The notes below the pieces were generated by a model. That model was given only the letters and a program-made list of their open reading frames with translations, did no database searches and was not told the DNA's origin. Made by a program: the position numbers and the translations under genes. A DNA stretch of 64,000 nucleotides from Candidatus Roseilinea mizusawaensis. Its GTDB lineage: Bacteria; Chloroflexota; Anaerolineae; J036; Brachytrichaceae. Shown here piece by piece: positions 1 through 64,000 of the stretch. The stretch covers positions 124,001 through 188,000 of the forward strand of contig JAEANN010000054.1 in NCBI GenBank assembly GCA_016841965.1, written 5' to 3'. How positions within the stretch are numbered: the stretch's first letter is position 1; each line of letters starts with the position of its first letter.

Positions 1-1482
1 GTGCTGGCCGAACAGGGCAAAGTGGACATGGAGGAAGAAATCCGCGCCCACATTGGCAGAACGGGACGAACCCAGATCATCTGTCGCACCGGCAGTCCCA
101 TTGACCCGGTCGATATCGATATGGCCAACCCCGACGAAGCCTCGGCCATCATCATTCTGTCGCCCGATGGCGATGCTGACCCGGATGCCCAGGTCATCAA
201 GTCGATCATGGCGCTGACGCGGGATGGCGCGCGCAAACGGGCGCGCAAAGCAGGCCGATATCGCATCGTGGCCGAGATCCAGGAAGAGCGTAATCTGAAG
301 GTCGCGCGGCTGGTCGGCGGCGACGACGCGACGTTGATCCTGTCCGGCGATTTGATCTCGCGCGTGATGATGCACACCTGCCGGCAGCCGGGCCTGAGCG
401 CGGTGTATACAGAACTGCTCGGCTACACGGGCAGCGAAATCTACTTCCGCGTCGAACCCAGTCTGGTGGGACGGACTTACGGCGAAGCGATCTTAGCGTA
501 CGAGGATTGCAGCGTGGCCGGGCTGCGCAAACGGGGGCAGCCGGCGCATCTCAACCCGCCGGCCGACGCGCCGATCGAACCGGGTGACGAATTGATTCTG
601 ATCGCTGAAGACGATAGCGCCACCCGCGCCGGCACGATCGCGTCGGCGCAAATCGACCTTTCGGCGCTGCGCGAACCGCACATTGCCTCTCCTGCGCCCG
701 AAAGATTCCTGATCCTGGGTTGGAATGTGCATGGCCCCACCTTCCTTACGGAATTGGATCGGTTTGTCGCGCCCGGCTCCGAGGCGTTGGTGGTTGCCGA
801 TCTGGGAAACGCCGAAGACGATGTGGCCGGGGTAGCCGGCAGTCTGGAGCGCCTGAGCGTGTCCGCTCAGGCCGGCGACACCACAGACCCCCTTGCACTC
901 GAAGCGCTGGAGCTGGGGCGATTTGACCACGCGCTGGTGCTGTGCTACTCAAACCAGCTCGGTGTGCAGGAGGCTGATGCGCGCACCACCGTCACATTGC
1001 TGCACGTGCGCGAGATCATGCGCCAAATGTCTGGCGCAAGCGCGGGCGAGCACCAGCCGGCTTCCGGAGCCGGCTTCAACATCGTCAGCCAAATGCTCGA
1101 CCTGCGCAATCGCGAACTGGCCGAGGTAACTCGCGCCGATGATTTCATCGTCAGCGATAACCTTGTCAGCCTCATCCTGGCGCAAGTTGCGCAGGACCCC
1201 GGCCTGGCCGATGTGTTCGTCGATCTGCTGGCTGTAGAGGGGTCGGAAATCTATCTGGAGCCGGCCAGCGCATATGTCCAGACCGGCCGGCCGGTGAACT
1301 TCTACACGGTGTGCGAAGCAGCCCGCCGGCGCAACGAGACAGCCATCGGCTACCGGTTACACGCCCTGGCCGGTGACGCCACAAAGTCCTATGGCGTTGT
1401 GATCAACCCGCCCAAGTCCAAGCAGGTTACCTTCGGCAGTTTGGATCGCATCATCGTGCTGGCCGAAGCCGATGAGGCGTGA
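1..1482 (+). CDS. CASTOR/POLLUX-type putative ion channel, C-terminal part (5' end outside window)
   Basis: This is the C-terminal part of a potassium-channel-like protein of the CASTOR/POLLUX family, whose members carry N-terminal membrane helices followed by two tandem RCK/TrkA-like nucleotide-binding modules. Only the soluble portion is visible. A first module runs over roughly residues 1-220 and includes the family-typical stretch ending GDELILIAEDD. A second starts near residue 228 (ERFLILGWN, a beta-alpha-beta dinucleotide-fold start) and runs to the end. No membrane helix is present, so the open frame at base 1 is a truncation by the window edge and the GTG there is not a credible start. 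It converges on the ABC ATPase gene, with a shared hairpin between them. Its likely role is regulated monovalent or divalent cation flux. The family call is good, but ion specificity cannot be read. Confidence 0.8.
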   Translation: MLAEQGKVDMEEEIRAHIGRTGRTQIICRTGSPIDPVDIDMANPDEASAIIILSPDGDADPDAQVIKSIMALTRDGARKRARKAGRYRIVAEIQEERNLKVARLVGGDDATLILSGDLISRVMMHTCRQPGLSAVYTELLGYTGSEIYFRVEPSLVGRTYGEAILAYEDCSVAGLRKRGQPAHLNPPADAPIEPGDELILIAEDDSATRAGTIASAQIDLSALREPHIASPAPERFLILGWNVHGPTFLTELDRFVAPGSEALVVADLGNAEDDVAGVAGSLERLSVSAQAGDTTDPLALEALELGRFDHALVLCYSNQLGVQEADARTTVTLLHVREIMRQMSGASAGEHQPASGAGFNIVSQMLDLRNRELAEVTRADDFIVSDNLVSLILAQVAQDPGLADVFVDLLAVEGSEIYLEPASAYVQTGRPVNFYTVCEAARRRNETAIGYRLHALAGDATKSYGVVINPPKSKQVTFGSLDRIIVLAEADEA

Positions 1483-1524
1483 CAGGGTCTGGCATGACCT
1501 GACAGGCGCGACAAGCACACAACA

Positions 1525-1554
1525 AGCGGCGAGCGGGTTCAACCGCTCGCCGCT
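1525..1554. terminator. Bidirectional intrinsic-terminator-like hairpin
   Basis: A perfect 12-bp stem (AGCGGCGAGCGG with CCGCTCGCCGCT) closes a 6-base loop between two convergent genes. There is no long T-run on either side; the minus-strand side is followed by a mildly T-rich stretch. It probably ends both transcripts. Confidence 0.6.
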
Positions 1555-1607
1555 GTCATGAAAATGCTGGAGGTGCGAGGCGATGCGCGCAGTACGCGCG
1601 CGACAAC

Positions 1608-2708
1608 TCATCGAATGGCCTTCTCAGTCTGCTTGTCGAAGATGTGGAAGCGGTCCATGTTGAAGGCCAGACTGGCGGTGTTCCCCACGCGCAGTTTCGA
1701 GCGCGGGTCGACGCGAGCAAGGAACGACTTGTCCTTGGCGTTCAGATACAGGATCACTTCGTTGCCCATCAACTCGGTCACTTCCACTTTGGACTCGACC
1801 AGCGCCTGGTGAATGCCGGGCGGCGCGAATTCGGGATCGTGGACGTTTTCGGGCCGGATGCCGAAGATGACCTGAGTGCCTTTGTAAGGCTTGTACGGCT
1901 CGACGCGCTCGGCAGGAATTTTGACGCGGAAAGCGCCGGCGTCAACGTACATCTCGCTGTCGCTGCCGGTGAGCGTGGCGTCGAAGAAGTTCATCGACGG
2001 GCTGCCGATGAAGCCGGCCACAAACACATTATCCGGCTGGTCGTACAGATTTTGCGGTGTATCGATTTGCTGGAGTAGACCGTCCTTCATCACGGCGATG
2101 CGAGTGCCCATGGTCATCGCCTCGGTTTGGTCATGGGTCACATAAATGAAGGTGGTGCCGAGTTGCATGTGCAGTTTGCTGATCTCGGCGCGGGCCTGCA
2201 CGCGCAATTTGGCGTCCAGGTTGGACAGGGGTTCGTCCATCAGGAACACCGCCGGGTTGCGCACGATTGCGCGGCCCACGGCAACGCGCTGGCGCTGGCC
2301 GCCGGACAGTTGCTTCGGTTTGCGGTCGAGCAGCGCTTCAATGCCCAGGCGCTTGGCGGCTTCGCGCACGCGGCGATCGATCTCTGCCTTGGGCACACGG
2401 CGCAGCTTCAAACCAAATGCCATATTGTCATACACAGACATGTGCGGATACAGCGCGTAGGATTGGAACACCATCGCAATGTCACGATCTTTCGGGGGTA
2501 CATCATTGACGAGCCGGTCGCCAATGTAGATATTGCCTTCGGTGACCTCTTCCAACCCGGCCAACATGCGCAGCGATGTGGTTTTGCCGCAACCCGAAGG
2601 GCCAACAAATACCAGGAACTCCCGATCAGCAATCTGGATGTTCAAGTCGTTCACCGCCACGACATCGCCAAAACGCTTGGTGACATGTTCAAAAGTCACA
2701 CTAGCCAT
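1608..2708 (-). CDS. ugpC: MalK/UgpC-type sugar ABC transporter ATPase
   Basis: This cytoplasmic ATPase powers CUT1-type carbohydrate importers. Walker A is GPSGCGKTT (residues 36-44), the Q-loop glutamine is Q82, the signature is LSGGQ (134-138), Walker B is FLMDE (155-159) and the switch histidine is H192. The C-terminal third (about 240-366) is the regulatory OB-type domain typical of MalK, UgpC and MsmK. The length of 366 residues is normal. AGGAGG sits 9 bases before ATG, which fixes the start. No permease or binding protein is adjacent, so it is probably a shared ATPase. The two permease pairs at 21.9-29.8 kb lack any ATPase of their own, which makes this the nearest candidate partner. 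That pairing is inference. Confidence 0.92.
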   Translation of the reverse strand: MASVTFEHVTKRFGDVVAVNDLNIQIADREFLVFVGPSGCGKTTSLRMLAGLEEVTEGNIYIGDRLVNDVPPKDRDIAMVFQSYALYPHMSVYDNMAFGLKLRRVPKAEIDRRVREAAKRLGIEALLDRKPKQLSGGQRQRVAVGRAIVRNPAVFLMDEPLSNLDAKLRVQARAEISKLHMQLGTTFIYVTHDQTEAMTMGTRIAVMKDGLLQQIDTPQNLYDQPDNVFVAGFIGSPSMNFFDATLTGSDSEMYVDAGAFRVKIPAERVEPYKPYKGTQVIFGIRPENVHDPEFAPPGIHQALVESKVEVTELMGNEVILYLNAKDKSFLARVDPRSKLRVGNTASLAFNMDRFHIFDKQTEKAIR

Positions 2709-2784
2709 TTAACAATTACCTCCTAAGTGTCAGCGAGAGACGTATAATTCGCCACGTGCTTGGCATTGTACACAGACCGCCCAA
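2709..2784. promoter_or_regulatory. Divergent promoter region between the ABC ATPase and larA
   Basis: This 76-base spacer separates two divergent genes. On the plus strand TATAAT (2743-2748) could be the -10 for the larA homologue, although no good -35 stands 17 bases upstream. On the minus strand TACAAT near 2766-2771 and the strong AGGAGG ribosome-binding site at 2719-2724 serve the ATPase gene. The elements were picked by eye. Confidence 0.35.
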
Positions 2785-4095
2785 ATGCGCAAATCAGGCC
2801 CCACCACTCCATCTGCGATGCCTATACCTATGCCAACCCGAATTCGTGAGACTGTCGCTGCACCGGCCAGTCTGCCCGGCCGGCCAATCGACGCTGACCA
2901 TCTGGCGTCCGGCATCCAGCATGTCGGCGCGGCCCATCTCCAAGACTATGCCCGGCCGGGGGCGCGCGTCACGATTGCCTTCACCGACGCAACGCGCGCC
3001 TGCCCCGACGCAGCCCTGATCGCATTTCTCATCGATGAGCTGACTGCTCTTGGGGTGCGCTCAGAAGACATCACCCTGTTGTGCGCCACCGGCCTGCACC
3101 GCCCAATGACTCAGGCTGAGCTCTTGATCAAACTGGGCGTGCAGATTGCCACACAGACGCGCATCGTCGATCACAGCGCGCTCGACGCGCACAGGCTAAT
3201 TGACCTGGGTGAGATCAACAGCCTGCCCGTTGTAACAGACCGGCTGTGTGTGGACACCGATTTACTCATAGCGACCGGCGTGGTCGAGCCACATCAGTAC
3301 GCCGGCTATTCTGGCGGCGCCAAGACGGTCGTCATCGGCTGCGCCGGCGAAGCCACCATCCAGGCTACGCACAGCCCGGACATGCTCGACCATCCCGGCG
3401 TGCGGCTGGGCAAGATCGAGAACAACCCCTTCCAGCAATTCGTGCGCGCAGCCGGCCAACGCATTGGGTTGCGTCTCGCGCTCAACGTCGTGCTGAGCGA
3501 GCATGGCGATATCCTGTTTGCGGCCATGGGCGACCCCGTCAGCACGCACGATCATCTGGTCGCTCAGGCGCGAACGCTGTACGAGGTGAACGTGCCGCGG
3601 CGGGCGCATTTGGCGCTGGCCGGTGTCGAGCCGGTGAAAGCCGTTAACCTTTATCAAGCCAGCCGGGCAGCGACATACCTGGCGCTGGCCGACGACACGC
3701 CCCTGTTGCCCGGCGCCCCAATCATCCTGCCCGCGCCAATCCCAGAAGGAGCCGGCCAGGGCGCCGGCGAGAGACGGTTCTTCGACATGCTGTCGCGCGC
3801 GCCATCGCCCGCCCAACTGATCGAGCAAATGCGCCGCGAGGGTTTTCCAGCCGGCGCGCAGCGCGCATATATCCTCGCCCAGGTGCTATTGCAGCACCCG
3901 ATCATCGTGGTGGGCGCAGACCATCCCCAAGTCGTCAGCGCCTGTCATATGCTGAATGCCCCCAATCTCGACGAAGCCCTCCGCATGGGCGAAGCCCTTG
4001 CCCGCAGACAATTCCACCTTTCAGATGATGACTGGCTGGACTATCTGATCGTCCCGCACGCGCTGTTGACACTGCCACGATTGGCGGCACAATAG
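2785..4095 (+). CDS. larA: LarA-family nickel-pincer racemase/epimerase homologue
   Basis: This is a homologue of lactate racemase LarA, an enzyme using a covalently attached nickel-pincer nucleotide to racemise 2-hydroxy acids; many homologues act on other hydroxy acids or sugar acids. Residues matching LarA are visible in order: DATR (D68, R71), ATGLHRP (H105), EPH (H170), SGGAK (K180, the pincer-binding lysine position) and THS (H196). Their spacing is close to that of characterised LarA. The N-terminus is about 30 residues shorter than usual and no ribosome-binding site precedes the first ATG, so ATGs at 2818 or 2830 are also possible. No larB, larC or larE maturation gene is in the window. 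A decayed copy of its 3' end lies at 37.1 kb. Family certain; substrate unknown. Confidence 0.85.
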   Translation: MRKSGPTTPSAMPIPMPTRIRETVAAPASLPGRPIDADHLASGIQHVGAAHLQDYARPGARVTIAFTDATRACPDAALIAFLIDELTALGVRSEDITLLCATGLHRPMTQAELLIKLGVQIATQTRIVDHSALDAHRLIDLGEINSLPVVTDRLCVDTDLLIATGVVEPHQYAGYSGGAKTVVIGCAGEATIQATHSPDMLDHPGVRLGKIENNPFQQFVRAAGQRIGLRLALNVVLSEHGDILFAAMGDPVSTHDHLVAQARTLYEVNVPRRAHLALAGVEPVKAVNLYQASRAATYLALADDTPLLPGAPIILPAPIPEGAGQGAGERRFFDMLSRAPSPAQLIEQMRREGFPAGAQRAYILAQVLLQHPIIVVGADHPQVVSACHMLNAPNLDEALRMGEALARRQFHLSDDDWLDYLIVPHALLTLPRLAAQ

Positions 4096-4531
4096 CTGCA
4101 AAATCCAGCAGTGGCAACACCCGCTTGAACGTGTCGTGCGAGGGCACCCCGTTGGCGCCTCCAGCAGAAATATGCGAAACCAGGCTTTTTTGGCTTTCGC
4201 AAACACTTCGGCTTTTCAGTGAAATGCTCGGTGCCGCAGATGACTGCGCTGAATGCGATAATCAAGACATCGACGAGTTTATGTTAGCGCGTCCGATCAA
4301 CACACGCATCCACCGTTAGGCCATAATGGGTCTATCTCCCATACTGATGCAATCTGTTGACCACGACTGGCAGACCGGGAGATCGCAAGCCCAGAGACCA
4401 CCGCAATTGACACAAGGGCCTTTCGTATTAGAATACGCGCGCACCATGTAAGAGATTCAGTCAAACTATCATCTTCCCCACTGTCACCTTATTGCCCCAC
4501 GTAGAGCGATGAGATCACCCCATGTAGAGCA
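4096..4531. other. Non-coding stretch downstream of larA
   Basis: About 436 bases carry no credible reading frame, RNA gene or strong hairpin. Composition is lower in GC than the flanks. It leads into the LacI pseudogene and looks like eroded or inserted DNA. Confidence 0.5.
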
Positions 4532-4960
4532 ATGAGCCAACGACAGCAAACCAACCATCAGCGACCGACCCTGCGCCAAGCGGCGCAGCTAGCAGACATT
4601 TGGATGGGAACCATCTGGCAAGCGCTGAACAATCGGCCGAATGTCCTGCCGAAAACGCGCGAAAAGGTCTATTGTGCGCTGCCCAGGAGCTTAGGTATTA
4701 GCGCACCTACGGGCGCAAAGGCCATGGACCATCCACCATCAGCCTACTGGTCAAGCTAGGTCCGGGCGCGTCGCCGCCGGTGTTCAATCCTTCTTCTGCC
4801 CTGTGCAAGCAGGCGTGGAGCAGGAATGCCGAATTTGGCCCCTCAACCTCTTGCTGGTCGCGGTGAATGCACCGTGCACGCGCCCAAGACCTGGCCGGGG
4901 CGGCTGGGCGTGCGCCAGTTGATCCAGCATGTAGCATGGGTGCACGCCCGACATGCCGCG
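4532..4960 (+). pseudogene. LacI-family transcriptional regulator, frameshifted and truncated
   Basis: The first frame opens with a recognisable LacI-type helix-turn-helix: RPTLRQAAQLADIWMGTIW followed by QALNNRPNVLPKTREKV. It carries substitutions at normally conserved positions (VS to IW, S to W). It then degrades and stops at 4759. The start of the effector-binding domain continues in shifted frames: LLVKLGPGASPPVFNP from about 4744, then FFCPVQAGVEQECRIWPLN from about 4789. Nothing resembling the remaining 200 or so residues of a LacI protein follows. At least two frameshifts and loss of the C-terminal two thirds make this a clear pseudogene. It presumably once controlled a neighbouring sugar-uptake or secreted gene. 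It is distinct in sequence from the intact LacI protein at 19.5-20.5 kb. Confidence 0.75.
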
Positions 4961-5160
4961 TGTGGCGATCAGCGTATCGATGCACCTGGTTCGCCGCGCC
5001 TCATCAGGCTACTACCAACGACAAGGAAATGACCATGATCTACCCGTGTGACCTCCCGGCATCACTGCGGCCCTTTCGTGGGAGCGTGGCCCATGCGCCG
5101 CGTCCTCTGATGCATCGGGGAAAGGCCGGCCCGATCTGAACATCTTCAACTCTCAAAAAG

Positions 5161-8100
5161 GTGTATTGGCTCATGCAGACACAAATGATCCTCCCCCTTC
5201 TAGTGCGCCGTGTATTCCGTGGGTGGTTGGCCACGCTGCTGGCGCTAAGCGCGCTTGCCGGGCCACTGATGCACCCGCCCCGCTCGACCTATGCCTCGAC
5301 GCCGCTGATTGCATACGACGACGTGCTGGCAACGGGCACATACAATTGGTCGGATTGGTCGTGGGGTGGCACCTATAACCTGGCCCACACGACGACGGTT
5401 TACAACGGCAGCCAATCCATCGAGGCCACCATCACCATCGGCTATGGTGCGCTTTCGTTGCGCGTGGATACCGGGCTGGCCGGCTCAGCTTACAGCGCTG
5501 TGCGCTTCTGGGTGCACGGGGGGAGCACACCCGGCCTCCGTCAGTTGCAGGTGGTGATTGAGGAAAGTGATTCGGGCGGCCCGTATAGCTCACCCTTCAC
5601 GTTCGATGCGCCGGCCGGGACGTGGACGCAGGTGATCGCGCCGCTCAGCGCAATGGGCAACCCGACGACCATCAAGCGCATCAACATCCAGGATCGCACC
5701 GGCGCCGGCCAACCCACCTTTTATCTGGACGAGATTCAACTCATCCCGGCATCGCCGCCACCGCCGGGGTGCGACGTCCCGGTGTATCTGGACGGCCTGG
5801 GCACCAACTGGCAGAACTGGTCGTGGAATGGATCGTATGACTTTGCGCACGGCACCACCGTGCAGCAGGGCGTGCTGGCGATCGAAGCCACGACGATGGG
5901 CCCCTACGGCGGCATCTCTTTCCGCGTGGATCCGGGCCTGCCCGGTGGGGCTTACACTGCAGTGACCTTTTGGGTGCATGGCGGGACCAGTGGAATACGC
6001 AAGCTCCAGCTCTTCATGCAGCAGGCCGACAGCGGCGGAGATACCGCTGCGGTGCCGTTCGACGCGCCGGCCGGCGTCTGGACGCCGGTCACTATCTCGC
6101 TGGCGGCCCTGGGCAATCCGACCACCATCAAGCGCATCAACATCCAGGATCGCACCGGCGCCGGCCAACCTGCCTTCTACGTCGACACCGTATGCCTGAC
6201 CACCACGCCGGTGCCGCCGCCTCCACCGCCTCCACCGTACTGCGATCTGCCGATCTACCTGGATGCGCTGGCGGCCGGCTGGCAGAACTGGTCGTGGGAC
6301 GGCAACTACGACTTGGCTGCATCTAGCCCGGATCCGGTATATGAAGGGAGCTTTGCGATTGCTGCGACGATCAACAACGCCTACGGCGGACTCTCCTTAC
6401 GCTCGCCGGTCGCCTTAAGCGGATCATCCTACGCGAGCGTGGTCTTCTGGGTGCATGGCGGCAGCGCGCCCGGCGCCCGCCAGTTACAGGTGGTGATCGA
6501 GGGCAGCGACTCGGGCGGTCCGTATAGCTCACCTTTCACGTTTGATGCCCCGGCCGGGACGTGGACGCAAGTGATCGCGCCGCTTAGCGCGATGGGCAAC
6601 CCGGCGACCATCAAGCGCATCAACATCCAAGATCGCACCGGCGCTGCCCAACCCACCTTCTATGTGGATTTGGTATGCCTGTCGAGCACGCTCACACCGC
6701 CGCCGCCGCCACCGGCTCCGCCACCCGCTCCGCCGCCGGGGCCGCCGCCGGGGCCGCCGCCTTCGCGCTTCCCCGGCCTGCCGGGCTGCGCTTACACGCT
6801 GTACGATGATGCGCTGGCCGACGGATGGGAGGACTGGTCGTGGAACACCAACGTGAATCGTGAACATCCTTACGCGCTGACCGGCAGCGCGTTGGCGTTC
6901 AAATACCGCGAAGGCTACGCCGGCCTTTCGTTGCGCTCGCCCCAACCGCTGGCGCGGGGTGAATATGACGCGGTGGCCTTTTGGGTCAATGGCGGCGAAG
7001 ACCCCGGACTGCGACGGATTGTGTTCTTCATCCAGAGCAGCGACGACGGCGGCGAGTCGCGCCGTTTTCACCTTGACATTTCGCCCCAGACGTGGACACC
7101 GGTCACCGTGCCGCTGGCCATCCTGGGTGACGTGACCGCGATCAAGCGACTGAACTTCCAGGAGCGCACCGGCCAAGCCCAAGATCCCATCTTTCTTGAC
7201 AACATCTGCTTCTTGCGCGGCGATGTCGCCGTCTCGGCAGGCGCTATGGCCTATATGCAGCCCGGCAATCGGTTGATCTTCGACGAAACCACCGATGAAG
7301 CGATCGAGAACTGGTCGTGGGATACCGAGATCAGCTTTGCCAACACCCAGCCCGCCATCGGCCTGCGCTCGGCGGCAGTGCGCCATCTGAAAGGCTACGG
7401 GGGGCTATCCTTGCGCTTCCGCGAAGGATTGAGCACCGCCCAGTACGGCGGCCTAGTCTTTCGCATTCATGGCGGCGACGCCGGACGGCGGCAACTTGAT
7501 CTGTTCATCCAACAGGCCGACGAGGGCGGAGATTCGCCTCGGCTATCTTTTGATGTGCCGGCCGGGCGGTGGTATGAAGTTGCCGTGCCGTTCAGCGCGC
7601 TGGGCAACCCTGCAGTGGTCAAGCGCATCAACCTTCAGGATCGCAGCGGCGCGCCGCGGACGTATTACCTGGATGACATCGTGCTGGTCGCCCAGCCCCC
7701 TGCGCTCAGCGTGCCCGCCCCGGCGGTTGCACCGGCCCCGCCTGTCCCAGATGCTTCCGACGGCTCGCCTCTGGGGCCAGAGGGCTTTGTGTATCAGGAC
7801 GCGCTGGCTCCCGGCTGGGAGAACTGGTCGTGGAACAGCCAGGTGAACCTGGAGAACGCGCAACCGGCCTTGGGGGGGCGCTCTATTGCGGTGCGCTACC
7901 AAGAGGGTTACGCCGGCCTCTCGCTGCGCGCGCCGATCACGTTGGACGCAGCAGCCTACACCGGCATTGTTTTCTGGGTGCACGGTGGGGCGACGGAGGG
8001 CGAGCGCGCACTGCGCTTCTTCGTGCAGCAGAGCGATAGCGGCGGCGACTCTCGCGCCGTGGCCTTTGAAGCGCCGGCCGGCGCGTGGACGCCGATCACC

Positions 8101-9165
8101 ATTTCCCTGTCCAGCCTGGGGGACCTCAAGACCATCAAGCGCCTGAACGTGCAAGACAACAGCGGCACAGCACAGCCACCCTTCTTCGTGGATGCCGTTC
8201 GCCTGATCACCGGGCCGGTGGTCGGCGCGCTGACGCCGCCCCCCACCGGACCCACGGCCGAAGGGGGTTACCTGATCTTCAGCGATAGCCTGGCCGAGGG
8301 TTGGGAGAACTGGTCGTGGGATGCGCAGGTGAACTTGGCCAACCGTGAAGCGGTCTTCGCCGGCCGGCGCGCCATCAGCGTGACGATGCTCAAAGGCGCC
8401 GGCGGATTTTCGCTGCGCGCCCCAATCACCCTGGACGGCGCGTCCTACGGCGCCGTGCGCCTACGCGTGCTGGGCGGACAGGCGCGCCCGCGGCGGGTGC
8501 AGCTCTTCTTGCACAGCGCGGACACCTCGGGCAGCGAAGGCCCAGGCTTCTTGTTCGACGTGATCGGCCAACGTTGGCTCACCATCACCATCCCGATGAA
8601 CTTGCTCGGCAACCTGCCGACCATCAAGCGCGTCAACATCCAAGACTTGAGCGGCGCTTCAGAGATGAGCTTCTATGTGGATGAGCTGGAGCTGCTGCCG
8701 CGCAGCGCTGCCGAGTCGGTGTTGCCACGCGCGCCGCATTTCACCTTGTTCGGCAACGTGCTGGCCAAGGGGTGGCGCGATGCTTCCCGCGGGGCGCGTG
8801 TCTCCTTCCGCGAGGCGCAGAACGTGCGGGCGATGTACGCCATCGCGGTGCAGCCAACGCAGCCGAGCGCAACATTCCGGCTTGAAGCGACGCAGCCGTT
8901 GGACGTGCGCGAATTCCGCACCTTCAGCATATGGGTGAACGGCGGAGCACAGGATGCGCGTAACCTGCGCTTGCGGCTCTATCCTGCCTCGGCCGGCGCC
9001 CAGCCGTTCGAGACGCGCTTTGACGCGCCGGCGAACCGTTGGGTGCAAGTGACCGCTCCGCTCAAGCCATTGGGCAGTGATGCGTTGCAGGCGATCGAGG
9101 TCGTCGCTGAAGGCGGTTCGCCGGGAGCGACCTTGTATCTAGAGGACATTCGCCTCGTCCGTTAG
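5161..9165 (+). CDS. Secreted protein made of eight carbohydrate-binding-like beta-sandwich repeats
   Basis: This exported protein of 1334 residues contains no recognisable catalytic domain. After an N-terminal signal (hydrophobic LATLLALSALAG, cleavage plausible after TYAS) there are eight modules of about 140-150 residues. Each begins with a D-A-L-A-x-G-W-x-N-W-S-W-like segment, passes through a F-W-V-H-G-G strand and a P-L-S-x-L-G-N-P-x-x-I-K-R-I-N-x-Q-D segment, and ends with F-Y-x-D. This is the jelly-roll pattern of CBM-like or galactose-binding-like domains. Linkers 2-4 are rich in proline. Module 8 has lost the WSW and IKRIN signatures. It probably binds polysaccharide at the surface or in the medium. 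GTG 5161 or ATG 5173 could start it; AAAGG lies just upstream. The beta-helix gene follows after 31 bases. Confidence 0.75.
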   Translation: MYWLMQTQMILPLLVRRVFRGWLATLLALSALAGPLMHPPRSTYASTPLIAYDDVLATGTYNWSDWSWGGTYNLAHTTTVYNGSQSIEATITIGYGALSLRVDTGLAGSAYSAVRFWVHGGSTPGLRQLQVVIEESDSGGPYSSPFTFDAPAGTWTQVIAPLSAMGNPTTIKRINIQDRTGAGQPTFYLDEIQLIPASPPPPGCDVPVYLDGLGTNWQNWSWNGSYDFAHGTTVQQGVLAIEATTMGPYGGISFRVDPGLPGGAYTAVTFWVHGGTSGIRKLQLFMQQADSGGDTAAVPFDAPAGVWTPVTISLAALGNPTTIKRINIQDRTGAGQPAFYVDTVCLTTTPVPPPPPPPPYCDLPIYLDALAAGWQNWSWDGNYDLAASSPDPVYEGSFAIAATINNAYGGLSLRSPVALSGSSYASVVFWVHGGSAPGARQLQVVIEGSDSGGPYSSPFTFDAPAGTWTQVIAPLSAMGNPATIKRINIQDRTGAAQPTFYVDLVCLSSTLTPPPPPPAPPPAPPPGPPPGPPPSRFPGLPGCAYTLYDDALADGWEDWSWNTNVNREHPYALTGSALAFKYREGYAGLSLRSPQPLARGEYDAVAFWVNGGEDPGLRRIVFFIQSSDDGGESRRFHLDISPQTWTPVTVPLAILGDVTAIKRLNFQERTGQAQDPIFLDNICFLRGDVAVSAGAMAYMQPGNRLIFDETTDEAIENWSWDTEISFANTQPAIGLRSAAVRHLKGYGGLSLRFREGLSTAQYGGLVFRIHGGDAGRRQLDLFIQQADEGGDSPRLSFDVPAGRWYEVAVPFSALGNPAVVKRINLQDRSGAPRTYYLDDIVLVAQPPALSVPAPAVAPAPPVPDASDGSPLGPEGFVYQDALAPGWENWSWNSQVNLENAQPALGGRSIAVRYQEGYAGLSLRAPITLDAAAYTGIVFWVHGGATEGERALRFFVQQSDSGGDSRAVAFEAPAGAWTPITISLSSLGDLKTIKRLNVQDNSGTAQPPFFVDAVRLITGPVVGALTPPPTGPTAEGGYLIFSDSLAEGWENWSWDAQVNLANREAVFAGRRAISVTMLKGAGGFSLRAPITLDGASYGAVRLRVLGGQARPRRVQLFLHSADTSGSEGPGFLFDVIGQRWLTITIPMNLLGNLPTIKRVNIQDLSGASEMSFYVDELELLPRSAAESVLPRAPHFTLFGNVLAKGWRDASRGARVSFREAQNVRAMYAIAVQPTQPSATFRLEATQPLDVREFRTFSIWVNGGAQDARNLRLRLYPASAGAQPFETRFDAPANRWVQVTAPLKPLGSDALQAIEVVAEGGSPGATLYLEDIRLVR
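5305..9162 (+). repeat. Eight tandem modules of about 430-450 bp coding for CBM-like domains
   Basis: Approximate module limits are 5305-5750, 5770-6205, 6235-6690, 6785-7225, 7260-7700, 7785-8215, 8265-8700 and 8740-9162. Modules 1 and 3 are nearly identical in their last third at the DNA level, around 5578-5717 versus 6518-6657. That points to recent duplication or gene conversion, while module 8 is strongly diverged. Confidence 0.8.
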
Positions 9166-9196
9166 TGATTATCTTCTTCTTTATAGAGGAAAGAGA

Positions 9197-12127
9197 ATGA
9201 AGGTGAAAACACTCACTCATTTCGTTTGTGGCCTCATCGGCGGTTTGTGTGCTGCCGTGTGGTTAGGCGCTCAACCCACGCACGCCGGCACGATCACGGT
9301 GACGCTGGACTTCGATCGCTTCGACGCCGGCGCAACCAGTGATTGCTCGCTGCGCGAGGCAGTTCAAACCGCGAACACGAATGCCCCGTTTGCGGGATGT
9401 CAAGCGCTTGGCTCTTTGGACGATGATGTCATCGTGTTTGACCCTGGTGTGAACACGGTGTTCATCACGCGCACTGTGAGCGGCCCAGATAACGACCACA
9501 ACGAAGACGGCGATCTCGACGTCTTCGTTGGGACGGTGAGCGGCACGCTCACCGTCCAAGGTCCGGTTGACATCGTGGTGCGCGCCCTCTTCGACCGCGC
9601 CTTTGACGTACACGCCGATCCTTCCGGCAGCGGGGCGTTCACCCTGGATCGCGTTCGCGTGTCGGGCGGCGACTTGCGCATTGGCCTCACCACCGACACC
9701 TTCAGCGGCGACCAGGACCAAATTAAGTGCGCGGTCGGGGGCGGCGCGCTGCGCGTCCAGGCGGGGGTGAGCGCGCTGTTGAGCCAGGCGACGCTGCAAG
9801 AGAACGCGGCAGCCTACGCCGGCGGTGGGGTGTGCGTCCGCGAAGGGGGCGCATTAGCCCTCAGCAGGGCGCAGGTGATCTCGAACACGGTTGGGCTGAG
9901 CGGCACAGATCAGGTGGACTGGGTGCTGGGCGGCGGCGGGATATGGAGCAGCGGCCCGCTGACGGTGGTGCAGTCGTTTGTGCTGGGCAACAGCGCAGTG
10001 CTGAGCGGTGGCTACTATGGCCATGCCGGCGGCGGCGGCTTGGGCGTCATCACCGGCTCGCTGGTCATCTCGCAGAGCGAAGTGCGCGCCAACCGGGTGC
10101 AGCAGAACGCACCCGGCGCCGAGGCGCAAGGCGGCGGCATCATGGCGTTGCGGCTCGACAACACGCCGGTTGATGTCCTGATAGACCAAGTGACGGTTGA
10201 GGGCAACATCTCGGAAGGCGGCGTGTCTGCCTATGGCGGCGGCGTGGCGCTGTTGCAGGGCGTGCGCGCTCTCATCACGGGCAGCACGGTGATCTCGGGC
10301 AACGTGCTGAGCGCGACGCAAAATGCCCTGGGGGGTGGCTTGGCCGCAGGGTTGGCGTACTACCCATCCGGCTATCTGCCGCCTGTGGCGACCCTCACCG
10401 GGGGCCACGTATCGCACAATACCGCCACGGCCAGCGCGGCTTCGTCGCCGGGCGTGGTCACCCCCACCGTCTTTGGCGGCGGTGCGTTCTTCGGCCAGGG
10501 CGTGGTCTTCAGCATGACACAGGGGACGCAGGTGCGCGAGAACGCGGCGCGCTACATCGGCTCCCTGAGTGACAACACCAACGGATTTGGCGGCGGGGTG
10601 AGCGCTTTTGCGGTTCCTGCCGGTGCAATTGAGGACGCCGTCGTGGAAGGCAACGCGCTGTTCGGCTTCCGCTTCGGTGGTGGGGCCGGCGTGCATACCG
10701 GCGGCGACGTGTGGGTGCGGCGAACCCAAATCGCGGGGAACAGCGCGGGGTCTTCCTCCGCTTCCTCGGCCGGCACGCTGGGCGGCGGCATGTATGTGAA
10801 CTGGGGCGTGGCGCATGTGGAAGACGCCTGGGTTTACGGAAACGTCATCACCGGAACACAATTTGCCAATGGTGGAGGATTCGGCGTGGATGGCGCGCTC
10901 TACATCACCCACACCCAGGTGAGCACCAACACCGCATTGAACGGTGGTGGATTTGTGGATAACGGCTCTGCTGCTGTGTTTGCGCGCGCCATCACCGTCA
11001 CCGACAATGTCGCCACAGGATCCAGCTATGCCCAGGCCGGAGCGTGGTCCGGGGACGGCACGGTGGTCGTCACGGCCGGCCTGATCGCGGGCAATGTGGT
11101 GAGCGCGCCGAGTGGCGCAGGTGGGGCGCTTATGCGCTACGGCGGGGAGTTCCACGTCTCTCATTCGGTGTTACGCGAGAACCGCGTGGGAGCCGTATGG
11201 TATGCCAACGGCGGCGCGGCGTTGATTGGCAGCAATGCCAAACTGTGGCTCACTGCCACCCAGGTGCTGAGCAACACAGCGTTGGCGACGAGTAACCCGG
11301 CTTACGTGGGGGGGATAAACGTTGATGGTGGCCAAGCATGGCTGCGCGGCGTGGTGATCTCCGGTAATCTGACGATGGGCGACAACGCCAGCGGCGGGGC
11401 CGGACTTGGCGTCGGCAGCTCTGGCGCAGCGGATGCCGAGGGAATCGTCATCCGCGATAACCGCGTGGTAAGCGCGTCCAACCCCAGCGCCGTCGTGGGC
11501 GGAGGCGGTGGAGTGAGCAACGGCGCGGTGGTGCGCCTGCGGCGCGCCTCGGTGATCCACAACCAAGCGGCGTACGGCTCAGGCATCAACACCTACGGCG
11601 CGGCCGAGACGCATCTGCTTAATGCCACGGTGAGCGGCAACGGATATCCCGGAGCAACCGGGCCGCACGGCATTGCGCTAACCGGCACTGCATACTTGAC
11701 CCACACCACCGTGGCCAGCAACACTGGCGCAGGGGTGGGGTTGGCTGGGACGAGCCTCTCTTTACGCGCCGTGGCGCTGGCGCATCACAGCGGCGGCAAC
11801 TGCCTCAATCAAGGCGGCAGCGTGGTCAATAGCGATGCCAGCGTGAGCGATGACGGGAGCTGCAGCGTTTTCTTCGTCGGCAGCGGCGCCCTGAACAACG
11901 CAGCCAACGTGAAGTTGCTGCCGTTGACCTTCCACGCGCCGAGCAGCATGTGGTATCACCCCACAGCGTTGGGCAGCGATCTGCACGATCGGGTGCCGTA
12001 CGCTTTCCTGGCCGGCATTGATCAACTTGGCCAACCGCGGCCCAGCGGCACGCTCCACGCCGACACCGGTGCGTTTGAATTCCAGAACTTGCATCGTGTG
12101 TTTGCACCGATCGTGCGCAAGCCTTGA
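9197..12127 (+). CDS. Secreted right-handed beta-helix protein with CSLREA domain
   Basis: This 976-residue exported protein has a signal peptide (residues 1-30, ending near THAG), a CSLREA motif (C50-A55, near the start of many bacterial extracellular beta-helix proteins) and then about 850 residues of short glycine-rich coils. These contain repeated GGG, VSGN, SNTA and NTALNGGG-type turns, as expected for a parallel beta-helix. The protein ends in HRVFAPIVRKP, resembling the short hydrophobic/basic tails that recur at the ends of exported Chloroflexota proteins and may act in sorting. GAGGAAAGAG precedes ATG. It lies 31 bases after the CBM-array gene and is probably co-transcribed. Possible roles are pectin-like polysaccharide binding or cleavage, or adhesion; no lyase catalytic motif was identified. 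Structure call good, function open. Confidence 0.75.
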   Translation: MKVKTLTHFVCGLIGGLCAAVWLGAQPTHAGTITVTLDFDRFDAGATSDCSLREAVQTANTNAPFAGCQALGSLDDDVIVFDPGVNTVFITRTVSGPDNDHNEDGDLDVFVGTVSGTLTVQGPVDIVVRALFDRAFDVHADPSGSGAFTLDRVRVSGGDLRIGLTTDTFSGDQDQIKCAVGGGALRVQAGVSALLSQATLQENAAAYAGGGVCVREGGALALSRAQVISNTVGLSGTDQVDWVLGGGGIWSSGPLTVVQSFVLGNSAVLSGGYYGHAGGGGLGVITGSLVISQSEVRANRVQQNAPGAEAQGGGIMALRLDNTPVDVLIDQVTVEGNISEGGVSAYGGGVALLQGVRALITGSTVISGNVLSATQNALGGGLAAGLAYYPSGYLPPVATLTGGHVSHNTATASAASSPGVVTPTVFGGGAFFGQGVVFSMTQGTQVRENAARYIGSLSDNTNGFGGGVSAFAVPAGAIEDAVVEGNALFGFRFGGGAGVHTGGDVWVRRTQIAGNSAGSSSASSAGTLGGGMYVNWGVAHVEDAWVYGNVITGTQFANGGGFGVDGALYITHTQVSTNTALNGGGFVDNGSAAVFARAITVTDNVATGSSYAQAGAWSGDGTVVVTAGLIAGNVVSAPSGAGGALMRYGGEFHVSHSVLRENRVGAVWYANGGAALIGSNAKLWLTATQVLSNTALATSNPAYVGGINVDGGQAWLRGVVISGNLTMGDNASGGAGLGVGSSGAADAEGIVIRDNRVVSASNPSAVVGGGGGVSNGAVVRLRRASVIHNQAAYGSGINTYGAAETHLLNATVSGNGYPGATGPHGIALTGTAYLTHTTVASNTGAGVGLAGTSLSLRAVALAHHSGGNCLNQGGSVVNSDASVSDDGSCSVFFVGSGALNNAANVKLLPLTFHAPSSMWYHPTALGSDLHDRVPYAFLAGIDQLGQPRPSGTLHADTGAFEFQNLHRVFAPIVRKP

Positions 12128-12143
12128 ACCAGGATATGCTGAG

Positions 12144-12182
12144 CCGGGCGCAAGCGGGTAGAACGCCCCGCTTGTGCCCCGG
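12144..12182 (+). terminator. Hairpin after the beta-helix gene
   Basis: A stem of about 13 bp with one G-T wobble (GGGCGCAAGCGGG with CCCGCTTGTGCCC) and an 8-base loop starts 17 bases after the stop codon. It has no T-run, so it may be a weak or factor-dependent terminator or a transcript-stabilising structure. Confidence 0.4.
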
Positions 12183-12232
12183 CCTGTGTTGCACGAATGT
12201 TTAGATAAAACAATCTTGAAGGAGAAGTTACC

Positions 12233-14074
12233 GTGAAGACGCGACTGACACGCAGACAAGTGTTGCGCGCCGGGAGCTGGGCCGGCCTGGGACTGTTGGC
12301 AGCCGCCTGCGGCGGCGGGTCGGCTGAGCCGGCGGCGTCCCCAGCCGCCCAGGCCGAGCCCACTCCCACCGAGGCGCTGCCCATGTTGCCCGGAAGCGAG
12401 GTGCGCCCGCAGGCGCCGATTGTGCTTAAGGAGGTTCCCCGCAACCGCACTCTCATTGTCAACTATGGCGGTGCAGGCGGGCAGTTCACCAATCAAGGCG
12501 TGACCAACCCCTGGTCTACGTTGGGCTACAACCACCAAGAGGGCAATGCGCTGCTCTGGGAGCCGCTGTTCTACTACTCGGTGTTCGCCGACAAAGAGAT
12601 CCCCTGGCTGGCGGAACGCGGCGAGTACAACGCCGATTACACCGAACTGACCATCACCATGCGCGCCGGCGCGGAATGGAGCGATGGCGTGCCGGTCACC
12701 TCCGATGACGTCAAGTACACGCTGGACACGCTGGGGCAGAATGACATGCTCAATTACCACGCGCAGGTTGCCGAGGCGGTGAAAGAAGTGCAGGCGCCCG
12801 ATCCGCGCACAGTGGTGATTCGCTTTAACAAGCCCAGCCCACGCTTCAAGTTTGAAATCCTCAGCCTAAAGTTCGACACCGGCATTCCCATCTTGCCCAA
12901 GCACGTGATGGAGCAAATGTATGACGTGACGGCGATGCCGGGAGACGATGACGTGGTGCATAGCGGCATGTTCAACACCGTGCAGACGCCGCAGCAGAAA
13001 GTGTTTGACCTGCGCGAGGACTGGTGGGGCTTTAAGACCGGCTTCCAGCCAAAGCCCGACGTGCAGCGCGTGTTGGTAATCCCGATCAGTGACATGACCT
13101 TAGCCGCTCAGCGAGTGGTGAACAACGACGTGGACGCCACGCTCGACATGCGCGCCTCGTTGATCCGCTCGGTGGTGGAGCAAAACCCCAAGATCATCAC
13201 CCACACCGGTCGCGCTGAGCCGTTCGGCTATGTGGACTGGTGGCCAAACTCGTTGTGGATGAACACACAGCGTGGAGCATACAGCAACCCCGATGTGCGC
13301 TGGGCGCTCAACCTGTCCATTGATCGTGAGACGCTCGACCGCTTCGCGTTCAACGGCGTGAAGACCACCACCATCTTCCCCTTCCCGGAGTACAAGGCGC
13401 TGAAGCCATATCTAGACCGTGTGCGGTCGCGCGGCGAGGCGCTGGGCGTGGGGCGCTTCAGCTTAGAGGAGAGCGCGGCGCGCATGCAGCGCGCCGGCTT
13501 CGCCAAGGACGGCGAGGGCTTTTGGGTCAAGGATGGCCAGCGGGTTAACGCCACCATCCATGGCTTCGAGTCCATTCACGCCGACGTCGCTCCTATTTTG
13601 GTGGAGATGCTGCGTCGGGGAGGCTTCGAGGCTGCGGTGAACTTCGGCACCGACGCTTTCCAGAATATGGTGGACGGTCAACCTGGGCTATATCTCTATG
13701 GCCACGGCGGCAGCCTGGTAGATCCCTATGCCACCCTGGAGCTGTATCACAGCCGCTCCAGCCAGCCCACGCAGAGCGGCGTCGGCGGCAGCAATCGTTT
13801 CTCCCGTTACGCCAACCCAGCGTTCGATCAAGTGGTGGATGCGATGAGCATCACACCGCCGGGTGATCCGCGCCTATTTACGCTGTTTGAACAGGCGATG
13901 GACATCTACTGGGGCGATATGATTGACATCCCGCTCGTCCAATGGCTGCATCGTATTCCCTACAACACCACCTACTGGACCAATTGGCCAACGCAGGAGA
14001 ACCCGTATCTGAACGGCGCGTTCTGGCATTACACCTTCCCCTTGTTGGTCTTGAACCTGAAAGCGGCAGCGTGA
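12233..14074 (+). CDS. Family-5 (peptide/oligosaccharide) ABC solute-binding lipoprotein
   Basis: This extracytoplasmic binding protein of the SBP_bac_5 (DppA/OppA-like) type has 613 residues. The N-terminus combines a twin-arginine-like TRRQVLRAG stretch (R7, R8) with a lipobox LAAAC (C26), followed by a low-complexity Ala/Pro/Thr linker. The mature part has the family hallmark: the FYYSVF-to-WLAERGEYN region and the WSDGVPVTSDDVKYTLDTL segment (about residues 143-165). Start is GTG at 12233, with AAGGAGAA 7 bases before it. No permease or ATPase genes accompany it, which is unusual for this family. It sits among secreted polysaccharide-interaction genes, and some family members bind oligosaccharides such as cello- or xylo-oligomers. 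Substrate unknown. Confidence 0.85.
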   Translation: MKTRLTRRQVLRAGSWAGLGLLAAACGGGSAEPAASPAAQAEPTPTEALPMLPGSEVRPQAPIVLKEVPRNRTLIVNYGGAGGQFTNQGVTNPWSTLGYNHQEGNALLWEPLFYYSVFADKEIPWLAERGEYNADYTELTITMRAGAEWSDGVPVTSDDVKYTLDTLGQNDMLNYHAQVAEAVKEVQAPDPRTVVIRFNKPSPRFKFEILSLKFDTGIPILPKHVMEQMYDVTAMPGDDDVVHSGMFNTVQTPQQKVFDLREDWWGFKTGFQPKPDVQRVLVIPISDMTLAAQRVVNNDVDATLDMRASLIRSVVEQNPKIITHTGRAEPFGYVDWWPNSLWMNTQRGAYSNPDVRWALNLSIDRETLDRFAFNGVKTTTIFPFPEYKALKPYLDRVRSRGEALGVGRFSLEESAARMQRAGFAKDGEGFWVKDGQRVNATIHGFESIHADVAPILVEMLRRGGFEAAVNFGTDAFQNMVDGQPGLYLYGHGGSLVDPYATLELYHSRSSQPTQSGVGGSNRFSRYANPAFDQVVDAMSITPPGDPRLFTLFEQAMDIYWGDMIDIPLVQWLHRIPYNTTYWTNWPTQENPYLNGAFWHYTFPLLVLNLKAAA

Positions 14075-14133
14075 AACCGCGTGAGCGCTTCACCGAGCTG
14101 CAATGCTCCACAGACTGAGCGGCGCGCGATCTG

Positions 14134-14176
14134 AAAAGGGGGAAGGCGCTCTATCAGACGCCTCCCCCTTTTTTTG
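14134..14176 (+). terminator. Rho-independent terminator
   Basis: A GC-rich stem (AAGGGGGAAGGCG pairing with CGCCTCCCCCTT) and a 10-base loop are followed by TTTTTTT. It ends the plus-strand transcript of the solute-binding protein. Confidence 0.85.
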
Positions 14177-14216
14177 CACAGACGTGCCGCCTTGAGAGCC
14201 TACCTGTTGTATGTGA

Positions 14217-15344
14217 TTAGGGCTGCCCGTTGGGGAACAGAGCACGGTGCAGAGGCTCAATCCACTGTTGCTCAGCGCGGTTGTACACGCCAAACCCTTC
14301 GCTGAACTCCCAGTAGGCCCAGGTGATGCCGCGCGATTCGGCGGCGCGCGCGACATAGTCCGTCCATCGCGCGCGATCTTCTAGCTCGGCATACATGCCG
14401 TAGCTGCCGAACTCGCCCATCCAAACGGGCACGTTTTTATCTTTGCTCCAGCGCGCCAGCGCGTTGAAGGCGCGATCAATCGCCAAGCGATCAGATTCTG
14501 TACCAAGCCACCGCGCGCCGATCCATTCTGCGCTGCCGTTGACCCAGTTTGCCCCCTGGTGAGTGAAAGTGTCCGGTTCATAGAAGTGGAAAGTGGCGAT
14601 GAGGTAGGGGTCTTGGGGCACGGCAATGCTGAACAGGCTGGATAGACGCCCCCAATTGGCTCCGGTGAAGATCACGTTGCGCGTGGGATTGGTGCGACGA
14701 ATCACAGTGAGCGTCTCGTTGAACAGTGCTTGCCACACCCGCGAAGTGAGCGCGCCATGAGGCTCGTTGAGCGGCTCGAACAATACTGTGGGAGGCAGGT
14801 CCCGATAGCGCGTGGCAATCTGATCCCATAGCGCCAAGAAGCGCGTCCATTCTGCGTTGGGGTTCTCGAACAGCTCCTCGTAGTGATGCACATTGATCAC
14901 GACGTTGAGGTCGTTGTTGAGCGCTTGTTCAATCACCCAATCAACCCGCTCGAAGAACGTCGGATCAATGGTGAAGGGCTCCTCGCGCAGTGCGTGGGCT
15001 GACCACCGGATGGGCACGCGCACTGTGTGGAAGCCGCCTTCTCGGATGAGGGGGAACATGTATGCATCTAGCCGTAACCCCCATTCTCCTTCGTTGGGGG
15101 CTTCCAGCGCATTGCCCAGGTTCAGGCCTCTGCCCAGGCGCTGCTGCATGGTGAAGGGATCAATGGGCGCGTAGGTGTCGGCCGGCGCAGGCCCCATCTC
15201 AGGCTCACGGGCAATGACAGGAGCAGGGGAGGCCATAGGAGGAAGGGTGGGCGTTGGCGACTGCGGGGCAGCGCAGCTCGTGAGCGCCATCACACTGCCG
15301 GCCCAGAGGAACGCGGCAAGCCGGTACGCTTGTTTGATCTTCAT
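14217..15344 (-). CDS. GH5-family endoglucanase-like lipoprotein
   Basis: This 375-residue glycoside hydrolase family 5 enzyme is predicted to be anchored outside the cell. Its signal peptide ends in LTSC (C24) and a Pro/Ala-rich linker runs to about residue 60. The catalytic (beta/alpha)8 barrel shows LGRGLNLGNALE (start of barrel), VRVPIRW, VINVHHYEE, EPLNEPHG (acid/base E194) and WMGEFGSYG (nucleophile E311). GH5 enzymes cut beta-1,4-glucans, mannans, xyloglucan or related chains by a retaining mechanism. The gene is on the minus strand, converging on the terminator at 14.13-14.18 kb, and stands alone. Together with the CBM-array and beta-helix genes it suggests extracellular plant- or biofilm-polysaccharide attack. 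Family and catalytic residues clear; substrate not. Confidence 0.9.
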   Translation of the reverse strand: MKIKQAYRLAAFLWAGSVMALTSCAAPQSPTPTLPPMASPAPVIAREPEMGPAPADTYAPIDPFTMQQRLGRGLNLGNALEAPNEGEWGLRLDAYMFPLIREGGFHTVRVPIRWSAHALREEPFTIDPTFFERVDWVIEQALNNDLNVVINVHHYEELFENPNAEWTRFLALWDQIATRYRDLPPTVLFEPLNEPHGALTSRVWQALFNETLTVIRRTNPTRNVIFTGANWGRLSSLFSIAVPQDPYLIATFHFYEPDTFTHQGANWVNGSAEWIGARWLGTESDRLAIDRAFNALARWSKDKNVPVWMGEFGSYGMYAELEDRARWTDYVARAAESRGITWAYWEFSEGFGVYNRAEQQWIEPLHRALFPNGQP

Positions 15345-15798
15345 ACCAAAGCCTCGCTTACCTTGGGATAACTTCGTTTAGTGCGCCTATTCTACTATTG
15401 AGACGGTGACGATGAAGCCGGCACGAGGACGCCCCAGGCGCCCATGATGAATGCATCGCTTAGTACTCACAGGGCTTTCGCTTATGTAGGAGTAAAAGCT
15501 CGAATTTGACGCACCGCTGCTCAGTTCAAAATCTTTGACGAGCAGAGGCAGAATGAGCGATGAGCGTTGTAAACGACAGCCTTGAGGCAGCTTTCACGGC
15601 GGATGAGGCGCGCCACTTTCAGATGCCGGCTTTCACACAATTGTTTCGTTTTCCTGGTCTTCGTGGCTTCGCGTTATGCGAGGTTTTCAACTGAGACTGC
15701 GCAAGTAAACAAAGGGCCTTTTTGGCATCTCGAGCGAGGTGAGTCTTGGAGACAGTTTGCCCGCGCCGAGTTGGAGACTTGCCGGGCCTGCGGGGCGG
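15345..15798. other. Intergenic boundary between the GH5 gene and the island
   Basis: No convincing gene is present. The minus strand just upstream of the GH5 start holds a possible -10 (TAGAAT near 15393-15398). Around 15.74-15.79 kb two short imperfect direct repeats of a TTGGAGAC-containing sequence are visible. Composition changes across this stretch from GCCGGC-rich to GCCGGC-poor, marking the left edge of the island. Confidence 0.45.
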
Positions 15799-18099
15799 CT
15801 AAACCCGGTTTAGTTCCAGGCATCCATTTTGCGCGCTCACCTTCCATCTGTGCCCGCCCATCGCTTCCGCCGCGAGCGTTGAGGCGCACGTGAATCCGTT
15901 CAGGGTGAGTTCGGCGGTACATTGGGGCGGGTCGAGGCGCAAAGTCAGCCCTTGCCCGCTTTCCTGAATTTCGACCACTTCCGCCGTCAGATAATGGATG
16001 AGAACGCCAGGGCGCGCCCGCCATTCCAGCGGCAGGATGAGTCCGCGCCGCGCCGGGACCTGAAGCGGGGCGCCGCCAAACAGCCTTTCCCCCGCTAATT
16101 TCAGGGTCGTCTCGATGGGGTCATCCTGATAGTTGTTGACGAACAGAAAACTGCCGTTCTCGCCCTGCGAAAGGCGCACATCCACCCAATCGCTCATCTC
16201 GAAGAGCGGCGGAATGCCCATGCGCTTCGCCATCTGGCGCAGCAGGTCGAGGTCTTCGAGGGTGTTCGCCGCCAGCGCCGCGCCGAAGAGCATGGCTTTG
16301 CCCTTTCCCAGCGTTTTGACGAAACCCGTCACGCCGCCATCGCTGGCGGTGGCGAAGACTTCATCGAATGAACCTTCGTATCGCTCCACAAACGAAGCAG
16401 GGACCTCTTCATAGCCCAGGGCGCGGATGCTTTCCGCCCGAAACGGCTCGCCGCCCGAAATGCGCGTGATGCCGAGCGCGTCGCGGAGCAGCGTGCAGGG
16501 TTGATGTTGAGAATCTTCCAGACACATGCGCCCTGCCAGAATCAACCTGCCGCCCGCGCGGAGGTAATCAATCAGTTTTTGCTGAACGGCAGCCTCGCAC
16601 TGACGTTCCATCATCACCCACAGCGTGGGCGTTTGTGCAGGGTCGAGCGCGGCGCGGGAGAGTTCCAGCGCATCGAAGGGACGCTGCGTGAGCGCCAGCC
16701 CGCGGGCGATGAAGTCGAACAGGATGACCTCGCGCTGGTGGGTGATGATCTTTGTGGCTTCTTCGGTGAAGGAGTTGTTCACCTCGGTCATAAACTGGTC
16801 GAGCAAAAAGCCAATGGTGGTGACGGTTTTGGGGCGGGCGAGGGGCAGGTCGCGGCCATAGGCGGCGAGCGTTTGCGAGAGGCGCGGGTAGCGGGCGTAG
16901 TGTCGGCGCAGCGAGCCATCCTTGCGGACGGGGTGTCCCCAGTCGTGGCGTTTGACGGGGCTGAGAATGGGGTCATTTTCGCCGTCAAAGAACAGGTAGT
17001 GGTTGATGGCGCGCATGCCCACCGAGAGACTCAAACGGGTGTGCAGGTCATAGAACGAGGTCTGCGCGCCGCTGAAATCCTGGTTGCCGCCCGCCTGAAA
17101 CTCAATCGAAAAGAGCGGCTGGGCGGGGTTTTGCAGGGCTTTGGTCATTTCATTGACCAGCAGAAGTTGATGGAAGTTGCCCTCGCCGATGAAGATGGGA
17201 TACACGTCGGTGGCGCTGACCATGCCTTCCAGTTCCATCACCTCCACCAGTTGCGAAAGCCCAATGGGGAAGGTCTTGCCTCCGTTGCCAAAGCCGTGAA
17301 TGTTGACGACGGGGGGCGCCTCCATGCCGTGTTGCTTGGCGGTCTTCCACAGCCAGGTCATGTAGTCGCGCAGGTAGGTTCGGTAGAAGCGGCGGTAGGC
17401 TTCGAGCAGGAAGGCGGCGCGCTCTGCTTGAGGGTGGGAGAGTTCGTTTTGCAGGAATCCAGCCGAAGGTCCAGTGGGGAAGCGGGAGGGGTGAGGTTCC
17501 CTCAGCCAGGCGGCGAAGCGTTCCAGCGTATCGGGATTGAGGTCCACGAGGTTGCGCACCCATTGGAGCATGCCCATTTCGTTGTCGAGTTGGATGAGCA
17601 GGATGTTGCCGCCTCGCGTGCTTTGACGCGGGCTGAGGACGCCAAACACAGCCTGATACCACACCTGGACGTTTTTCAGAAAGTCGGGGTGCAGGTAAGA
17701 GGCAATGTTTTGCATCCTGCCGTCCTGACTGATGAATGCCGCCTGCGGGTTTTGCTCGAACACCCAGGGCGGGATGCCCTCGTTGATGGTCTCCGCCATA
17801 ATGTAGGGACCAGGGCGGGCGATGATGTACAGCCCCATTTGGGCAGCCAGGTCGAGGAAGCCCGCGAGGTTGCGCATGGGATGAGTGCGCCCGTCGAGGT
17901 CGGTGAGAGCGGGCTGGGGCTGATGCCACAGCCAGGGGATGTAGGCGGCGACAGCGTTGAAGCCTGCGTTTTTGAGCAGGTTGAGGCGGTGTTCCCACTG
18001 GTCGGCAGGGGTGCGGAAGTAGTGAAATTCGCCCGCTTGCAGGAGCAGGGGCTGGTCGTCGAGCCAGAATTGATGGTGATGGAAGGTGAAAGTGGGCAT
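15799..18099 (-). CDS. GH35 glycosidase or beta-1,2-glucosyltransferase-type enzyme
   Basis: This 766-residue GH35 protein has no signal peptide and is probably cytoplasmic. It shows AGEFHYFR (about 22-29), AAYIPWLWHQP, IIARPGPYI (92-100), IQLDNEMG with presumed acid/base E174, and SIEFQAGG with presumed nucleophile E333. C-terminal regions look like the beta-rich accessory domains of the family. The catalytic contexts differ from ordinary beta-galactosidases, which usually have ENEYG and EFWxGW. A GH35 member from Ignavibacterium album has been reported to act on beta-1,2-glucosidic linkages. With GH144 and GH94 in the same island, a beta-1,2-glucan role is the preferred reading. AAAGGACTCGC precedes ATG, and a palindromic repeat lies just upstream. 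GH35 itself is certain. Confidence 0.85.
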   Translation of the reverse strand: MPTFTFHHHQFWLDDQPLLLQAGEFHYFRTPADQWEHRLNLLKNAGFNAVAAYIPWLWHQPQPALTDLDGRTHPMRNLAGFLDLAAQMGLYIIARPGPYIMAETINEGIPPWVFEQNPQAAFISQDGRMQNIASYLHPDFLKNVQVWYQAVFGVLSPRQSTRGGNILLIQLDNEMGMLQWVRNLVDLNPDTLERFAAWLREPHPSRFPTGPSAGFLQNELSHPQAERAAFLLEAYRRFYRTYLRDYMTWLWKTAKQHGMEAPPVVNIHGFGNGGKTFPIGLSQLVEVMELEGMVSATDVYPIFIGEGNFHQLLLVNEMTKALQNPAQPLFSIEFQAGGNQDFSGAQTSFYDLHTRLSLSVGMRAINHYLFFDGENDPILSPVKRHDWGHPVRKDGSLRRHYARYPRLSQTLAAYGRDLPLARPKTVTTIGFLLDQFMTEVNNSFTEEATKIITHQREVILFDFIARGLALTQRPFDALELSRAALDPAQTPTLWVMMERQCEAAVQQKLIDYLRAGGRLILAGRMCLEDSQHQPCTLLRDALGITRISGGEPFRAESIRALGYEEVPASFVERYEGSFDEVFATASDGGVTGFVKTLGKGKAMLFGAALAANTLEDLDLLRQMAKRMGIPPLFEMSDWVDVRLSQGENGSFLFVNNYQDDPIETTLKLAGERLFGGAPLQVPARRGLILPLEWRARPGVLIHYLTAEVVEIQESGQGLTLRLDPPQCTAELTLNGFTCASTLAAEAMGGHRWKVSAQNGCLELNRV

Positions 18100-18116
18100 G
18101 CGAGTCCTTTATGTAG

Positions 18117-18134
18117 CGCGAGATTCATCTCGCG
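18117..18134. repeat. Palindromic repeat CGCGAGAT-TC-ATCTCGCG
   Basis: A perfect 8-bp inverted repeat around TC lies between the GH144 and GH35 genes. A second hairpin (GCGAC/GTCGC near 18165-18180) follows, giving a compound element. A related copy with a GAGAT-AA-ATCTC core lies at 19455-19466. Confidence 0.6.
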
Positions 18135-18209
18135 TGACGTGAAATTTATCTGGGTTTTCGCATTGCGACATCAACGTCGCGCTGCGAATATCGCGTCATA
18201 CAGAGTGAG

Positions 18210-19439
18210 TCAACTCGTGGGGGTAAACCGCAAAACTTTGAGCGCGGTTTGGATGGGTTCGCTGGCGGTGTACACCTCCCACACCAGGCGGGTGAGGTGA
18301 TTTTCGAGCATGAGCAGGGAGCAGCCTTTGTCTATGCCGTAGAGGGAGCGGCTATACCAGGGCGGGTTGACGGCGAGGTTGTAGGAATCGAAGAAGCCGT
18401 ATTCGCCCCAGGTTTGCGGGTGTTCGGCGATGAGATATTCCATCATCTCCAGCGTTTCTTGAGGGATGAAGGGCAGGCAGGAGAGGGCGCTGTAAATGGA
18501 AACCGTCCCTGTGTGGTGCGGCGGAATGAGGCAGGGTTCGCTGCCCGCCACTTCGTAGCCAAAGGGGCTGTCGCCTGCGCTCAAGCCCCAACTGCGGGCA
18601 TGGTAGGTTTTGTATTGGGCGGCATGTTCGATGCAAAACTGACGGTTGGCGAGGCAGGCGCGGCGGGTGTTCTCGAACCAGTTGATGCCGTCGGGGTCGA
18701 GCCAGCGGGCGGTATCGAGCCAGGCTTCGCTAAAGTGGTAGGCGAAGAGCGCGCCGCCAGGGTTGACGATGAGGGGTTGTCCGTTGAAGGGACGGGTGTC
18801 GCGGCGGAAGCCTGCATAGAGGCGGCGCGCCAGGTGCGGGTCGAGGCGGGAGGCGGCTTGCAGGTACATCATTTTTTGTTCCGCCGCCATGTCCCAGCGG
18901 CTGATGAAGCCTGCCTCACCAGTGACGTAATCGCCGTCCGAATCGGGGTTGTACGCCATGTGGAAGAGCGCCTGCCCGTTTTCCTCGAAGACGATGAAGC
19001 GCCAGTCCACGCGCTCCAGCATCTGCGCCGCGAGGTCACGGATGGCGGGGTCGGTGAAGTAGGCGGCGGCGGTGATGACTCCGTTCAGGCACAGGGCGGT
19101 GTCTATGGTGGAGTATTCGCACTTGCCCCAGCGCTGGGCAGTGTCCATGCGCAGGAAGTGGGCGAAGAAGCCGCGTTGATGGCTGGCGCGGTGCAGGAGC
19201 GTGTAGAGCGCGCCGCGCGTGATGTTCTGCGCCTGCTGTTTGGAGAGCAGCCCGCGCTCGGCGGCGATGACCCAGGCAGTGAGGGCAAATCCGCTGGCGG
19301 CGATGGAGGCGAGGGCGGGGTCTTTGGTGGAATCTACTGTCAGACCGAAGGCGGGGCTGTGCGGGTTGAGGTTGGTGTGGTCGAGGAAGAAGCGCAGCGA
19401 GCCTTCGATTTCCCGACGGAGGAGGAGGGAGGTGTCCAT
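18210..19439 (-). CDS. GH144-family (endo-beta-1,2-glucanase-like) protein, no signal peptide
   Basis: This protein of the glucoamylase-like (alpha/alpha)6-barrel family that includes GH144 endo-beta-1,2-glucanases has about 409 residues. Visible family stretches are GSLRFFLDHTN, SIAASGFALTAWVIAAERG, RGFFAHFLRMDT, STIDTALCLNGVITAAAYF and MAYNPDSDGDYV. The frame is open to 19598, but the upper part overlaps lacI and reads through a palindromic repeat. ATG 19439, preceded by CCAGGACTC, is therefore chosen; ATG 19490 overlapping the lacI stop is an alternative. Without a signal peptide it is probably cytoplasmic, acting on imported oligosaccharides. It follows lacI and precedes GH35 on the same strand. 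Hydrolytic specificity is inferred from the family. Confidence 0.78.
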   Translation of the reverse strand: MDTSLLLRREIEGSLRFFLDHTNLNPHSPAFGLTVDSTKDPALASIAASGFALTAWVIAAERGLLSKQQAQNITRGALYTLLHRASHQRGFFAHFLRMDTAQRWGKCEYSTIDTALCLNGVITAAAYFTDPAIRDLAAQMLERVDWRFIVFEENGQALFHMAYNPDSDGDYVTGEAGFISRWDMAAEQKMMYLQAASRLDPHLARRLYAGFRRDTRPFNGQPLIVNPGGALFAYHFSEAWLDTARWLDPDGINWFENTRRACLANRQFCIEHAAQYKTYHARSWGLSAGDSPFGYEVAGSEPCLIPPHHTGTVSIYSALSCLPFIPQETLEMMEYLIAEHPQTWGEYGFFDSYNLAVNPPWYSRSLYGIDKGCSLLMLENHLTRLVWEVYTASEPIQTALKVLRFTPTS

Positions 19440-19454
19440 GAGTCCTGGCACTGC

Positions 19455-19466
19455 GAGATAAATCTC
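19455..19466. repeat. Palindromic repeat core GAGAT-AA-ATCTC
   Basis: This is a second copy of the short palindrome seen at 18117-18134, located between the lacI stop and the preferred GH144 start. Its presence supports starting GH144 downstream of it. Confidence 0.5.
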
Positions 19467-19486
19467 ACGGTACGAACTGTGGCGCG

Positions 19487-20452
19487 TCATTTTTGGGAGG
19501 ATTGGCGGGCAATGAAGCGAGTGGGAATGCGGCGCGGCTGGAAGGGGGTGTTGTTCTCCAAAAAATCGAGCAGTTGGCGGGTGGCGGATGCGCCCCACTC
19601 GAAGCGCGAAGCGCCTACGGTGGAGAGGGAAGGCGTCATGTAACGGGCGACGGGAATGTCGTCAAAACCGATGACGGCAATATCGGCTGGAGCCTGAAGT
19701 CCGCGCTCGCGCATGGCGCGCAGGAAGCCGATTGCCATCTGGTCGTTGGCGCAGAAGACGGCTTCGGGCAATTGCCCGGATTGGAAGAGCGCCTGGGCTG
19801 CTTCGTAGCCGGAAATTTCGGTAAAGTGTCCCTGCAAAACGGGGACATCCAGCCCGTGCTGCTGGGCTTCTTGTAGAAAGGTCTGGGCGCGTTCGGTGTT
19901 GTCGAAGGAGTCGGGCGAGCCAGCCACATAGACGATGCGGCGCAATCCCTGTTCGTAGAAGTGATGGAACGCCTCGCGCACGCCCTGGGCGTTATCGAGC
20001 AGAATGGGCAGCAAAAAGTCCTTTTCCAGTCGACGGTCGAGCACCACAATCGGAAATCGCTGCGAGGCCAGCTTGACTAGAGAATCGCTAGAGACTTTTG
20101 AGTCAAACACAATCGCCCCGTCCACCTGGCGGTGCAACAACATACGGCGCGGCGACCGGCTTTCGGGGCAGACCAGCAATTCGTAGTCGGTGTCCAAAAT
20201 GATGCTATGAATGCCCTCCAGAATATCTTCGTAAAATGTGCCGCCAAAGCGCGAGATGAACACCCCGATGTTGCGGGTGCGTCTGTTTTTCAGGTGGCGG
20301 GCAAAGGCGTTCGGGTGGTAGTTGAGTTCCTCAGCCGCCTGCAGGACGCGCCGGCGTGTGGCTTCGCTGATGTTGCCGGTGTTGTTCAGCACGTAGGATG
20401 TGGTGGTGACGCTTACGCCGGCTTTTTGGGCAATGTCGCGGATGGTGGTCAT
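19487..20452 (-). CDS. LacI-family transcriptional repressor
   Basis: This complete 321-residue LacI/GalR regulator has an N-terminal helix-turn-helix (TTIRDIAQKAGVSVTTTSYV, residues 2-21), a hinge (NAFARHLKNRRT) and a periplasmic-binding-like effector domain with VDGAIVFDS, ANDQMAIGFLRAM and IAVIGFDDIPVA. It is embedded in the island between the two GH144 genes, so it is very probably the local regulator responding to an oligosaccharide. A perfect LacI-type operator stands at the promoter of the GH94 gene at the other end of the island (36776-36793). About 48 bases separate its stop from the preferred GH144 start. No convincing ribosome-binding site precedes ATG 20452, but the HTH begins immediately so the start is secure. 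Confidence 0.92.
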   Translation of the reverse strand: MTTIRDIAQKAGVSVTTTSYVLNNTGNISEATRRRVLQAAEELNYHPNAFARHLKNRRTRNIGVFISRFGGTFYEDILEGIHSIILDTDYELLVCPESRSPRRMLLHRQVDGAIVFDSKVSSDSLVKLASQRFPIVVLDRRLEKDFLLPILLDNAQGVREAFHHFYEQGLRRIVYVAGSPDSFDNTERAQTFLQEAQQHGLDVPVLQGHFTEISGYEAAQALFQSGQLPEAVFCANDQMAIGFLRAMRERGLQAPADIAVIGFDDIPVARYMTPSLSTVGASRFEWGASATRQLLDFLENNTPFQPRRIPTRFIARQSSQK

Positions 20453-20459
20453 AGAGGAG

Positions 20460-20502
20460 TTTCAGGTTTCAAGTGTCAGGTTCCAGGTGTGACAGGTTCA
20501 CA
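20460..20502. repeat. Short degenerate tandem repeat (CAGGTT-containing)
   Basis: Several imperfect units sharing CAGGTT or AGGTTTCA lie in the lacI upstream spacer. This is low-complexity DNA without a visible operator. Confidence 0.35.
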
Positions 20503-20568
20503 AAATCCGACGCAAGAGAGCGTCTCTTACGCTCCAAACGCAGAGGGGCATTCTGCGCTGCGCTGCAA

Positions 20569-21906
20569 TCAAGGAGTGGAGGGGAGGATGCCCAGGCGTT
20601 CCAGCCCGCTGCGCAGGAATTGGTTTTTCATGGTGATCGTGTACACCAGGTCGTTTTGATCATTTGCCAGCATGAGCAGGCTGATGCCTTTGTCTATGCC
20701 GATGACATCGGCGGCATACCAGTTTTTCGTCAGGTTGTAGGCGTCCTGGAAGCCGTATTGTCCTTTGAGCGGCTCGATGCTGTCGTAGTTGAGCATGGCT
20801 TGGGCGGATTCTTCGGGCAGGAAGAGGATGGAAGCGATGGCGGCATACGGCGGGACGGTGTCGTCCACGGTGTGGGCGCGGTTGTCGTAACCGGAGGGCG
20901 GCGCGCCATACAAACCATTATAGCCGTTCGGTCCGTCACAAGCGCTCAAGCCCCAGGCGGCGGGACCAAGCGTGAGGTACTTTTCATCCATATTGACGGC
21001 AAAATCGTAATGCGCCCTCGCTGCGCGGACGGAATTTTCGAACCAGTTCACGCCTTCGCGGTCTGAGGTGTTTCGGAAGTCGAGCCAGGCGTGGCTGAAC
21101 TGATAGGTGAACAGCGACCCAAACCACGAGTGAATGAACGGTTCTCCATCGCCGTAACTGGCAAGGTGACGGGTGAAGCCGTAGTACAGGCGGTCATCGG
21201 TGGGGTGGGTGGGCGAACCAGCCGCCAGCACGTAGAGCATTAACTGCTCGGCGTAGAAGTCCCAATGCCCCTCGAAGCCTTTTTCGGGGCGGTACGCCAT
21301 ATAGAACATGCTGCGCGAGTCGTCCACGAACCAGTTCCAGTTCACCTCGCGGTAGAGTTGGCCGGCTTTGGTTTGAACATCGCCGCCGAAATATTCACCC
21401 GCCGTGAGGACGCCCATCATCAGGATGGCGGTGTCTATACTCGAAACTTCGCTGTTCCAGGCGCGTTTGCCGGTCTGCATATCCACAAAGTGGTAGAAGA
21501 AGCCTTCGGTGCGTTCCATGCCGAGCAGGGTGTCGAGGGTTTTGTCAGCGCGCTCGTAGGCTTGCTCGTAAGTCACATATCCCTTTTCGACGCCGATGGG
21601 ATAGGCGCTGAGGGCAAAGCCGACGGCGGCGATACTGGAGATGCCGGGCGAGCCGGGGAAACGGTCGCGAATCAGACCGTAGCCGGGGCTGGCGAGGTCT
21701 CGATTGGCTTGCTCCCAGAAAAAGGCGAAGGCGCCCCGCATTTCGTATTCGATGACGGTTTCGAGGCTGGGGGGCTCGGCGGTGGGGGTGAAGGTTGGGG
21801 CGGGGGGAAAGGTTGGGGTAGCAGAGACAGGCTGAGGCGTGGAGGGGGAGGCGCAGCCCGTCAGCAGGAACAGAAAAATCGCAAGGAGGGAAAACGTCTT
21901 ATTCAC
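20569..21906 (-). CDS. GH144-family endo-beta-1,2-glucanase-like lipoprotein
   Basis: This is a second GH144-type (alpha/alpha)6 enzyme, here with a lipoprotein signal. The preferred start is GTG 21906, preceded by AGGACAGG, giving a short hydrophobic signal and LLTGC (C18), then a Pro/Thr linker. The catalytic part carries FFWEQAN, GISSIAAVGFALSAYPIG, EGFFYHFVDM, SSIDTAILMMGVLTAGEYF and DTVPPYAAIASILFLPEE. It would cut beta-1,2-glucan outside the membrane to release importable oligosaccharides. It overlaps the preceding permease gene by 8 bases, so the two are translationally coupled. An ATG 33 bases further upstream would add a non-signal-like extension and is rejected. Family membership good; linkage specificity inferred. 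Confidence 0.82.
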   Translation of the reverse strand: MNKTFSLLAIFLFLLTGCASPSTPQPVSATPTFPPAPTFTPTAEPPSLETVIEYEMRGAFAFFWEQANRDLASPGYGLIRDRFPGSPGISSIAAVGFALSAYPIGVEKGYVTYEQAYERADKTLDTLLGMERTEGFFYHFVDMQTGKRAWNSEVSSIDTAILMMGVLTAGEYFGGDVQTKAGQLYREVNWNWFVDDSRSMFYMAYRPEKGFEGHWDFYAEQLMLYVLAAGSPTHPTDDRLYYGFTRHLASYGDGEPFIHSWFGSLFTYQFSHAWLDFRNTSDREGVNWFENSVRAARAHYDFAVNMDEKYLTLGPAAWGLSACDGPNGYNGLYGAPPSGYDNRAHTVDDTVPPYAAIASILFLPEESAQAMLNYDSIEPLKGQYGFQDAYNLTKNWYAADVIGIDKGISLLMLANDQNDLVYTITMKNQFLRSGLERLGILPSTP

Positions 21907-22837
21907 CAGTGATACCTGTCCTTTCCACAGATTCGACAAACCATCTTTGCAGGAGGAAGTACATGACCAGCAGCGGCGCGATGTTGAGAAAGGTGCCGCT
22001 CATTTTGACGGCTTCGTTGAGGCGGTCGAAGATGTTGACCGTGCCAGGCGGGTAGAGGCTTTCGTATGCCTGCACGAAACGCGAGAGCTGCATAGGCAGG
22101 GTGGTTACGCCGCCCTCGAGGAAGATGGAAGTGAGGAAGGTTTCGTTCCAGTACCAGACGACCGAGAAGATGAAGGAGACGATGAAGGCGGGTAAGGCGG
22201 ATGGAACAGCGATGGTCAGGAAGATGCGCAGGTCGGATGCGCCGTCGAGGCGGGCGGCTTCTTCCAGCACTTTGGGGAGGGAGAGGAAACTCTGGTAGAA
22301 GATGAGGATGAAGATGGCGCTGCGGTAGCCCTGACCCAACAGCGCAGGCAGGACAATCGCCCAGGGGCTGCCGAGCAAGCCCTGCTCTTTGTAGGCGAGC
22401 ATTTGCGGAATGAGGGTGTTTTGCGGCGGGACGATGAAGGTGGCAAGGATGAAAAGCAGAACGAGATTCCTACCCCAGAAGCGATAACGCGCCAGCCCGT
22501 ATCCGACCACAGCAGCGACGAAAGTTTGCAGCAGAGAAGGAACCACACTGACCAGGATGGATGCCATGAGCGTGTTGGGGTAGTTCAGAACACGGTAGGC
22601 TCTTTCGTAGTTGCCTGTGTAAAGTGCGGTTGGCACCCATTGCACCATCGGGTTGAGCAGGTCGGAGGGGCTTTTGAGGCTGGTGACAAACATGAAGAGC
22701 AGGGGGTAGAGATAGACAAAGCCGATGGCAATCAGCAGGGCGTAGAGGAGGCTAGAGAAGAGCAGTCCGCTGCGGGCGCGGCTGCCGAAGAGCAGGCTCT
22801 TCCACCAGTCGAGGTTGAGGCGGCGCAGGGTTTGCAT
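21899..22837 (-). CDS. Carbohydrate ABC transporter permease (MalG-type), pair 2
   Basis: This 312-residue inner-membrane permease of the CUT1 family has about six hydrophobic segments. Its EAA loop reads EEAARLDGASDLRIFLTIAVP (about 191-211), contacting the ATPase. A longer-than-usual periplasmic loop lies near the C-terminus (VQAYESLYPPGTVNIFDR). It follows the MalF-type permease with one base between them and overlaps the GH144 lipoprotein gene. Together they form one half of a sugar importer whose ATPase is not encoded in the island. Confidence 0.9.
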   Translation of the reverse strand: MQTLRRLNLDWWKSLLFGSRARSGLLFSSLLYALLIAIGFVYLYPLLFMFVTSLKSPSDLLNPMVQWVPTALYTGNYERAYRVLNYPNTLMASILVSVVPSLLQTFVAAVVGYGLARYRFWGRNLVLLFILATFIVPPQNTLIPQMLAYKEQGLLGSPWAIVLPALLGQGYRSAIFILIFYQSFLSLPKVLEEAARLDGASDLRIFLTIAVPSALPAFIVSFIFSVVWYWNETFLTSIFLEGGVTTLPMQLSRFVQAYESLYPPGTVNIFDRLNEAVKMSGTFLNIAPLLVMYFLLQRWFVESVERTGITGE

Positions 22838-22838
22838 G

Positions 22839-23717
22839 TCAATTCCTTTCCTTGTTTGCCTGTTGCGCCAGGAAGAGATAGACGCCGCCCAGCAGAATCA
22901 CCATCACGGCAAAGTAGAGGAACGCCATGGCGCTGGCGTAGCCGATGCCGCCCTGCACGGCGTAGGTCTGATTGTAGATGTATTGGATGACCTTGTTTTC
23001 GGAAAAGTGCGAGAGGGTGACGACGGTGTAAACGGCGTTGACGAGGTTGGCGGTGGAAAGCGAAGGCAGGGTGATTTTCCAATAGGCTTCCCAAGCCGAA
23101 GCGCCGTCAATGGCGGCGGCTTCGTAGATGCTCTTGTCCACTTTTTGCAGGCTGGAGAGGTAGATGAGGATCTGCACGCCCGAAAACCACAGGATGAGGA
23201 TGAACGAGGTGAGCAGGTATTCGACGGGGTTGCGCAGAGTGCGCGGCAGTTGGGCGATGAACTCTGCCACCGCTGGCAGGTTGGCAATGCCTGGCGCCGA
23301 GGTTGCGCCCTGGGCGGTCAGCTCGCGGATGACGGGTCCGCTGGTGATGACGACGGGCAGGAAGAAGATGGTGCGGAAAAGCCCTTTGAGTTTGAAATCC
23401 TGATTGAGAAACAGCGCAATAATCATCGAGAAAATCAGCACAATTGGCACAGAGACAAGGGTCTCGACAGCATAGCCGATGACCAGTTCGATGAAGTTGG
23501 GGTCGGTGAAGAGGGCGCGGGTGTAGTTTGCCCACTGCACAAAGTCGAGACGGATGCCCTCAACAGTCACGGTGACCCGATGAAGGCTGTAGCGGAAGGT
23601 TTCAAGCAGTGGGAAGAGGGTGAAGAGCGAAAAGCCCACCACCCACAGCGCAATGAAAGCGTAGCCATGCAGGGCTTCACGCAGGCGCGGCGTGATAAGG
23701 TTGCGATCGTTCTTCAT
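22839..23717 (-). CDS. Carbohydrate ABC transporter permease (MalF-type), pair 2
   Basis: This CUT1 permease of 292 residues has about six membrane segments and the EAA loop YEAAAIDGASAWEAYWKITLP. Its start ATG 23717-23715 shares one base with the TGA stop of the upstream DUF5696 gene (TGATG), showing translational coupling. A longer frame to 23936 exists but is only the shadow of DUF5696. An inserted stretch between the third and fourth helices (about residues 120-165, TAQGATSAPGIANLPAVAEF) is longer than in standard MalF-like permeases. It pairs with the next gene. Confidence 0.88.
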   Translation of the reverse strand: MKNDRNLITPRLREALHGYAFIALWVVGFSLFTLFPLLETFRYSLHRVTVTVEGIRLDFVQWANYTRALFTDPNFIELVIGYAVETLVSVPIVLIFSMIIALFLNQDFKLKGLFRTIFFLPVVITSGPVIRELTAQGATSAPGIANLPAVAEFIAQLPRTLRNPVEYLLTSFILILWFSGVQILIYLSSLQKVDKSIYEAAAIDGASAWEAYWKITLPSLSTANLVNAVYTVVTLSHFSENKVIQYIYNQTYAVQGGIGYASAMAFLYFAVMVILLGGVYLFLAQQANKERN

Positions 23718-25873
23718 CACACACCCTCCATGAGGGCAGCGTCTTTGGCGGGAACGACGACGCCCTGATAGTTGACGGGCTGGTCGGTGTAGTTGACCAC
23801 CATCTGCCTGCCGTTGGCGTAGGTGGTGACGAAGACGCCCTCGCGCAGTTTTTGACGGGCAGTGATTTCCTGTCCGCGCACGGGGGCGAGCAGGGCGTTC
23901 ATCCACGCGTAGGTCTGGCGGATTTGCGCGCCCCACTGCTGGTAGGAAGAGGTGTAAAGCCAGGTGGAGCGCGTGTTGAGCATGTTGGCGGTCGGTTCGT
24001 AGGTGAGGAAGTAGGATGGGTACATGCCGTAATCCACGTGGCGCAGGAGGTCTTCTTGCAGGTTGGGCGAGAAGTTAAGCGCCGCGCCGTAATAGGGTAC
24101 ATAGCCCGCAAGCACAATCGGCAAAAACGGCACGGCTTCACTGGTGTAAATGTAACCGTTATCGCCCAGCGGCATATCGTAATAGGCGGAGGTCAGGCTC
24201 CAGAGATAATCGTTGGGGCGGTAGAACCCCAGCCGCGCGGGGGATTTGCCCAGCAGGTCCTGATAGGCGCGGATGGCTTGCTGGCGGTTGAGCGGCGCGC
24301 TCTCCCTGAAGTCGCTGTAGAGGGTGAAGCCGATGCCGTCCAGCGCCAGGTCGGCGTTCAGGTGCGAGGCGAGGTCTTCCGTCAGCGCGACGTAACGCCG
24401 CTGGAGGGCGTCGAAGGTGAAGTAGTAGTTGTAATAGCGGTTATAGCCTTCCAGGTTGACATTAGTGATTGCCATCGCCAGGTCGCGGCGTGGGGAGTAG
24501 CCGCTTTCTTTCGGCAACGCCGCCTGTGGGTCGATGTAGAGCGAGAAGCGCCCGCCATCTGCTGTGAGGGTTTCTGCCAGCGAGCGCAGTTCTGCCAGGC
24601 TGCCCAAGCCGCCTTCCAATTTCAACGATGTCGGAGGCATACTCGAAGCCCCCAGCGGCTGCCAGCCAAAGTAGATAACCTGCGGGTTGGGGATTTGCAA
24701 ATCGGCGAGCAGGGTTTGCATTTGGCGGATGGTGGTCATGGGGACGAAGCGCTGCCAGAACAGCACCTTCTCCTTATCGCCGGCCAAAAACTCCAGCCGA
24801 ATGCCGATGTTCGGGTTGGGGTCGGCGCTTCTTTTCAGCACGCCCTTTTGGACGAGATATTGCTGATAACTGCGCGCCATGCCCACATAATCGGCTGCCC
24901 CGCCATGCAAAAAGCGATAATGCACCACCACGTTGAAATCATTGGTCTGTTTCTGGATGGTGGTCACGCCTGCGCCAGAACGGTTGGTTGCCTGAAAGTA
25001 ACTTTCGTTGTAGATGAAGGCGTTGTAGAGAAAATTGAAATTGGTGAGAACGCCGGCAGGATGCGCCTGCACCTCGCCGTATGCCGCGCCGTCTTCCACC
25101 ACCGCCAGGAAGGCGTTTTCCTTTTCGCCATGCACCATGCCAAAGACGGGGAAAGAAATGGGATAAGGGCGGTTGATGGCTGGGTCGTAGGGCATTTTGC
25201 CAATCATGCCCAGGTCTGCGCCGTAGTAACGCCCGTAGAACATGTTCCTAGCTTTAGTCGAATCGGCAAAGCGGATGAGACTGCCCGTGCCATCAGGCAG
25301 GAACATGTAGCCCGGCGTACTGCTGCCGCGCGTTGCGCCGAGGAAGGGATAGAGATAAACCAGCCCCAGTTTGAAGGCGGGATTCTCCTGGCGGATGGAT
25401 TGCGACGGAATCTCCACCCGCACGCCCTCCGCTTCAAGCCGCAAGCGGACCTGGAAGCGGATGCCGACTTCATCGAACCTGACCTCCGCCTCGACTCCCT
25501 CTGCGATGGGCGTAACCTCCAGTGTATGTTTGGCGTTGGCAATCGAGATGCGTTTGCTGACCGCCTTCTCGTCGAGATATTCGATGCTGACGCCGCTTTG
25601 GGCAAACGCCCGCCACGATTTGTTCAGGCGGTCGCCCTGCTGAAGTTCGTCTATGCCCGAATGCCAGAGGTAGTTGCTGCGCTTATCGAGCAGTTTGAAG
25701 GCGAGGGTGGACGAATCGACATAGAGCGCGAAGTTTTCGTTTTCGGCGGCGTGCTGATAGGAAGGGGGAATCTCCTGAGAGCGGGCGGGGGCAGCCTCCG
25801 CTTGAAGCGGAGGGAAAAGCCCGATGGTCAGGAGCAGGCAAAAGGTCAGAAAGAAGCGGGTGAGGGGTCGCAT
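23717..25873 (-). CDS. DUF5696-type secreted protein of the sugar transporter cluster
   Basis: This exported protein of about 718 residues has a clear signal peptide ([20 protein letters not shown], cleavage near AEAAP). It resembles the DUF5696 family, seen beside YIP1-domain proteins and carbohydrate ABC transporters in Firmicutes and Chloroflexota. The N-terminal half (about 40-330) looks beta-rich, like the beta-sandwich ahead of many glycoside hydrolases. The C-terminal half has alternating strands and helices with aromatic, acidic segments ([33 protein letters not shown]), suggesting a TIM-barrel hydrolase. The start at ATG 25873 lies one base after the YIP1 gene stop; the 3' end overlaps the permease start. 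Catalytic residues were not assigned. It could be an uncharacterised glycosidase or a sugar-sensing partner of the transporter. Confidence 0.65.
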
Positions 25874-25874
25874 G

Positions 25875-27890
25875 TCAGCCGCGCAGTCCAATCTCCTGAA
25901 CAATCGCCAGGATGAATTCGTAGAGTTGGTTGAACAAGACGTAGAGGATGTAGGCGGTGAGCAGGAACATCGCCATGGTGAAGAGGGTGATGAGGATGTT
26001 GCGGATGGTCTCGGAAAGGGAGTAGTTGTGAACTTCCTTGACCATGATGAAGAGCATGAGCGCCGTCCAGAACCACATCAGTTGGGTTGAGAAGGTGAAA
26101 AGGAAGGTTTCGTTGAGGGTGAGCAGGTTGGAGAGCAGGGCGATGGGCAGAGCAAAGAGAGCGTAGGGGAAGAGGCTGTAGGCGCTGCCGATGACCACAT
26201 GGCGCAAACGTCCTTCGCCGTCGCTGATGGTGGAGACGAGGTAGTTGGCGCTGTTCCAAAGCAGCAGGGCGATGACGACGTACACCACTTCGGTCTCGAC
26301 GGGAATCCAGGCGGGGCTGGGGTAGGGGCTAACGATGAAAGTGGTCAGGTAGAGCGAGAGGATGCGGGCAATCACCACCCAAAAGTAAAGCAGGAAGGCA
26401 AAGGCGAGGCTACCGCGCTGGTCTGTTTTGATGTAGTAGAAACTATCGGCGGGCTGTTTGATGAAGCGGAAGAGGAAGAGGAAGTCGTCCACCAGGCGGA
26501 TGTTTTGCAGCCGCCGCGCTTTTTGGCGCAGGGGTTCCAGCCAGCGATGGCGTTTTTCGAGGCGGGTGAAGACGGCGGAGAGAAGCCACACGCCGAAGAG
26601 GGCGAGGAGGGCGCTTCCCAGATATTGCTGCAAGACGGCGTTGCGGAGTTCCCAAAAGGTTTCGGAGTAGCCGTTTCGGTCTTCGGCGGTGCGGTAGGCT
26701 TGCAGGGCGCGCAGGTAGTCGTTCTGTTTGTAGTAGGCGTCGGCGATGCCCTGATAGGGCATGAGGAACAATCCGTTGTAGGTAAGGGCTTCTTCAAAGT
26801 AGGGTTTGGCTTCGACGTAAAAGCCGTCTACGTAGAGGCGCACGCCCTCATGCACGCGTTGGGCAAAGTCAGTGGCGCGGTAGATGAGGATGGCGCTTTT
26901 GTCTTTGTCCAGCACGTAGAGGTCGCTGCCGAGGCGTTCGATGGAGACGGGGTTTGCCAACATGCCGAGGCGCTGGTCTGCCGTGTCTTTTGCGCCGAAG
27001 ACGAAGAGCAGCGCGCCGTTGGCGTTGTACTCGTAGATTTTTCCGTCCGCGTCCACGGCGGCGAGCAGCCCGTTTTGGCTGACGTGAATATCGCGGAAGG
27101 TGGCGGAGCCGAAGACGTTTTCGAGCAGGTTGCTGCCGGCGATGTTGAACTTGCGGATGCTGCGGTCGCGGCTGGTGCCAGCGGTGACGGTGTAGATGAG
27201 CGACTGGCTGTCAATGGCGAGGTTGGAGGGGGAGGCTGCTTCGGTCTTGATGAACTGCTCCAGTTGTTCTTGGGTGAGGAACATGCGCTGCAGAATCATT
27301 TTGAGCGACATCTGGGCGCGGTTTGCGCCGAAGTAGCCGATGAAGTTGCCGGCGGTGTTCATCATTACCAGCCCGTCCACCGAGCCTTCGCTGACGATGT
27401 AGAGGTTCTTGCGCGCGTCGAGGATGAGTTTGCGCGGCAGGAATTCGCGCCGCTTGCCGAAGAGCGGTTCGGAGGGACGCCCAAATTCGGCGCGCAGGCT
27501 GCCATCCGGGTTGAGGATGACGATGGTGTTCTTGCCGGCGTCGGCGATGTAGAAGACGCCGTCCTGGTCTATGAAGAGTCCCGTCGGCGCTTGCAGAAGT
27601 CCCTGCCCAAATTCGGCGGCGATTTGAAAGTCCCTGTCCAGTTTGACGATGCGTCCGTTGCCCGTGTCGGCGACGTAGAGGAAGCCGTCGGGGGCGAGGA
27701 AGAGTTCTTCGGGTGCGGCGAGCGGCAGGTCAATTTCGTCGAGCGGGGTGTAGGCATCCTGGGTCGGGTAGAGGAATCCGCCTGGTCCCCTTGCCCAGGT
27801 GGTGTAGGGCGAGAGGGCGTGAGTCCGTGCGGGGAGCGCGGCGATCAGCAGGAGAATCACAAGGAGCAAAAGCAGGAGGGTTCGTTTCAT
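25875..27890 (-). CDS. NHL beta-propeller / YIP1-domain membrane protein
   Basis: This 671-residue fusion has a signal/anchor (1-25), then an NHL-type beta-propeller facing outside (about 45-330). Repeats are of the form [28 protein letters not shown] and [11 protein letters not shown] short helical TPR-like part follows (about 345-410, [22 protein letters not shown]), then a membrane helix (about 420-440) and a C-terminal five-helix YIP1-like membrane domain (about 480-665). Its stop lies one base before DUF5696 and its start overlaps the upstream permease by four bases (ATGA). Position suggests a stoichiometric partner of the transporter, perhaps a ligand sensor or scaffold. Domains are reasonably visible; function is unknown. 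Confidence 0.7.
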
Positions 27891-28792
27891 TTCAAACCCG
27901 AATGCGACATGGTGCTCATCACCTGGCTTTGCAGGAAGATGAAGATGATGAGATTGGGCAGGAACATGATGAGCGCGGCGGCGGCGGCGATGCCCTGCCC
28001 CGCCACGGCGTTGGCGCCGCTGGCGGTTGTGGTCAGCGTGCCGAGGTAGAAGGCAAAGGTCTTCAGGCTTTCGGCGTTGATGTAGAGCGTGGAGGTTTCG
28101 GCGTTGTTCCAGGCGGCTTGAAAGGCGAGGATGGCAATGGTGGCAATGGCGGGGCGAATCATCGGCAGGATGATGCGCCAGTAAATCTGCAAATCCGAGG
28201 CGCCGTCAATTTGTGCGGCTTCGATGACTTCGTTGGGGACGCTGTCCATGAACTGTTTGAGCAGGAACAATCCCACCGGCATCGCCAGCCCGGGCAGGAT
28301 GTGCACCGAGAAGGTGTCCAGCAGTCCGAGCCGTTGGATGACGAGAAAGCGCGGAATGGTGACGGCAATCGGGACGAACATCAGCGCGACCGTGTTGACG
28401 GCGAACAGCGTCTGTTTGAGCTTGAAGCGTTTTTTGGAGAGGGCATACGCGGCAGTGCTGGAGACGAGGATGGACGCCGCCACCGCGACCAGCGTAATCA
28501 CGATGCTGTTGAACAGATAACGGCTGACCGGCACGCCCGAACTGGACATTTTGGAAAACAGGTCGGTGAAGTTTTTGAGGGTGGGGTTGACGACGAAAAA
28601 GCGCGGCGGGTAGGCGAACAGTTCATCGGGCGGCTTGAAGGCGCTGGAGAAAATGAACAGGATGGGCAGGAGCATGAACGCCGCCAGCGGCAGGAGCAGG
28701 AGGTAGAACTTGAGCTGGCTGACATGAAAGCCCTGCGGGTTGATGCCGCGGTTGCGTACTCCGCTAAAGCGGTGGAACCAGTTTCTTTTCAT
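27887..28792 (-). CDS. Carbohydrate ABC transporter permease (MalG-type), pair 1
   Basis: This CUT1-family permease has 301 residues, about six membrane helices and the EAA loop [21 protein letters not shown] (about 195-215). A Gly/Ala-rich periplasmic loop ([18 protein letters not shown]) precedes the last helix. Its 3' end overlaps the NHL-YIP1 gene by an ATGA tetranucleotide. Upstream lies a 114-base spacer with two palindromic repeats, then the MalF-type partner. Confidence 0.9.
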
Positions 28793-28829
28793 AGCTGTTG
28801 AGCCGTTCTAACCTTTCCTCGTTCTATCT

Positions 28830-28852
28830 CCCCTCTCCCGCTGGGAGAGGGG
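28830..28852. repeat. REP-like palindrome, copy 1
   Basis: CCCCTCTCCC-GCT-GGGAGAGGGG followed by TTGGGTGAGGG. This is the first of two adjacent copies in the spacer between the paired permease genes. Confidence 0.8.
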
Positions 28853-28867
28853 TTGGGTGAGGGTTCT

Positions 28868-28890
28868 CCCCTCTCCCGCTGGGAGAGGGG
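28868..28890. repeat. REP-like palindrome, copy 2
   Basis: CCCCTCTCCC-GCT-GGGAGAGGGG followed by TTGGGGTGAGGG, 15 bases after copy 1. Together they can form stable stem-loops in the mRNA between two permease cistrons and may stabilise or separate them. Confidence 0.8.
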
Positions 28891-28906
28891 TTGGGGTGAG
28901 GGCTTT

Positions 28907-29818
28907 TCACTCTTCGCTGACAAACAAACGGTTCGAGAGGCGGGTGAAGAAAAGCACCATCAGCAGCAACACCACCGAAACGGCGGCGGCGTAGCCCATC
29001 TCGTAGCGCAAAAAGCCGTAATCTTCGATGTGGTTGACAATCAACTGCCCGGCGTATTGCGGCGTGGGGTTGCTGCCCGAAAGCGTCACGCCGATGGCTC
29101 CCGCCTGAAACGTGCCGACGATTGCCATCACCGCGCCGAAGAGCATTTGCGGCTTCATGGAGGGAATCGTGATGTAGAAGATTTCCTGCCAGCGGCTGCT
29201 CATCCCGTCCAGGGCGGCGGCTTCGTAGAGTTCCGGGTTGATTTCCAGAATGCCCGCCAGCATTGCCAGAAAGCCGATGCCCATACTGCTCCACAGCGTT
29301 ACAACAATCATGATGGTCATCAGATATTCGGGCGATTGCAGCCACTGCACCGGCTCTTGGACGATTCCCAGATTCATCAGGAAACTGTTCAAATAGCCGG
29401 TCTGGTCGCCGCTGAAGAGGGTTTTCCAGACCACCGCCATCGCCACGCCGGAAGTCATGGAAGGGGAATACAAAATCAACGCAAACAGCGTGCGCGGAAT
29501 TTTGGGCAGCTGCGCCAGCATCCACGCCAGCAGAAAGGCAAGCGCGTACCCGCCCGGTCCCACAATCACTGCAAATTGAATGGTGTTGGGCAGGACGTAT
29601 TTCATAAAGGTATCGTCTTGCGTAATCAGGGTGATGTAATTGCGCAGACCGATAAAGCGCGGCAGTTGGATTGTGTCGAAAAACGTAAAGGAGAGCAGAA
29701 ACGCCGCCAGCACCGGCACGACGATGAAAATGAAGAACATCAGCGCGTAGACAGACAGGAAGCCGTAGGCGCTGCCTTCCTTGTTGAGCCACTTTTGGAG
29801 AGATGCTCTACTGGGCAT
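28907..29818 (-). CDS. Carbohydrate ABC transporter permease (MalF-type), pair 1
   Basis: This permease of about 303 residues has six membrane segments and the EAA loop [25 protein letters not shown] 29818 is chosen: it overlaps the end of the large solute-binding gene by 11 bases, and an upstream ATG at 29845 would lie further inside that gene. With the MalG-type gene after the palindromic spacer it forms the first permease pair of the island. Confidence 0.88.
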
Positions 29819-32687
29819 GGTCCATCCACTCCTGCACGGTTTCAATCGTCGGAATTTTGAACTCTTTCACGCGCCGTCCGTTTTTCAGGTAGCCGAACTC
29901 TTCCATCTTGCGGGCAATTTCGCGGTTGATGATGTTGATGGAACGGTCCAGCGCGACTCGGGGGTTGACGCCGTCGAACACGATGCGATTCCAGGCGTTG
30001 CTCAGTTCGCGTTCCTGCATGTAACTGCCGGGCAGACGCACCGGTTCCTGCAGCCATTTCCACTGCTCCAGAATCACGGCGCGATGCTCCTCAGGGATGG
30101 CGAGACGGCTGAACGCCTCCAGGTTGGCGGAGTTCCACAAGTATTCCCTGCCGTAATTGAGAATCAACCGTTCCTGAAAATCGGACTGCGTTTCGGTGGA
30201 CATCCACCACTTCATGAACTGCCAGGCTTCCTGCGGCTGGTCGGTGTTTTTGAACATGATGCTGGCTTGCGCCGAGCCGGTGGCGTAGCGCAGTTGTCTG
30301 CCGTCGGGCAGAACGGTGGCGGGATACAGGTCAATGGACCACAGCCCTTCAATCTCCGGCGCGGCAGTCATCAGTTTGATGTAATCGGTGAAGTTGGAAA
30401 TGCCGATGGGCAGCGTGCCGTAGCGGAAACTCTCATAAAAGCTGGAAGTGGTCAGCGGCATGCCGTAAATCGTAAAACTTTCCGCCATGAATTTGACGGC
30501 GGCAATTGCTTGCTCGCTTTGCAAGCCTGTGGCAAAGCCGTCGTCGTTGTAGAGTTTGGCGTCGTGGTTGAACAGGTAGGGCGCGGTGAGCAGGTAGCCC
30601 TTCAGACCGGCGCCGCTCGAAAGCGGCGTGTTGTAATTCATCCCATAGCGCTGAAGTTCGGGCAGTATCTCGATGACCTCATTCCAGGTGTGCGGGACGG
30701 GAATGCCCAGCGATTCGAGAATGTCTCTGCGGTAGAACGTCACCCAGAAATCCTGCGTTTCGGGAATGGCGTAGACCGAATCGTTGATGATGTAACTCAG
30801 CAGAGCGCCGGGGGAGTAAATGCGGATGAAGGAGTCGAAATCCTCGAAGGAACGCAGGTCATAGAGCGCGTTGCGGATGGCAAGTTCGTAGGGGATGTTG
30901 GTGCTGACGCCCAGCGCCACATCCGGCTGGATGCCGGCCGCGTTTGCCAGCACCAGTTTCGACTCGTCGGGCATGATGGAGAATTTGACGCGAATCCCCG
31001 TCTGCGGCGTGAAGGATTCGTCGGACATGACCTGCAACAGGTCCACATATTGCCGCGGGCGGTTGACCCACACTTCCAGTTCGCCCTCTTCCGCGCCGAT
31101 GGATTGATAGGGGTCGGGCTGGAAGGAATGGATGAAACGCTTGAAGCCTTCTGCGAAGGAGCGCGAGAAGGGCGGCGGCGGGGTTTGGATAATAACATCG
31201 GGGGAATGGATGATGATTTTATCGAGGGCAAGCGGCTGGCTTTGCAATTGAAGCAGAAGCGAGCCGAGCAGCTGCGCCGACGAGCCGGGTCCTTCTGAAA
31301 AGCGTTTCATGTAGACCGGCATCTTATCCGGGTCGGCGGCGAGGAAGAGCAGGTTGTCAATCGCCATCTGGTAGGTGAGAACTTCGGGCGAGGCGCCGCT
31401 GCCTGTTATTGCCAGCAGCATCTCTTTGTCGTTGAGCAGGTTTTGGGCGATGGCGTTCAGGCGGGGTTGAATGTCGGGGATGTAATCGGAGATGACCCAT
31501 TCCTTGTAGGGGTCGCGCTGGTTGCCGGTCAGTTTGCGGATTTCGAGGGCGAGGGTGTTGATGTCGAGCAGGGCTTGCTGGATGGTCTCGATGGCGGGCA
31601 GGTAGGGAGAGTCGGTCGCTTCGATGCCCAGCGTGTTTACGCCTTTGTGCAGGAAGAGCAGGTAGGGCGTCTCGCCGCCCAGCGGCACATCCTGCCAGTT
31701 GACAGAGTAGGGGAAGGGGAAGGCGTTCAACTCCGCAAACGGCGTTTCGCCGTTGAGGGTGATGCGGCGGAAGACGGTGAAGTTGCTGCGGGTGTTTTGC
31801 AGGGCGTGCAAGGTGACCGCGTACAGCCCGTCGGCGGGAACTTCAAATTCATAATAGACGGCGGCGCCGCTCTTGTTCCAACTTTCGCCGCCCAGGGTGT
31901 TCAGCAGCAGTTTGTAGGTGTCGTAAGGGGTGACGGTCAGGTCACGGTGATTGGCAGGGCGGACGGATGTGTCGTTTTTGTAGGAGGGGAATTCGGCTTC
32001 GAGGGTGAGCGAAAAGCCGGAGGAAACAGGAGCGCGCAAAAAGTCCAGGTAAGAGGCGTAAGAGGGGGAGGGCGAGAAGGTCTGGAGGTAGATGCTTCCC
32101 AAATAGAGTTCGCCTTCCGTCAGGGTGAAGTCGAAGCGGTGTTCTCCAGCCGAGAGCGGAATACGCAGCGGATCAGCCTGGCTGAAGGTTGCGTCACGGG
32201 CGGGGACGCGCGTCCAGCGCGTCAGCCGTTCCTGACGGATGAGGGCATCGTTGCCGTAGCGGTCTTTGGGGAAGGCGTTGGCGCTGTTGCGATAGAAGAG
32301 GGGGAAGAGGACGCGCCGCAAATCGCCGAGCGGGAACCCGCCGTCCACGCGCATCTGACCTTCGGGCGCGGTCGAGGCAGACGGGGAGGCTGCCGCATCG
32401 AAACCGAGCGTGTACTCCCCCCCGGCAGGGACGCTGACGCTGAAGTGCAGGCTTTCTCCCTGGCGAAGCAAAACGCTTCCCCCTGCATACTGACGGGCGG
32501 TTTCGTCCTGCGCCAGCGGCAGCCCGAACGCCTCGGCGGGAATTTCGATGACGTGATGAGGAGATGTATTTGCGGCGGGGAGTTGCCGAGGGGCAGGCAG
32601 GGAGGCTGCCGCCGATGCCGGGGTAACGGAGAGCAGCATCAGCAGAGAGAGCGCCAGTCGAAAGAATCGTCTCGGGTTCGAGGGCAT
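29808..32687 (-). CDS. Large modular extracellular solute-binding protein (beta-sandwich + type-1 SBP)
   Basis: This exported protein of about 959 residues is roughly twice the normal size for a sugar-binding protein. The signal peptide is [20 protein letters not shown] with no lipobox. Residues about 40-180 and 200-360 look like two beta-sandwich carbohydrate-binding-like domains, with [13 protein letters not shown] and [16 protein letters not shown] marking similar strands. A helical stretch spans about 370-490. The C-terminal half (about 505-945) is a family-1 solute-binding fold: [49 protein letters not shown] and [16 protein letters not shown]. The start ATG 32687 is preferred because the frame upstream runs into a palindromic repeat. 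It overlaps the MalF-type permease, so it is the cognate receptor of pair 1. Confidence 0.82.
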
Positions 32688-32705
32688 GCGCCAGGGTCCT
32701 GACTT

Positions 32706-32728
32706 CCCCTCTCCCAATGGGAGAGGGG
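32706..32728. repeat. REP-like palindrome, copy 3
   Basis: CCCCTCTCCC-AAT-GGGAGAGGGG followed by CAAAAGGTGAGGG. It belongs to the same family as the copies at 28.83-28.89 kb, here just upstream of the large solute-binding gene. Confidence 0.75.
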
Positions 32729-32743
32729 CAAAAGGTGAGGGAG

Positions 32744-32778
32744 AAAAAGGGGAGCGCTGATATTACACAACGCTCCCC
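32744..32778 (-). terminator. Rho-independent terminator after the sugar-binding lipoprotein
   Basis: Read on the minus strand, GGGGAGCG pairs with CGCTCCCC across a 14-base loop and is followed by TTTTT. It would separate the GH94/SBP transcript from the large-SBP operon, or act as a partial attenuator giving excess binding protein. Confidence 0.8.
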
Positions 32779-32790
32779 TCTACGATTACG

Positions 32791-34233
<1,443 letters not shown>

Positions 34234-34316
34234 TCTTCATCTCCTTATTTGAAATATCGAGGGCTTGTACAATCAGGGTTGGGGAAACATTGGCTAGTCT
34301 TTCCGGGCGCCTCCTT

Positions 34317-36716
34317 TCATTGTGTTTCCTGTTTCGTTCCCAAAACGACATGAACGATGTGTGTTTTGCCATCCTCAAAGACAGGCAGAAGATTGCCTGC
34401 CAGGGGCTGACCATCCACCGTCACGCAACGGACTCCGCCGTTCACATGCTGGGGATTTTCCACGCTGATTTGATAGACCGCATTCCGAAACCGCCGCCTC
34501 ACCTTGAACCCACTCCATGCTGATGGGATGGCGGGTTCCACCAATAAGCCGTTTTCCTGCGGACGGATTCCCAAAATCCAGTGTGTGGCAACGCGGTGCA
34601 GCCATTGCGCCGAGCCGGTGTACCACGTCCAGCCGCCGCGTCCGTAATATTCCGAGAGCGGCCCGTCAATGTTGCCCGGCGTGACGTAAGGCTCCACTTT
34701 GTAAGTCTCGATGTCTGCGCTGCGGTTGGGCGGGCAGATGCGGCGGTACGCCTCATACGCCAGGTCAGGCTGTCCCATCTGCGCGTATGCCCAAACCGAC
34801 CAAGTGGCGGCATGAGTATAGACCCCGCCGTTTTCACGCAAGCCGGGCGCGTAGCGGGTGACGTAGCCAATATCGGGGCGGGGACGGGTGAAAGCGGGGT
34901 AATTGAGAAGTGCGCCGTAGTCCTTGAGCAGGTATTTGGTGACCGAATCCATTGCCTTGCGGGCGCGTTCAGGTCCTGCCGCTCCGCTCATGACCGCCCA
35001 AATATTCGGCATGAGAAAGATTTTGCCCTCCTCGTTCTCCCGCGAACCGAGCGGCAAGCCGTCGTCGGTGGTAGCTTGCAGGTACCACTCGCCGTCCCAG
35101 CCGAAGCGGTTGAACGCCTCTTTGAGGCTGGTGCGCACCTCTTCGCACTTGCGGGCAAAGGTCTCGTCGCCGCGGCGGCGGGCAAGGGGTGCAAAGTTTC
35201 CCAAAATCATGTAGAGAAATTCCGCCACCCAGAAACTCTCGCCTTTCAGGAGCGTCCCCACGGCGCTCAAGCCGTCGTTCCAATCGTGGTCGCCCATCAG
35301 CGGAATGCCGCGCGGCGAAAAGCGCGAGAAGGAGCGCTCGATGGCGCGCTTGCAATGCTGGTAAAGCGGCTCGGCGGGGGCGTTCAGGTAGGCGACAGGT
35401 TCGTCGAGGATGCCGTAGTCGGCGGTTTCCTTCAGGTAGGCGTCGAGAATGAAGGGAAGCCAGAGCAAATCGTCGGAGCAGTTGGTGCGCGGACCGCCGC
35501 CTCGAATGGTGAACCACCAGTGCAGCACGTCGCCTTCGATGAACTGCTGCGAGGCGTGGAGCAAAAGTTGTTTGCGGGCGTACTCCGGTTCGCTGACCAG
35601 GAAAATCTGGCTGTCCTGCAATTGGTCGCGGAAACCGTATCCTGCCGAGACCTGATAGAACGCCGACTTGCCCCACAAGCGGCAGGAGATGGCTTGATAC
35701 TTTGCCCAGAAGTTGGTCATGAAATTCAGCGCTTCATCGGGCGTCTCGACCTGTTCCGTATCGAGGAAGCGCGCCCAGAATTCATGCACCGCCTGAAGCG
35801 CCCGACGGCTTTTCTCCGGCGAGGTGAACCGTTCGATGAGTTCATGCGCGTCTTCGCGTCCGTCCTCTGCCGCGCCGAGGGTGAAAACAATCGTTTTCGA
35901 TTCGCCCGGCGCCAGCGTCACGGCGACCTGAAGGGCGGCGATGGCGTCCGTAAAGCGGCCCAGGCGTCCCGTCAGGTGTGAAGCGATCATCGCTTGAGGG
36001 CGGTCATCGTTGTTGTACAAACCGAGGAAGGATTCCTTGTCGCAGTCGAAGGATTTGAGCGCTTCGCTGACCGCCATGAAGGCGGTGTAGGGCCAGTCCA
36101 CGTTGTTGTGACGTCCCTTTTCGTCCGGGAATCCCCACAGGCATTTGCGGGCGAAGACGGCGCGCCGCTCGACATCGGCGGAGGTTTCGATGAATAGTTT
36201 GTGAAACTCGCGGTGTTCATCAGGCGCAAAGCCCAGCAGCCACTCGGCGTAGGAGGTCACATCCAATTCGCGGGTTTCGCCGCTCAGGTTGGCGAGCGTC
36301 AACTGAAAGATTTCCACCGGCGCATCTGCCGCCACGAAAACCGTCAGCGCGCTTTCGATGTCCTCCACCCGCTGCAGGAAGCGGGAATACCCCGCCCCGT
36401 GCGTGACTTCATAGCGCTGATAGGGGCGCATGACCGGCTTATACGCTGCCGACCAGTACGTTTGACGTTTCAAATCGCGGATGTAGAAATACTTGCCCCA
36501 GTTATCCCGGATGAGGTCCTGAAAGGAACGCGTAATGCGGTTCTGCCCGGCATTTCCCCGCCAACTGTAGCCGGAACCCGTTTGCGAAATCAGCATGCCA
36601 TAATCGCCGTTGCTGATGACGTTGCCCCAGGGGCGCGGGGTGAAGGGCGTCGTAATCACATATTCCCTGCCATCTTCGGAAAAGTAGCCAAAGGGGCTTT
36701 CGAATTTTTTCCGCAT
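34317..36716 (-). CDS. GH94 glycoside phosphorylase (beta-1,2-glucooligosaccharide candidate)
   Basis: This cytoplasmic inverting phosphorylase of 799 residues, a typical GH94 length, would release a sugar 1-phosphate from a beta-linked oligosaccharide using phosphate. Visible in order are the N-terminal beta-sandwich (FGYFSEDGREYVI to YAEWLLGFAPDE), a linker, and an (alpha/alpha)6 barrel with the family motif DWNDG (from residue 478, containing the general acid). The GGWTWYTGSAQWLHR segment near residue 720 is part of the phosphate-binding region. The last segment resembles GH94 domains that handle beta-1,2-glucans more than cellobiose phosphorylases, but that is judgement by eye. It is the first gene behind a strong promoter with a LacI-type operator. 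GH94 is certain; the linkage is inferred from two GH144 neighbours. Confidence 0.88.
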   Translation of the reverse strand: MRKKFESPFGYFSEDGREYVITTPFTPRPWGNVISNGDYGMLISQTGSGYSWRGNAGQNRITRSFQDLIRDNWGKYFYIRDLKRQTYWSAAYKPVMRPYQRYEVTHGAGYSRFLQRVEDIESALTVFVAADAPVEIFQLTLANLSGETRELDVTSYAEWLLGFAPDEHREFHKLFIETSADVERRAVFARKCLWGFPDEKGRHNNVDWPYTAFMAVSEALKSFDCDKESFLGLYNNDDRPQAMIASHLTGRLGRFTDAIAALQVAVTLAPGESKTIVFTLGAAEDGREDAHELIERFTSPEKSRRALQAVHEFWARFLDTEQVETPDEALNFMTNFWAKYQAISCRLWGKSAFYQVSAGYGFRDQLQDSQIFLVSEPEYARKQLLLHASQQFIEGDVLHWWFTIRGGGPRTNCSDDLLWLPFILDAYLKETADYGILDEPVAYLNAPAEPLYQHCKRAIERSFSRFSPRGIPLMGDHDWNDGLSAVGTLLKGESFWVAEFLYMILGNFAPLARRRGDETFARKCEEVRTSLKEAFNRFGWDGEWYLQATTDDGLPLGSRENEEGKIFLMPNIWAVMSGAAGPERARKAMDSVTKYLLKDYGALLNYPAFTRPRPDIGYVTRYAPGLRENGGVYTHAATWSVWAYAQMGQPDLAYEAYRRICPPNRSADIETYKVEPYVTPGNIDGPLSEYYGRGGWTWYTGSAQWLHRVATHWILGIRPQENGLLVEPAIPSAWSGFKVRRRFRNAVYQISVENPQHVNGGVRCVTVDGQPLAGNLLPVFEDGKTHIVHVVLGTKQETQ

Positions 36717-36775
36717 GGGGGCCTCGGGGTTCCAGACCTTTCTCTTCTCGGTTTTTGGTCAAGCTATCGCCCGTC

Positions 36776-36793
36776 AGATGAAACGTTTCATCT
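36776..36793. promoter_or_regulatory. LacI-family operator
   Basis: AGATGAAACGTTTCATCT is a perfect 18-bp palindrome with the central CG typical of LacI/GalR operators. It begins immediately downstream of the -10 element and lies 60-77 bases before the GH94 start, so a bound repressor would block initiation. Confidence 0.85.
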
Positions 36794-36801
36794 AACATCA
36801 A

Positions 36802-36830
36802 AAACTATCATACCTGCCTTGTTTTGTCAA
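36802..36830 (-). promoter_or_regulatory. Sigma-70-type promoter of the GH94 gene
   Basis: On the minus strand TTGACA (36825-36830) is followed by a 17-base spacer and TAGTTT (36802-36807). The -35 is a perfect match and the -10 is a fair one. The predicted start of transcription falls at the edge of the LacI operator. Confidence 0.75.
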
Positions 36831-36839
36831 GCAAATTGG

Positions 36840-37105
36840 TTAGGTTAGGTTAGGCGGGTTAGCGGATAGCAGATACGCTTCAAGATTTTGCGCTGCAAGT
36901 GGCTCTGGCAAAAATGACGTTGTGGTTACACCCGGAGGCGGGCGATTGAAGGTTGAATCCGGGCAGCAATAGAGACTTCGGCGCCGTTGGGTTCGGCTGA
37001 GCGGGTACCCGGCGATTCTCACTACCTTTCAGGCGGGACTGGATGATAATCTTGTGGCAGGTCTCGCCAGCCCGCTGTCGATGGGATATCCAGCGTGTTT
37101 GAACT
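36840..37105. other. Non-coding right boundary of the island
   Basis: No credible gene. A short GGTTA-type microrepeat occupies about 36838-36860. Composition shifts back toward the GCCGGC-rich style of the flanking genome. The stretch runs into the larA relic. Confidence 0.45.
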
Positions 37106-37240
37106 CAGCCCTTGCCTGCAGGCAACTCCACTTTCCTCCTTTACCTTTACCTTGTTTCTTTCAGACTTCCAGACGATGACTGGCTGGACGATCTGGTTGT
37201 CCGGCACACGCTGTTGACGCTGGCGCGATCGGCCACATAA
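37106..37240 (+). pseudogene. Decayed 3' relic of a second larA homologue
   Basis: The stretch from about 37107 to 37135 aligns at the DNA level with larA positions 3992-4020. After an inserted T-rich stretch of about 30 bases, 37166-37240 reads LPDDDWLDDLVVRHTLLTL then ARSAT and stop. The intact larA ends LSDDDWLDYLIVPHALLTL then PRLAAQ and stop. Upstream similarity fades out. It is too short and interrupted to be expressed. It lies 27 bases before the DegT start, i.e. directly outside the right edge of the island. Confidence 0.8.
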
Positions 37241-37267
37241 TGGGCATAAATCTCAGGGAGGTTGTTC

Positions 37268-38542
37268 ATGTCGATGTCCACGGCAAAACTCGCGATCGAA
37301 GGCGGCCAGCCCGCCGTGCGTTCTCCCCTTCCCCCCATGTATCCTGGCGGCCTGCGCATCGGCCAGGAGGAGGAAGAGGCCGTGTTGGAAGTCATTCGCT
37401 CCAAACGGCTGTTTCGCTACTACGGCCCGACCCCCGGCCCCTCGAAGGTGGCCCAGCTAGAGCAGGAATTCGCCGCGTGCATGGGCGCGCCTTACAGTGT
37501 GGCGGTCACATCCGGCAGCGCGTCATTGATCTGCGCGCTGGTTGGGCTGGGCATCGGCCCCGGCGATGAAGTGATCGTGCCGGCTTATACCTGGATCGCC
37601 TCGGCCTCGGCGGTGCTGGCTGCCGGCGGTGCGCCTATCCTGGCCGAGTGCGACGAATCGCTGACCATCGATCCATCGGACATCGAGCGCCGCATCACCC
37701 CGCGCACCAAAGCCGTCATCCCGGTGCACATGCGCGGCGCCCCGTGTGACATGGATGGCGTGATGGCTGTCGCCCGCAAGCATGGCCTGAAGGTGTTGGA
37801 GGACACAGCCCAAGCCGACGGGGCCAGCTATCGTGGCAGGCGTTTGGGCAGCATTGGCGATGCCGGCGCGTTCAGCTTCCAGTTCAACAAGATCATCACC
37901 TGCGGCGAAGGCGGCATGGTCATCACCGGCGACCGTGAGGTATGGAAACGGGTTGTGATGTATCACGATGTGATCGGCGGGGCGCGCAACGGCATTCCCG
38001 AAGGAGAGATTTTGCCGGGCGTCAATTTCCGCATGACGGAGTTGCAGGGCGCGGTGATGCTGGCTCAATTGCGCAAGCTGGACACGTTGCTGGCGGACAT
38101 GCGTCGCAACAAGGCCTTACTCAAAGCCACCCTCGAAGACGTGGCAGCGCGCAAGGGCATTGCTTTCCGAAGGCAGAACGACCCTGCCGGCGACGCAGCC
38201 ATCTGCCTGATCTTCTATTTGCCCGAAGCAGCGCGCGCCAATGCGGTGGCCGAGGCGTTGCAAGCCGAAGGCGTGCCCGCAGAGGTCATGCACCGGCCGG
38301 GTCAGTCGGACTATCATATCTACCCGTACTGGACGCCCATCATGCAGCAGCGCACCTGGCATCCCAACGGTGGGCCGTGGCGCTGGCATCAGGGCGAGGT
38401 GCGCTACACGCCGGATATGTGCCCGCGCACCCTTGATTTGCTGAGTCGGGCGATTCACATCGACATCAGCCCCGACCTGAGCAACGAGAATATCGAGGAA
38501 CTGGCGGAAGGGTTGAATAAAGTGATGAGTGCGGAGTGGTGA
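37268..38542 (+). CDS. DegT/DnrJ/EryC1/StrS-family PLP aminotransferase
   Basis: This 424-residue PLP-dependent enzyme belongs to the sugar aminotransferase/dehydratase family. Hallmarks are VAVTSGSASLICALVGLGIGPGDEV (about 77-101), IPVHMRGAPCDM, VLEDTAQADGASYRGRRLGSIGDAGAFSFQFNK with the Schiff-base lysine K208, and NFRMTELQGAVMLAQL. GGGAGG lies 7 bases before ATG 37268; a TTG two codons earlier is less likely. The last 80 residues (HRPGQSDYHIYPYW, GGPWRWHQGEVRYTPDMC) suggest a member acting on a small-molecule or nucleotide-sugar ketone. No nucleotide-sugar genes are adjacent, so the substrate is unclear. A 2Fe-2S ferredoxin follows. Confidence 0.88.
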   Translation: MSMSTAKLAIEGGQPAVRSPLPPMYPGGLRIGQEEEEAVLEVIRSKRLFRYYGPTPGPSKVAQLEQEFAACMGAPYSVAVTSGSASLICALVGLGIGPGDEVIVPAYTWIASASAVLAAGGAPILAECDESLTIDPSDIERRITPRTKAVIPVHMRGAPCDMDGVMAVARKHGLKVLEDTAQADGASYRGRRLGSIGDAGAFSFQFNKIITCGEGGMVITGDREVWKRVVMYHDVIGGARNGIPEGEILPGVNFRMTELQGAVMLAQLRKLDTLLADMRRNKALLKATLEDVAARKGIAFRRQNDPAGDAAICLIFYLPEAARANAVAEALQAEGVPAEVMHRPGQSDYHIYPYWTPIMQQRTWHPNGGPWRWHQGEVRYTPDMCPRTLDLLSRAIHIDISPDLSNENIEELAEGLNKVMSAEW

Positions 38543-38604
38543 GTGGTGAATGACACAATCGGGTATGCTTGGGTGACAAATCTCGATCGGTTTGGAGGTC
38601 AAGT

Positions 38605-38994
38605 ATGCCGAAATTGAGTGTGTTGGATAAGACAATCGACGTGCCGGCCGGCCGGCGTCTGGTGCTGGCGATCGAAGATGCCGGCGTGCGCATCGGCCAC
38701 CGCTGTGGCGGCAACGCCCGCTGCACCACCTGCCGCGTGCAGTTTACCAGCGGCGAGCCAGATACGATGACCGAAGCAGAGTACCGGCTGTTGAACGAGC
38801 GCGGCCTGTTCGGCCAGTACCGGCTGTCGTGCCAGATCGTGTGCGACCATGACATGAGTGTAACGCCTGTCATGACTGCCGACAATCAGCCGCAGTGGAA
38901 CGGCGACACCGGCCCCGCGCCAGACCCGGCAGTGAAGCCCGATGCTGTCTGGCAGCCGATTGAGGCGCTACGGGGAGCATCGCCTTCGGCGTAG
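38605..38994 (+). CDS. 2Fe-2S ferredoxin
   Basis: This small soluble electron carrier of 129 residues has cluster cysteines in CGGNARCTTC (C-x5-C-x2-C) with a fourth in RLSCQ, the adrenodoxin-like spacing. GGAGG stands before ATG 38605; a longer frame to 38569 has no ribosome-binding site. The C-terminal 35 residues are Pro/Ala-rich and beyond the fold. Possible redox partners in the window include the Rieske oxygenase at 44.2-45.1 kb. It is followed by an intrinsic terminator. Confidence 0.88.
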   Translation: MPKLSVLDKTIDVPAGRRLVLAIEDAGVRIGHRCGGNARCTTCRVQFTSGEPDTMTEAEYRLLNERGLFGQYRLSCQIVCDHDMSVTPVMTADNQPQWNGDTGPAPDPAVKPDAVWQPIEALRGASPSA

Positions 38995-39023
38995 CTCGGC
39001 CCGTGCAACATGGCGCCAAGACA

Positions 39024-39060
39024 CAGAGCGCAGACGGCTTGTCTGCGCTCTGTTCATTTT
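39024..39060 (+). terminator. Intrinsic terminator after the ferredoxin gene
   Basis: A perfect 12-bp stem (CAGAGCGCAGAC with GTCTGCGCTCTG) and a 5-base loop are followed by TTCATTTT. Confidence 0.8.
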
Positions 39061-39194
39061 GGCTCATGCTTGTTGGCCCATGCTTGGCTCATGCTGCCCC
39101 TTCCCACTTGCGCATGTTCGCAGCCATGCCGGTGCAGCACGATGATCGCCACAGACTAACCAGAACGGAACCGGCCGGCTACACTTGATCTCCA

Positions 39195-41672
39195 ATGGAA
39201 TTCGGCAACCTGTTTCGCTTGTCTTATTGGCTCGACCCCACCGTGTTGGAGCGCCCGGCCGGCCCATTCATGTGGCTGCTGGTTGCCGTCGGCGCGCTGT
39301 GGGGGCTGGGGGCGATTGTGCTGTGGCGCGCGCGCCCCCCATTGCGCGCTGTGGCGCTGGCTCAGGCGATTGCCGCTGCGCTGTTTGCCGCTGTGGCAAT
39401 TGGCCGGCTGTACAGCATCCCCCTCCTCGGCCTGCGCGCCGGCTGGTTGGTGGCCGGGTTGATTGGCAGTGCGCCCGTCGCCACACGCATTGCGGCGCAA
39501 GCCCGGCGCGATGGCGTGTTCGAGGCATGTCTGCGTGCGATGACTTTCATGACAGACATGACACAGTCGCGCGACAGTCAATCGACATGGCATCGCGCAA
39601 CGATGCTGGCATGGGCCGGCCTGCACCTCTTTGGCCTGACAACGGTGTGCGCTGTCGCGCGACTGCCGCTGGCGCTGGGGCCGGCGCTGTGTGTTGCGCT
39701 ATTGGCGCCGGCCATCATCGCGCTCGCGCGATCAGCCCTGCGTCGCCTGCAAGGCAATGGCGCGCCCATGCCGGCCGGCCAGATCATCACGCACGGCCTC
39801 GCCGCGCTTACGCCCCTGCTGCTGATCTACGGCGTTTTGGCGCTGCGCCTGTTGATTGCATTTGTCGCGCGCGTCGCCACCGGCGCGTTCGCTGTTGTCG
39901 AACCCTTCGGCGCGCTGCTCAACCTGCCTCTGACATTGATCGTGATGTCGGCCTATGCGCTGCTCGCTGCGATCTATGGCGCGCTGCAGCATATTAATCT
40001 GCGATGCCCCGACACGCAGTGTGCAACACGCAATGCCCAATTCGTCAGGTGGGGTGCGCTGGCGCTGATGGCCGGCGCGATGGCATGGGCCGGCTGGACT
40101 GCGCTCACGCTGCGCACACATGGCGTCAGCGGCAGCGACCCCTACGCCTACGCGCAGATGGGCGTCGATCTGGCCGAGCGGGGCACGGTGTTTCATCATT
40201 TTCCGCTGGCGCGCCTGACCTACGCGCTCGACATCCCCACCGAGCCGATCGTGCACGTGGGCTACAAACTGCCCCAGGATGTGTCGCGCATGGCCACGAC
40301 GGTCTGGCCGCCCGGCTACGCCATGTTCACCGGCGCGGCGTACAAGATCGCCGGCGAACAAGGGTTGTATCTCATCACGCCGCTGCTGTCGCTGATCTCG
40401 CTGTGTGCGATTGCCTGGATGGCCGGGACATTCACGCGCAGCCCCGGCCCGCTGCGCGGTCGGGGCAGCCGGCTGGCTGTTGCCGCGCTGGCCGTCTTTT
40501 TGAGCGCCACCTCGTACCAGCAGGTCGAGTGGCAAATGATCCCCATGGCCGATGTGGCTGCTCAGTTGTTCTCTGTGCTGGCGCTGGCGCTGGCGTTTGT
40601 GGATTGGCGGGCGCCGGGAGCGTGGGGACGCGCCGCCCTCAGCGGCGTGTGCCTGGGGATCGCCTTCGACATCCGCTACACGCAAGTGTTGATTGCGCCG
40701 GCCCTTGCGCTGGCGCTGCTGACGCCTATCCCTGCCGGCCAGCCTCCGCTGCGCGCCATTGCGACGCGCCTGCCCTATGTCGCGCTGTGCGCGGCGTTTG
40801 CGCTGCTTGCGGCAGCGCCAGTGCTGATCTATCACACGCTGGCCTTCGGCAGTCCGTTTCATACCGGCTCTGAGGAGTGGGCCAACTTTTCCGTGACGCG
40901 CCTGCCCGAAACAGCCTGGCGCACTATCAATGAATTGCTGGCCTACCGCGAATTCGGGTTGCTGGCGCCGGTTATCATCATCGGCGCATGGGCGCTGTGG
41001 CACGCATCGCGGCGAGGGGCGGTGACACTGCTGGCATATTTCGCCCCGCTCTTCATCTTTCACGTGGCGTACTGGCCGTTGCGCCTGCGCGACATCCTCT
41101 CGCTGTTTCCCGTGCTCAGCATTTTGGCCGCAATCGGGGTCGTGTGGGTGGTTCAGCGCATGATCGAGGCCAATCACGATAAGCCGGCGCGTTGGAAGAG
41201 GGCCGGGCTGGCCGGCCTGCTGGTGTGCCTCTCATTTGCTTTCGTGTTGCGCGCGATGGACACGTTGGCCTTGCCAATCACGCGCGGCTTCGGCGCGTTC
41301 GGCTATCTGGTGCGCGAGCAGCGCGCGTCTTTCACAGAGATCGGCCGGCTGACGCCGCCAAACGCCGTGATCGGCTGCTCGCTCAACAGTGGGCCGGTCG
41401 ATCTGTATGCCGGTCGGTTAGCCTTTCGCCCCGCCAACTGGACGCCCGATCAACTGATTGCATTTGTGCGCGCGCTGCACCGCGAAGGCAGGCCGGTGTA
41501 CCTTCTCGATGATGGCATTGAAATGACCGGGATGATCGAGACAGTGCGCGCGCAACTCACCTTGCGCGCAGTGGCGCGGCTGGATGTGCCATACTACTTT
41601 GCCGGCAGCGGCTCCGAAAATCGCCAGGCCGCGCTGTATGCCGTAGAGGAGCGCAGCAGCGCCGGAAATTAA
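39195..41672 (+). CDS. GT-C-type membrane glycosyltransferase (PMT/ArnT-like)
   Basis: This 825-residue polytopic protein has about a dozen or more hydrophobic segments. The extracytoplasmic loop after a transmembrane segment near residue 290 holds SGSDPYAYAQMG (about 315-326), the acidic DP-type motif where GT-C enzymes place their catalytic aspartate. Later come WPPGYAMFTGAAYKIAG, the DIRYTQ segment and YWPLRLRDILSLFPVLSILAA, as in dolichyl/undecaprenyl-phosphate-sugar-dependent enzymes. It likely transfers a sugar from a lipid carrier to a lipid, protein or cell-wall acceptor. The N-terminal 280 residues of extra helices are unusual. No strong ribosome-binding site is seen. Donor and acceptor unknown. 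Confidence 0.7.
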   Translation: MEFGNLFRLSYWLDPTVLERPAGPFMWLLVAVGALWGLGAIVLWRARPPLRAVALAQAIAAALFAAVAIGRLYSIPLLGLRAGWLVAGLIGSAPVATRIAAQARRDGVFEACLRAMTFMTDMTQSRDSQSTWHRATMLAWAGLHLFGLTTVCAVARLPLALGPALCVALLAPAIIALARSALRRLQGNGAPMPAGQIITHGLAALTPLLLIYGVLALRLLIAFVARVATGAFAVVEPFGALLNLPLTLIVMSAYALLAAIYGALQHINLRCPDTQCATRNAQFVRWGALALMAGAMAWAGWTALTLRTHGVSGSDPYAYAQMGVDLAERGTVFHHFPLARLTYALDIPTEPIVHVGYKLPQDVSRMATTVWPPGYAMFTGAAYKIAGEQGLYLITPLLSLISLCAIAWMAGTFTRSPGPLRGRGSRLAVAALAVFLSATSYQQVEWQMIPMADVAAQLFSVLALALAFVDWRAPGAWGRAALSGVCLGIAFDIRYTQVLIAPALALALLTPIPAGQPPLRAIATRLPYVALCAAFALLAAAPVLIYHTLAFGSPFHTGSEEWANFSVTRLPETAWRTINELLAYREFGLLAPVIIIGAWALWHASRRGAVTLLAYFAPLFIFHVAYWPLRLRDILSLFPVLSILAAIGVVWVVQRMIEANHDKPARWKRAGLAGLLVCLSFAFVLRAMDTLALPITRGFGAFGYLVREQRASFTEIGRLTPPNAVIGCSLNSGPVDLYAGRLAFRPANWTPDQLIAFVRALHREGRPVYLLDDGIEMTGMIETVRAQLTLRAVARLDVPYYFAGSGSENRQAALYAVEERSSAGN

Positions 41673-41709
41673 AAAGAGGGCCTCAAGCAGACGCCGGCTT
41701 GATAGCCCT
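41672..41709 (-). terminator. Intrinsic terminator reading the minus strand
   Basis: AGGGC-x-TCAAGC pairs with GCTTGA-x-GCCCT across an 8-9-base loop, and on the minus strand it is followed by CTTTTTAATT. It would end transcripts from the pseudogene side and perhaps the plus-strand glycosyltransferase as well. Confidence 0.65.
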
Positions 41710-41752
41710 ATAACAGCCCTGCCAGGTTCAAGCCGGCAAGAGCGGTGCGCCA

Positions 41753-42809
41753 TCACACAAACGCGAAGGTTGTCTCTGGCCGGCGATCCTTGTTCTCGAA
41801 GCACAGCGATAGCGTTGCGCCCTCGCCCTCGGGCGTCCACGCCAGCACCACGAAGTTCGATCCGGCCTCCAGGTCGATGTCGGTCACGTAAGTTGCCGCC
41901 TCGGGGTGGAGCGTCACCTCGCCCCACGACACCCCGTTCACCCATGCGCGCACCTGCCGACTGCCGCGCAAGTGTAAGAACGTTTGCAGGTCGGGGTTAG
42001 GCAGGCCGCCGATCGTCTGCATGAACTTGCGTGGTTCGGGACAGATCACCTCGAGGCCAACAGCAACCATGCCCACGCCGGCCGGCGCGTTGAAACACCC
42101 TGCGGCGCCCTCGACCCTCTGCCAGCCGGCCCACTGACGAAACGGCACATTGACCGCGTATGATTCGGCGCGGCGCTTGCCCAGCGACAGAATCTCGTCC
42201 AATTGCTGCGGGGTGACGCGCGCCATGCGCGCCTGGGGCGGGTAGCCCTCGCTCTGCCGGCCTGCCGACGGTGTGCAGTCGCCGGCCAGCACATCGGTGG
42301 CTGTCTTTTCGCCCAGGTTCCACAACAGCAGCCCCAGGAAGCGGCGGAACTGCCACAGAGCAGGCATCCAGCGCATCCGATAGAAGATGACTCGGCCCGC
42401 ACCAACCGCAACTTCAACCAGCCCGGCGCCCAGCTTCGGGCGCGGCCCGTCGAAGAAGCGGCTGAGCGCCGGCATCCGTTTCCACTCGGTAGCCCGATCG
42501 TCGCCGAACAGCATGTCCAGCCCGGATCATGTGTCTTCGTTGCTCAGGCCGGCCAACAGCGGCGAATCACCCTGTTCGCGCGCGGCGACGAGCTGATAGA
42601 CGGCGTGCTCTGGAGTGAACACCTCGATGCGCCGGCCTATCACGCGCTCCCAGTATGGTGCAGTCGCGTCGGTCAATTCCCACACCAGGGCCGTCTCGCC
42701 CTGCGCCAGGCGGTCGGCCAGCGCGCTTGGCTCGATCTACGGGCTGGAAATCCCACCAGCCATTCAGGAGTTGTGTGTGACGCAGATTGGCAACGCTTGA
42801 TTTGTGCAT
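41753..42809 (-). pseudogene. GH2-like glycoside hydrolase pseudogene with internal deletion
   Basis: The gene starts MHKSSVANLRHTQLLNGWWD then FQPV, a typical N-terminus of GH2-like enzymes. At about 42735-42745 the frame changes directly into ALADRLAQGETALVWEL, a stretch that should lie far downstream. This shifted frame runs to SNEDT and an in-frame TGA (42527-42529), after which coding continues as SGLDMLFGDDRATEWKR to the natural end at 41753. The last 110 residues look like a C-terminal beta-domain (VRAWVNGVSWGEVTLHPEAA). Total coding is about 350 residues against 600-1000 expected, so the catalytic barrel is gone. An internal deletion plus a stop codon make loss of function very likely. 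The 253-residue remnant frame should not be read as an intact gene. Confidence 0.75.
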
Positions 42810-42961
42810 GGGTGCTCCTGTGAACACTGTCCGCGTTGCCGGCAGAAGGAAGATTGAGCGAACTGCTGCCGGCGCGTCTCTCTAATAGCAGAGTAGTAGA
42901 GACATGCTGTGGGGGATCTGTATCGTCAACGGTGAAGTCAACCCAATGCCCAAGCGCCAGC

Positions 42962-44089
42962 CTACAAATGGCGGGTCAATACGTCGCAGCCGTCCGGCGT
43001 GACCAGCAGGGCATGTTCAAGCCGCACGCCGCCCACGCCCGGCACATACACGCCCGGCTCCAGCAGAATCACCATGCCGGCTTGCAGCGCCATGTCGTTA
43101 TAGGGCACAATGCGCGGTTCTTCGTGGAATGTCACGCCGATGCCGTGGCCGGAGTGATGCGGGTAGGGTTGATAGCCGGCGTCGCGGATGGCGCTGCGCA
43201 ACATGTGATCGAGGTCTCTGGCTTTCAGGCCGGGTTTGACCGCCTCGATGCCGCGATACAGCGTGTCGCGCGAGAGGTTGTACATCGCGCGCAATTGCGC
43301 GCGCAATTGGGCGGACGGCTCGCCCACAAAATATGTCGCTGCGTTGTCGCCCCAGTAACCATCGAGCCGGGGCACCACATCCAGGATGAGCGGGTCGCCG
43401 TCCTGCAACACATAGCCGGTCGGTGGGCCGCCCACTTCGGCGGTGCGCAATCCGCCCACCAGATCGGCCAGCAACGGCAGGCGCTGGTTGATATCGGCTT
43501 CAAGATGCGCTTTCATCTGACCCCACAGCTCGATCTCGCGCAGGCCGGCTTGCAGACGCTCGCGCACAAATGCCTGAGCCATGTCGCACAGCCGCAGCGC
43601 AGCGCGAATCTTGTTCAGTTCATCGGCAGTTTTGATCGCGCGCAGATTGTTCAGACCGTTGTCGTGCGGATGCAGCGTGGCGTTTGGCAGCGCCGCGCGC
43701 ACGGCGTCAAGCACAGCCGCCGGCAGCGAGTTCAGCTCCACCGCGACCGTCCCGCTCAGGCCGGCGTGCGGCTCGAGCGTTTCAAGCAGCGCAGCCAACT
43801 GGCGCTCTGCGCACGAGAGGGGTTCGTCAATGGTATAGCCGGTGTAGGCGCGCGTGTTTGCGCCGGTAGCTGCGATGGCCGGCGCTTCCGCGTCCGAGGC
43901 GATCACGATCATGTCATTGTCGCGCACCCATGCCAGGGCCGGCCCGCCCTCAAATGGACTGGGACCGGTCTGGATCGGCGGCGCGTAGCCGGTCAACCAG
44001 GTGAGCGTGGCCGGGTTGGATAGGAGAGCGGCCGCAATGCCGCGCGTGCGCAGATAATCCCGAAAGCGATCCCAGTTTGCCGATTGCAT
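42962..44089 (-). CDS. M24-family metallopeptidase (Xaa-Pro aminopeptidase-like)
   Basis: This cytoplasmic 375-residue enzyme has a creatinase-like N-terminal domain (1-145) and a pita-bread catalytic domain. Metal ligands are visible as LILDVVPRLDGYWGDNAATYF (two Asp), HHSGHGIGVTFHEEPRI (His) and LLEPGVYV / VRLEHALLV (two Glu). It would remove an N-terminal residue ahead of proline or act on related amide substrates such as creatine-like compounds. A strong AGGAGAGGAAAG precedes ATG 44089. It is preceded on the same strand by the Rieske oxygenase gene, 73 bases away. Confidence 0.9.
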   Translation of the reverse strand: MQSANWDRFRDYLRTRGIAAALLSNPATLTWLTGYAPPIQTGPSPFEGGPALAWVRDNDMIVIASDAEAPAIAATGANTRAYTGYTIDEPLSCAERQLAALLETLEPHAGLSGTVAVELNSLPAAVLDAVRAALPNATLHPHDNGLNNLRAIKTADELNKIRAALRLCDMAQAFVRERLQAGLREIELWGQMKAHLEADINQRLPLLADLVGGLRTAEVGGPPTGYVLQDGDPLILDVVPRLDGYWGDNAATYFVGEPSAQLRAQLRAMYNLSRDTLYRGIEAVKPGLKARDLDHMLRSAIRDAGYQPYPHHSGHGIGVTFHEEPRIVPYNDMALQAGMVILLEPGVYVPGVGGVRLEHALLVTPDGCDVLTRHL

Positions 44090-44161
44090 CTTTCCTCTCC
44101 TTTTTTGCCTTTTGTCCCTTGCTTGATCTTGAAGCGGTGCAACAAACAGCGCTGGCAGGCA

Positions 44162-45148
44162 TTATCTCGCGCCAGACAGCAACTCTTCGCGCCGCCGGCG
44201 ATACTCGATGATCGGCGCATCGCCCTGAATCAATTTCTCCCCCATGCGCAGCGTCGAACGTTTGGGGCGCTGCGTGACAACCACGCGTCGATCCTGTCGC
44301 TCGATGACGAGATTGCCCAACGCGCCCAGCCAGTTGAAGACCTGGCGTCCCACCGGCCAGCGCACCTTGCGCTGATACCAGCGCAGGTACATCAGCGTGT
44401 TTTCGTCGTCGATGGGGGCAAAGGCAACCGTGACCCGCATGTCATCACTGATCCAGTTGTGCCACACATTGGGGAAGAGAAACTGAAGGTAAGGCCGGCG
44501 CGTCGGCTCGGCAATCTGGGCCGGCTTTCTGGGCGGCGTGCCGTCGTCGACCCGGTTGTACACCCACAGATTCAACAGGTTGTAATGCGGTTCGCGGGCA
44601 GCCCAGCGCGTCAGCGGGCCATCCACCAACGAGCGGTTGCCGCGCCCAATGGTGTTGTGATGCACAAACGGCAGATGCACCACATCGAGCTGATTTTCAA
44701 TTGCGCGCGAGTAGTGTATGGCCCAGTGGTCGCGCAGTGTGCTGTAGGTAAAGGTGTCGTCGATGGAATCGAAGTAGCGCACCGGCGGCAGGGGATCGCG
44801 CGCTTCGCCCCACCAGATCCAGATGAAACCATGCGCTTCGTGGGTGGGAAAAGTCTTCAGGCGCAGCGCAGCCGGCGCCGGCGCGTTGCGGCCATTGGCC
44901 GGCACAACTGTGCAGCGCCCGCTGGGGTCGTATTGAAAACCGTGGAAGGGGCACTCCACGCAATCGCCGGCCAGCTTGCCGGCGCTGAGCGCCACGCCGC
45001 GATGGGGACACAGATCAATGGCGCACGCCACGCGCCCCTGCGTGTCACGCCACAACACCATCTGCTCGCCCATGCGCGTCACGCCAATCGGCCGGCCGGC
45101 TTTGACTTCGTTCGATTCAAGGATGGCATACCACTGATTGGGGATCAT
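44162..45148 (-). CDS. Rieske non-heme iron oxygenase, alpha-subunit type
   Basis: This 328-residue oxygenase has an N-terminal Rieske domain, with the 2Fe-2S ligands C47-P-H49-R and C66-P-F-H69-G, and a C-terminal catalytic domain. The bridging Asp and iron-binding His residues sit in ENQLDVVHLPFVHHNTIG (about 152-169). It resembles single-component-type or vanillate-demethylase-like oxygenases that hydroxylate or demethylate aromatic or quaternary-amine compounds using an external ferredoxin and reductase. No beta subunit or reductase is adjacent; the ferredoxin at 38.6 kb is the nearest candidate. TTGGAGTT precedes ATG. Substrate unknown. Confidence 0.88.
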   Translation of the reverse strand: MIPNQWYAILESNEVKAGRPIGVTRMGEQMVLWRDTQGRVACAIDLCPHRGVALSAGKLAGDCVECPFHGFQYDPSGRCTVVPANGRNAPAPAALRLKTFPTHEAHGFIWIWWGEARDPLPPVRYFDSIDDTFTYSTLRDHWAIHYSRAIENQLDVVHLPFVHHNTIGRGNRSLVDGPLTRWAAREPHYNLLNLWVYNRVDDGTPPRKPAQIAEPTRRPYLQFLFPNVWHNWISDDMRVTVAFAPIDDENTLMYLRWYQRKVRWPVGRQVFNWLGALGNLVIERQDRRVVVTQRPKRSTLRMGEKLIQGDAPIIEYRRRREELLSGAR

Positions 45149-45231
45149 GGGATAACTCCAAGATAAGATCCGAATGCACTCAAACCACAGCGCAGGCGGT
45201 TGCTGCCCGCGTTCTGATGTATTTTGTATGT

Positions 45232-47205
45232 TCAGTCATTGACGTTTACAGGCCCCACTTCATAGATCGCGGCATCGACCGTCAACCGAACGCGCAGCGT
45301 TTGGGCATCTGCGCCGATGGCCTCTGCCGTCACGTGCGGTGGGGCGTCGGCCTGCCACGGAATCAGCGCTGTCACAAAGCGCGCCGGCGGTCGGGTGTTG
45401 GCGTGTCGCAGGCGAAAGGCCGGCATGGGTTCCTTTTGATTGTGCTCCGGCGAAAACCACGCTTCCTCGATCTCCATCGTCGCCGGCGCGCGCGGGTCGA
45501 TCCACACCAGCAGATTGACGCCATCCGCGTATGCGGTGCGCGCGATGCGCGCCGACGGGTCGATCACCACCGGCCCCGGCGCGAACTGAAAATGCAGATC
45601 GATGTCGCCTTGCGCCGGCGTGTCGTTGGCCGTGTTGTCGTCGACCAAAGCATCGTCGATCAGCACAACATAGCGCCGCTGGATGAAAAAGGCAGCGCGC
45701 CGATGAATCAGGCCGGGGTACGCATCGTTCTGGACGATCGCCACGGCGTTGCCCCCGCCATCGTCCTCGGCCCAATGCAGCAAGCGCCCGGCGCGCCGGC
45801 TGTTTGCGCTGTTGAGCGTCAGCGTCTGGTGCGTTGCCGTGCGACGGAACGCCTCGCGGCGCGGGTCGCCTTTGGCATAGCAATACACGCCGGGGTCGCG
45901 CATCAGATAACGCCCGCCGGCCATCAACTCAAACGTGCCGTTGTCGAACTGGGAATGAAATGCGCTGGGTTGAACCGAGGCCGGCCCACAGTGCAGACAC
46001 ATCCACACCGCATCGGCGCTCCAGTCTGACCGAAAAGCGTAGAAGCCACTGTGTGCAAAGGCAAGGTTGCAGCGCGCCGGCCATTGTCCCTGCGCCCCAT
46101 CGGTGGCAGCGGCCAGAAAGTCGGCGCGATGGAATGACTGCGCGGCGTCGCGCAGGAAAGCGCGCGTGTCACTGGGATAGCCATCGCCCACCACCGGCAG
46201 CCGGCGCTGCGGTGTGGCGATGCCCATCACGACTTCGGCCATGCGCTCGACGCCGGCGACAAAGGGCGCTGCATAGCCGTTGCGCGTAGCATGGTCGGCG
46301 ACGTTCAGGAACAGGCTGGCGCAATACAGGTGATAGCCGGGGCTGAGTTCGCCGTGCATCCCGTCGGGCAATACTTGCGTGCGCATCGCCGTGTCCAGTT
46401 GAGCAAACGCGGCGCTGCGCCACTGCGCGGCATCCAGAAATTCCGGGAAGCTCAGCGCGATGTCGGCCAGGCCGGCAGCTTCAATGACCAGAAAGTTGTC
46501 GGTCTGGTTGGGATATGGACTCAGCCAGCTCTTGCGGGCATGGTTGTAGATCGAGGTCAACAACGCCACGAGGAACGGGGCGTCGCAGGCCGGCGATGGC
46601 AGGAAGTATGGCAGCAGCGCCGACCAGCGCGTGGCGCGAATGCCAACCTGAATGGCGTCCCAGCTTTTGGGGAAGTAGCACCGTTCGGGGGTCAGTGGGT
46701 TCTTGCGAATCCAATCGCGCGTCAAATCCACCCACAGCACGGCATAGCGTTCATCGCCGGTTTGCAGGTAACAACGCGCCGCGCTGAGGTCCCACGACGC
46801 CATGCGGTGCATATGGGCCGGCCATTCGATGTCGCCGTGCGGGTCCCAGTCCCAATCGATTTCCGGCCCGTAGTCCGTTGCCGGGAAGGCGGAATAGGGG
46901 CGGAAAATGTGTCGCAGGGCGTTGTCGGCGGCGACGAAATCCTCGTTTGTTGCTGCAAGGCCGGCCCGTCCGACCCAGGCCGGCCAGGCCACACTTCGGC
47001 GCGTCCGAAAATACTCCAGCAGCGCCTGCGCTGCTTGCGCGCGCTCGCCGGCCTTGACCGCTGCGCCCACGGTTTCCAGGCCGGGCTGTGTCAGGTCGAG
47101 CACGTCGAAAAGCGCGGCGGGTTCGAGCGGCGCGCCGGTCATCTCGAAATGATCTCGGTATGGACTGCCGGAAAGGGTGAAGGGAATCTGTGGCGTAGAT
47201 GTCAT
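45232..47205 (-). CDS. Heparinase II/III-family polysaccharide lyase
   Basis: This 657-residue protein has no clear signal peptide. The N-terminal (alpha/alpha) toroid covers about residues 30-370 and includes WAHMHR-like WPAHMHRMASWDLSAARCY, the NQTDNFLVIEAAGLADIAL segment and ELSPGYHLYC, which hold the catalytic Asn/Tyr/His in this fold. The C-terminal beta-sandwich (heparinase II/III-like, about 385-640) includes AFHSQFDNGTFELMAGGRYLMRDPG. These enzymes cleave uronic-acid-containing polysaccharides such as heparin, heparosan or alginate by beta-elimination, though many bacterial members have unknown substrates. Absence of a signal peptide suggests action on imported oligosaccharides. An MFS transporter lies just upstream on the same strand. 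Confidence 0.82.
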   Translation of the reverse strand: MTSTPQIPFTLSGSPYRDHFEMTGAPLEPAALFDVLDLTQPGLETVGAAVKAGERAQAAQALLEYFRTRRSVAWPAWVGRAGLAATNEDFVAADNALRHIFRPYSAFPATDYGPEIDWDWDPHGDIEWPAHMHRMASWDLSAARCYLQTGDERYAVLWVDLTRDWIRKNPLTPERCYFPKSWDAIQVGIRATRWSALLPYFLPSPACDAPFLVALLTSIYNHARKSWLSPYPNQTDNFLVIEAAGLADIALSFPEFLDAAQWRSAAFAQLDTAMRTQVLPDGMHGELSPGYHLYCASLFLNVADHATRNGYAAPFVAGVERMAEVVMGIATPQRRLPVVGDGYPSDTRAFLRDAAQSFHRADFLAAATDGAQGQWPARCNLAFAHSGFYAFRSDWSADAVWMCLHCGPASVQPSAFHSQFDNGTFELMAGGRYLMRDPGVYCYAKGDPRREAFRRTATHQTLTLNSANSRRAGRLLHWAEDDGGGNAVAIVQNDAYPGLIHRRAAFFIQRRYVVLIDDALVDDNTANDTPAQGDIDLHFQFAPGPVVIDPSARIARTAYADGVNLLVWIDPRAPATMEIEEAWFSPEHNQKEPMPAFRLRHANTRPPARFVTALIPWQADAPPHVTAEAIGADAQTLRVRLTVDAAIYEVGPVNVND

Positions 47206-47309
47206 GTCATGAGCCTGCTAAAGCTTACAGCGTAGTTGATCCGCGCTCACCGCGTAGGCGGCCACATAGGCTTGCCGGCGCGTCAAAGCGAAGCGGCGCA
47301 GGGCGCGGT

Positions 47310-48635
47310 TCATAGCTGGCGTGGCGCAGGTGGCTTTGGCTGGGGGAGCAAGAGCACGAACGGCACGGCGCACAACGCAATGCCGGCCGAAATGGCAAAC
47401 GCGGCGCGCAGCCCCACGGCGTCGGCCAGCGCGCCAACCAGAACGGTGATGAGCGACCCGCCGACGAACTCCATCGCCATGTACACCCCGTTGGCGGTGG
47501 CCGGCTTGCTGCGGCCATATTCCTGCACCAGCGCCATCATGACCGGGCTGGTGGAGAGCGCCAGAAATCCCACCCCGAACAACACCGGCGCCATGAGCCA
47601 ACCCTGCACAGACAGAAATACGGCCATCATCAGCGGGGCGCAAGTCAGCACAATACTCATCACGCGCCGCCGGCCCAATCGGTCGCTGAGCGTGCCGGTG
47701 GCAAACGAGCCGGTGGCGCCGGCCAGCATCAGGATGGACAGCGCGCCGCCGGCTTCAACCAGACTCGACCCCTCTTGCGTTAACAAAGTCGGCAGATAGG
47801 TTGCCAGCGAGACCGACAGAAAGGTGCGCGTGGCAATAATGCCGGCGATGGGCAACATCACGCGCCGCAGTTCGCGCCAGGCATCGGCCCATGCCCCACC
47901 CACGTGCGCCGCCGGCTTCACATCAAGGGTGCGCGTGCGCCAGTACAGCACAACGGATGCCGCCACACCGACCGGGATCAGGCGCCACATGCCCTCCAAT
48001 CCCCACCAAGAGGCGGCCGCCACCGCCACCAGCGGGCCGATGGCGCGCGACAATTCGCCGCCCAGCATGAGCAAACTCATACCGAAGCCAACACGATTGC
48101 CCGACGCGCGCGCCACCATCACCGGGGTGGGCACATGCCACATGGCGACCCCAATGCCGATCGTCAGCAGCAGAATGGCAAGCATCCCGTAACTCGGCGC
48201 CAGGCCGAGCAGACAGGCCGCCACGCCGGTCACGCTGGGGGCGAGGATCGCCAGCCAGCGCAGGCTGAAGCGGTCGCCCAGCATGCCCAGCAGCGGGTTG
48301 ATGAGCGAGGGGAATTGCTGGAACGCGGCCAGCGAGCCGGCCAGCGTCAACGACAACCCCAGCTTGGGGATGATGAGCGGCAACAAGGGTGACAGAAAGC
48401 TGGTGAAGGCATCGTGCACCAGATGGCCCAGCGCGATGGTGACGACGGTCGGCAGGCTGAACGATGTTGCGGCGGGGGCAACCACAGCCGGCGCCGCGCC
48501 AGAGTCAACAAAACGATCGACGACGGTCAATGCTTCTTCTGCTTGCGCTTGCATGCGTGTTCTCGCTTTATCCGGCAAGATGGGTCGTGCGTCGACGCGT
48601 GGGCGGAGCAACCCACTCCAGCGCGTCTTGCGCAT
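47310..48635 (-). CDS. MFS transporter
   Basis: This 441-residue permease of the major facilitator superfamily has twelve apparent membrane segments in two halves. The MFS loop motif appears as GMLGDRFSLRWLA in the first half and GTLSDRLGRRRVM in the second. GAGGAAAA lies before ATG 48635; a later ATG at 48554 is possible because the first 50 residues are hydrophilic. It resembles fosmidomycin-resistance or sugar-acid type exporters by eye but cannot be assigned a substrate. It may move the products or substrates of the adjacent lyase gene. Confidence 0.85.
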   Translation of the reverse strand: MRKTRWSGLLRPRVDARPILPDKARTRMQAQAEEALTVVDRFVDSGAAPAVVAPAATSFSLPTVVTIALGHLVHDAFTSFLSPLLPLIIPKLGLSLTLAGSLAAFQQFPSLINPLLGMLGDRFSLRWLAILAPSVTGVAACLLGLAPSYGMLAILLLTIGIGVAMWHVPTPVMVARASGNRVGFGMSLLMLGGELSRAIGPLVAVAAASWWGLEGMWRLIPVGVAASVVLYWRTRTLDVKPAAHVGGAWADAWRELRRVMLPIAGIIATRTFLSVSLATYLPTLLTQEGSSLVEAGGALSILMLAGATGSFATGTLSDRLGRRRVMSIVLTCAPLMMAVFLSVQGWLMAPVLFGVGFLALSTSPVMMALVQEYGRSKPATANGVYMAMEFVGGSLITVLVGALADAVGLRAAFAISAGIALCAVPFVLLLPQPKPPAPRQL

Positions 48636-48767
48636 AGTAGATTTTCCTCAGTTCGTCAAAGGCTTAAGGACGGGCTTGGGTTGACGAATGGCGCCTGAGA
48701 TTCACAAACGCGCCGCACAAACTGATAGTGCCGGATGGCAAAGCGCCGGCCGCCAGACCCACAGCCG

Positions 48768-49772
48768 TCAGTCGTCAATCGTCACGATTGACCCGCTGAT
48801 CAGTGAGTCGATGCCGGCCTGAATCACCTTTTGCGCTTTCAGACCGTCCTCGCCAGAGCCGTCGATTTCCTCAGGCGCTGCGCCCTCGGCCACCTGTTTG
48901 AGGAAAGCGTGGATACGCGCGCGGAATGTGTCGTCGAAGTCGCGGTAACGCTCGCTGCCGAACACAGGGTTGCTGTACTGCAATTTGACCAGGTCTTTGG
49001 CAGGATACAGCGTGGCCCGCTCCCACATGTCCTCGACCACCACCCGCCCCTCGACGCCGGCGATTTCGCAACGCTCCATCGGGTGGCCGCGACCGATGTC
49101 ATAGCTGCTGGTGAGATGGCCGACCGCGCCGTTTTTGAATTGCATGTTCCACGACGTGGTAGACCACATCTGACGGCCCGGCGCTTTCATCGCGAAGCAC
49201 TGCACTTTGGCGATGTCGCCGCCATAGTGGCGCATCATGTCCACCGAATGCGGGTTGAGCGCCTTCATCTGATAGTAGACCGAGCTTTCATCTTTGGGCC
49301 GGCCAATCCACAGCGCCATGTTGATGAACAGCAGGCTGCCAATCCGGCCTTCGTTCTGCCATTGTTTGGCATAGTAAGCGGCCGGCGTGAAGCGATGGTT
49401 GAAGTCGACTGCGAAGCAGCGCCGGCGCTGCTTTGCGACGCGCACCATCTCTTCGGCTTTGGCGATCTCGTTAGAGATGGGCTTTTCGCACAGCACATGT
49501 GCGCCGGCCTCCAGCGCCTGAAGCGTCGGCTCGTAGTGGTCGCTGCTGTATTCGTAGCCGCCGGTGCAGATGCTGACCACATCCGGTTTGAGCGCGGCCA
49601 GCATGTCGGGCGCGCGGGTAAAAGCCGGCACGCCATAGCGTTCCCCGCCGGCTTGCGCGCGCTCCGGGACGATATCGCACACGCCGACCAGCTCGGCCAG
49701 TTCATCGGCTTTGTAAATGCGAGCATGCAGGTTGCCGATCGGCCCCATGCCAATCACGCACACGCGCAACAT
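48768..49772 (-). CDS. Gfo/Idh/MocA-family dehydrogenase
   Basis: This 334-residue NAD(P)-dependent oxidoreductase of the glucose-fructose oxidoreductase type has a Rossmann motif GMGPIGNLHA (8-17) and the family CEKPIS segment with its lysine (about 94-99). A substrate-binding domain follows with HSVDMMRHYGGDI (His of the catalytic D-x-x-x-H type region, about 176-188). AGGA precedes ATG 49772. It heads toward the MFS and lyase genes on the same strand and follows the sulfotransferase-like gene after 84 bases. It probably oxidises a sugar, inositol or sugar acid. Confidence 0.9.
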   Translation of the reverse strand: MLRVCVIGMGPIGNLHARIYKADELAELVGVCDIVPERAQAGGERYGVPAFTRAPDMLAALKPDVVSICTGGYEYSSDHYEPTLQALEAGAHVLCEKPISNEIAKAEEMVRVAKQRRRCFAVDFNHRFTPAAYYAKQWQNEGRIGSLLFINMALWIGRPKDESSVYYQMKALNPHSVDMMRHYGGDIAKVQCFAMKAPGRQMWSTTSWNMQFKNGAVGHLTSSYDIGRGHPMERCEIAGVEGRVVVEDMWERATLYPAKDLVKLQYSNPVFGSERYRDFDDTFRARIHAFLKQVAEGAAPEEIDGSGEDGLKAQKVIQAGIDSLISGSIVTIDD

Positions 49773-49856
49773 GATTTGATCCTGCGGCAGAAGTCAGAAT
49801 GCGGAGAACAGATGACAGCGGGAGTGGACTGACAGTCTTTGCGCGCTGTACCCGCG

Positions 49857-50594
49857 CTACTGGCGGCTGACTGCTGGTAACTCGTATCCCAACTCAACGA
49901 TATCCTCGGTAAAGAAGTCGAAATCGTGCCGGCCATTGTCCGTTTTCCAGCGTCCGACCGAATCGGGCCGCACGGGGATTTTGACCAGCTCGAAGCCGAG
50001 GAAGGCTTTGAGCTGCGCCAGAGTTTCTTCCTGCTTGAGCACAAAATCTTCGAAACGCACCCAGATTGTGCGCCTGGGGCACGGGGTAGCTTTGACAATC
50101 TCGCGCTGATATTTCCAGCTAATGGCGCGACGCAGGCGCATGTCGTCTGTGTGTTCATACGGCACACCCCACTCGGCCAGGTCGTCTGTCAGATGCGCGC
50201 CGATGATCGAGTCGCGCGGGTCGCGCACCCAGTGGATGTAGTAAGCGTCGGGGAACAGGCGCACGATCCAGGGGTAGATCAGCGTCGTCTCGGGCAGCTT
50301 CCAGCCCTTGCGCTCGAAGCGGGTGTTCCCCAGCACCGACGAGAGGTACGACTCGACCAGCCGGGTGAACGCGGGATCGATCGGCATAGTGTGCAGCCGG
50401 GAAAAGTCCCACTGTAGCCCACCCTTATAAACAACATGGCGCGCCATGACCCGGCATGCTTCGTACAGGTCTTCGGGTGGCAACAAGTCGCCGGAGATGT
50501 TCTGGATGGCGCCCATGTACACGCCGCTGCGAGCCAGCGTATGCGACATGGCGCGCGTGCCAGAGTGCCCCCGGCCAATGATGGTGATCAGCAT
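49857..50594 (-). CDS. Sulfotransferase-like protein
   Basis: This 245-residue protein has a P-loop-like PAPS-binding motif GRGHSGTR at residues 7-14 and a later WVRDPRDSIIGA (about 121-132) containing the Arg and Ser that bind the 3'-phosphate in sulfotransferases. ISWKYQREI and IWVRFEDFVL follow as family segments. Such enzymes move sulfate from PAPS to carbohydrates or small molecules. It lies between a sulfatase-superfamily gene and a dehydrogenase on the same strand. No PAPS synthesis gene is in the window. The acceptor is unknown, and a non-sulfating relative of the family remains possible. Confidence 0.75.
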   Translation of the reverse strand: MLITIIGRGHSGTRAMSHTLARSGVYMGAIQNISGDLLPPEDLYEACRVMARHVVYKGGLQWDFSRLHTMPIDPAFTRLVESYLSSVLGNTRFERKGWKLPETTLIYPWIVRLFPDAYYIHWVRDPRDSIIGAHLTDDLAEWGVPYEHTDDMRLRRAISWKYQREIVKATPCPRRTIWVRFEDFVLKQEETLAQLKAFLGFELVKIPVRPDSVGRWKTDNGRHDFDFFTEDIVELGYELPAVSRQ

Positions 50595-50645
50595 AGTGCG
50601 TGGGTTGCAGGGGCGACCGGATCGGTCACCCCTGCCAGGCGTGTC

Positions 50646-52061
50646 TTACAGCTTCTTCTGCCCGCGCTGGCGGCGGAGTTCGCGCGCCTGCAAGGCTTTG
50701 GCTTGCGCCGGCCCGCCAATGTACAGCGTGTCGTAGGCTTCTTGCGATGAGCTAAACGGCTTGTCGCCATGGCCGTGCCAGCCCAGGTTGGTGTACATGG
50801 GATTCTCACGGCCGGTCTGTTTGGTGCGCCGGGCGATGTGTGCCTGCATGCGCTCTTCCAGCATCTTTACCACCTCTGGCTCTTCCTCGGCCAGATTGTG
50901 GTTTTCCTCCGGGTCGCTGATCAGGTTGTACAGCTCGACCTCCGGCTTGAAGTGAAAGTCCGGCTCCAGCGCATGGATCAGCTTCCATTCCTGCGTGCGC
51001 CAGCCGTGCTTGCGCATCCAGGTCGCTTCGGTGATGTACGTCTCCGGCTCGGACTCGCGGTGCATGCCAAACATCCACGGCGCCAGGCTGCGCCCATCGA
51101 ACTTGATGCGCGGTTTGGGAGAGATGCCCATCAAGTCCAAGATGGTTGGCGTGACATCCTTCATGTAGCAGGGCGCGTCGATCATCACATCGGATGGCAG
51201 CTTGCCCGGCCATACAAATGCCAGCGGGACGCGCAACGTCGGTTCATACAGGCCGTGGTGGTCGAAGTGGCAATCGTGGTCATACAGCGTCTCGCCATGA
51301 TCCGAGTCGATCACGATGAGCGTGTCCTCTTCCAGGCCCAACGATTCGATGGTGGTGAACAGATTGGCGATGCAGGCATCCATGTAGGCGATCGCACCGT
51401 CGTACTGGGCGATCACGTAGTCCTTGTCGGTGCAGCCGGGCGGGAACCAGCTCGCGTGAAAATCGCGGAACGGCTTGAAAGCGTACACCTTATCCAGCGA
51501 GTGATTGTTTTTGTCGCACTCATCGCCGTCGTAGAACATGCGCTCGAACGGGCCTGGCGGCAGGTAGGGGGCATGGGGGTCCATGTGGCGCAGGAACAGG
51601 AAGAACGGCTGGTCTTCTTTGGCCAGACGCTTCAGTTCGGGGATGGCTACCTTGTTCAAGTTCTCGGCTTTGGGGCTGCGGCCCTGTTCCCACGACCCCC
51701 AGCCCTCGAAGTCCAGATACTTCTGAAAGCCGCGCGAGGCCGGGTTGCCGCTGAAGCCGACGCAGGTTGTGTGGTAGCCCTGCTCGCCCAGGATTTCGGC
51801 CAGCGTCTTAAGGTGCGCGCCCAAGCCGCCCTTGTGCCGCAAGGCAACCACGTCCGTGCCGAAGCAGTCCATGCCGGTGAACATAGAGGTGTAGGCCGGC
51901 GTGGTGGGGATAGATGGGCTGATCACGTTGCTGAAGGCGACTCCCCGCGAGGCGTATTCGTCGAGATGTGGGCTGGTGAGTTTGGGGTAGCCGTACAAGC
52001 TCATATGATCGGCGCGCAAACTGTCGATGCCGAACAAAATCAGATTGGGTTTCTTCTTCAT
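50646..52061 (-). CDS. Sulfatase-superfamily hydrolase with threonine in place of the formylglycine cysteine
   Basis: This 471-residue protein has the alkaline-phosphatase/sulfatase fold. Metal-site segments are visible as LILFGIDSLRADHM (D13), HMDPHAPYLPP and VIDSDHGETLYDH. The nucleophile loop reads SIPTTPAYTSMFTG: Thr53 stands where sulfatases have Cys/Ser, and the following Arg of C-x-P-x-R is Tyr57. It therefore cannot form formylglycine and may act as a phosphodiesterase, phosphatase or phosphotransferase with Thr as nucleophile. No signal peptide is present, so it is cytoplasmic. A strong AGGAAG-type ribosome-binding site precedes ATG. It sits between the sulfotransferase-like and isomerase-like genes. 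Confidence 0.82.
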   Translation of the reverse strand: MKKKPNLILFGIDSLRADHMSLYGYPKLTSPHLDEYASRGVAFSNVISPSIPTTPAYTSMFTGMDCFGTDVVALRHKGGLGAHLKTLAEILGEQGYHTTCVGFSGNPASRGFQKYLDFEGWGSWEQGRSPKAENLNKVAIPELKRLAKEDQPFFLFLRHMDPHAPYLPPGPFERMFYDGDECDKNNHSLDKVYAFKPFRDFHASWFPPGCTDKDYVIAQYDGAIAYMDACIANLFTTIESLGLEEDTLIVIDSDHGETLYDHDCHFDHHGLYEPTLRVPLAFVWPGKLPSDVMIDAPCYMKDVTPTILDLMGISPKPRIKFDGRSLAPWMFGMHRESEPETYITEATWMRKHGWRTQEWKLIHALEPDFHFKPEVELYNLISDPEENHNLAEEEPEVVKMLEERMQAHIARRTKQTGRENPMYTNLGWHGHGDKPFSSSQEAYDTLYIGGPAQAKALQARELRRQRGQKKL

Positions 52062-52091
52062 CTTCCTTCTTCCTTCTTCCTTCCTTTTTAG

Positions 52092-52892
52092 CTATCGCGC
52101 TCCGAGCTGCTTCAGAATCGCGTTGAGGTAACCGTAGCTTTCGGCAGCGATGACGGCGCACTGGACCAACGGCAACTGATTGGCGCCGATGACTTCCAGA
52201 CACACCGGCCCGTTGTAGCCGCCCTCGACCATCGCCTTGCAATAGGCGTACAGATCAATATCGCCGCGCCCGCAGGCTTGCATGGATGGCGCGCCAGGTG
52301 TCGGGCCGCGGCCTTTGCAGTCGCGGATATGGATATGGCGGGTTCGCCCGATCACTGCTGCCAGCGCCTCGGCCGGGTTCTCGTTGGCGCGATAAATATG
52401 ACTGGGATCCATATCCACGCCAAAGCCGGGCGAGGTGATCTTCTGCATGGCGCGCAGCGTGGTCGGCGTGTTGTAGATCGCCCCGCCCACGTGCGCCTTG
52501 CAACACAGGGTCACGCCATAGCGGTGCGCCTTGTCGGCCATCTTCGCCAGCAGATCGGTCTGCCGGATAAAGTCCTCCTCGACATCCATTTTGCCGCCCG
52601 GCCCCACGTTGATGATGGGGATGCCGATCTCGGCGCCGGCCTCGAAGGCCCGGATCAGCCGGTCTTCGTCGAGCGAGGCCACTTCGGCCGATAGAATCTC
52701 CAGGCCGTTGTCTGCGGCAATCTGTTTGATCTCAGCCGCGTGCGCGCGCCAATCATCCAGCGGTAGATGCTCGCACATGCCTTTGATGGCCGAGATCTCG
52801 ACGCCGTCGTAGCCGGCCATCTTGATGCAACGCGCGGCGGTGGCAAAGTCGAAGCCGCCAAAAAGAACTGAGTTAACTCCTAGCTTGATCAT
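52092..52892 (-). CDS. Sugar phosphate isomerase/epimerase-like TIM barrel (AP endonuclease 2 family)
   Basis: This 266-residue xylose-isomerase-like TIM-barrel protein begins IKLGVNSVLFGGFDFATAA and includes YDGVEISAI, GFGVDMDPSHIYRANENPAEAL, RHIHIRDCKG and YNGPVCLEVIG, which carry the metal-binding acidic and His residues (E, D/H, H, E order). AGGAGAC precedes ATG. It is the first gene of a minus-strand group that continues with the sulfatase-like, sulfotransferase-like and dehydrogenase genes, and it is divergent from the GH38 gene. Isomerase/epimerase pairs with Gfo/Idh/MocA dehydrogenases are common in sugar and inositol catabolism. Confidence 0.88.
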   Translation of the reverse strand: MIKLGVNSVLFGGFDFATAARCIKMAGYDGVEISAIKGMCEHLPLDDWRAHAAEIKQIAADNGLEILSAEVASLDEDRLIRAFEAGAEIGIPIINVGPGGKMDVEEDFIRQTDLLAKMADKAHRYGVTLCCKAHVGGAIYNTPTTLRAMQKITSPGFGVDMDPSHIYRANENPAEALAAVIGRTRHIHIRDCKGRGPTPGAPSMQACGRGDIDLYAYCKAMVEGGYNGPVCLEVIGANQLPLVQCAVIAAESYGYLNAILKQLGAR

Positions 52893-53152
52893 GCTTGTCT
52901 CCTGTCAGTGGCTCGATTGCTTCGGCATCCAGGCCCGCAGAACAGGTAAGCCGAGGTGTAACCCCGACCTGTTGAAAAGTCAAGCTGCGCGGCTTGTCAC
53001 AGCGACATTTCCTATTCTGATTTCCTGTTCTGATTGAGGATTCGGCAGCTTGTGGTGTGTTCTGGCGCACAAGCACAGCCGGTATGTGCCCAGCGCGCCC
53101 TTCCGGCTACAATTCGGCTAATCCGGCTGTCGGCACTTCGAGGAGGAATTAC

Positions 53153-55816
53153 ATGCCCAAGCAGAAAAAAGCCAAACCCGCAGATCGCCCCATTGTTCAT
53201 CTCATCTGTCAGGCCCACATCGACCCGGTGTGGATGTGGAACTGGCAGGAGGGCGCGCGCGAAGGCATCTCTACCTTTCACACGGCCGCCAACCTGCTCG
53301 AAGAATTTCCCGGCTTCATCTTCAACCACAACGAGAGTCTGTTGTACGAGTGGATCGAAGAGAACGACCCGGCGCTGTTTGCGCGCATCCGCAAGCTGGT
53401 CAAACAGGGGCGTTGGAACATCGCGGGCGGCTGGTACGTACAGCCCGATTGCAACATGCCGGCCGGCGAAACGCTGGTGCGCCAGATCATGGAAGGCCGG
53501 CGCTATTTTTCGGAGAAGTTCGGCGCCCGGCCCACCGTGGCCTATAACTTCGACTCGTTCGGCCATCCGGCCAGCTTTCCGCAGGTGCTGCAACAGGCCG
53601 GCTATGGCCTGTACATCCACTGCCGGCCCGTACCGCATCAACTGGAACTGCCGGCGGCCCTGCGCTTGTGGCAAGGCCACGACGGCACGCAGATTCTGGC
53701 GCTGCGGCCCGACACCGGCTGGTACTGCACCGGCCCGGCCGGCGTGCCCGGCATCGCCTCAGCCCGCACGCAGGCCGAAAACGGCATCGCCCAGGCCCGC
53801 GAGACCGGGCGCGATGCACTGGTGCTGTGGGGATTGGGCGATCACGGCGGCGGCCCGACGCGCGCCGACCTGCTCGAACTGCAACAGTTAATCGACAACA
53901 CAAAGGACGTGGAGGTGCGCCACAGCACGCCCGAAGCGTACCTGGCGCGCATCACCAAGCAACTCGATCCAGAATCAATCCCCGTTCACGCCGATGAGTT
54001 ACAACGCACGTTAGCCGGCTGCTACACCTCTGTGTCCAAGATCAAGCGCGCCATGCGCCGGACAGAGTCTACGCTGGCCTCTGCCGAACGCTGGGCAGCC
54101 ATCGCCTGGTGGCGCGCCGGTCTGCCTTATCCCGACCGCAAGCTGCGTCGGGCCTGGAAAGCAGCTCTGTTCAACACCTTCCACGACACACTGTGCGGGT
54201 CGTTGGCCGAGCTGGCCGAGCAGGGCGTGATGGACTCTTTCGGTTACGCCAATCACATCGCCAGCAACATCATCTTCAAGTCGCAGAACGCGCTGACGCC
54301 GTCCACACCCCCAGAGCCGGGCAGCGTGCCGTTGTTCGTCTTCAACCCGCATCCCTATCGCATTCAGGCGCCGGTCGGGTTGCACTTTGTCATGGATTAC
54401 CGGCCGGCGCCCGGCCTGCATCCGTTCGACCTGTACGATGATACGGGCCAACTGGTGCCCAGCCAGACCGGCGGCGGCCAGTTCGAGCAATCCAGCGGCG
54501 GGTTCCAACCACACATCCAGTTCATTGCCGACGTGCCGCCGCTGACGGCCCGGCGTTACGAAGTGCGTCCGGCGGTCGATCCCCGGCGCGGGAGGGAGGC
54601 GCGCGCCAAATCGCTTCAAGTGACGCACACGGCCAAACGCATTGTGGTCGAAAACTGGTGGTGGCGCGCGACCTTCGATAAGGCCGACGCCGCGCTCGTC
54701 TCGCTGGTCGAGTTGGCAAGCGGGCGCGAGCTGCTGCGCGGGCCGGTGCGCCTGGTTGCCATGCGCGACACCGGCGACGCCTGGGGCGGCGAGAGCAACG
54801 CCGACTTCAACACGCCGGTAGGCGAATTCACCGCGCTGACGCCCGAACAGGTGGGCGCGCAGTGGGCCGGCGAAGATGGCGCAACCGGCAGTCCGCTGCG
54901 CGTGTTGCCGGCCAAAGAAGAATTGCTCATGGGCGGCGGCAGGCCGGTGTCGGTGACAGTCGAAGGATTAACCGGTTGGCGTCACTCACACGCTTCGATC
55001 CAAATCACGTTGTATGCCGACCTGCCATGGATCGATGTCAACACACGCCTGCACTTACAAGAGCGACGTAAAATGATCAAGCTGGTGTTGCCGTTCAAGC
55101 TGATCAGCCCCCACGTCACCTGCGAAGTACCCTATGGCATCGCCACGCGCCTGGCCGATGGCAGCGAACACGCCCAAAACCGCTGGGTGCGGCTGGACGA
55201 AACGCCGGATGATGCCGCCGGCAAGGAGAAAAGCAGAAAGAAGACAACGCTGAAGGCAGGCCGGCCACGCTCCGTCGTGGTGGCCAATAATGGCATCTAC
55301 GGCTTCGCCGCGACGGCAGATGGCACGCTTGGCCTGAGCATCGCTCGCAGCCCCGTGCACACGCGCTGGGGCGACCAACCCATCGAGCCAGATGAGCACC
55401 ACACCTTCATCGACCAGGGGCAGGTGGACACGCGCTTCCGCATCCTGATCGGCGAGCCGGATGCGGTAACGCAGGGTCTGTGGCCGGCGGCGCTGGAGTT
55501 GAACCAGCCGCTCGAAGCCTTCGCTGTGTTCTATCCGCCCACGCCGCAGGTGGATCCAGAGCAGGCCGCGCAGCCGTTCCTACGTGTCGAGCCGGCGACA
55601 GTGCAGCTCGGCGCGTTGAAGAAAGCAGAGAACGAGGATGCGCTGATCATCCGGCTGGTCGAGTCGGCCGGCAAAGCCACAACCGCCACGCTAACGCTGG
55701 AGGGCATAGACGCCCCGCACTCGGTGACGCTGGCGCCTTTTGAGATCGTCACACTCAAAGCCACGCGCAAGCGCCGGGGAGTGGCCATTCAATCCTGCGG
55801 GTTGCTGGAAGAGTGA
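53153..55816 (+). CDS. GH38-family alpha-mannosidase
   Basis: This 887-residue retaining alpha-mannosidase has no signal peptide. Zinc and catalytic residues are visible: AHIDPVW (H22, D24), NFDSFGH with nucleophile D134, a GLGDHGGGPT stretch (about 252-261), and HDTLCGS of the middle domain (about 344-350). The large C-terminal beta-domains follow, giving normal family length. ATG 53153 is chosen because GGAGGAATTAC precedes it; the frame is open for 96 bases upstream without one. It is divergently transcribed from the isomerase-like gene with a 260-base spacer, so both may share control. It likely trims alpha-mannosides inside the cell. Confidence 0.92.
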   Translation: MPKQKKAKPADRPIVHLICQAHIDPVWMWNWQEGAREGISTFHTAANLLEEFPGFIFNHNESLLYEWIEENDPALFARIRKLVKQGRWNIAGGWYVQPDCNMPAGETLVRQIMEGRRYFSEKFGARPTVAYNFDSFGHPASFPQVLQQAGYGLYIHCRPVPHQLELPAALRLWQGHDGTQILALRPDTGWYCTGPAGVPGIASARTQAENGIAQARETGRDALVLWGLGDHGGGPTRADLLELQQLIDNTKDVEVRHSTPEAYLARITKQLDPESIPVHADELQRTLAGCYTSVSKIKRAMRRTESTLASAERWAAIAWWRAGLPYPDRKLRRAWKAALFNTFHDTLCGSLAELAEQGVMDSFGYANHIASNIIFKSQNALTPSTPPEPGSVPLFVFNPHPYRIQAPVGLHFVMDYRPAPGLHPFDLYDDTGQLVPSQTGGGQFEQSSGGFQPHIQFIADVPPLTARRYEVRPAVDPRRGREARAKSLQVTHTAKRIVVENWWWRATFDKADAALVSLVELASGRELLRGPVRLVAMRDTGDAWGGESNADFNTPVGEFTALTPEQVGAQWAGEDGATGSPLRVLPAKEELLMGGGRPVSVTVEGLTGWRHSHASIQITLYADLPWIDVNTRLHLQERRKMIKLVLPFKLISPHVTCEVPYGIATRLADGSEHAQNRWVRLDETPDDAAGKEKSRKKTTLKAGRPRSVVVANNGIYGFAATADGTLGLSIARSPVHTRWGDQPIEPDEHHTFIDQGQVDTRFRILIGEPDAVTQGLWPAALELNQPLEAFAVFYPPTPQVDPEQAAQPFLRVEPATVQLGALKKAENEDALIIRLVESAGKATTATLTLEGIDAPHSVTLAPFEIVTLKATRKRRGVAIQSCGLLEE

Positions 55817-55881
55817 CAAGCGAGAGACTCACTCTCTGGCAGGTTTAGAATCCGCAGGAGGGGCATCGACACTACGGGCTA

Positions 55882-55905
55882 CGGGCGGGCCGATGCGCCC
55901 GCCCG
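55882..55905. terminator. GC-rich hairpin after the mannosidase gene
   Basis: A perfect 9-bp stem (CGGGCGGGC with GCCCGCCCG) has a 6-base loop and lacks a T-run. Its centre GATGCGCCCG is shared with the hairpin at 60772-60790, so it may belong to a dispersed palindromic family. Confidence 0.5.
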
Positions 55906-55939
55906 CTATAACTGGCCAGCGGCAACGCTTATCCCGGCG

Positions 55940-55968
55940 CTTAACGCCTTTTTAACCATCGCTTAAAC
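55940..55968 (+). promoter_or_regulatory. PhoP-box-like direct repeats
   Basis: Three 7-base units, CTTAACG, TTTAACC and CTTAAAC, start exactly 11 bases apart (55940, 55951, 55962); a weaker CTTATCC lies 12 bases further upstream. Direct repeats of about 11-bp period are how PhoB/PhoP-type regulators bind. The site stands about 115 bases before the preferred pstB start and upstream of the regulator's own gene. Confidence 0.65.
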
Positions 55969-56082
55969 AAAAGACAAACATGTGTTGATACTCTGCCCCC
56001 GATAAGCCTTAGGACACATGAGCAATCAATCATAGCCACGCAGATCCGTTTGCACGAGCTGCCACATCATGCCGAGGGATCA

Positions 56083-56937
56083 ATGACAGACACCAACACC
56101 CTGGTTTCTATAGCCGCCAAACAAACAGGCAGTGACCATAAACAATCTGCCGGCCCCAACACCCTGACGGCCAAGATGCGGGTGGACAATCTGTCTGTGT
56201 TCTACGGCAGTTTCCGCGCGGTTGCAGATGTCACCTTACCCATCTATGACCGGCGCATCACAGCCATCATCGGCCCCTCTGGCTGTGGCAAAAGCACGCT
56301 GTTGCGCTCGCTGAATCGCATGAATGAGCTGGTGCCATCCGCGCGCGTCGAGGGACACATCGCGCTCGATGGCGACGACATCTATGCCTCCACCGTCGAT
56401 CCGGTGCTGGTGCGCCGGCGGGTAGGCATGGTCTTCCAAAAACCCAACCCTTTCCCCAAGAGCATTCACGAAAACATCGCCTACGGGATCAGGCTCTACA
56501 ACCCGCGCATGCCACGCTCTGAGCTGGACGACCGGGTAGTGCACAGTCTGAAGCGCGCTGCGCTTTGGGACGAAGTGAAGGACAAACTGAAGCAGTCTGC
56601 CTATGCGCTATCTGGCGGCCAACAGCAACGCTTGTGCATCGCGCGCACCATCGCCGTCGAGCCTGAGGTGGTGCTGATGGACGAGCCTTGCTCGGCCCTC
56701 GACCCGCTCGCTACGCTGAAGATCGAAGAGTTGATGCAGGAGCTTAAGCAAGACTACACCATCGTCATCGTCACACACAACATGCAGCAGGCAGCGCGCG
56801 TGAGCGACCATACCGCCATGATGATGATGCGGCCCGACCGCGCCGGCGAAATGATCGAATTCGACGACACCCAGGTCATCTTCACCAAACCCAAGGACAA
56901 GCGCACCGAAGACTATGTGAGCGGACGGTTCGGCTAG
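56083..56937 (+). CDS. pstB: Phosphate ABC transporter ATPase PstB (copy 1)
   Basis: This ATPase of the high-affinity phosphate importer has 284 residues from ATG 56083, preceded by GAGGGATCA. Walker A is GPSGCGKST (64-72), the signature is [15 protein letters not shown], Walker B is [13 protein letters not shown], and the C-terminus [19 protein letters not shown] is the PstB-specific ending. It lies alone with phoU and a response regulator, without pstSCA. A second pstB is in a pst operon at 62.9-63.8 kb. The two proteins are close but not identical. It is likely induced by phosphate limitation through the upstream repeats. Confidence 0.94.
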
Positions 56938-56977
56938 ACACTTTCCAGACCACGGTTCACAAAGGCAGCATAGACAA

Positions 56978-57661
56978 ATGGCAAGCTCTTTCACTCGCAG
57001 CGCGCTCGACCACGAGTTGCAGTCCATTCGCGATGACGTGTTGCGGCTGGGCAGCCTGGTCGAGGAGCAGACCGAACGCGCCGTGCGCGCGCTCAAGGAT
57101 CGCGACATCGATCTGGCCCGGCAGGTGGTGGCTGTCGACGAGCGCGTCAATCAGTTGCGCTACAAGATCGAAGAGCAGTGCTTAACCACCATCGCGCGCC
57201 AGCAGCCGGCCGCCGCCGACCTCAGGCTTATCGTCGCCTCGATGCACATGGCCGTCGAGATGGAGCGCATGGCCGATCACGCCGCCGGCATTGGCAGCGT
57301 CGTGATCCGCATGGGCCACGAGCCTCTGCTCAAGCCGCTGATCGACATCCCGCGTATGCAGGTGACCTGCTGCGAGATGCTGCATCAAGCCATGGAAGCG
57401 TACATCACAGGCGATGTGGCGTTGGCCCGCGCTGTGGTCAAACGGGATGAAGAAGTCGATCAGCTTTACAACCAGGTGCTGCGCGAGCTGATCACTTACA
57501 TGATCGGCGATCCCCGAACGACCCCCCGCGCGACCTATCTACTATGGGTAGCGCACAATCTGGAGCGCACGGCCGATCGGGTCACCAATCTGTGCGAGCG
57601 CATTCAATTCGCCGTCACCGGCGAACTGGGCGACCTGGCGCCCGAAGAGGACGAAAACTGA
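56978..57661 (+). CDS. phoU: Phosphate signalling protein PhoU
   Basis: This 227-residue helical protein has two PhoU three-helix repeats, each with the metal-binding type motif: AVEMERMADHAAGIG (about 91-105) and AHNLERTADRVTNLCERI (about 191-208). It links Pst transport status to the two-component system and prevents unwarranted Pho activation. It begins 40 bases after pstB and is followed by the response regulator, an arrangement typical of a Pho control operon. No histidine kinase follows in the window. Confidence 0.95.
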   Translation: MASSFTRSALDHELQSIRDDVLRLGSLVEEQTERAVRALKDRDIDLARQVVAVDERVNQLRYKIEEQCLTTIARQQPAAADLRLIVASMHMAVEMERMADHAAGIGSVVIRMGHEPLLKPLIDIPRMQVTCCEMLHQAMEAYITGDVALARAVVKRDEEVDQLYNQVLRELITYMIGDPRTTPRATYLLWVAHNLERTADRVTNLCERIQFAVTGELGDLAPEEDEN

Positions 57662-57703
57662 AGGTGTCGCCCGGCTCATGGCAGTTGACCTGACTCCCGA
57701 CCT

Positions 57704-58372
57704 ATGCCTAAGGTTCTTGTAGTCGAAGATGAGTTGACGTTGCTGGAGCTGCTCTCGCAGCATCTGCGCGCGGAGGGCTACACCGTCCTGGCCTCTGCGA
57801 ACGGCGAAGAGGCGCTGGAACTGGCCCGCTCACAGGCGCCGGATGTGTGCGTGCTCGATGTCATGCTGCCCGGCCTGGACGGGCTTTCGTTGTGCCGCAT
57901 CATCCGCAAGGAATCTGAGGTGCCCATCATCCTGCTCACGGCCCGTGGCGCGGAAATCGACCGCGTAATCGGCCTGGAGAGCGGCGCGGATGACTACGTG
58001 GTCAAGCCGTTCAGCCTGCCTGAATTGATGGCCCGCGTGCGGGCTGCGCTGCGCCGGGCGCCGAATCGCCCCAGCGCCACCCTGGTGGCCGGCAATTTGT
58101 CGCTCGATCTTGTGTCGCGCCGGGTCTTTGTGGATGGCCGCGAGGTCAAACTGAGCCACAAGGAATTCGAATTACTGGCGACCCTCATGCGGAACAAAGG
58201 CGCCGTGCTGTCGCGTGAATTTCTCATCACCCAGGTGTGGGGGTATGACTTCGAAGGCGACACGCGCACGGTCGATGTGCATGTGCGCTGGCTGCGCGAG
58301 AAGATCGAGAAGGACCCCTCGAATCCTACGCATTTGCAGACGGTGCGGGGCGTGGGCTATCGCATCGATTGA
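57704..58372 (+). CDS. OmpR/PhoB-family response regulator
   Basis: This 222-residue regulator has a receiver domain with phospho-acceptor D52 (CVLDVMLPG), an acidic pair E8-D9 and the conserved lysine in VKPFSLPE (about 102). A C-terminal winged helix follows with LSHKEFELLATLMRNKGAVLSRE and DTRTVDVHVRWLREKIE. Its position after phoU makes a PhoP/PhoB role in phosphate control very likely. It may bind the 11-bp repeats upstream of pstB. The partner kinase must be encoded elsewhere. No strong ribosome-binding site was found before ATG 57704. Confidence 0.92.
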   Translation: MPKVLVVEDELTLLELLSQHLRAEGYTVLASANGEEALELARSQAPDVCVLDVMLPGLDGLSLCRIIRKESEVPIILLTARGAEIDRVIGLESGADDYVVKPFSLPELMARVRAALRRAPNRPSATLVAGNLSLDLVSRRVFVDGREVKLSHKEFELLATLMRNKGAVLSREFLITQVWGYDFEGDTRTVDVHVRWLREKIEKDPSNPTHLQTVRGVGYRID

Positions 58373-58408
58373 TCGGGCCGGCCATTTGCGGCATACAATC
58401 GTCGGCGA

Positions 58409-59188
58409 ATGGATATTGCCGCAAACGGCGCCGCAAACGGCGCCGCAAACGGCGCTGCCGTCGTCATACTGGCCGGCCTGATTTTTTGCGCCGCGCTGTT
58501 GTACTCCTCTGTCGGGCAGGCCGGCGCCTCTGGCTATCTTGGGGTAATGGCGCTGTTCGGCCTGGCGCCCGACGTAATGCGCCCGGCCGCGCTGGCGCTG
58601 AACATCGTGGTCTCAACCATCGCGACTGTCAAATTCTCGCGCGCCGGCCACTTCTCCTGGAAGCTTCTGTGGCCGTTTGCTGTGACTTCGATCCCGTTTG
58701 CGTTTGTCGGCGGCCGGCTGATTCTGCCCAGCCTGATCTATCGTGTCATTGTGGGTGGGTTGCTCTTGTATGCGGCCTGGCGGTTATACCGCGCCACCAC
58801 ACAGCCGGATCCGGCAGTGGCGGATCGGCCCGTAGCGATGCCGGCGGCATTGCTGGCCGGTCTTGTCATCGGGCTGCTGGCCGGATTGACCGGCACGGGG
58901 GGTGGGCTTTTGTTGGGGCCGTTGCTGATCTTTGCGCGGTGGGCCGGGCCGCGTCAGGCTGCCGGCGTCACCAGTGTGTTCATCCTGCTCAACTCGACGG
59001 CAGGGTTGTTGGGCAATGCCGGCAACTTCGGCGGGGTGCCCTCTGCCATCCTGCTATGGGCGCCGGCTGCCGCAGTCGGTGGATGGATCGGCGCAGAGTA
59101 CGGCAGCCGACGACTGGCCGGGGCGACCCTGCGTCGCATCCTCGCCGTTGTGCTGGTTCTGGCTGCGATCAAGATGATCTGGGAATAG
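58409..59188 (+). CDS. TSUP-family (TauE/SafE) membrane permease
   Basis: This 259-residue membrane protein has about eight helices. The two family repeats are visible: SSVGQAGASGYLGVMALFGL near the start and GLLAGLTGTGGGLLLGPLLIF in the second half. TSUP proteins move sulfite, sulfonates or other organosulfur or organic anions. The N-terminus MDIAANGAANGAANGAA is encoded by a perfect 12-bp triplicate. It starts 36 bases after the response regulator, so it may be co-transcribed with the Pho genes. No substrate can be read. Confidence 0.85.
   Translation: MDIAANGAANGAANGAAVVILAGLIFCAALLYSSVGQAGASGYLGVMALFGLAPDVMRPAALALNIVVSTIATVKFSRAGHFSWKLLWPFAVTSIPFAFVGGRLILPSLIYRVIVGGLLLYAAWRLYRATTQPDPAVADRPVAMPAALLAGLVIGLLAGLTGTGGGLLLGPLLIFARWAGPRQAAGVTSVFILLNSTAGLLGNAGNFGGVPSAILLWAPAAAVGGWIGAEYGSRRLAGATLRRILAVVLVLAAIKMIWE
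58418..58453 (+). repeat. Three perfect tandem copies of a 12-bp unit
   Basis: GCCGCAAACGGC is repeated three times without interruption at the 5' end of the TSUP gene, encoding NGAA repeats. The unit is itself nearly palindromic. Copy-number change would keep the reading frame. Confidence 0.9.
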
Positions 59189-59221
59189 CCCACTCCCCTA
59201 CCTGGGGGCGCTTGCCTAGGC

Positions 59222-60373
59222 TTACTTTCCTGTGCCCGATGGCGGCGGGCAGGCCTCGGCAGCCGCGCTGACCATGCCGGCCGGCGCCGGCTGCAACTCA
59301 TGGGCAAACAAGCGCCGTTGGAAGAACAGCGCCACGTTCACCAGTCCGATCATCACCGGCACCTCGATCAGCGGACCGATCACCGCTGCAAACGCTTCGC
59401 CAGAGCGGATGCCAAACACCGCCACCGCCACCGCGATCGCCAGCTCAAAGTTGTTGCTGGCAGCCGTGAACGACATCGTGGTGGTCTTCGTGTAGTCGGC
59501 CCCCAGGTTTTTGCCCATCCAGAAGCTGACCAGAAACATCAGCACAAAGTACAGCGCCAGGGGGATGGCGATGCGCACCACATCCAGCGGAATTTGCACG
59601 ATCAGGTTGCCCTTCAGGCTGAACATCACCACAATGGTGAACAGCAGCGCAATCAGGGTGATGGGACTGACGCGCGGCACGAACTGAGTCTGATACCACT
59701 GGTGGCCTTTGGCGCGGATGAGCATGAAGCGACTGGCAAAGCCGGCAATCATCGGGATGCCCAGATAGATGAACACACTTTCGGCGATCTGGCCGATGCC
59801 GATCTGCACCACTTCGCCATGCATGCCGAACAGAGGCGGCAGAATGGTGATGAAGAACCAGGCATACACGCTGTAGAACAACACCTGAAAGATACTGTTA
59901 AAGGCCACCAGGCCGGCTGCGTACTCGGTGTCGCCTTTGGCCAGCTCGTTCCACACGATGACCATGGCAATGCAACGCGCCAGACCGATCATGATGAGGC
60001 CGACCATGTAATCTGGCCTGTCGCGCAGGAACACAATCGCCAGGACAAACATCAGCGCCGGTCCCACCAGCCAGTTCTGGATGAGTGAGATGGCCAACAC
60101 CTTGCGATTACGAAAGACTTCGCCCAGCTCCTCATACTTCACTTTGGCGAAGGGGGGATACATCATCAGGATCAGGCCGATGGCGATGGGAATGTTCGTT
60201 GTGCCAACCTGGAACTGATTGATGAAGTGCTCGACTTCAGGCAGCAGCGCACCCAGCCCAACGCCGATTGCCATGGCCAGAAAAATCCACAGGGTCAGAA
60301 AGCGATCCAGCGTGGAGAGTCGGCGCGACGCCGCCGGCGCCACATTCGAAGCGGGGGAGGATGTTTGACTCAT
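59222..60373 (-). CDS. acr3: Arsenite efflux transporter, ACR3 family
   Basis: This 383-residue membrane protein of the bile/arsenite/riboflavin transporter superfamily has ten apparent helices. The key cysteine lies in [19 protein letters not shown] (about 130-148), and the later [25 protein letters not shown] segment is characteristic of ACR3. It expels arsenite, probably driven by the proton gradient. It is the last gene of the minus-strand arsenic module and follows the small redox gene after 111 bases. No ArsC-type reductase or ArsA is in the window. Confidence 0.95.
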
Positions 60374-60484
60374 ACGTTCTGCTCTTTGACCGTTTGACTG
60401 GGGTTCAGTGGCAGCCGCAACTGGCCTCGCTGTTGCCAGCGCGCATACCGCCTGCCAGATGCCCGATAGTCATATAGTCATATC

Positions 60485-60727
60485 TCAGTTCGTGGCCTCC
60501 TTCAGCCAGATCACAATCTCTTCTTTGCGCGGCAGCCGTCCCGATGTCTTGAGCTGCTCGTTGATGACCAGCGCCGGCGTGCTGAGAATGGGATAGGCCA
60601 TGATAGCGTTCATGTCGGTCACGTGCGTCACATTGGCCTGCACGCCCAACTCATGGACGGCTTCGCGGGCCAGCTCTTCCAGCTTCTTGCACTTGGCGCA
60701 GCCGGAACCCAGAATTTTGATCTCCAT
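60485..60727 (-). CDS. Small thioredoxin-fold redox protein (redox-active disulfide protein 2 type)
   Basis: This 80-residue protein carries a CxxC active site at GSGCAKCKKLEELA (C11, C14) and a cis-proline in STPALVINEQ, the usual form of small thioredoxin-like proteins found beside DUF318-type permeases in arsenic clusters. The start ATG 60727 is fixed by AGGAGCACC 7 bases upstream; the longer frame to 61003 overlaps the permease and is not credible. It may reduce a metalloid or a thiol of the adjacent transporter. It lies between the permease and acr3. Confidence 0.88.
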   Translation of the reverse strand: MEIKILGSGCAKCKKLEELAREAVHELGVQANVTHVTDMNAIMAYPILSTPALVINEQLKTSGRLPRKEEIVIWLKEATN

Positions 60728-60771
60728 CGTAGGTGCTCCTTTTTGATCTTTTTGATAAGGGGTTACATGCG

Positions 60772-60790
60772 GTCGGGCGATGCGCCCGAC
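60772..60790. repeat. Short palindrome GTCGGGCG-ATG-CGCCCGAC
   Basis: A perfect 8-bp stem with a 3-base loop lies in the spacer between the permease stop and the small redox gene. It shares GATGCGCCCG with the hairpin at 55882-55905. Confidence 0.65.
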
Positions 60791-60810
60791 ACGTATATCG
60801 CAAGAATGAG

Positions 60811-62283
60811 TCAGGAAATTTGCGGGCGCGCCATATCCAGACGCGCGTCGCGCCGGCTGAGCAGATACAACATCCCACCCAGCAAGGCTACGAAGCCGGC
60901 CAGGTAGCCCAACAACACCAGTGGACTGGCCCCATCGACCCACGCGCCATAGGTCAGGCCAGATACCGTGCTGAACACGGCTACCAGGCCGGCATACGTC
61001 CATGCCTTACGCCGGGTGATGATGACCGAGATCATCAAGATGCTTTGCAGGCTCAGTTCAGGATCGGCCATCAGATAGGCGATCAGTGGGCCGGGATGCA
61101 TGCCCAACGACAGGAACATTTTGGCGATCGGCACTTCCACCAGGGTGGGAAAGTACATGAACACGCCGAAGATCACACCGGCCAGGTTGCCAAACAACGT
61201 GTTGCTGCCGGCGATCGCTTCGATCCACTCTGGCTGGATGATCTGGCGGATGACGCCGACCACGAACACCCCCACGATGAGCAACGGGAAGATCTGCCGA
61301 ACGAAGCGCCATGTCTCCCACAGCCATTGCTGGATTTCGTAGTCCTCAAAATAGCGCCGCCCGATATACCAGATGGCCGCCAGCATGAGTAACACCCCGA
61401 AGAACTTGCCGGTCAGGTCGATCTGCGCGCCATCCGCAGTCGGTTGCACGCCAACGGCTGCCACGCCGAGCGTCAGGGCGATCAGGCCCAGCGAGATCCA
61501 CGTCCAGCGGTTGTACCCTTCATCCACTTTGCCCAGGCCGCGCCAGGCAGTCAGGGCGATCAGCACCAGCAGGCCAATCAAGATCAGGCCCTGCACGGTG
61601 ACGCCTTCTTCGCCTTTGGCGGGATCAAAGGGAATCAGGGTGAACAAGGTCTGTTGAAGCGCCTGCAGGCCGGGGATTGGCAGCGTGAACGAGGCGTAGG
61701 TGTTGAGCAGCACGGGCACTTTGAGCGTGCCGAAGATCAACAGCGCGACCATGATCAGCAGAAAAACCACCGTCATCCGTTTGAGGCCGCCGTGCCCGAC
61801 AAACGCGGCGTCGCTTGCTTCGGCGTGGGCCTGATCGTCGCGCCGGAAGATGAGCGCCATGATCAGGCCGATGCTGATGCCGAAAGTAAGCGACAAGATG
61901 ATGCGCGCGACGGCGAACTCTGGCCCCAACGCCACGCCGGTGTAAGCCAGCGCGAGAATGTTGCCGGCCGGGGCAAAGAACAGGAATGTGATCGCCGGCC
62001 CCAGACCGGCGCCCTTCTTATGAATGCCGGCGAACAGGGGCACGATGGTGCAAGAACACACCGCCAGCACGCTGCCGGCCAGCGCAGCGGCGGGATACGC
62101 AATCAACTTGGGCGCTTTGCGCCCCAGGAAGCGCGTGACAGATTCTTTGGGCACCAGCGTGGACAAGCCGCCGGCGATGAAGAAGGCCGGCAACAAGCAC
62201 AACAAGACGTGCGCGGCCAGATAGGCGGCCAGATTACCCAGCCCACCCTGCAAGAAGCGGATCAGATAAATGCCGATATCCAT
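60811..62283 (-). CDS. DUF318/ArsP-type permease
   Basis: This 490-residue membrane protein of the permease family includes ArsP, which exports organic arsenicals. The first half has AGSVLAVCSCTIVPLFAGIHKKGAGLGPAITFLFFAPAGNI, with the C-x-C pair and the family GxGxGPA region; the second half repeats the fold (LVEVPIAKMFLSLGMHPGPLIAYLMADPELS). ATG 62283 is preferred because GGGAG precedes it; ATG 62307 is possible. It is about 150 residues longer than compact ArsP proteins because of a central membrane segment set (about 160-330). It follows arsR and precedes the CxxC protein. It probably expels a metalloid or organic arsenical. Confidence 0.85.
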   Translation of the reverse strand: MDIGIYLIRFLQGGLGNLAAYLAAHVLLCLLPAFFIAGGLSTLVPKESVTRFLGRKAPKLIAYPAAALAGSVLAVCSCTIVPLFAGIHKKGAGLGPAITFLFFAPAGNILALAYTGVALGPEFAVARIILSLTFGISIGLIMALIFRRDDQAHAEASDAAFVGHGGLKRMTVVFLLIMVALLIFGTLKVPVLLNTYASFTLPIPGLQALQQTLFTLIPFDPAKGEEGVTVQGLILIGLLVLIALTAWRGLGKVDEGYNRWTWISLGLIALTLGVAAVGVQPTADGAQIDLTGKFFGVLLMLAAIWYIGRRYFEDYEIQQWLWETWRFVRQIFPLLIVGVFVVGVIRQIIQPEWIEAIAGSNTLFGNLAGVIFGVFMYFPTLVEVPIAKMFLSLGMHPGPLIAYLMADPELSLQSILMISVIITRRKAWTYAGLVAVFSTVSGLTYGAWVDGASPLVLLGYLAGFVALLGGMLYLLSRRDARLDMARPQIS

Positions 62284-62391
62284 AAACTGCTCCCTTGCCG
62301 CAGGCACTATGTCCTCTCGGCGGTATGTACATTCGCAGAACCGAATATGATCTGCCCGCAGATCAACGTCCCTTCCGGTTGAGTTGAAAGA

Positions 62392-62784
62392 TCAGGCTAT
62401 CGTGACGCGCTCGATGGAAATCACGCCGGGGGGCGTGTCGGCGCCCTCGGGGTTGCACTTGGGGCATGGGCAGGCAACAGCAGCATGCTGGCTTGTCCGA
62501 GCGGGCGGCCGCGCGCCAACGATCTGCCGCGCACGATCCACAATCTCGTACACCCCCGGTTCGGCGACGCGGTAGAAGACATTCCAGCCTTCGCGCCGGT
62601 CTTTAATCAGGCCGGCCGCACGCAGCACGGCCAACTGCTGCGACAGATAGGCCTGTCGATATCCCAGATAAGCTTCCAGGTGGCACACGCATTGCTCGCC
62701 ATCGCGCAGCAGATCCAGAATCTGCAAGCGCGCCGGGTGCATTAAGGCTTTAAACAGCCGGGAGAGCTGATCGTCTTCACGCAT
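62392..62784 (-). CDS. arsR: ArsR-family metalloregulator
   Basis: This 130-residue winged-helix repressor has HPARLQILDLLRDGEQCVCHLEAYLG with the metalloid-sensing cysteine pair C32 and C34 on the DNA-binding helix region, and QAYLSQQLAVLRAAGLIKDRREG as recognition helix and wing. A C-terminal tail holds three further cysteines in CPCPKC (C105, C107, C110), which may form a second binding site. It heads the arsenic module. The -10 box and an inverted repeat lie 10-35 bases upstream, consistent with autoregulation. Arsenite or antimonite derepression is expected from the family and the neighbours. Confidence 0.93.
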   Translation of the reverse strand: MREDDQLSRLFKALMHPARLQILDLLRDGEQCVCHLEAYLGYRQAYLSQQLAVLRAAGLIKDRREGWNVFYRVAEPGVYEIVDRARQIVGARPPARTSQHAAVACPCPKCNPEGADTPPGVISIERVTIA

Positions 62785-62793
62785 GGCAAATCA

Positions 62794-62819
62794 CATTCAA
62801 AACAACGAATGCGATTATA
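62794..62819 (-). promoter_or_regulatory. ars promoter -10 and putative ArsR operator
   Basis: On the minus strand TATAAT (62814-62819) is a perfect -10 box; TTGCGC 16 bases upstream could be a weak -35. Just downstream the inverted repeat CATTC-N8-GAATG (62794-62811) would cover the transcription start. A further TGACA-AA-TGTCA palindrome lies at 62843-62854. Confidence 0.5.
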
Positions 62820-62916
62820 AGCGCGAAACATAGGCGCGCAACTGACAAATGTCATGTGACACTGTGATCGAACGCCAGTCAATGCAGCGGGGGAAAAATG
62901 GGCTGGTCTGACCGGC

Positions 62917-63774
62917 TCAACCAAACCGGCCGCTCACATAGTCCTGTGTGCGCTTATCGCGCGGCCGGCTGAAGATGATGCCGGTCTCGTCCATCTCGAT
63001 CATCTCGCCGGCCCGATCAGGCCGCATCATCATCATGGCAGTGTAGTCGCTCACACGCGCCGCCTGCTGCATGTTGTGCGTGACGATGACGATGGTGTAA
63101 TCCTGTTTCAGCACCTGCATCAGGTCCTCGATCTTCAACGTGGCAATCGGATCCAGGGCCGAGCAGGGTTCGTCCATCAAAATGACTTCAGGTTGCACAG
63201 CGATGGCGCGCGCAATGCACAGACGCTGCTGCTGTCCGCCAGACAGCGCAGTGCCCGGCTGCTTCAGCTTGTCTTTGACCTCATCCCACAGCGCGGCGCG
63301 CCGCAGCGCGGCTTCGACCAGCTCATCCATCTGAGACTTGCTGCCGCGCCAGCCGTTGATGCGCGGGCCAAACGCGACATTCTCGTAGATGCTCTTAGGG
63401 AAAGGATTGGGCTTTTGAAAGACCATGCCGATGCGGCGGCGCACATCGACGACGTTGACGTTGGGCGCGTAGAGGTTCTGGCCGTGGAAGAGCACGCTGC
63501 CCTCCACGCGCGAGCCGGGCACACGATCGTTCATGCGATTGAATGAGCGCAGCAGGGTGCTCTTGCCGCACCCTGACGGACCAATCAGCGCAGTGATCTT
63601 GTTTCTACGCACCGGCAGCGTAACGCTACGCACAGCGCAAAAGCTGCCGTAGAAAACAGACAGATCACGCGCCTCGATCACGTTGGCTGCGTCGCCGGCC
63701 GGCGTGTGAACCGCTTGCGTCTCGGCAGAAGCGGCGACGGTGGCATAGCGTATTTGAGCGTCCAGACGTGTCAT
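62917..63774 (-). CDS. pstB: Phosphate ABC transporter ATPase PstB (copy 2)
   Basis: This second PstB has 285 residues from ATG 63774, preceded by GGGAGG; a TTG two codons upstream is less likely. Walker [40 protein letters not shown] and the PstB-type ending [13 protein letters not shown] are intact. It directly follows the end of pstA on the minus strand, so it belongs to a regular pst operon whose upstream genes lie beyond the window. It is close in sequence to copy 1, with the N-terminal 35 residues unrelated. Confidence 0.94.
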
Positions 63775-63789
63775 CAGCAAGCCTCCCGA

Positions 63790-64000
63790 TCAGTAACGTT
63801 TCTGCAGTTTGGCGCGCAACAGCACCGCAATGGCGTTCAACACAAGCAACGTCCCCAGCAAGACAATGATGCCGGCTGCCGCAATATCGTGAAATTCGCG
63901 CTGCGGCTTTGATGTCCAGTTGAAGATCAGAATCGGCAGCACGGTGAAGCGGTCGAGGATATCGCGCGGCAGGAAGGGCACAAAGGTCAGGGCGCCGATG
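63790..64000 (-). CDS. pstA: Phosphate ABC permease PstA, C-terminal end (5' end outside window)
   Basis: The last 70 or so residues of a phosphate permease are visible. They comprise [21 protein letters not shown], typical of PstA near its last periplasmic loop, and a final membrane helix [30 protein letters not shown]. The frame stays open to the window edge. It lies 15 bases before pstB, so both are in one operon reading leftwards. Confidence 0.88.

Follow-up and report, generated by a model that had tools for sequence, protein, structure and literature searches.

A predicted secreted array of eight CBM8-type modules without a catalytic domain in Candidatus Roseilinea mizusawaensis

Proteins that carry carbohydrate-binding modules (CBMs) and no enzyme are already known, one of them being Non-catalytic Protein 1 (NCP1) of Piromyces equi, a component of a fungal cellulosome. 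The first solved structure of family CBM8, according to the 2022 paper that describes it, is that of the module of Dictyostelium CelA, DdCBM8 (PMC9079177). DdCBM8 binds cellulose, glucomannan, beta-glucan, xyloglucan and hydroxyethyl cellulose through residues W572, W574, Y600 and Q686; its binding to crystalline cellulose is weak, and it does not bind xylan or the oligosaccharides that were tested (PMC9079177). In MtGlu5 of Meiothermus taiwanensis, the CBM increases affinity for the substrate: its deletion lowers catalytic efficiency, and TmCel5A gains affinity when the module is grafted into it (PMC9063844).

We analysed a window of 64 kb (the whole stretch of DNA, 64,000 nucleotides) from Candidatus Roseilinea mizusawaensis, in which a single open frame encodes a protein of eight modules (Table 1). 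A sequence-only reading of this gene had proposed that the eight modules lie in one exported chain with no catalytic domain, and these points were borne out. The chain contains eight homologous modules of roughly 145 residues each, with linkers between them that range from 7 to 29 residues and are proline-rich around M3, and it ends with M8. The predicted export signal is a hydrophobic stretch followed by ..TYA/ST, and orthologs show ..TAFA/.. in a comparison made by eye. Modules and linkers account for residues 48-1334, and neither Pfam nor NCBIfam finds a catalytic domain in the chain. We found no cell anchor on the array protein, no RNA families in positions 1-20000 and no tRNA in the 64-kb window.

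Table 1. Features of the array gene and its surroundings (positions in the window; residues of the array protein).
Feature	Residues	Positions	Strand	Remarks
Broken LacI-family regulator remnant		4532-5010 (about)	+	tblastn pieces, E 1e-12 to 1e-15
Eight-module ORF	1-1334	5161-9165	+	GTG start; in-frame ATG at 5173
Signal-like N-terminus, without lipobox cysteine	1-47	5161-5301	+	Read by eye against orthologs
Module M1, CBM8-type	48-197	5302-5751	+	4/4 binding residues
Tract in second half of M1		5481-5729	+	Shared with 6420-6668 by gene conversion; 85% DNA identity over 249 nt; mosaic pattern
Module M2, CBM8-type	205-350	5773-6210	+	4/4 binding residues
Module M3, CBM8-type	360-511	6238-6693	+	4/4 binding residues
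Tract in second half of M3		6420-6668	+	Shared with 5481-5729 by gene conversion; DNA identity; mosaic pattern
Proline-rich linker M3/M4		6694-6780	+	Sequence
Module M4	541-688	6781-7224	+	4/4 binding residues
Module M5	703-845	7267-7695	+	4/4 binding residues
Module M6	871-1017	7771-8211	+	4/4 binding residues; modelled
Module M7	1036-1182	8266-8706	+	Both Trp and Gln present; Tyr lost in 9/9 genomes
Module M8, predicted CBM8 fold	1190-1334	8728-9162	+	0/4 binding residues, conserved in this state
Exported beta-helix-like protein		9197-12127	+	Choice-of-anchor Q and CSLREA matches, both weak; also adjoins the array in G013, G004 and G007
Family-5 ABC solute-binding protein (SBP)		12233-14074	+	Nearest solved relative: Thermotoga mannoside-binding protein, E 5e-33
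GH5, TmCel5A/MtGlu5 type, lipoprotein-like		14217-15344	-	TmCel5A, E 3e-97; MtGlu5, E 2.6e-94

Sequence searches of the chain against Pfam, NCBIfam and PDB gave nothing convincing beyond beta-sandwich sugar-binding families, and no Pfam model matched a single module above its cut-off; the Pfam matches to CIA30 (a beta-sandwich family; marginal) and Kelch (marginal or below cut-off) can be put down to the sandwich fold in common or to chance. A profile built from the eight modules matches DdCBM8 (PDB 7t7y) with an E-value of 1.8e-13, over positions 4-142 of 146, and the CBM of MtGlu5 with an E-value of 8.5e-5. M1 alone matches DdCBM8 with an E-value of 5.3e-7. The best structural match of AlphaFold models of M6 (pLDDT 96.7) and M8 (pLDDT 94.5) is likewise 7t7y, with Z-scores of 20.8 (1.8 A over 140 residues) and 19.6, respectively. 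CBM29, CBM11 and CBM30 are further structural neighbours: CBM29 superposes on the M6 and M8 models with Z-scores of 16.6 and 15.8, and CBM11 with 14.5-15.6. Against CBM29 of NCP1, which has a similar fold and aromatic site, the sequence match of the profile is marginal (E 1.7). We assign the modules to the CBM8 type on three grounds: their sequence profile, the fold of the models and the residues of the binding site. The suspicion that they belong to a sugar-binding family thus held, and the comparison with CBM families gave no non-carbohydrate family in its place.

The binding residues of DdCBM8, which are positions 21, 23, 49 and 135 of the 7t7y chain (an offset of 551, which we derived from three vector residues and a start at 555), align with the two tryptophans of WSW, the tyrosine of GYGxLSLR and the glutamine of NIQD in the modules. 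All four equivalents are present in M1-M6 of the window. The motifs WSW, GLSLR-like and NIQD-like are common to M1-M7, which have 32-70% pairwise identity; M8, with 23-27% identity to the rest, retains the framework (GW, GG, a conserved W and the final strand) without WSW, Tyr or Gln. Wherever the sequence is complete, no copy of M3, M4 or M5 in any genome has lost one of the four residues; Glu replaces Gln in some copies of M1 and M2, and Phe replaces Tyr in one copy of M6. The Tyr position of M7 is occupied by Ala, Thr, Gly or Asn in each of nine genomes, and M8 lacks all four residues in the same nine. Because of the ligand range of DdCBM8 (PMC9079177), our leading guess for the ligand, which we infer by analogy, is polymeric beta-1,4-glucan or glucomannan.

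Orthologs with eight modules, 1342-1385 residues long, are present in five genomes of the same family (G007, G008, G013, G017 and G026). The module profile recovers eight modules in every one of them, with E-values from 1e-64 to 1e-28, which is far beyond chance; the module count seen in the window is kept in these relatives. The ortholog in G004 has seven modules, without M1, and the copies in G016 and G025 are split over contigs, the latter with in-frame stops. Named records of the ortholog group are Thermoflexales, Candidatus Roseilinea, Anaerolineae and Chloroflexota MAGs, with hot-spring lineages among them. Presence is patchy: two further genomes of the window's genus gave no array match. 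In a sample of 301 genomes from the phylum, more than two module matches occur only in the window's family, and matching genomes outside it have one or two. ORFs outside the ortholog group have one to three modules (77 named loci from many bacterial phyla, among the best 80 loci); the survey covers these best 80 loci and the sampled genomes, and eightfold arrays may exist elsewhere. Pfam partners of the relatives with one to three modules include GH26 with CBM27 (loci L049 and L071), GH5 (L064) and GH44 with SLH (L070), and several relatives have, after a single module, a domain of about 500 residues for which Pfam and PDB sequence searches gave no assignment.

The sequence-only reading had also noted near-identical stretches in modules 1 and 3 and suggested ongoing module turnover. 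The near-identity holds for the second halves of M1 and M3, where 70 of 82 residues are identical and the DNA is 80-93% identical over most of the length; it does not hold for the first halves, where 33 of 67 residues are identical, a level that other module pairs also reach. In the first half, M1 of the window is nearest to a relative's M1 and M3 to a relative's M3, and in the second half the two are nearest to each other (85%). Use of the same codon at shared M1/M3 residues rises from 0.40 in the first half to 0.70 in the second (p 0.007), with no such rise in the window pairs M1-M2 or M2-M3; this p-value is indicative, as the midpoint split was picked after viewing a sliding profile and several pairs were tried. 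The similarity is a gene-conversion patch in the second halves, with rough tract boundaries (Table 1), and the switch of nearest relative between halves is stronger evidence for it than the p-value. We rejected recent duplication of the whole of M1 or M3, since closeness is confined to the second halves, whereas the first halves have their nearest matches in the M1 or M3 of relatives. Half-module patches of a similar kind are found among M1-M3 of G007, G008 and G017.

In a tree of 79 modules, M4, M5, M7 and M8 each form a single clade by position with bootstrap support of 100 (100/100 for M8), as does M6 except for G025. The copies of M1, M2 and M3 from all genomes fall together in a single mixed clade (100/99). 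From this clade pattern, the order of M4-M8 predates the genera and M1-M3 evolve in concert. The proposed ongoing module turnover is mostly unsupported, the positions of M4-M8 being fixed across genera; what stands of it is gene conversion in M1-M3, the absence of M1 from G004 and an extra two-module fragment in G025.

Between close relatives, dN/dS is well below 1 in all modules, including M8 (0.19-0.32). The description of module 8 as decayed was not supported: we rejected recent decay in view of the same state in nine genomes, the low dN/dS and the good predicted fold, and M8 forms one clade of its own. M8 is an ancient module without a binding site, under purifying selection. In most comparisons its amino acids change faster than those of any other module, so the constraint on it is weaker than that on the others but real. 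These results also bear on whether the array is debris, a decaying modular enzyme minus its catalytic domain. CBM8-type modules elsewhere often adjoin a further, often catalytic, domain, M8 has no binding residues, and the G025 copy is split with in-frame stops; against this, eight modules are present in five other genomes, dN/dS is low in every module, and the order of M4-M8 is fixed. We find debris barely credible as an account of the array, and such decay may be limited to the G025 copy.

A conserved module without a sugar site could instead mark a non-cellulosomal scaffold, in which M8 (perhaps also M7) would dock the GH5 enzyme, the beta-helix protein or the cell surface and M1-M6 would hold substrate. 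The fold and position of M8 are conserved under purifying selection with the site absent in all nine genomes, which favours such a role. Pfam, however, detects neither cohesins nor dockerins nor any further docking domain, whether in the array or in the neighbouring GH5, making a cohesin-type scaffold unlikely, and the rapid amino acid change of M8 does not suggest a tight conserved interface. We regard docking through M8 as unlikely. The sequence-only reading had likened the array to a scaffold or polysaccharide net more than an enzyme; of the two, the net, or a tether that holds polysaccharide, suits the array better than a scaffold for enzymes does.

The array lies in a neighbourhood of genes partly shared with its relatives. 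In G013, a LacI regulator, the array, the beta-helix protein (a reading of 9197-12127 that is our own, from its repeats), the SBP and GH5 are all on one strand, and the LacI gene is directly upstream of the array, where the window has a remnant. In G004 the array is accompanied by a LacI gene, the beta-helix and SBP genes and an ABC permease gene; in G016 the LacI gene is one frame from the array start; in G008 a GH1 gene adjoins the array. The array of G008, G017 and G026 does not have the beta-helix, SBP and GH5 genes as neighbours. The presence of LacI, SBP and GH5 beside the array in other genera, and of GH1 in G008, indicates sugar use. A second locus nearby (15799-28807) encodes two PF10091 (GH144-like) proteins, a GH35-like protein and ABC permeases, and its PF10091 cluster raises the question of another glycan ligand, for example beta-1,2-glucan. 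This we consider very unlikely, because relatives do not have equivalents of the genes at 15799-28807 next to the array, as they do of beta-helix, SBP and GH5, and because the residues of the site agree with those of a family that has beta-1,4-glucans and glucomannan as ligands (PMC9079177).

The main rival to a role in feeding is structural: the array may cross-link cells, or attach them, to a cellulose-like polymer in a mat. It would rest on the same biochemistry as polymer capture, and it suits a predicted secreted, enzyme-free, multivalent protein with relatives among hot-spring-lineage MAGs, an adjoining beta-helix-like protein that could be a surface protein and, in three genomes, no SBP and GH5 genes beside it. 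The LacI-type regulator, SBP and GH5 alongside in other genera, and GH1 in G008, speak against it, and we hold matrix or adhesion to be possible rather than probable.

We think that the array is probably a secreted, enzyme-free, multivalent binder of cellulose- or mannan-like polysaccharide (beta-1,4-glucan or glucomannan) serving this locus. M1-M6 would each present an aromatic platform (Trp, Trp, Tyr) and a glutamine, as DdCBM8 uses on beta-1,4-linked glucan and glucomannan. Six such sites on linkers, with perhaps a weaker seventh in M7, would grip long polymers firmly by avidity, which is plausible given that six apparently intact predicted sites are kept across genera. This would keep the polymer close to the products of two neighbouring genes, the GH5 endoglucanase and the sugar-uptake protein, and M8 would most likely be a terminal cap or a contact to the cell surface or a partner protein. 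By analogy, MtGlu5 supports a joint role of the array and GH5. Against polysaccharide capture are the missing oligosaccharide binding and weak crystalline-cellulose binding of DdCBM8 (PMC9079177), the variable gene context and the lack of an array match in two genomes of the window's genus; moreover, with no anchor found on the array, what a freely secreted binder catches could go to other cells. A bolder version, in which the array is a self-standing capture system with M8 (perhaps M7) turned into a docking module, making it a cohesin-free scaffold for GH5, the beta-helix protein and uptake, strikes us as rather doubtful.

CBM8 modules, enzyme-free CBM proteins and GH5 loci with solute-binding proteins are already known. 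Within an incomplete coverage of the literature, our search gave nothing specific on enzyme-free tandem CBM arrays and no description of eight CBM8 modules in tandem that end in a conserved module lacking the site. The array, in which six intact and two altered predicted sites are kept through several genera, would allow the gain in binding from each added module to be measured, and it would reveal whether Chloroflexota of hot springs use enzyme-free proteins to hold polymer. Cellulosomal scaffoldins are, as is predicted for the array, large, secreted, non-catalytic and cellulose-binding proteins with repeated modules, but their repeats are cohesins that dock enzymes, and none were found in the array. 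CBM29 of NCP1 (1gwm, 1wcu) resembles the modules in fold and aromatic platform (Z about 16) and is part of a protein that is non-catalytic too, although its sequence similarity is marginal. DdCBM8 is alike in profile, predicted fold and the four residues in M1-M6; it is a single module on a GH9 cellulase (PMC9079177), whereas the array has eight enzyme-free modules with altered sites in M7 and M8. In MtGlu5 (7vt4, 7vt8), the CBM matches the modules (E 8.5e-5, Z 15.6) and the GH5 domain matches the neighbouring enzyme (E 2.6e-94), but the CBM is inserted inside the GH5 in one chain (PMC9063844), and here array and GH5 are separate genes. A TmCel5A-like GH5 and such a CBM are thus fused in Meiothermus but encoded separately here, a clean example of module rearrangement.

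Among the same-family genomes that carry orthologs of the eight-module array, the first module (M1) of the G007 copy reads WYGGWWWGG, whereas the other copies have WxNWSWGG; this is a local change at the predicted binding site. In G025 the main array has in-frame stops and is located on a short contig, and a separate two-module fragment groups with this genome's own M6. Beside the array lies the remnant of a LacI-family regulator; G013, G004 and G016 have unbroken homologs of it, likewise 5' of their arrays.

Features discussed, with coordinates in the window or in the named locus
Feature	Coordinates	Strand or position
LacI-family regulator, broken remnant	4532-5010	immediately 5' of array
Beta-helix-like neighbor	9197-12127	plus
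Further sugar-use locus	15799-28807	minus
G007 array, altered M1	L029:6946-11028	
G025 two-module fragment and main array	L036:3521-4699; L007	
Single CBM8-type module, then domain of about 500 residues	L030:3817-6075; L055:2957-5095; L081:9001-11109	

The further sugar-use locus encodes a GH35-like protein, two PF10091 (GH144-like) proteins, a LacI regulator, a DUF5696 protein and ABC permeases.

The beta-helix-like neighbor ends in RVFAPIVRKP and the single-module L030 protein in RVYAPLMRR. Tails like these could direct the sorting or anchoring of exported proteins. The array has no tail of this type.

The large domain of the three single-module relatives has no Pfam match. Its motifs (WEFGNE or WDFGNE, plus an E[FY]N type) are suggestive of a clan A glycoside hydrolase. 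Similarity outside the CBM8-type module joins 64 loci in one cluster, a member of which (L070) has a GH44 match.

Follow-up and report, generated by a model that had tools for sequence, protein, structure and literature searches.

Within the analysed window, a 64,000-nucleotide stretch of the Candidatus Roseilinea mizusawaensis genome, an intact larA gene (2785-4095, forward strand) and a degT aminotransferase gene (37262-38542, forward strand) lie on either side of a block of roughly 33 kb, and directly upstream of degT the 3' end of larA recurs in decayed form. The source genome is a draft assembly (59 contigs, 3.86 Mb), and the junctions described here are those of the assembled contig. The product of larA carries the Pfam domains Lar_N and LarA_C above cut-off (152.8 bits for Lar_N, with a cut-off of 23.3), as do members of the LarA superfamily, which PMC7583248 describes as nickel-pincer racemases and epimerases. 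Unlike the lactate and malate racemases of that superfamily, the protein falls far under the NCBIfam cut-offs for both functions: lactate racemase proper was rejected (225 bits vs. an equivalog cut-off of 460), and the best NCBIfam match, the malate racemase LarAH5, reached 254 bits vs. a cut-off of 462. Homologs of the cofactor-synthesis proteins are encoded elsewhere in the genome (LarC family PF01969, 437.8 bits; LarE family TIGR00268, 332.7 bits). The larA gene is 86% identical to that of the closest relative in the comparison (G001), with 255 codons unchanged, 119 synonymous and 59 non-synonymous differences.

The sequence from 37107 to 37256 corresponds to the final ~100 bp of larA and the 13 bp that follow its stop codon, on the same strand as larA. 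A local alignment of larA (2785-4200) with 36701-37300 scored 87, while the highest of 300 Markov shuffles scored 37, and a self-BLAST of the window paired 37166-37241 with 4018-4093 (82% identity, E 9e-14). A search of all 3.86 Mb of the genome matched the tail to itself and to larA and to nothing else. The relic consists of a first part (37107-37131, forward strand, 22 of 25 positions identical to larA), a pyrimidine-rich 34-bp insert that breaks the reading frame in the alignment (37132-37165), and a second part (37166-37256, forward strand) that aligns without gaps to both the left copy and G001 and continues into the degT spacer. The right copy stays collinear with G001 onward through the spacer, the ribosome-binding stretch and degT, whereas the match of the left copy to the G001 spacer ends about 13 bp beyond the larA stop. 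Because the right copy runs into degT as it does in G001, it occupies the ancestral place rather than being a second larA gene. The decayed larA tail in front of degT proposed by the initial annotation was therefore recovered, although it extends about 15 bp further into the spacer than the end at 37240 given there, and its description as the relic of a second larA holds for a copy of the tail but not for a whole second gene, since what can be seen is only part of the gene, at the ancestral position.

The ancestral arrangement of this locus is preserved in related genomes. In both of the other genomes of the genus that were available for comparison (G001 and G002; the two are 93% and 87% complete), larA is followed directly by degT, with about 25 bp between the two genes in G001. 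The same adjacency occurs in three of the four genomes of the sister genus with a larA ortholog (G014, G018 and G024). Among 59 other genomes, a close larA ortholog (at least 64% identity) was detected in six, and degT adjoins it in five of these. A second, named collection contained 26 larA loci, five of which had the orthologous degT directly downstream; as these are the same five genomes, this count adds names and not independent cases. The one exception belongs to the sister genus (G009), where larA (L069, on G009:C565) and degT (L070, on G009:C460) are located on separate contigs among other neighbours. No larA tail was found in front of degT in that genome, and the broken junction could be the result of an insertion or a rearrangement.

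Alignment to a single contig of G001 defines the limits of the event. Window positions 1-4108 correspond to 5279-9337 of that contig and positions 37166-39062 to 9247-11143; the two flanks are thus collinear and overlap by 91 bp in G001 (BLAST). Together with the adjacency of larA and degT in relatives, this indicates that 4109-37106 is an insertion accompanied by a target duplication of ~116 bp, the latter comprising the 91-bp overlap plus the 25 bp on the far side of the 34-bp insert. The left copy of the duplicated segment (3993-4108, forward strand) consists of the larA 3' end and 13 bp, and the two copies correspond over these 116 bp, the last of the 13 post-stop bases aligning loosely. 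The inserted island is 32,998 bp long, is missing from the larA-degT junction of G001 and G002, and has a foreign tetranucleotide composition. Overall, we consider it highly probable that a 33.0-kb foreign block was inserted between larA and degT with duplication of a ~116-bp target at the larA 3' end. The empty site and the exact ends of the island allow its gene content and its gain to be read without guesswork. A seven-base motif, ATCCAGC, was spotted by eye near both junctions (~4103 and ~37088) and is too short to be given weight. Comparison of the island ends for terminal inverted repeats gave no inverted match (score 17), and no tRNA genes were detected in the 64-kb window (ARAGORN).

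The island comprises two carbohydrate-use modules. Module A (5161-15344) encodes two large proteins, one of them with a CIA30 domain, an SBP_bac_5 protein and a GH5 protein, and extends to 4559-15344 when a decayed lacI-type regulator gene at its left end is included (4559-5021, forward strand; a tblastx match to an intact LacI at the same position in G013 and G004, with a weak Pfam LacI match at E 0.009). All four genes are collinear with a locus in G013 (G013:C6) and all except GH5 with one in G004 (G004:C33), both genomes being of the same family. The large CIA30-domain gene (5161-9165) contains strong internal repeats, with up to 88% identity over 225 bp. Module B (15799-36716, reverse strand) encodes a GH35, two glycoamylase-type proteins, a LacI regulator, ABC permeases, a DUF5696 protein, a Yip1 protein, two SBPs and a GH94. 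It has homologous loci in other families of the class (G046:C39 and G055:C570), with which it is largely collinear at 43-86% identity; some module B genes are absent from the stretches retrieved from these two genomes, part of this absence reflecting where the stretches end. Between the GH94 gene and the relic lies a perfect palindrome, TGAAACGTTTCA (36773-36796), the sole one in the window at up to one mismatch, which we take to resemble a LacI-type operator.

Queries with individual island proteins agree with the absence of the block from the closest relatives. Neither G001 nor G002 had a match to the CIA30 protein. The DUF5696 protein was matched in seven of the 59 other genomes, G001 and G002 not being among them, and the GH94 protein was unmatched in G002, its homolog in G001 reaching just 41%. 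The island is also compositionally foreign: the tetranucleotide distance to the host was 0.23-0.25 for module A (5-kb windows) and 0.29-0.35 for module B, and at most 0.175 for 15 host windows, which were themselves part of the host reference and are favoured by that bias. The two modules are of different origin, and the island is therefore composite. A larA tail between the modules, as would be expected from two successive insertions, was not found in 15345-15800 or 14075-14216 with a full-length larA profile. A plasmid origin of module B was also considered and set aside as uninformative, the GH94 relatives found on plasmids all having less than 60% identity (168 of 168 records).

The relative age of the duplication can be judged from the sites at which the copies and their relatives differ. 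The phylogenetic signal for the copies consists of eight informative sites; in six of these the left and right copies group together against G001 and G002, in two the right copy groups with G001, and in none does the left copy group with G001. The derived sites common to both copies point to a duplication within this lineage, which most likely postdates the split from G001 on the sequence comparison. The identity between the left and right copies (85 of 104 compared columns) is not above that between the left copy and G001 (also 85 of 104), so the duplication is not recent. Ten private changes were counted in the right copy vs. two in the left (binomial p about 0.02, a value also obtained for the split of informative sites). 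Codon differences from G001 were 12 synonymous and four non-synonymous in the left copy, vs. six and 13 in the right copy (Fisher p 0.018). By these patterns the left copy, which completes larA, is under constraint, and the right copy is decaying and is predicted to be no longer coding. The dead tail, set against the constrained one, forms a dated scar of a large insertion for which neither an integrase nor a transposase was detected.

The initial annotation had read the layout as the product of recombination or integration through larA, in which case relatives without the island would be expected to carry a larA-degT junction and the tail to be closest to the larA of its own lineage. The junction is present in five of the six genomes with an ortholog, and the tail is nearest to the larA of the window (85 of 104) and then to that of G001 (81 of 104), not to an unrelated larA lineage; the reading is thus supported by both the empty site and the affinity of the tail. 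In the sequence of events that we propose, a foreign block carrying the two carbohydrate-use modules would have entered at the larA 3' end, in front of degT, and the last codons of larA together with the first bases of the spacer would have been duplicated (~116 bp). The left copy would have kept larA whole and presumably functional, and the right copy would have stayed before degT, lost its coding role and decayed. This layout suggests why the insertion was tolerated, with larA whole and the sequence upstream of degT kept.

The machinery of integration we infer indirectly. We tentatively favour, at somewhat under an even chance, recombination through the larA tail, either in one crossover with a circular molecule that carried a 3' piece of larA or by homology-facilitated illegitimate recombination; the larA tail can serve as the homologous anchor for one-sided recombination of the latter kind. 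Such a mechanism has been proposed for the serial displacement of the 3' regions of type VI secretion system (T6SS) effector genes in Vibrio cholerae and of Rhs loci, according to PMC5361080 and PMC3240628. These systems resemble the present locus in that foreign DNA arrives at a gene 3' end and the old 3' part is pushed downstream with no integrase; they differ in that the displaced tail here duplicates the gene's own end and is dead, instead of stemming from another cassette, and in that the inserted DNA amounts to 33 kb of genes for catabolism. Repair of a staggered break, or another route, seems unlikely as the machinery, slightly more so than the integrase element considered below. Transposon insertion was rejected, there being no transposase among the 17 island ORFs and no terminal inverted repeats and the duplication measuring 116 bp; the usual target duplication of a transposon is far shorter than this.

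Integrase elements that insert at gene 3' ends classically leave the gene intact on one side and its displaced 3' tail on the opposite side. It is therefore conceivable, though on balance unlikely, that the larA 3' end served as the attachment site of a site-specific integrase element, which supplied a replacement for that end and whose integrase was subsequently lost; as in integrase islands and ICEs at gene 3' ends, the intact gene, the displaced tail at the opposite end and the empty site in relatives would all be accounted for. Against this, no integrase, transposase, relaxase, excisionase or phage gene was recognized among the 17 island ORFs (Pfam) or 10 gap ORFs (Pfam and PHROGs; small ORFs were covered partly), and both copies resemble the larA of one lineage. 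The repeats of an integrase island share an identical att core, unlike the 82% identity seen here, although age could have eroded a former core (85 of 104 columns remain identical). That larA was duplicated in tandem, with the island arriving later between the copies and the second larA being eroded to its 3' end, appears quite improbable. The derived sites common to both copies do mean that a within-lineage duplication is real, and a tandem pair would be in line with the possible additional tail at 37011-37055; however, none of the relatives searched has two adjacent larA genes (one close ortholog per genome), 36717-37106 contains no secure larA sequence (a full-length larA profile found nothing), and more steps are needed. 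An assembly artefact in which two genomes were joined at a common larA end would be in keeping with a draft genome of 59 contigs and with the differing composition of the island, but is very improbable: a k-mer join would need copies more alike than the 82% identity seen here, decay of the right copy took place in situ, and both flanks match the same G001 contig. The event itself is of an already known kind, of which this locus is a clean and well-preserved example.

The region between the palindrome and the relic contains a possible second and older larA tail (37011-37055, forward strand), where the larA tail is matched again, less strongly and not securely. A second larA in front of the relic, whether full or half eroded, was rejected, as alignments of 36717-37105 were at shuffle level and the profile found nothing; the sole exception, a match to the G001 larA with a score of 30 vs. 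a maximum of 28 in 30 shuffles, is the one that became the possible older tail. One of 1500 shuffles and not a single one of 635 control windows attained its maximum pairwise score; with lenient maximum scoring, however, 83 of the 635 did so. Of the profile searches, one gave E 0.15 and another reported no match. These scores give a hint of an older tail, which, if real, would mean repeated duplication at the larA tail site. One improbable extension is that large, integrase-less catabolic islands land repeatedly at the larA 3' end, with tails piling up before degT and the displaced tail acting as the degT promoter. If so, each arrival would duplicate the larA tail and push the old one downstream (37011-37055 being the older and 37107-37256 the younger), the broken larA-degT junction in G009 would record a further arrival at this site, and a TTGACG-16-CATAAT sequence in the displaced tail would drive degT.

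This promoter-like sequence lies inside the relic, upstream of degT (37214-37241, forward strand), and is a match by consensus only, with one found vs. a shuffle mean of 0.3; its second hexamer ends 26 bp short of the degT ATG. The ATG at 37268 is the likelier start of degT over the TTG at 37262. The product of degT matches Pfam DegT_DnrJ_EryC1 and is 93% identical to the G001 protein, and the two genes differ by 95 synonymous and 29 non-synonymous codons, so degT is still constrained though it is now cut off from larA, its ancestral neighbour. Downstream of degT, 39195-41672 encodes an 825-aa protein that is conserved in G001 and has no Pfam or NCBIfam match. Additionally, two ABC-transporter ATPase genes further along the window (56257-56933 and 62921-63597) form an inverted pair with 74% identity over 682 bp, and the ~6 kb between them encodes SBF- and ArsP-type permeases.
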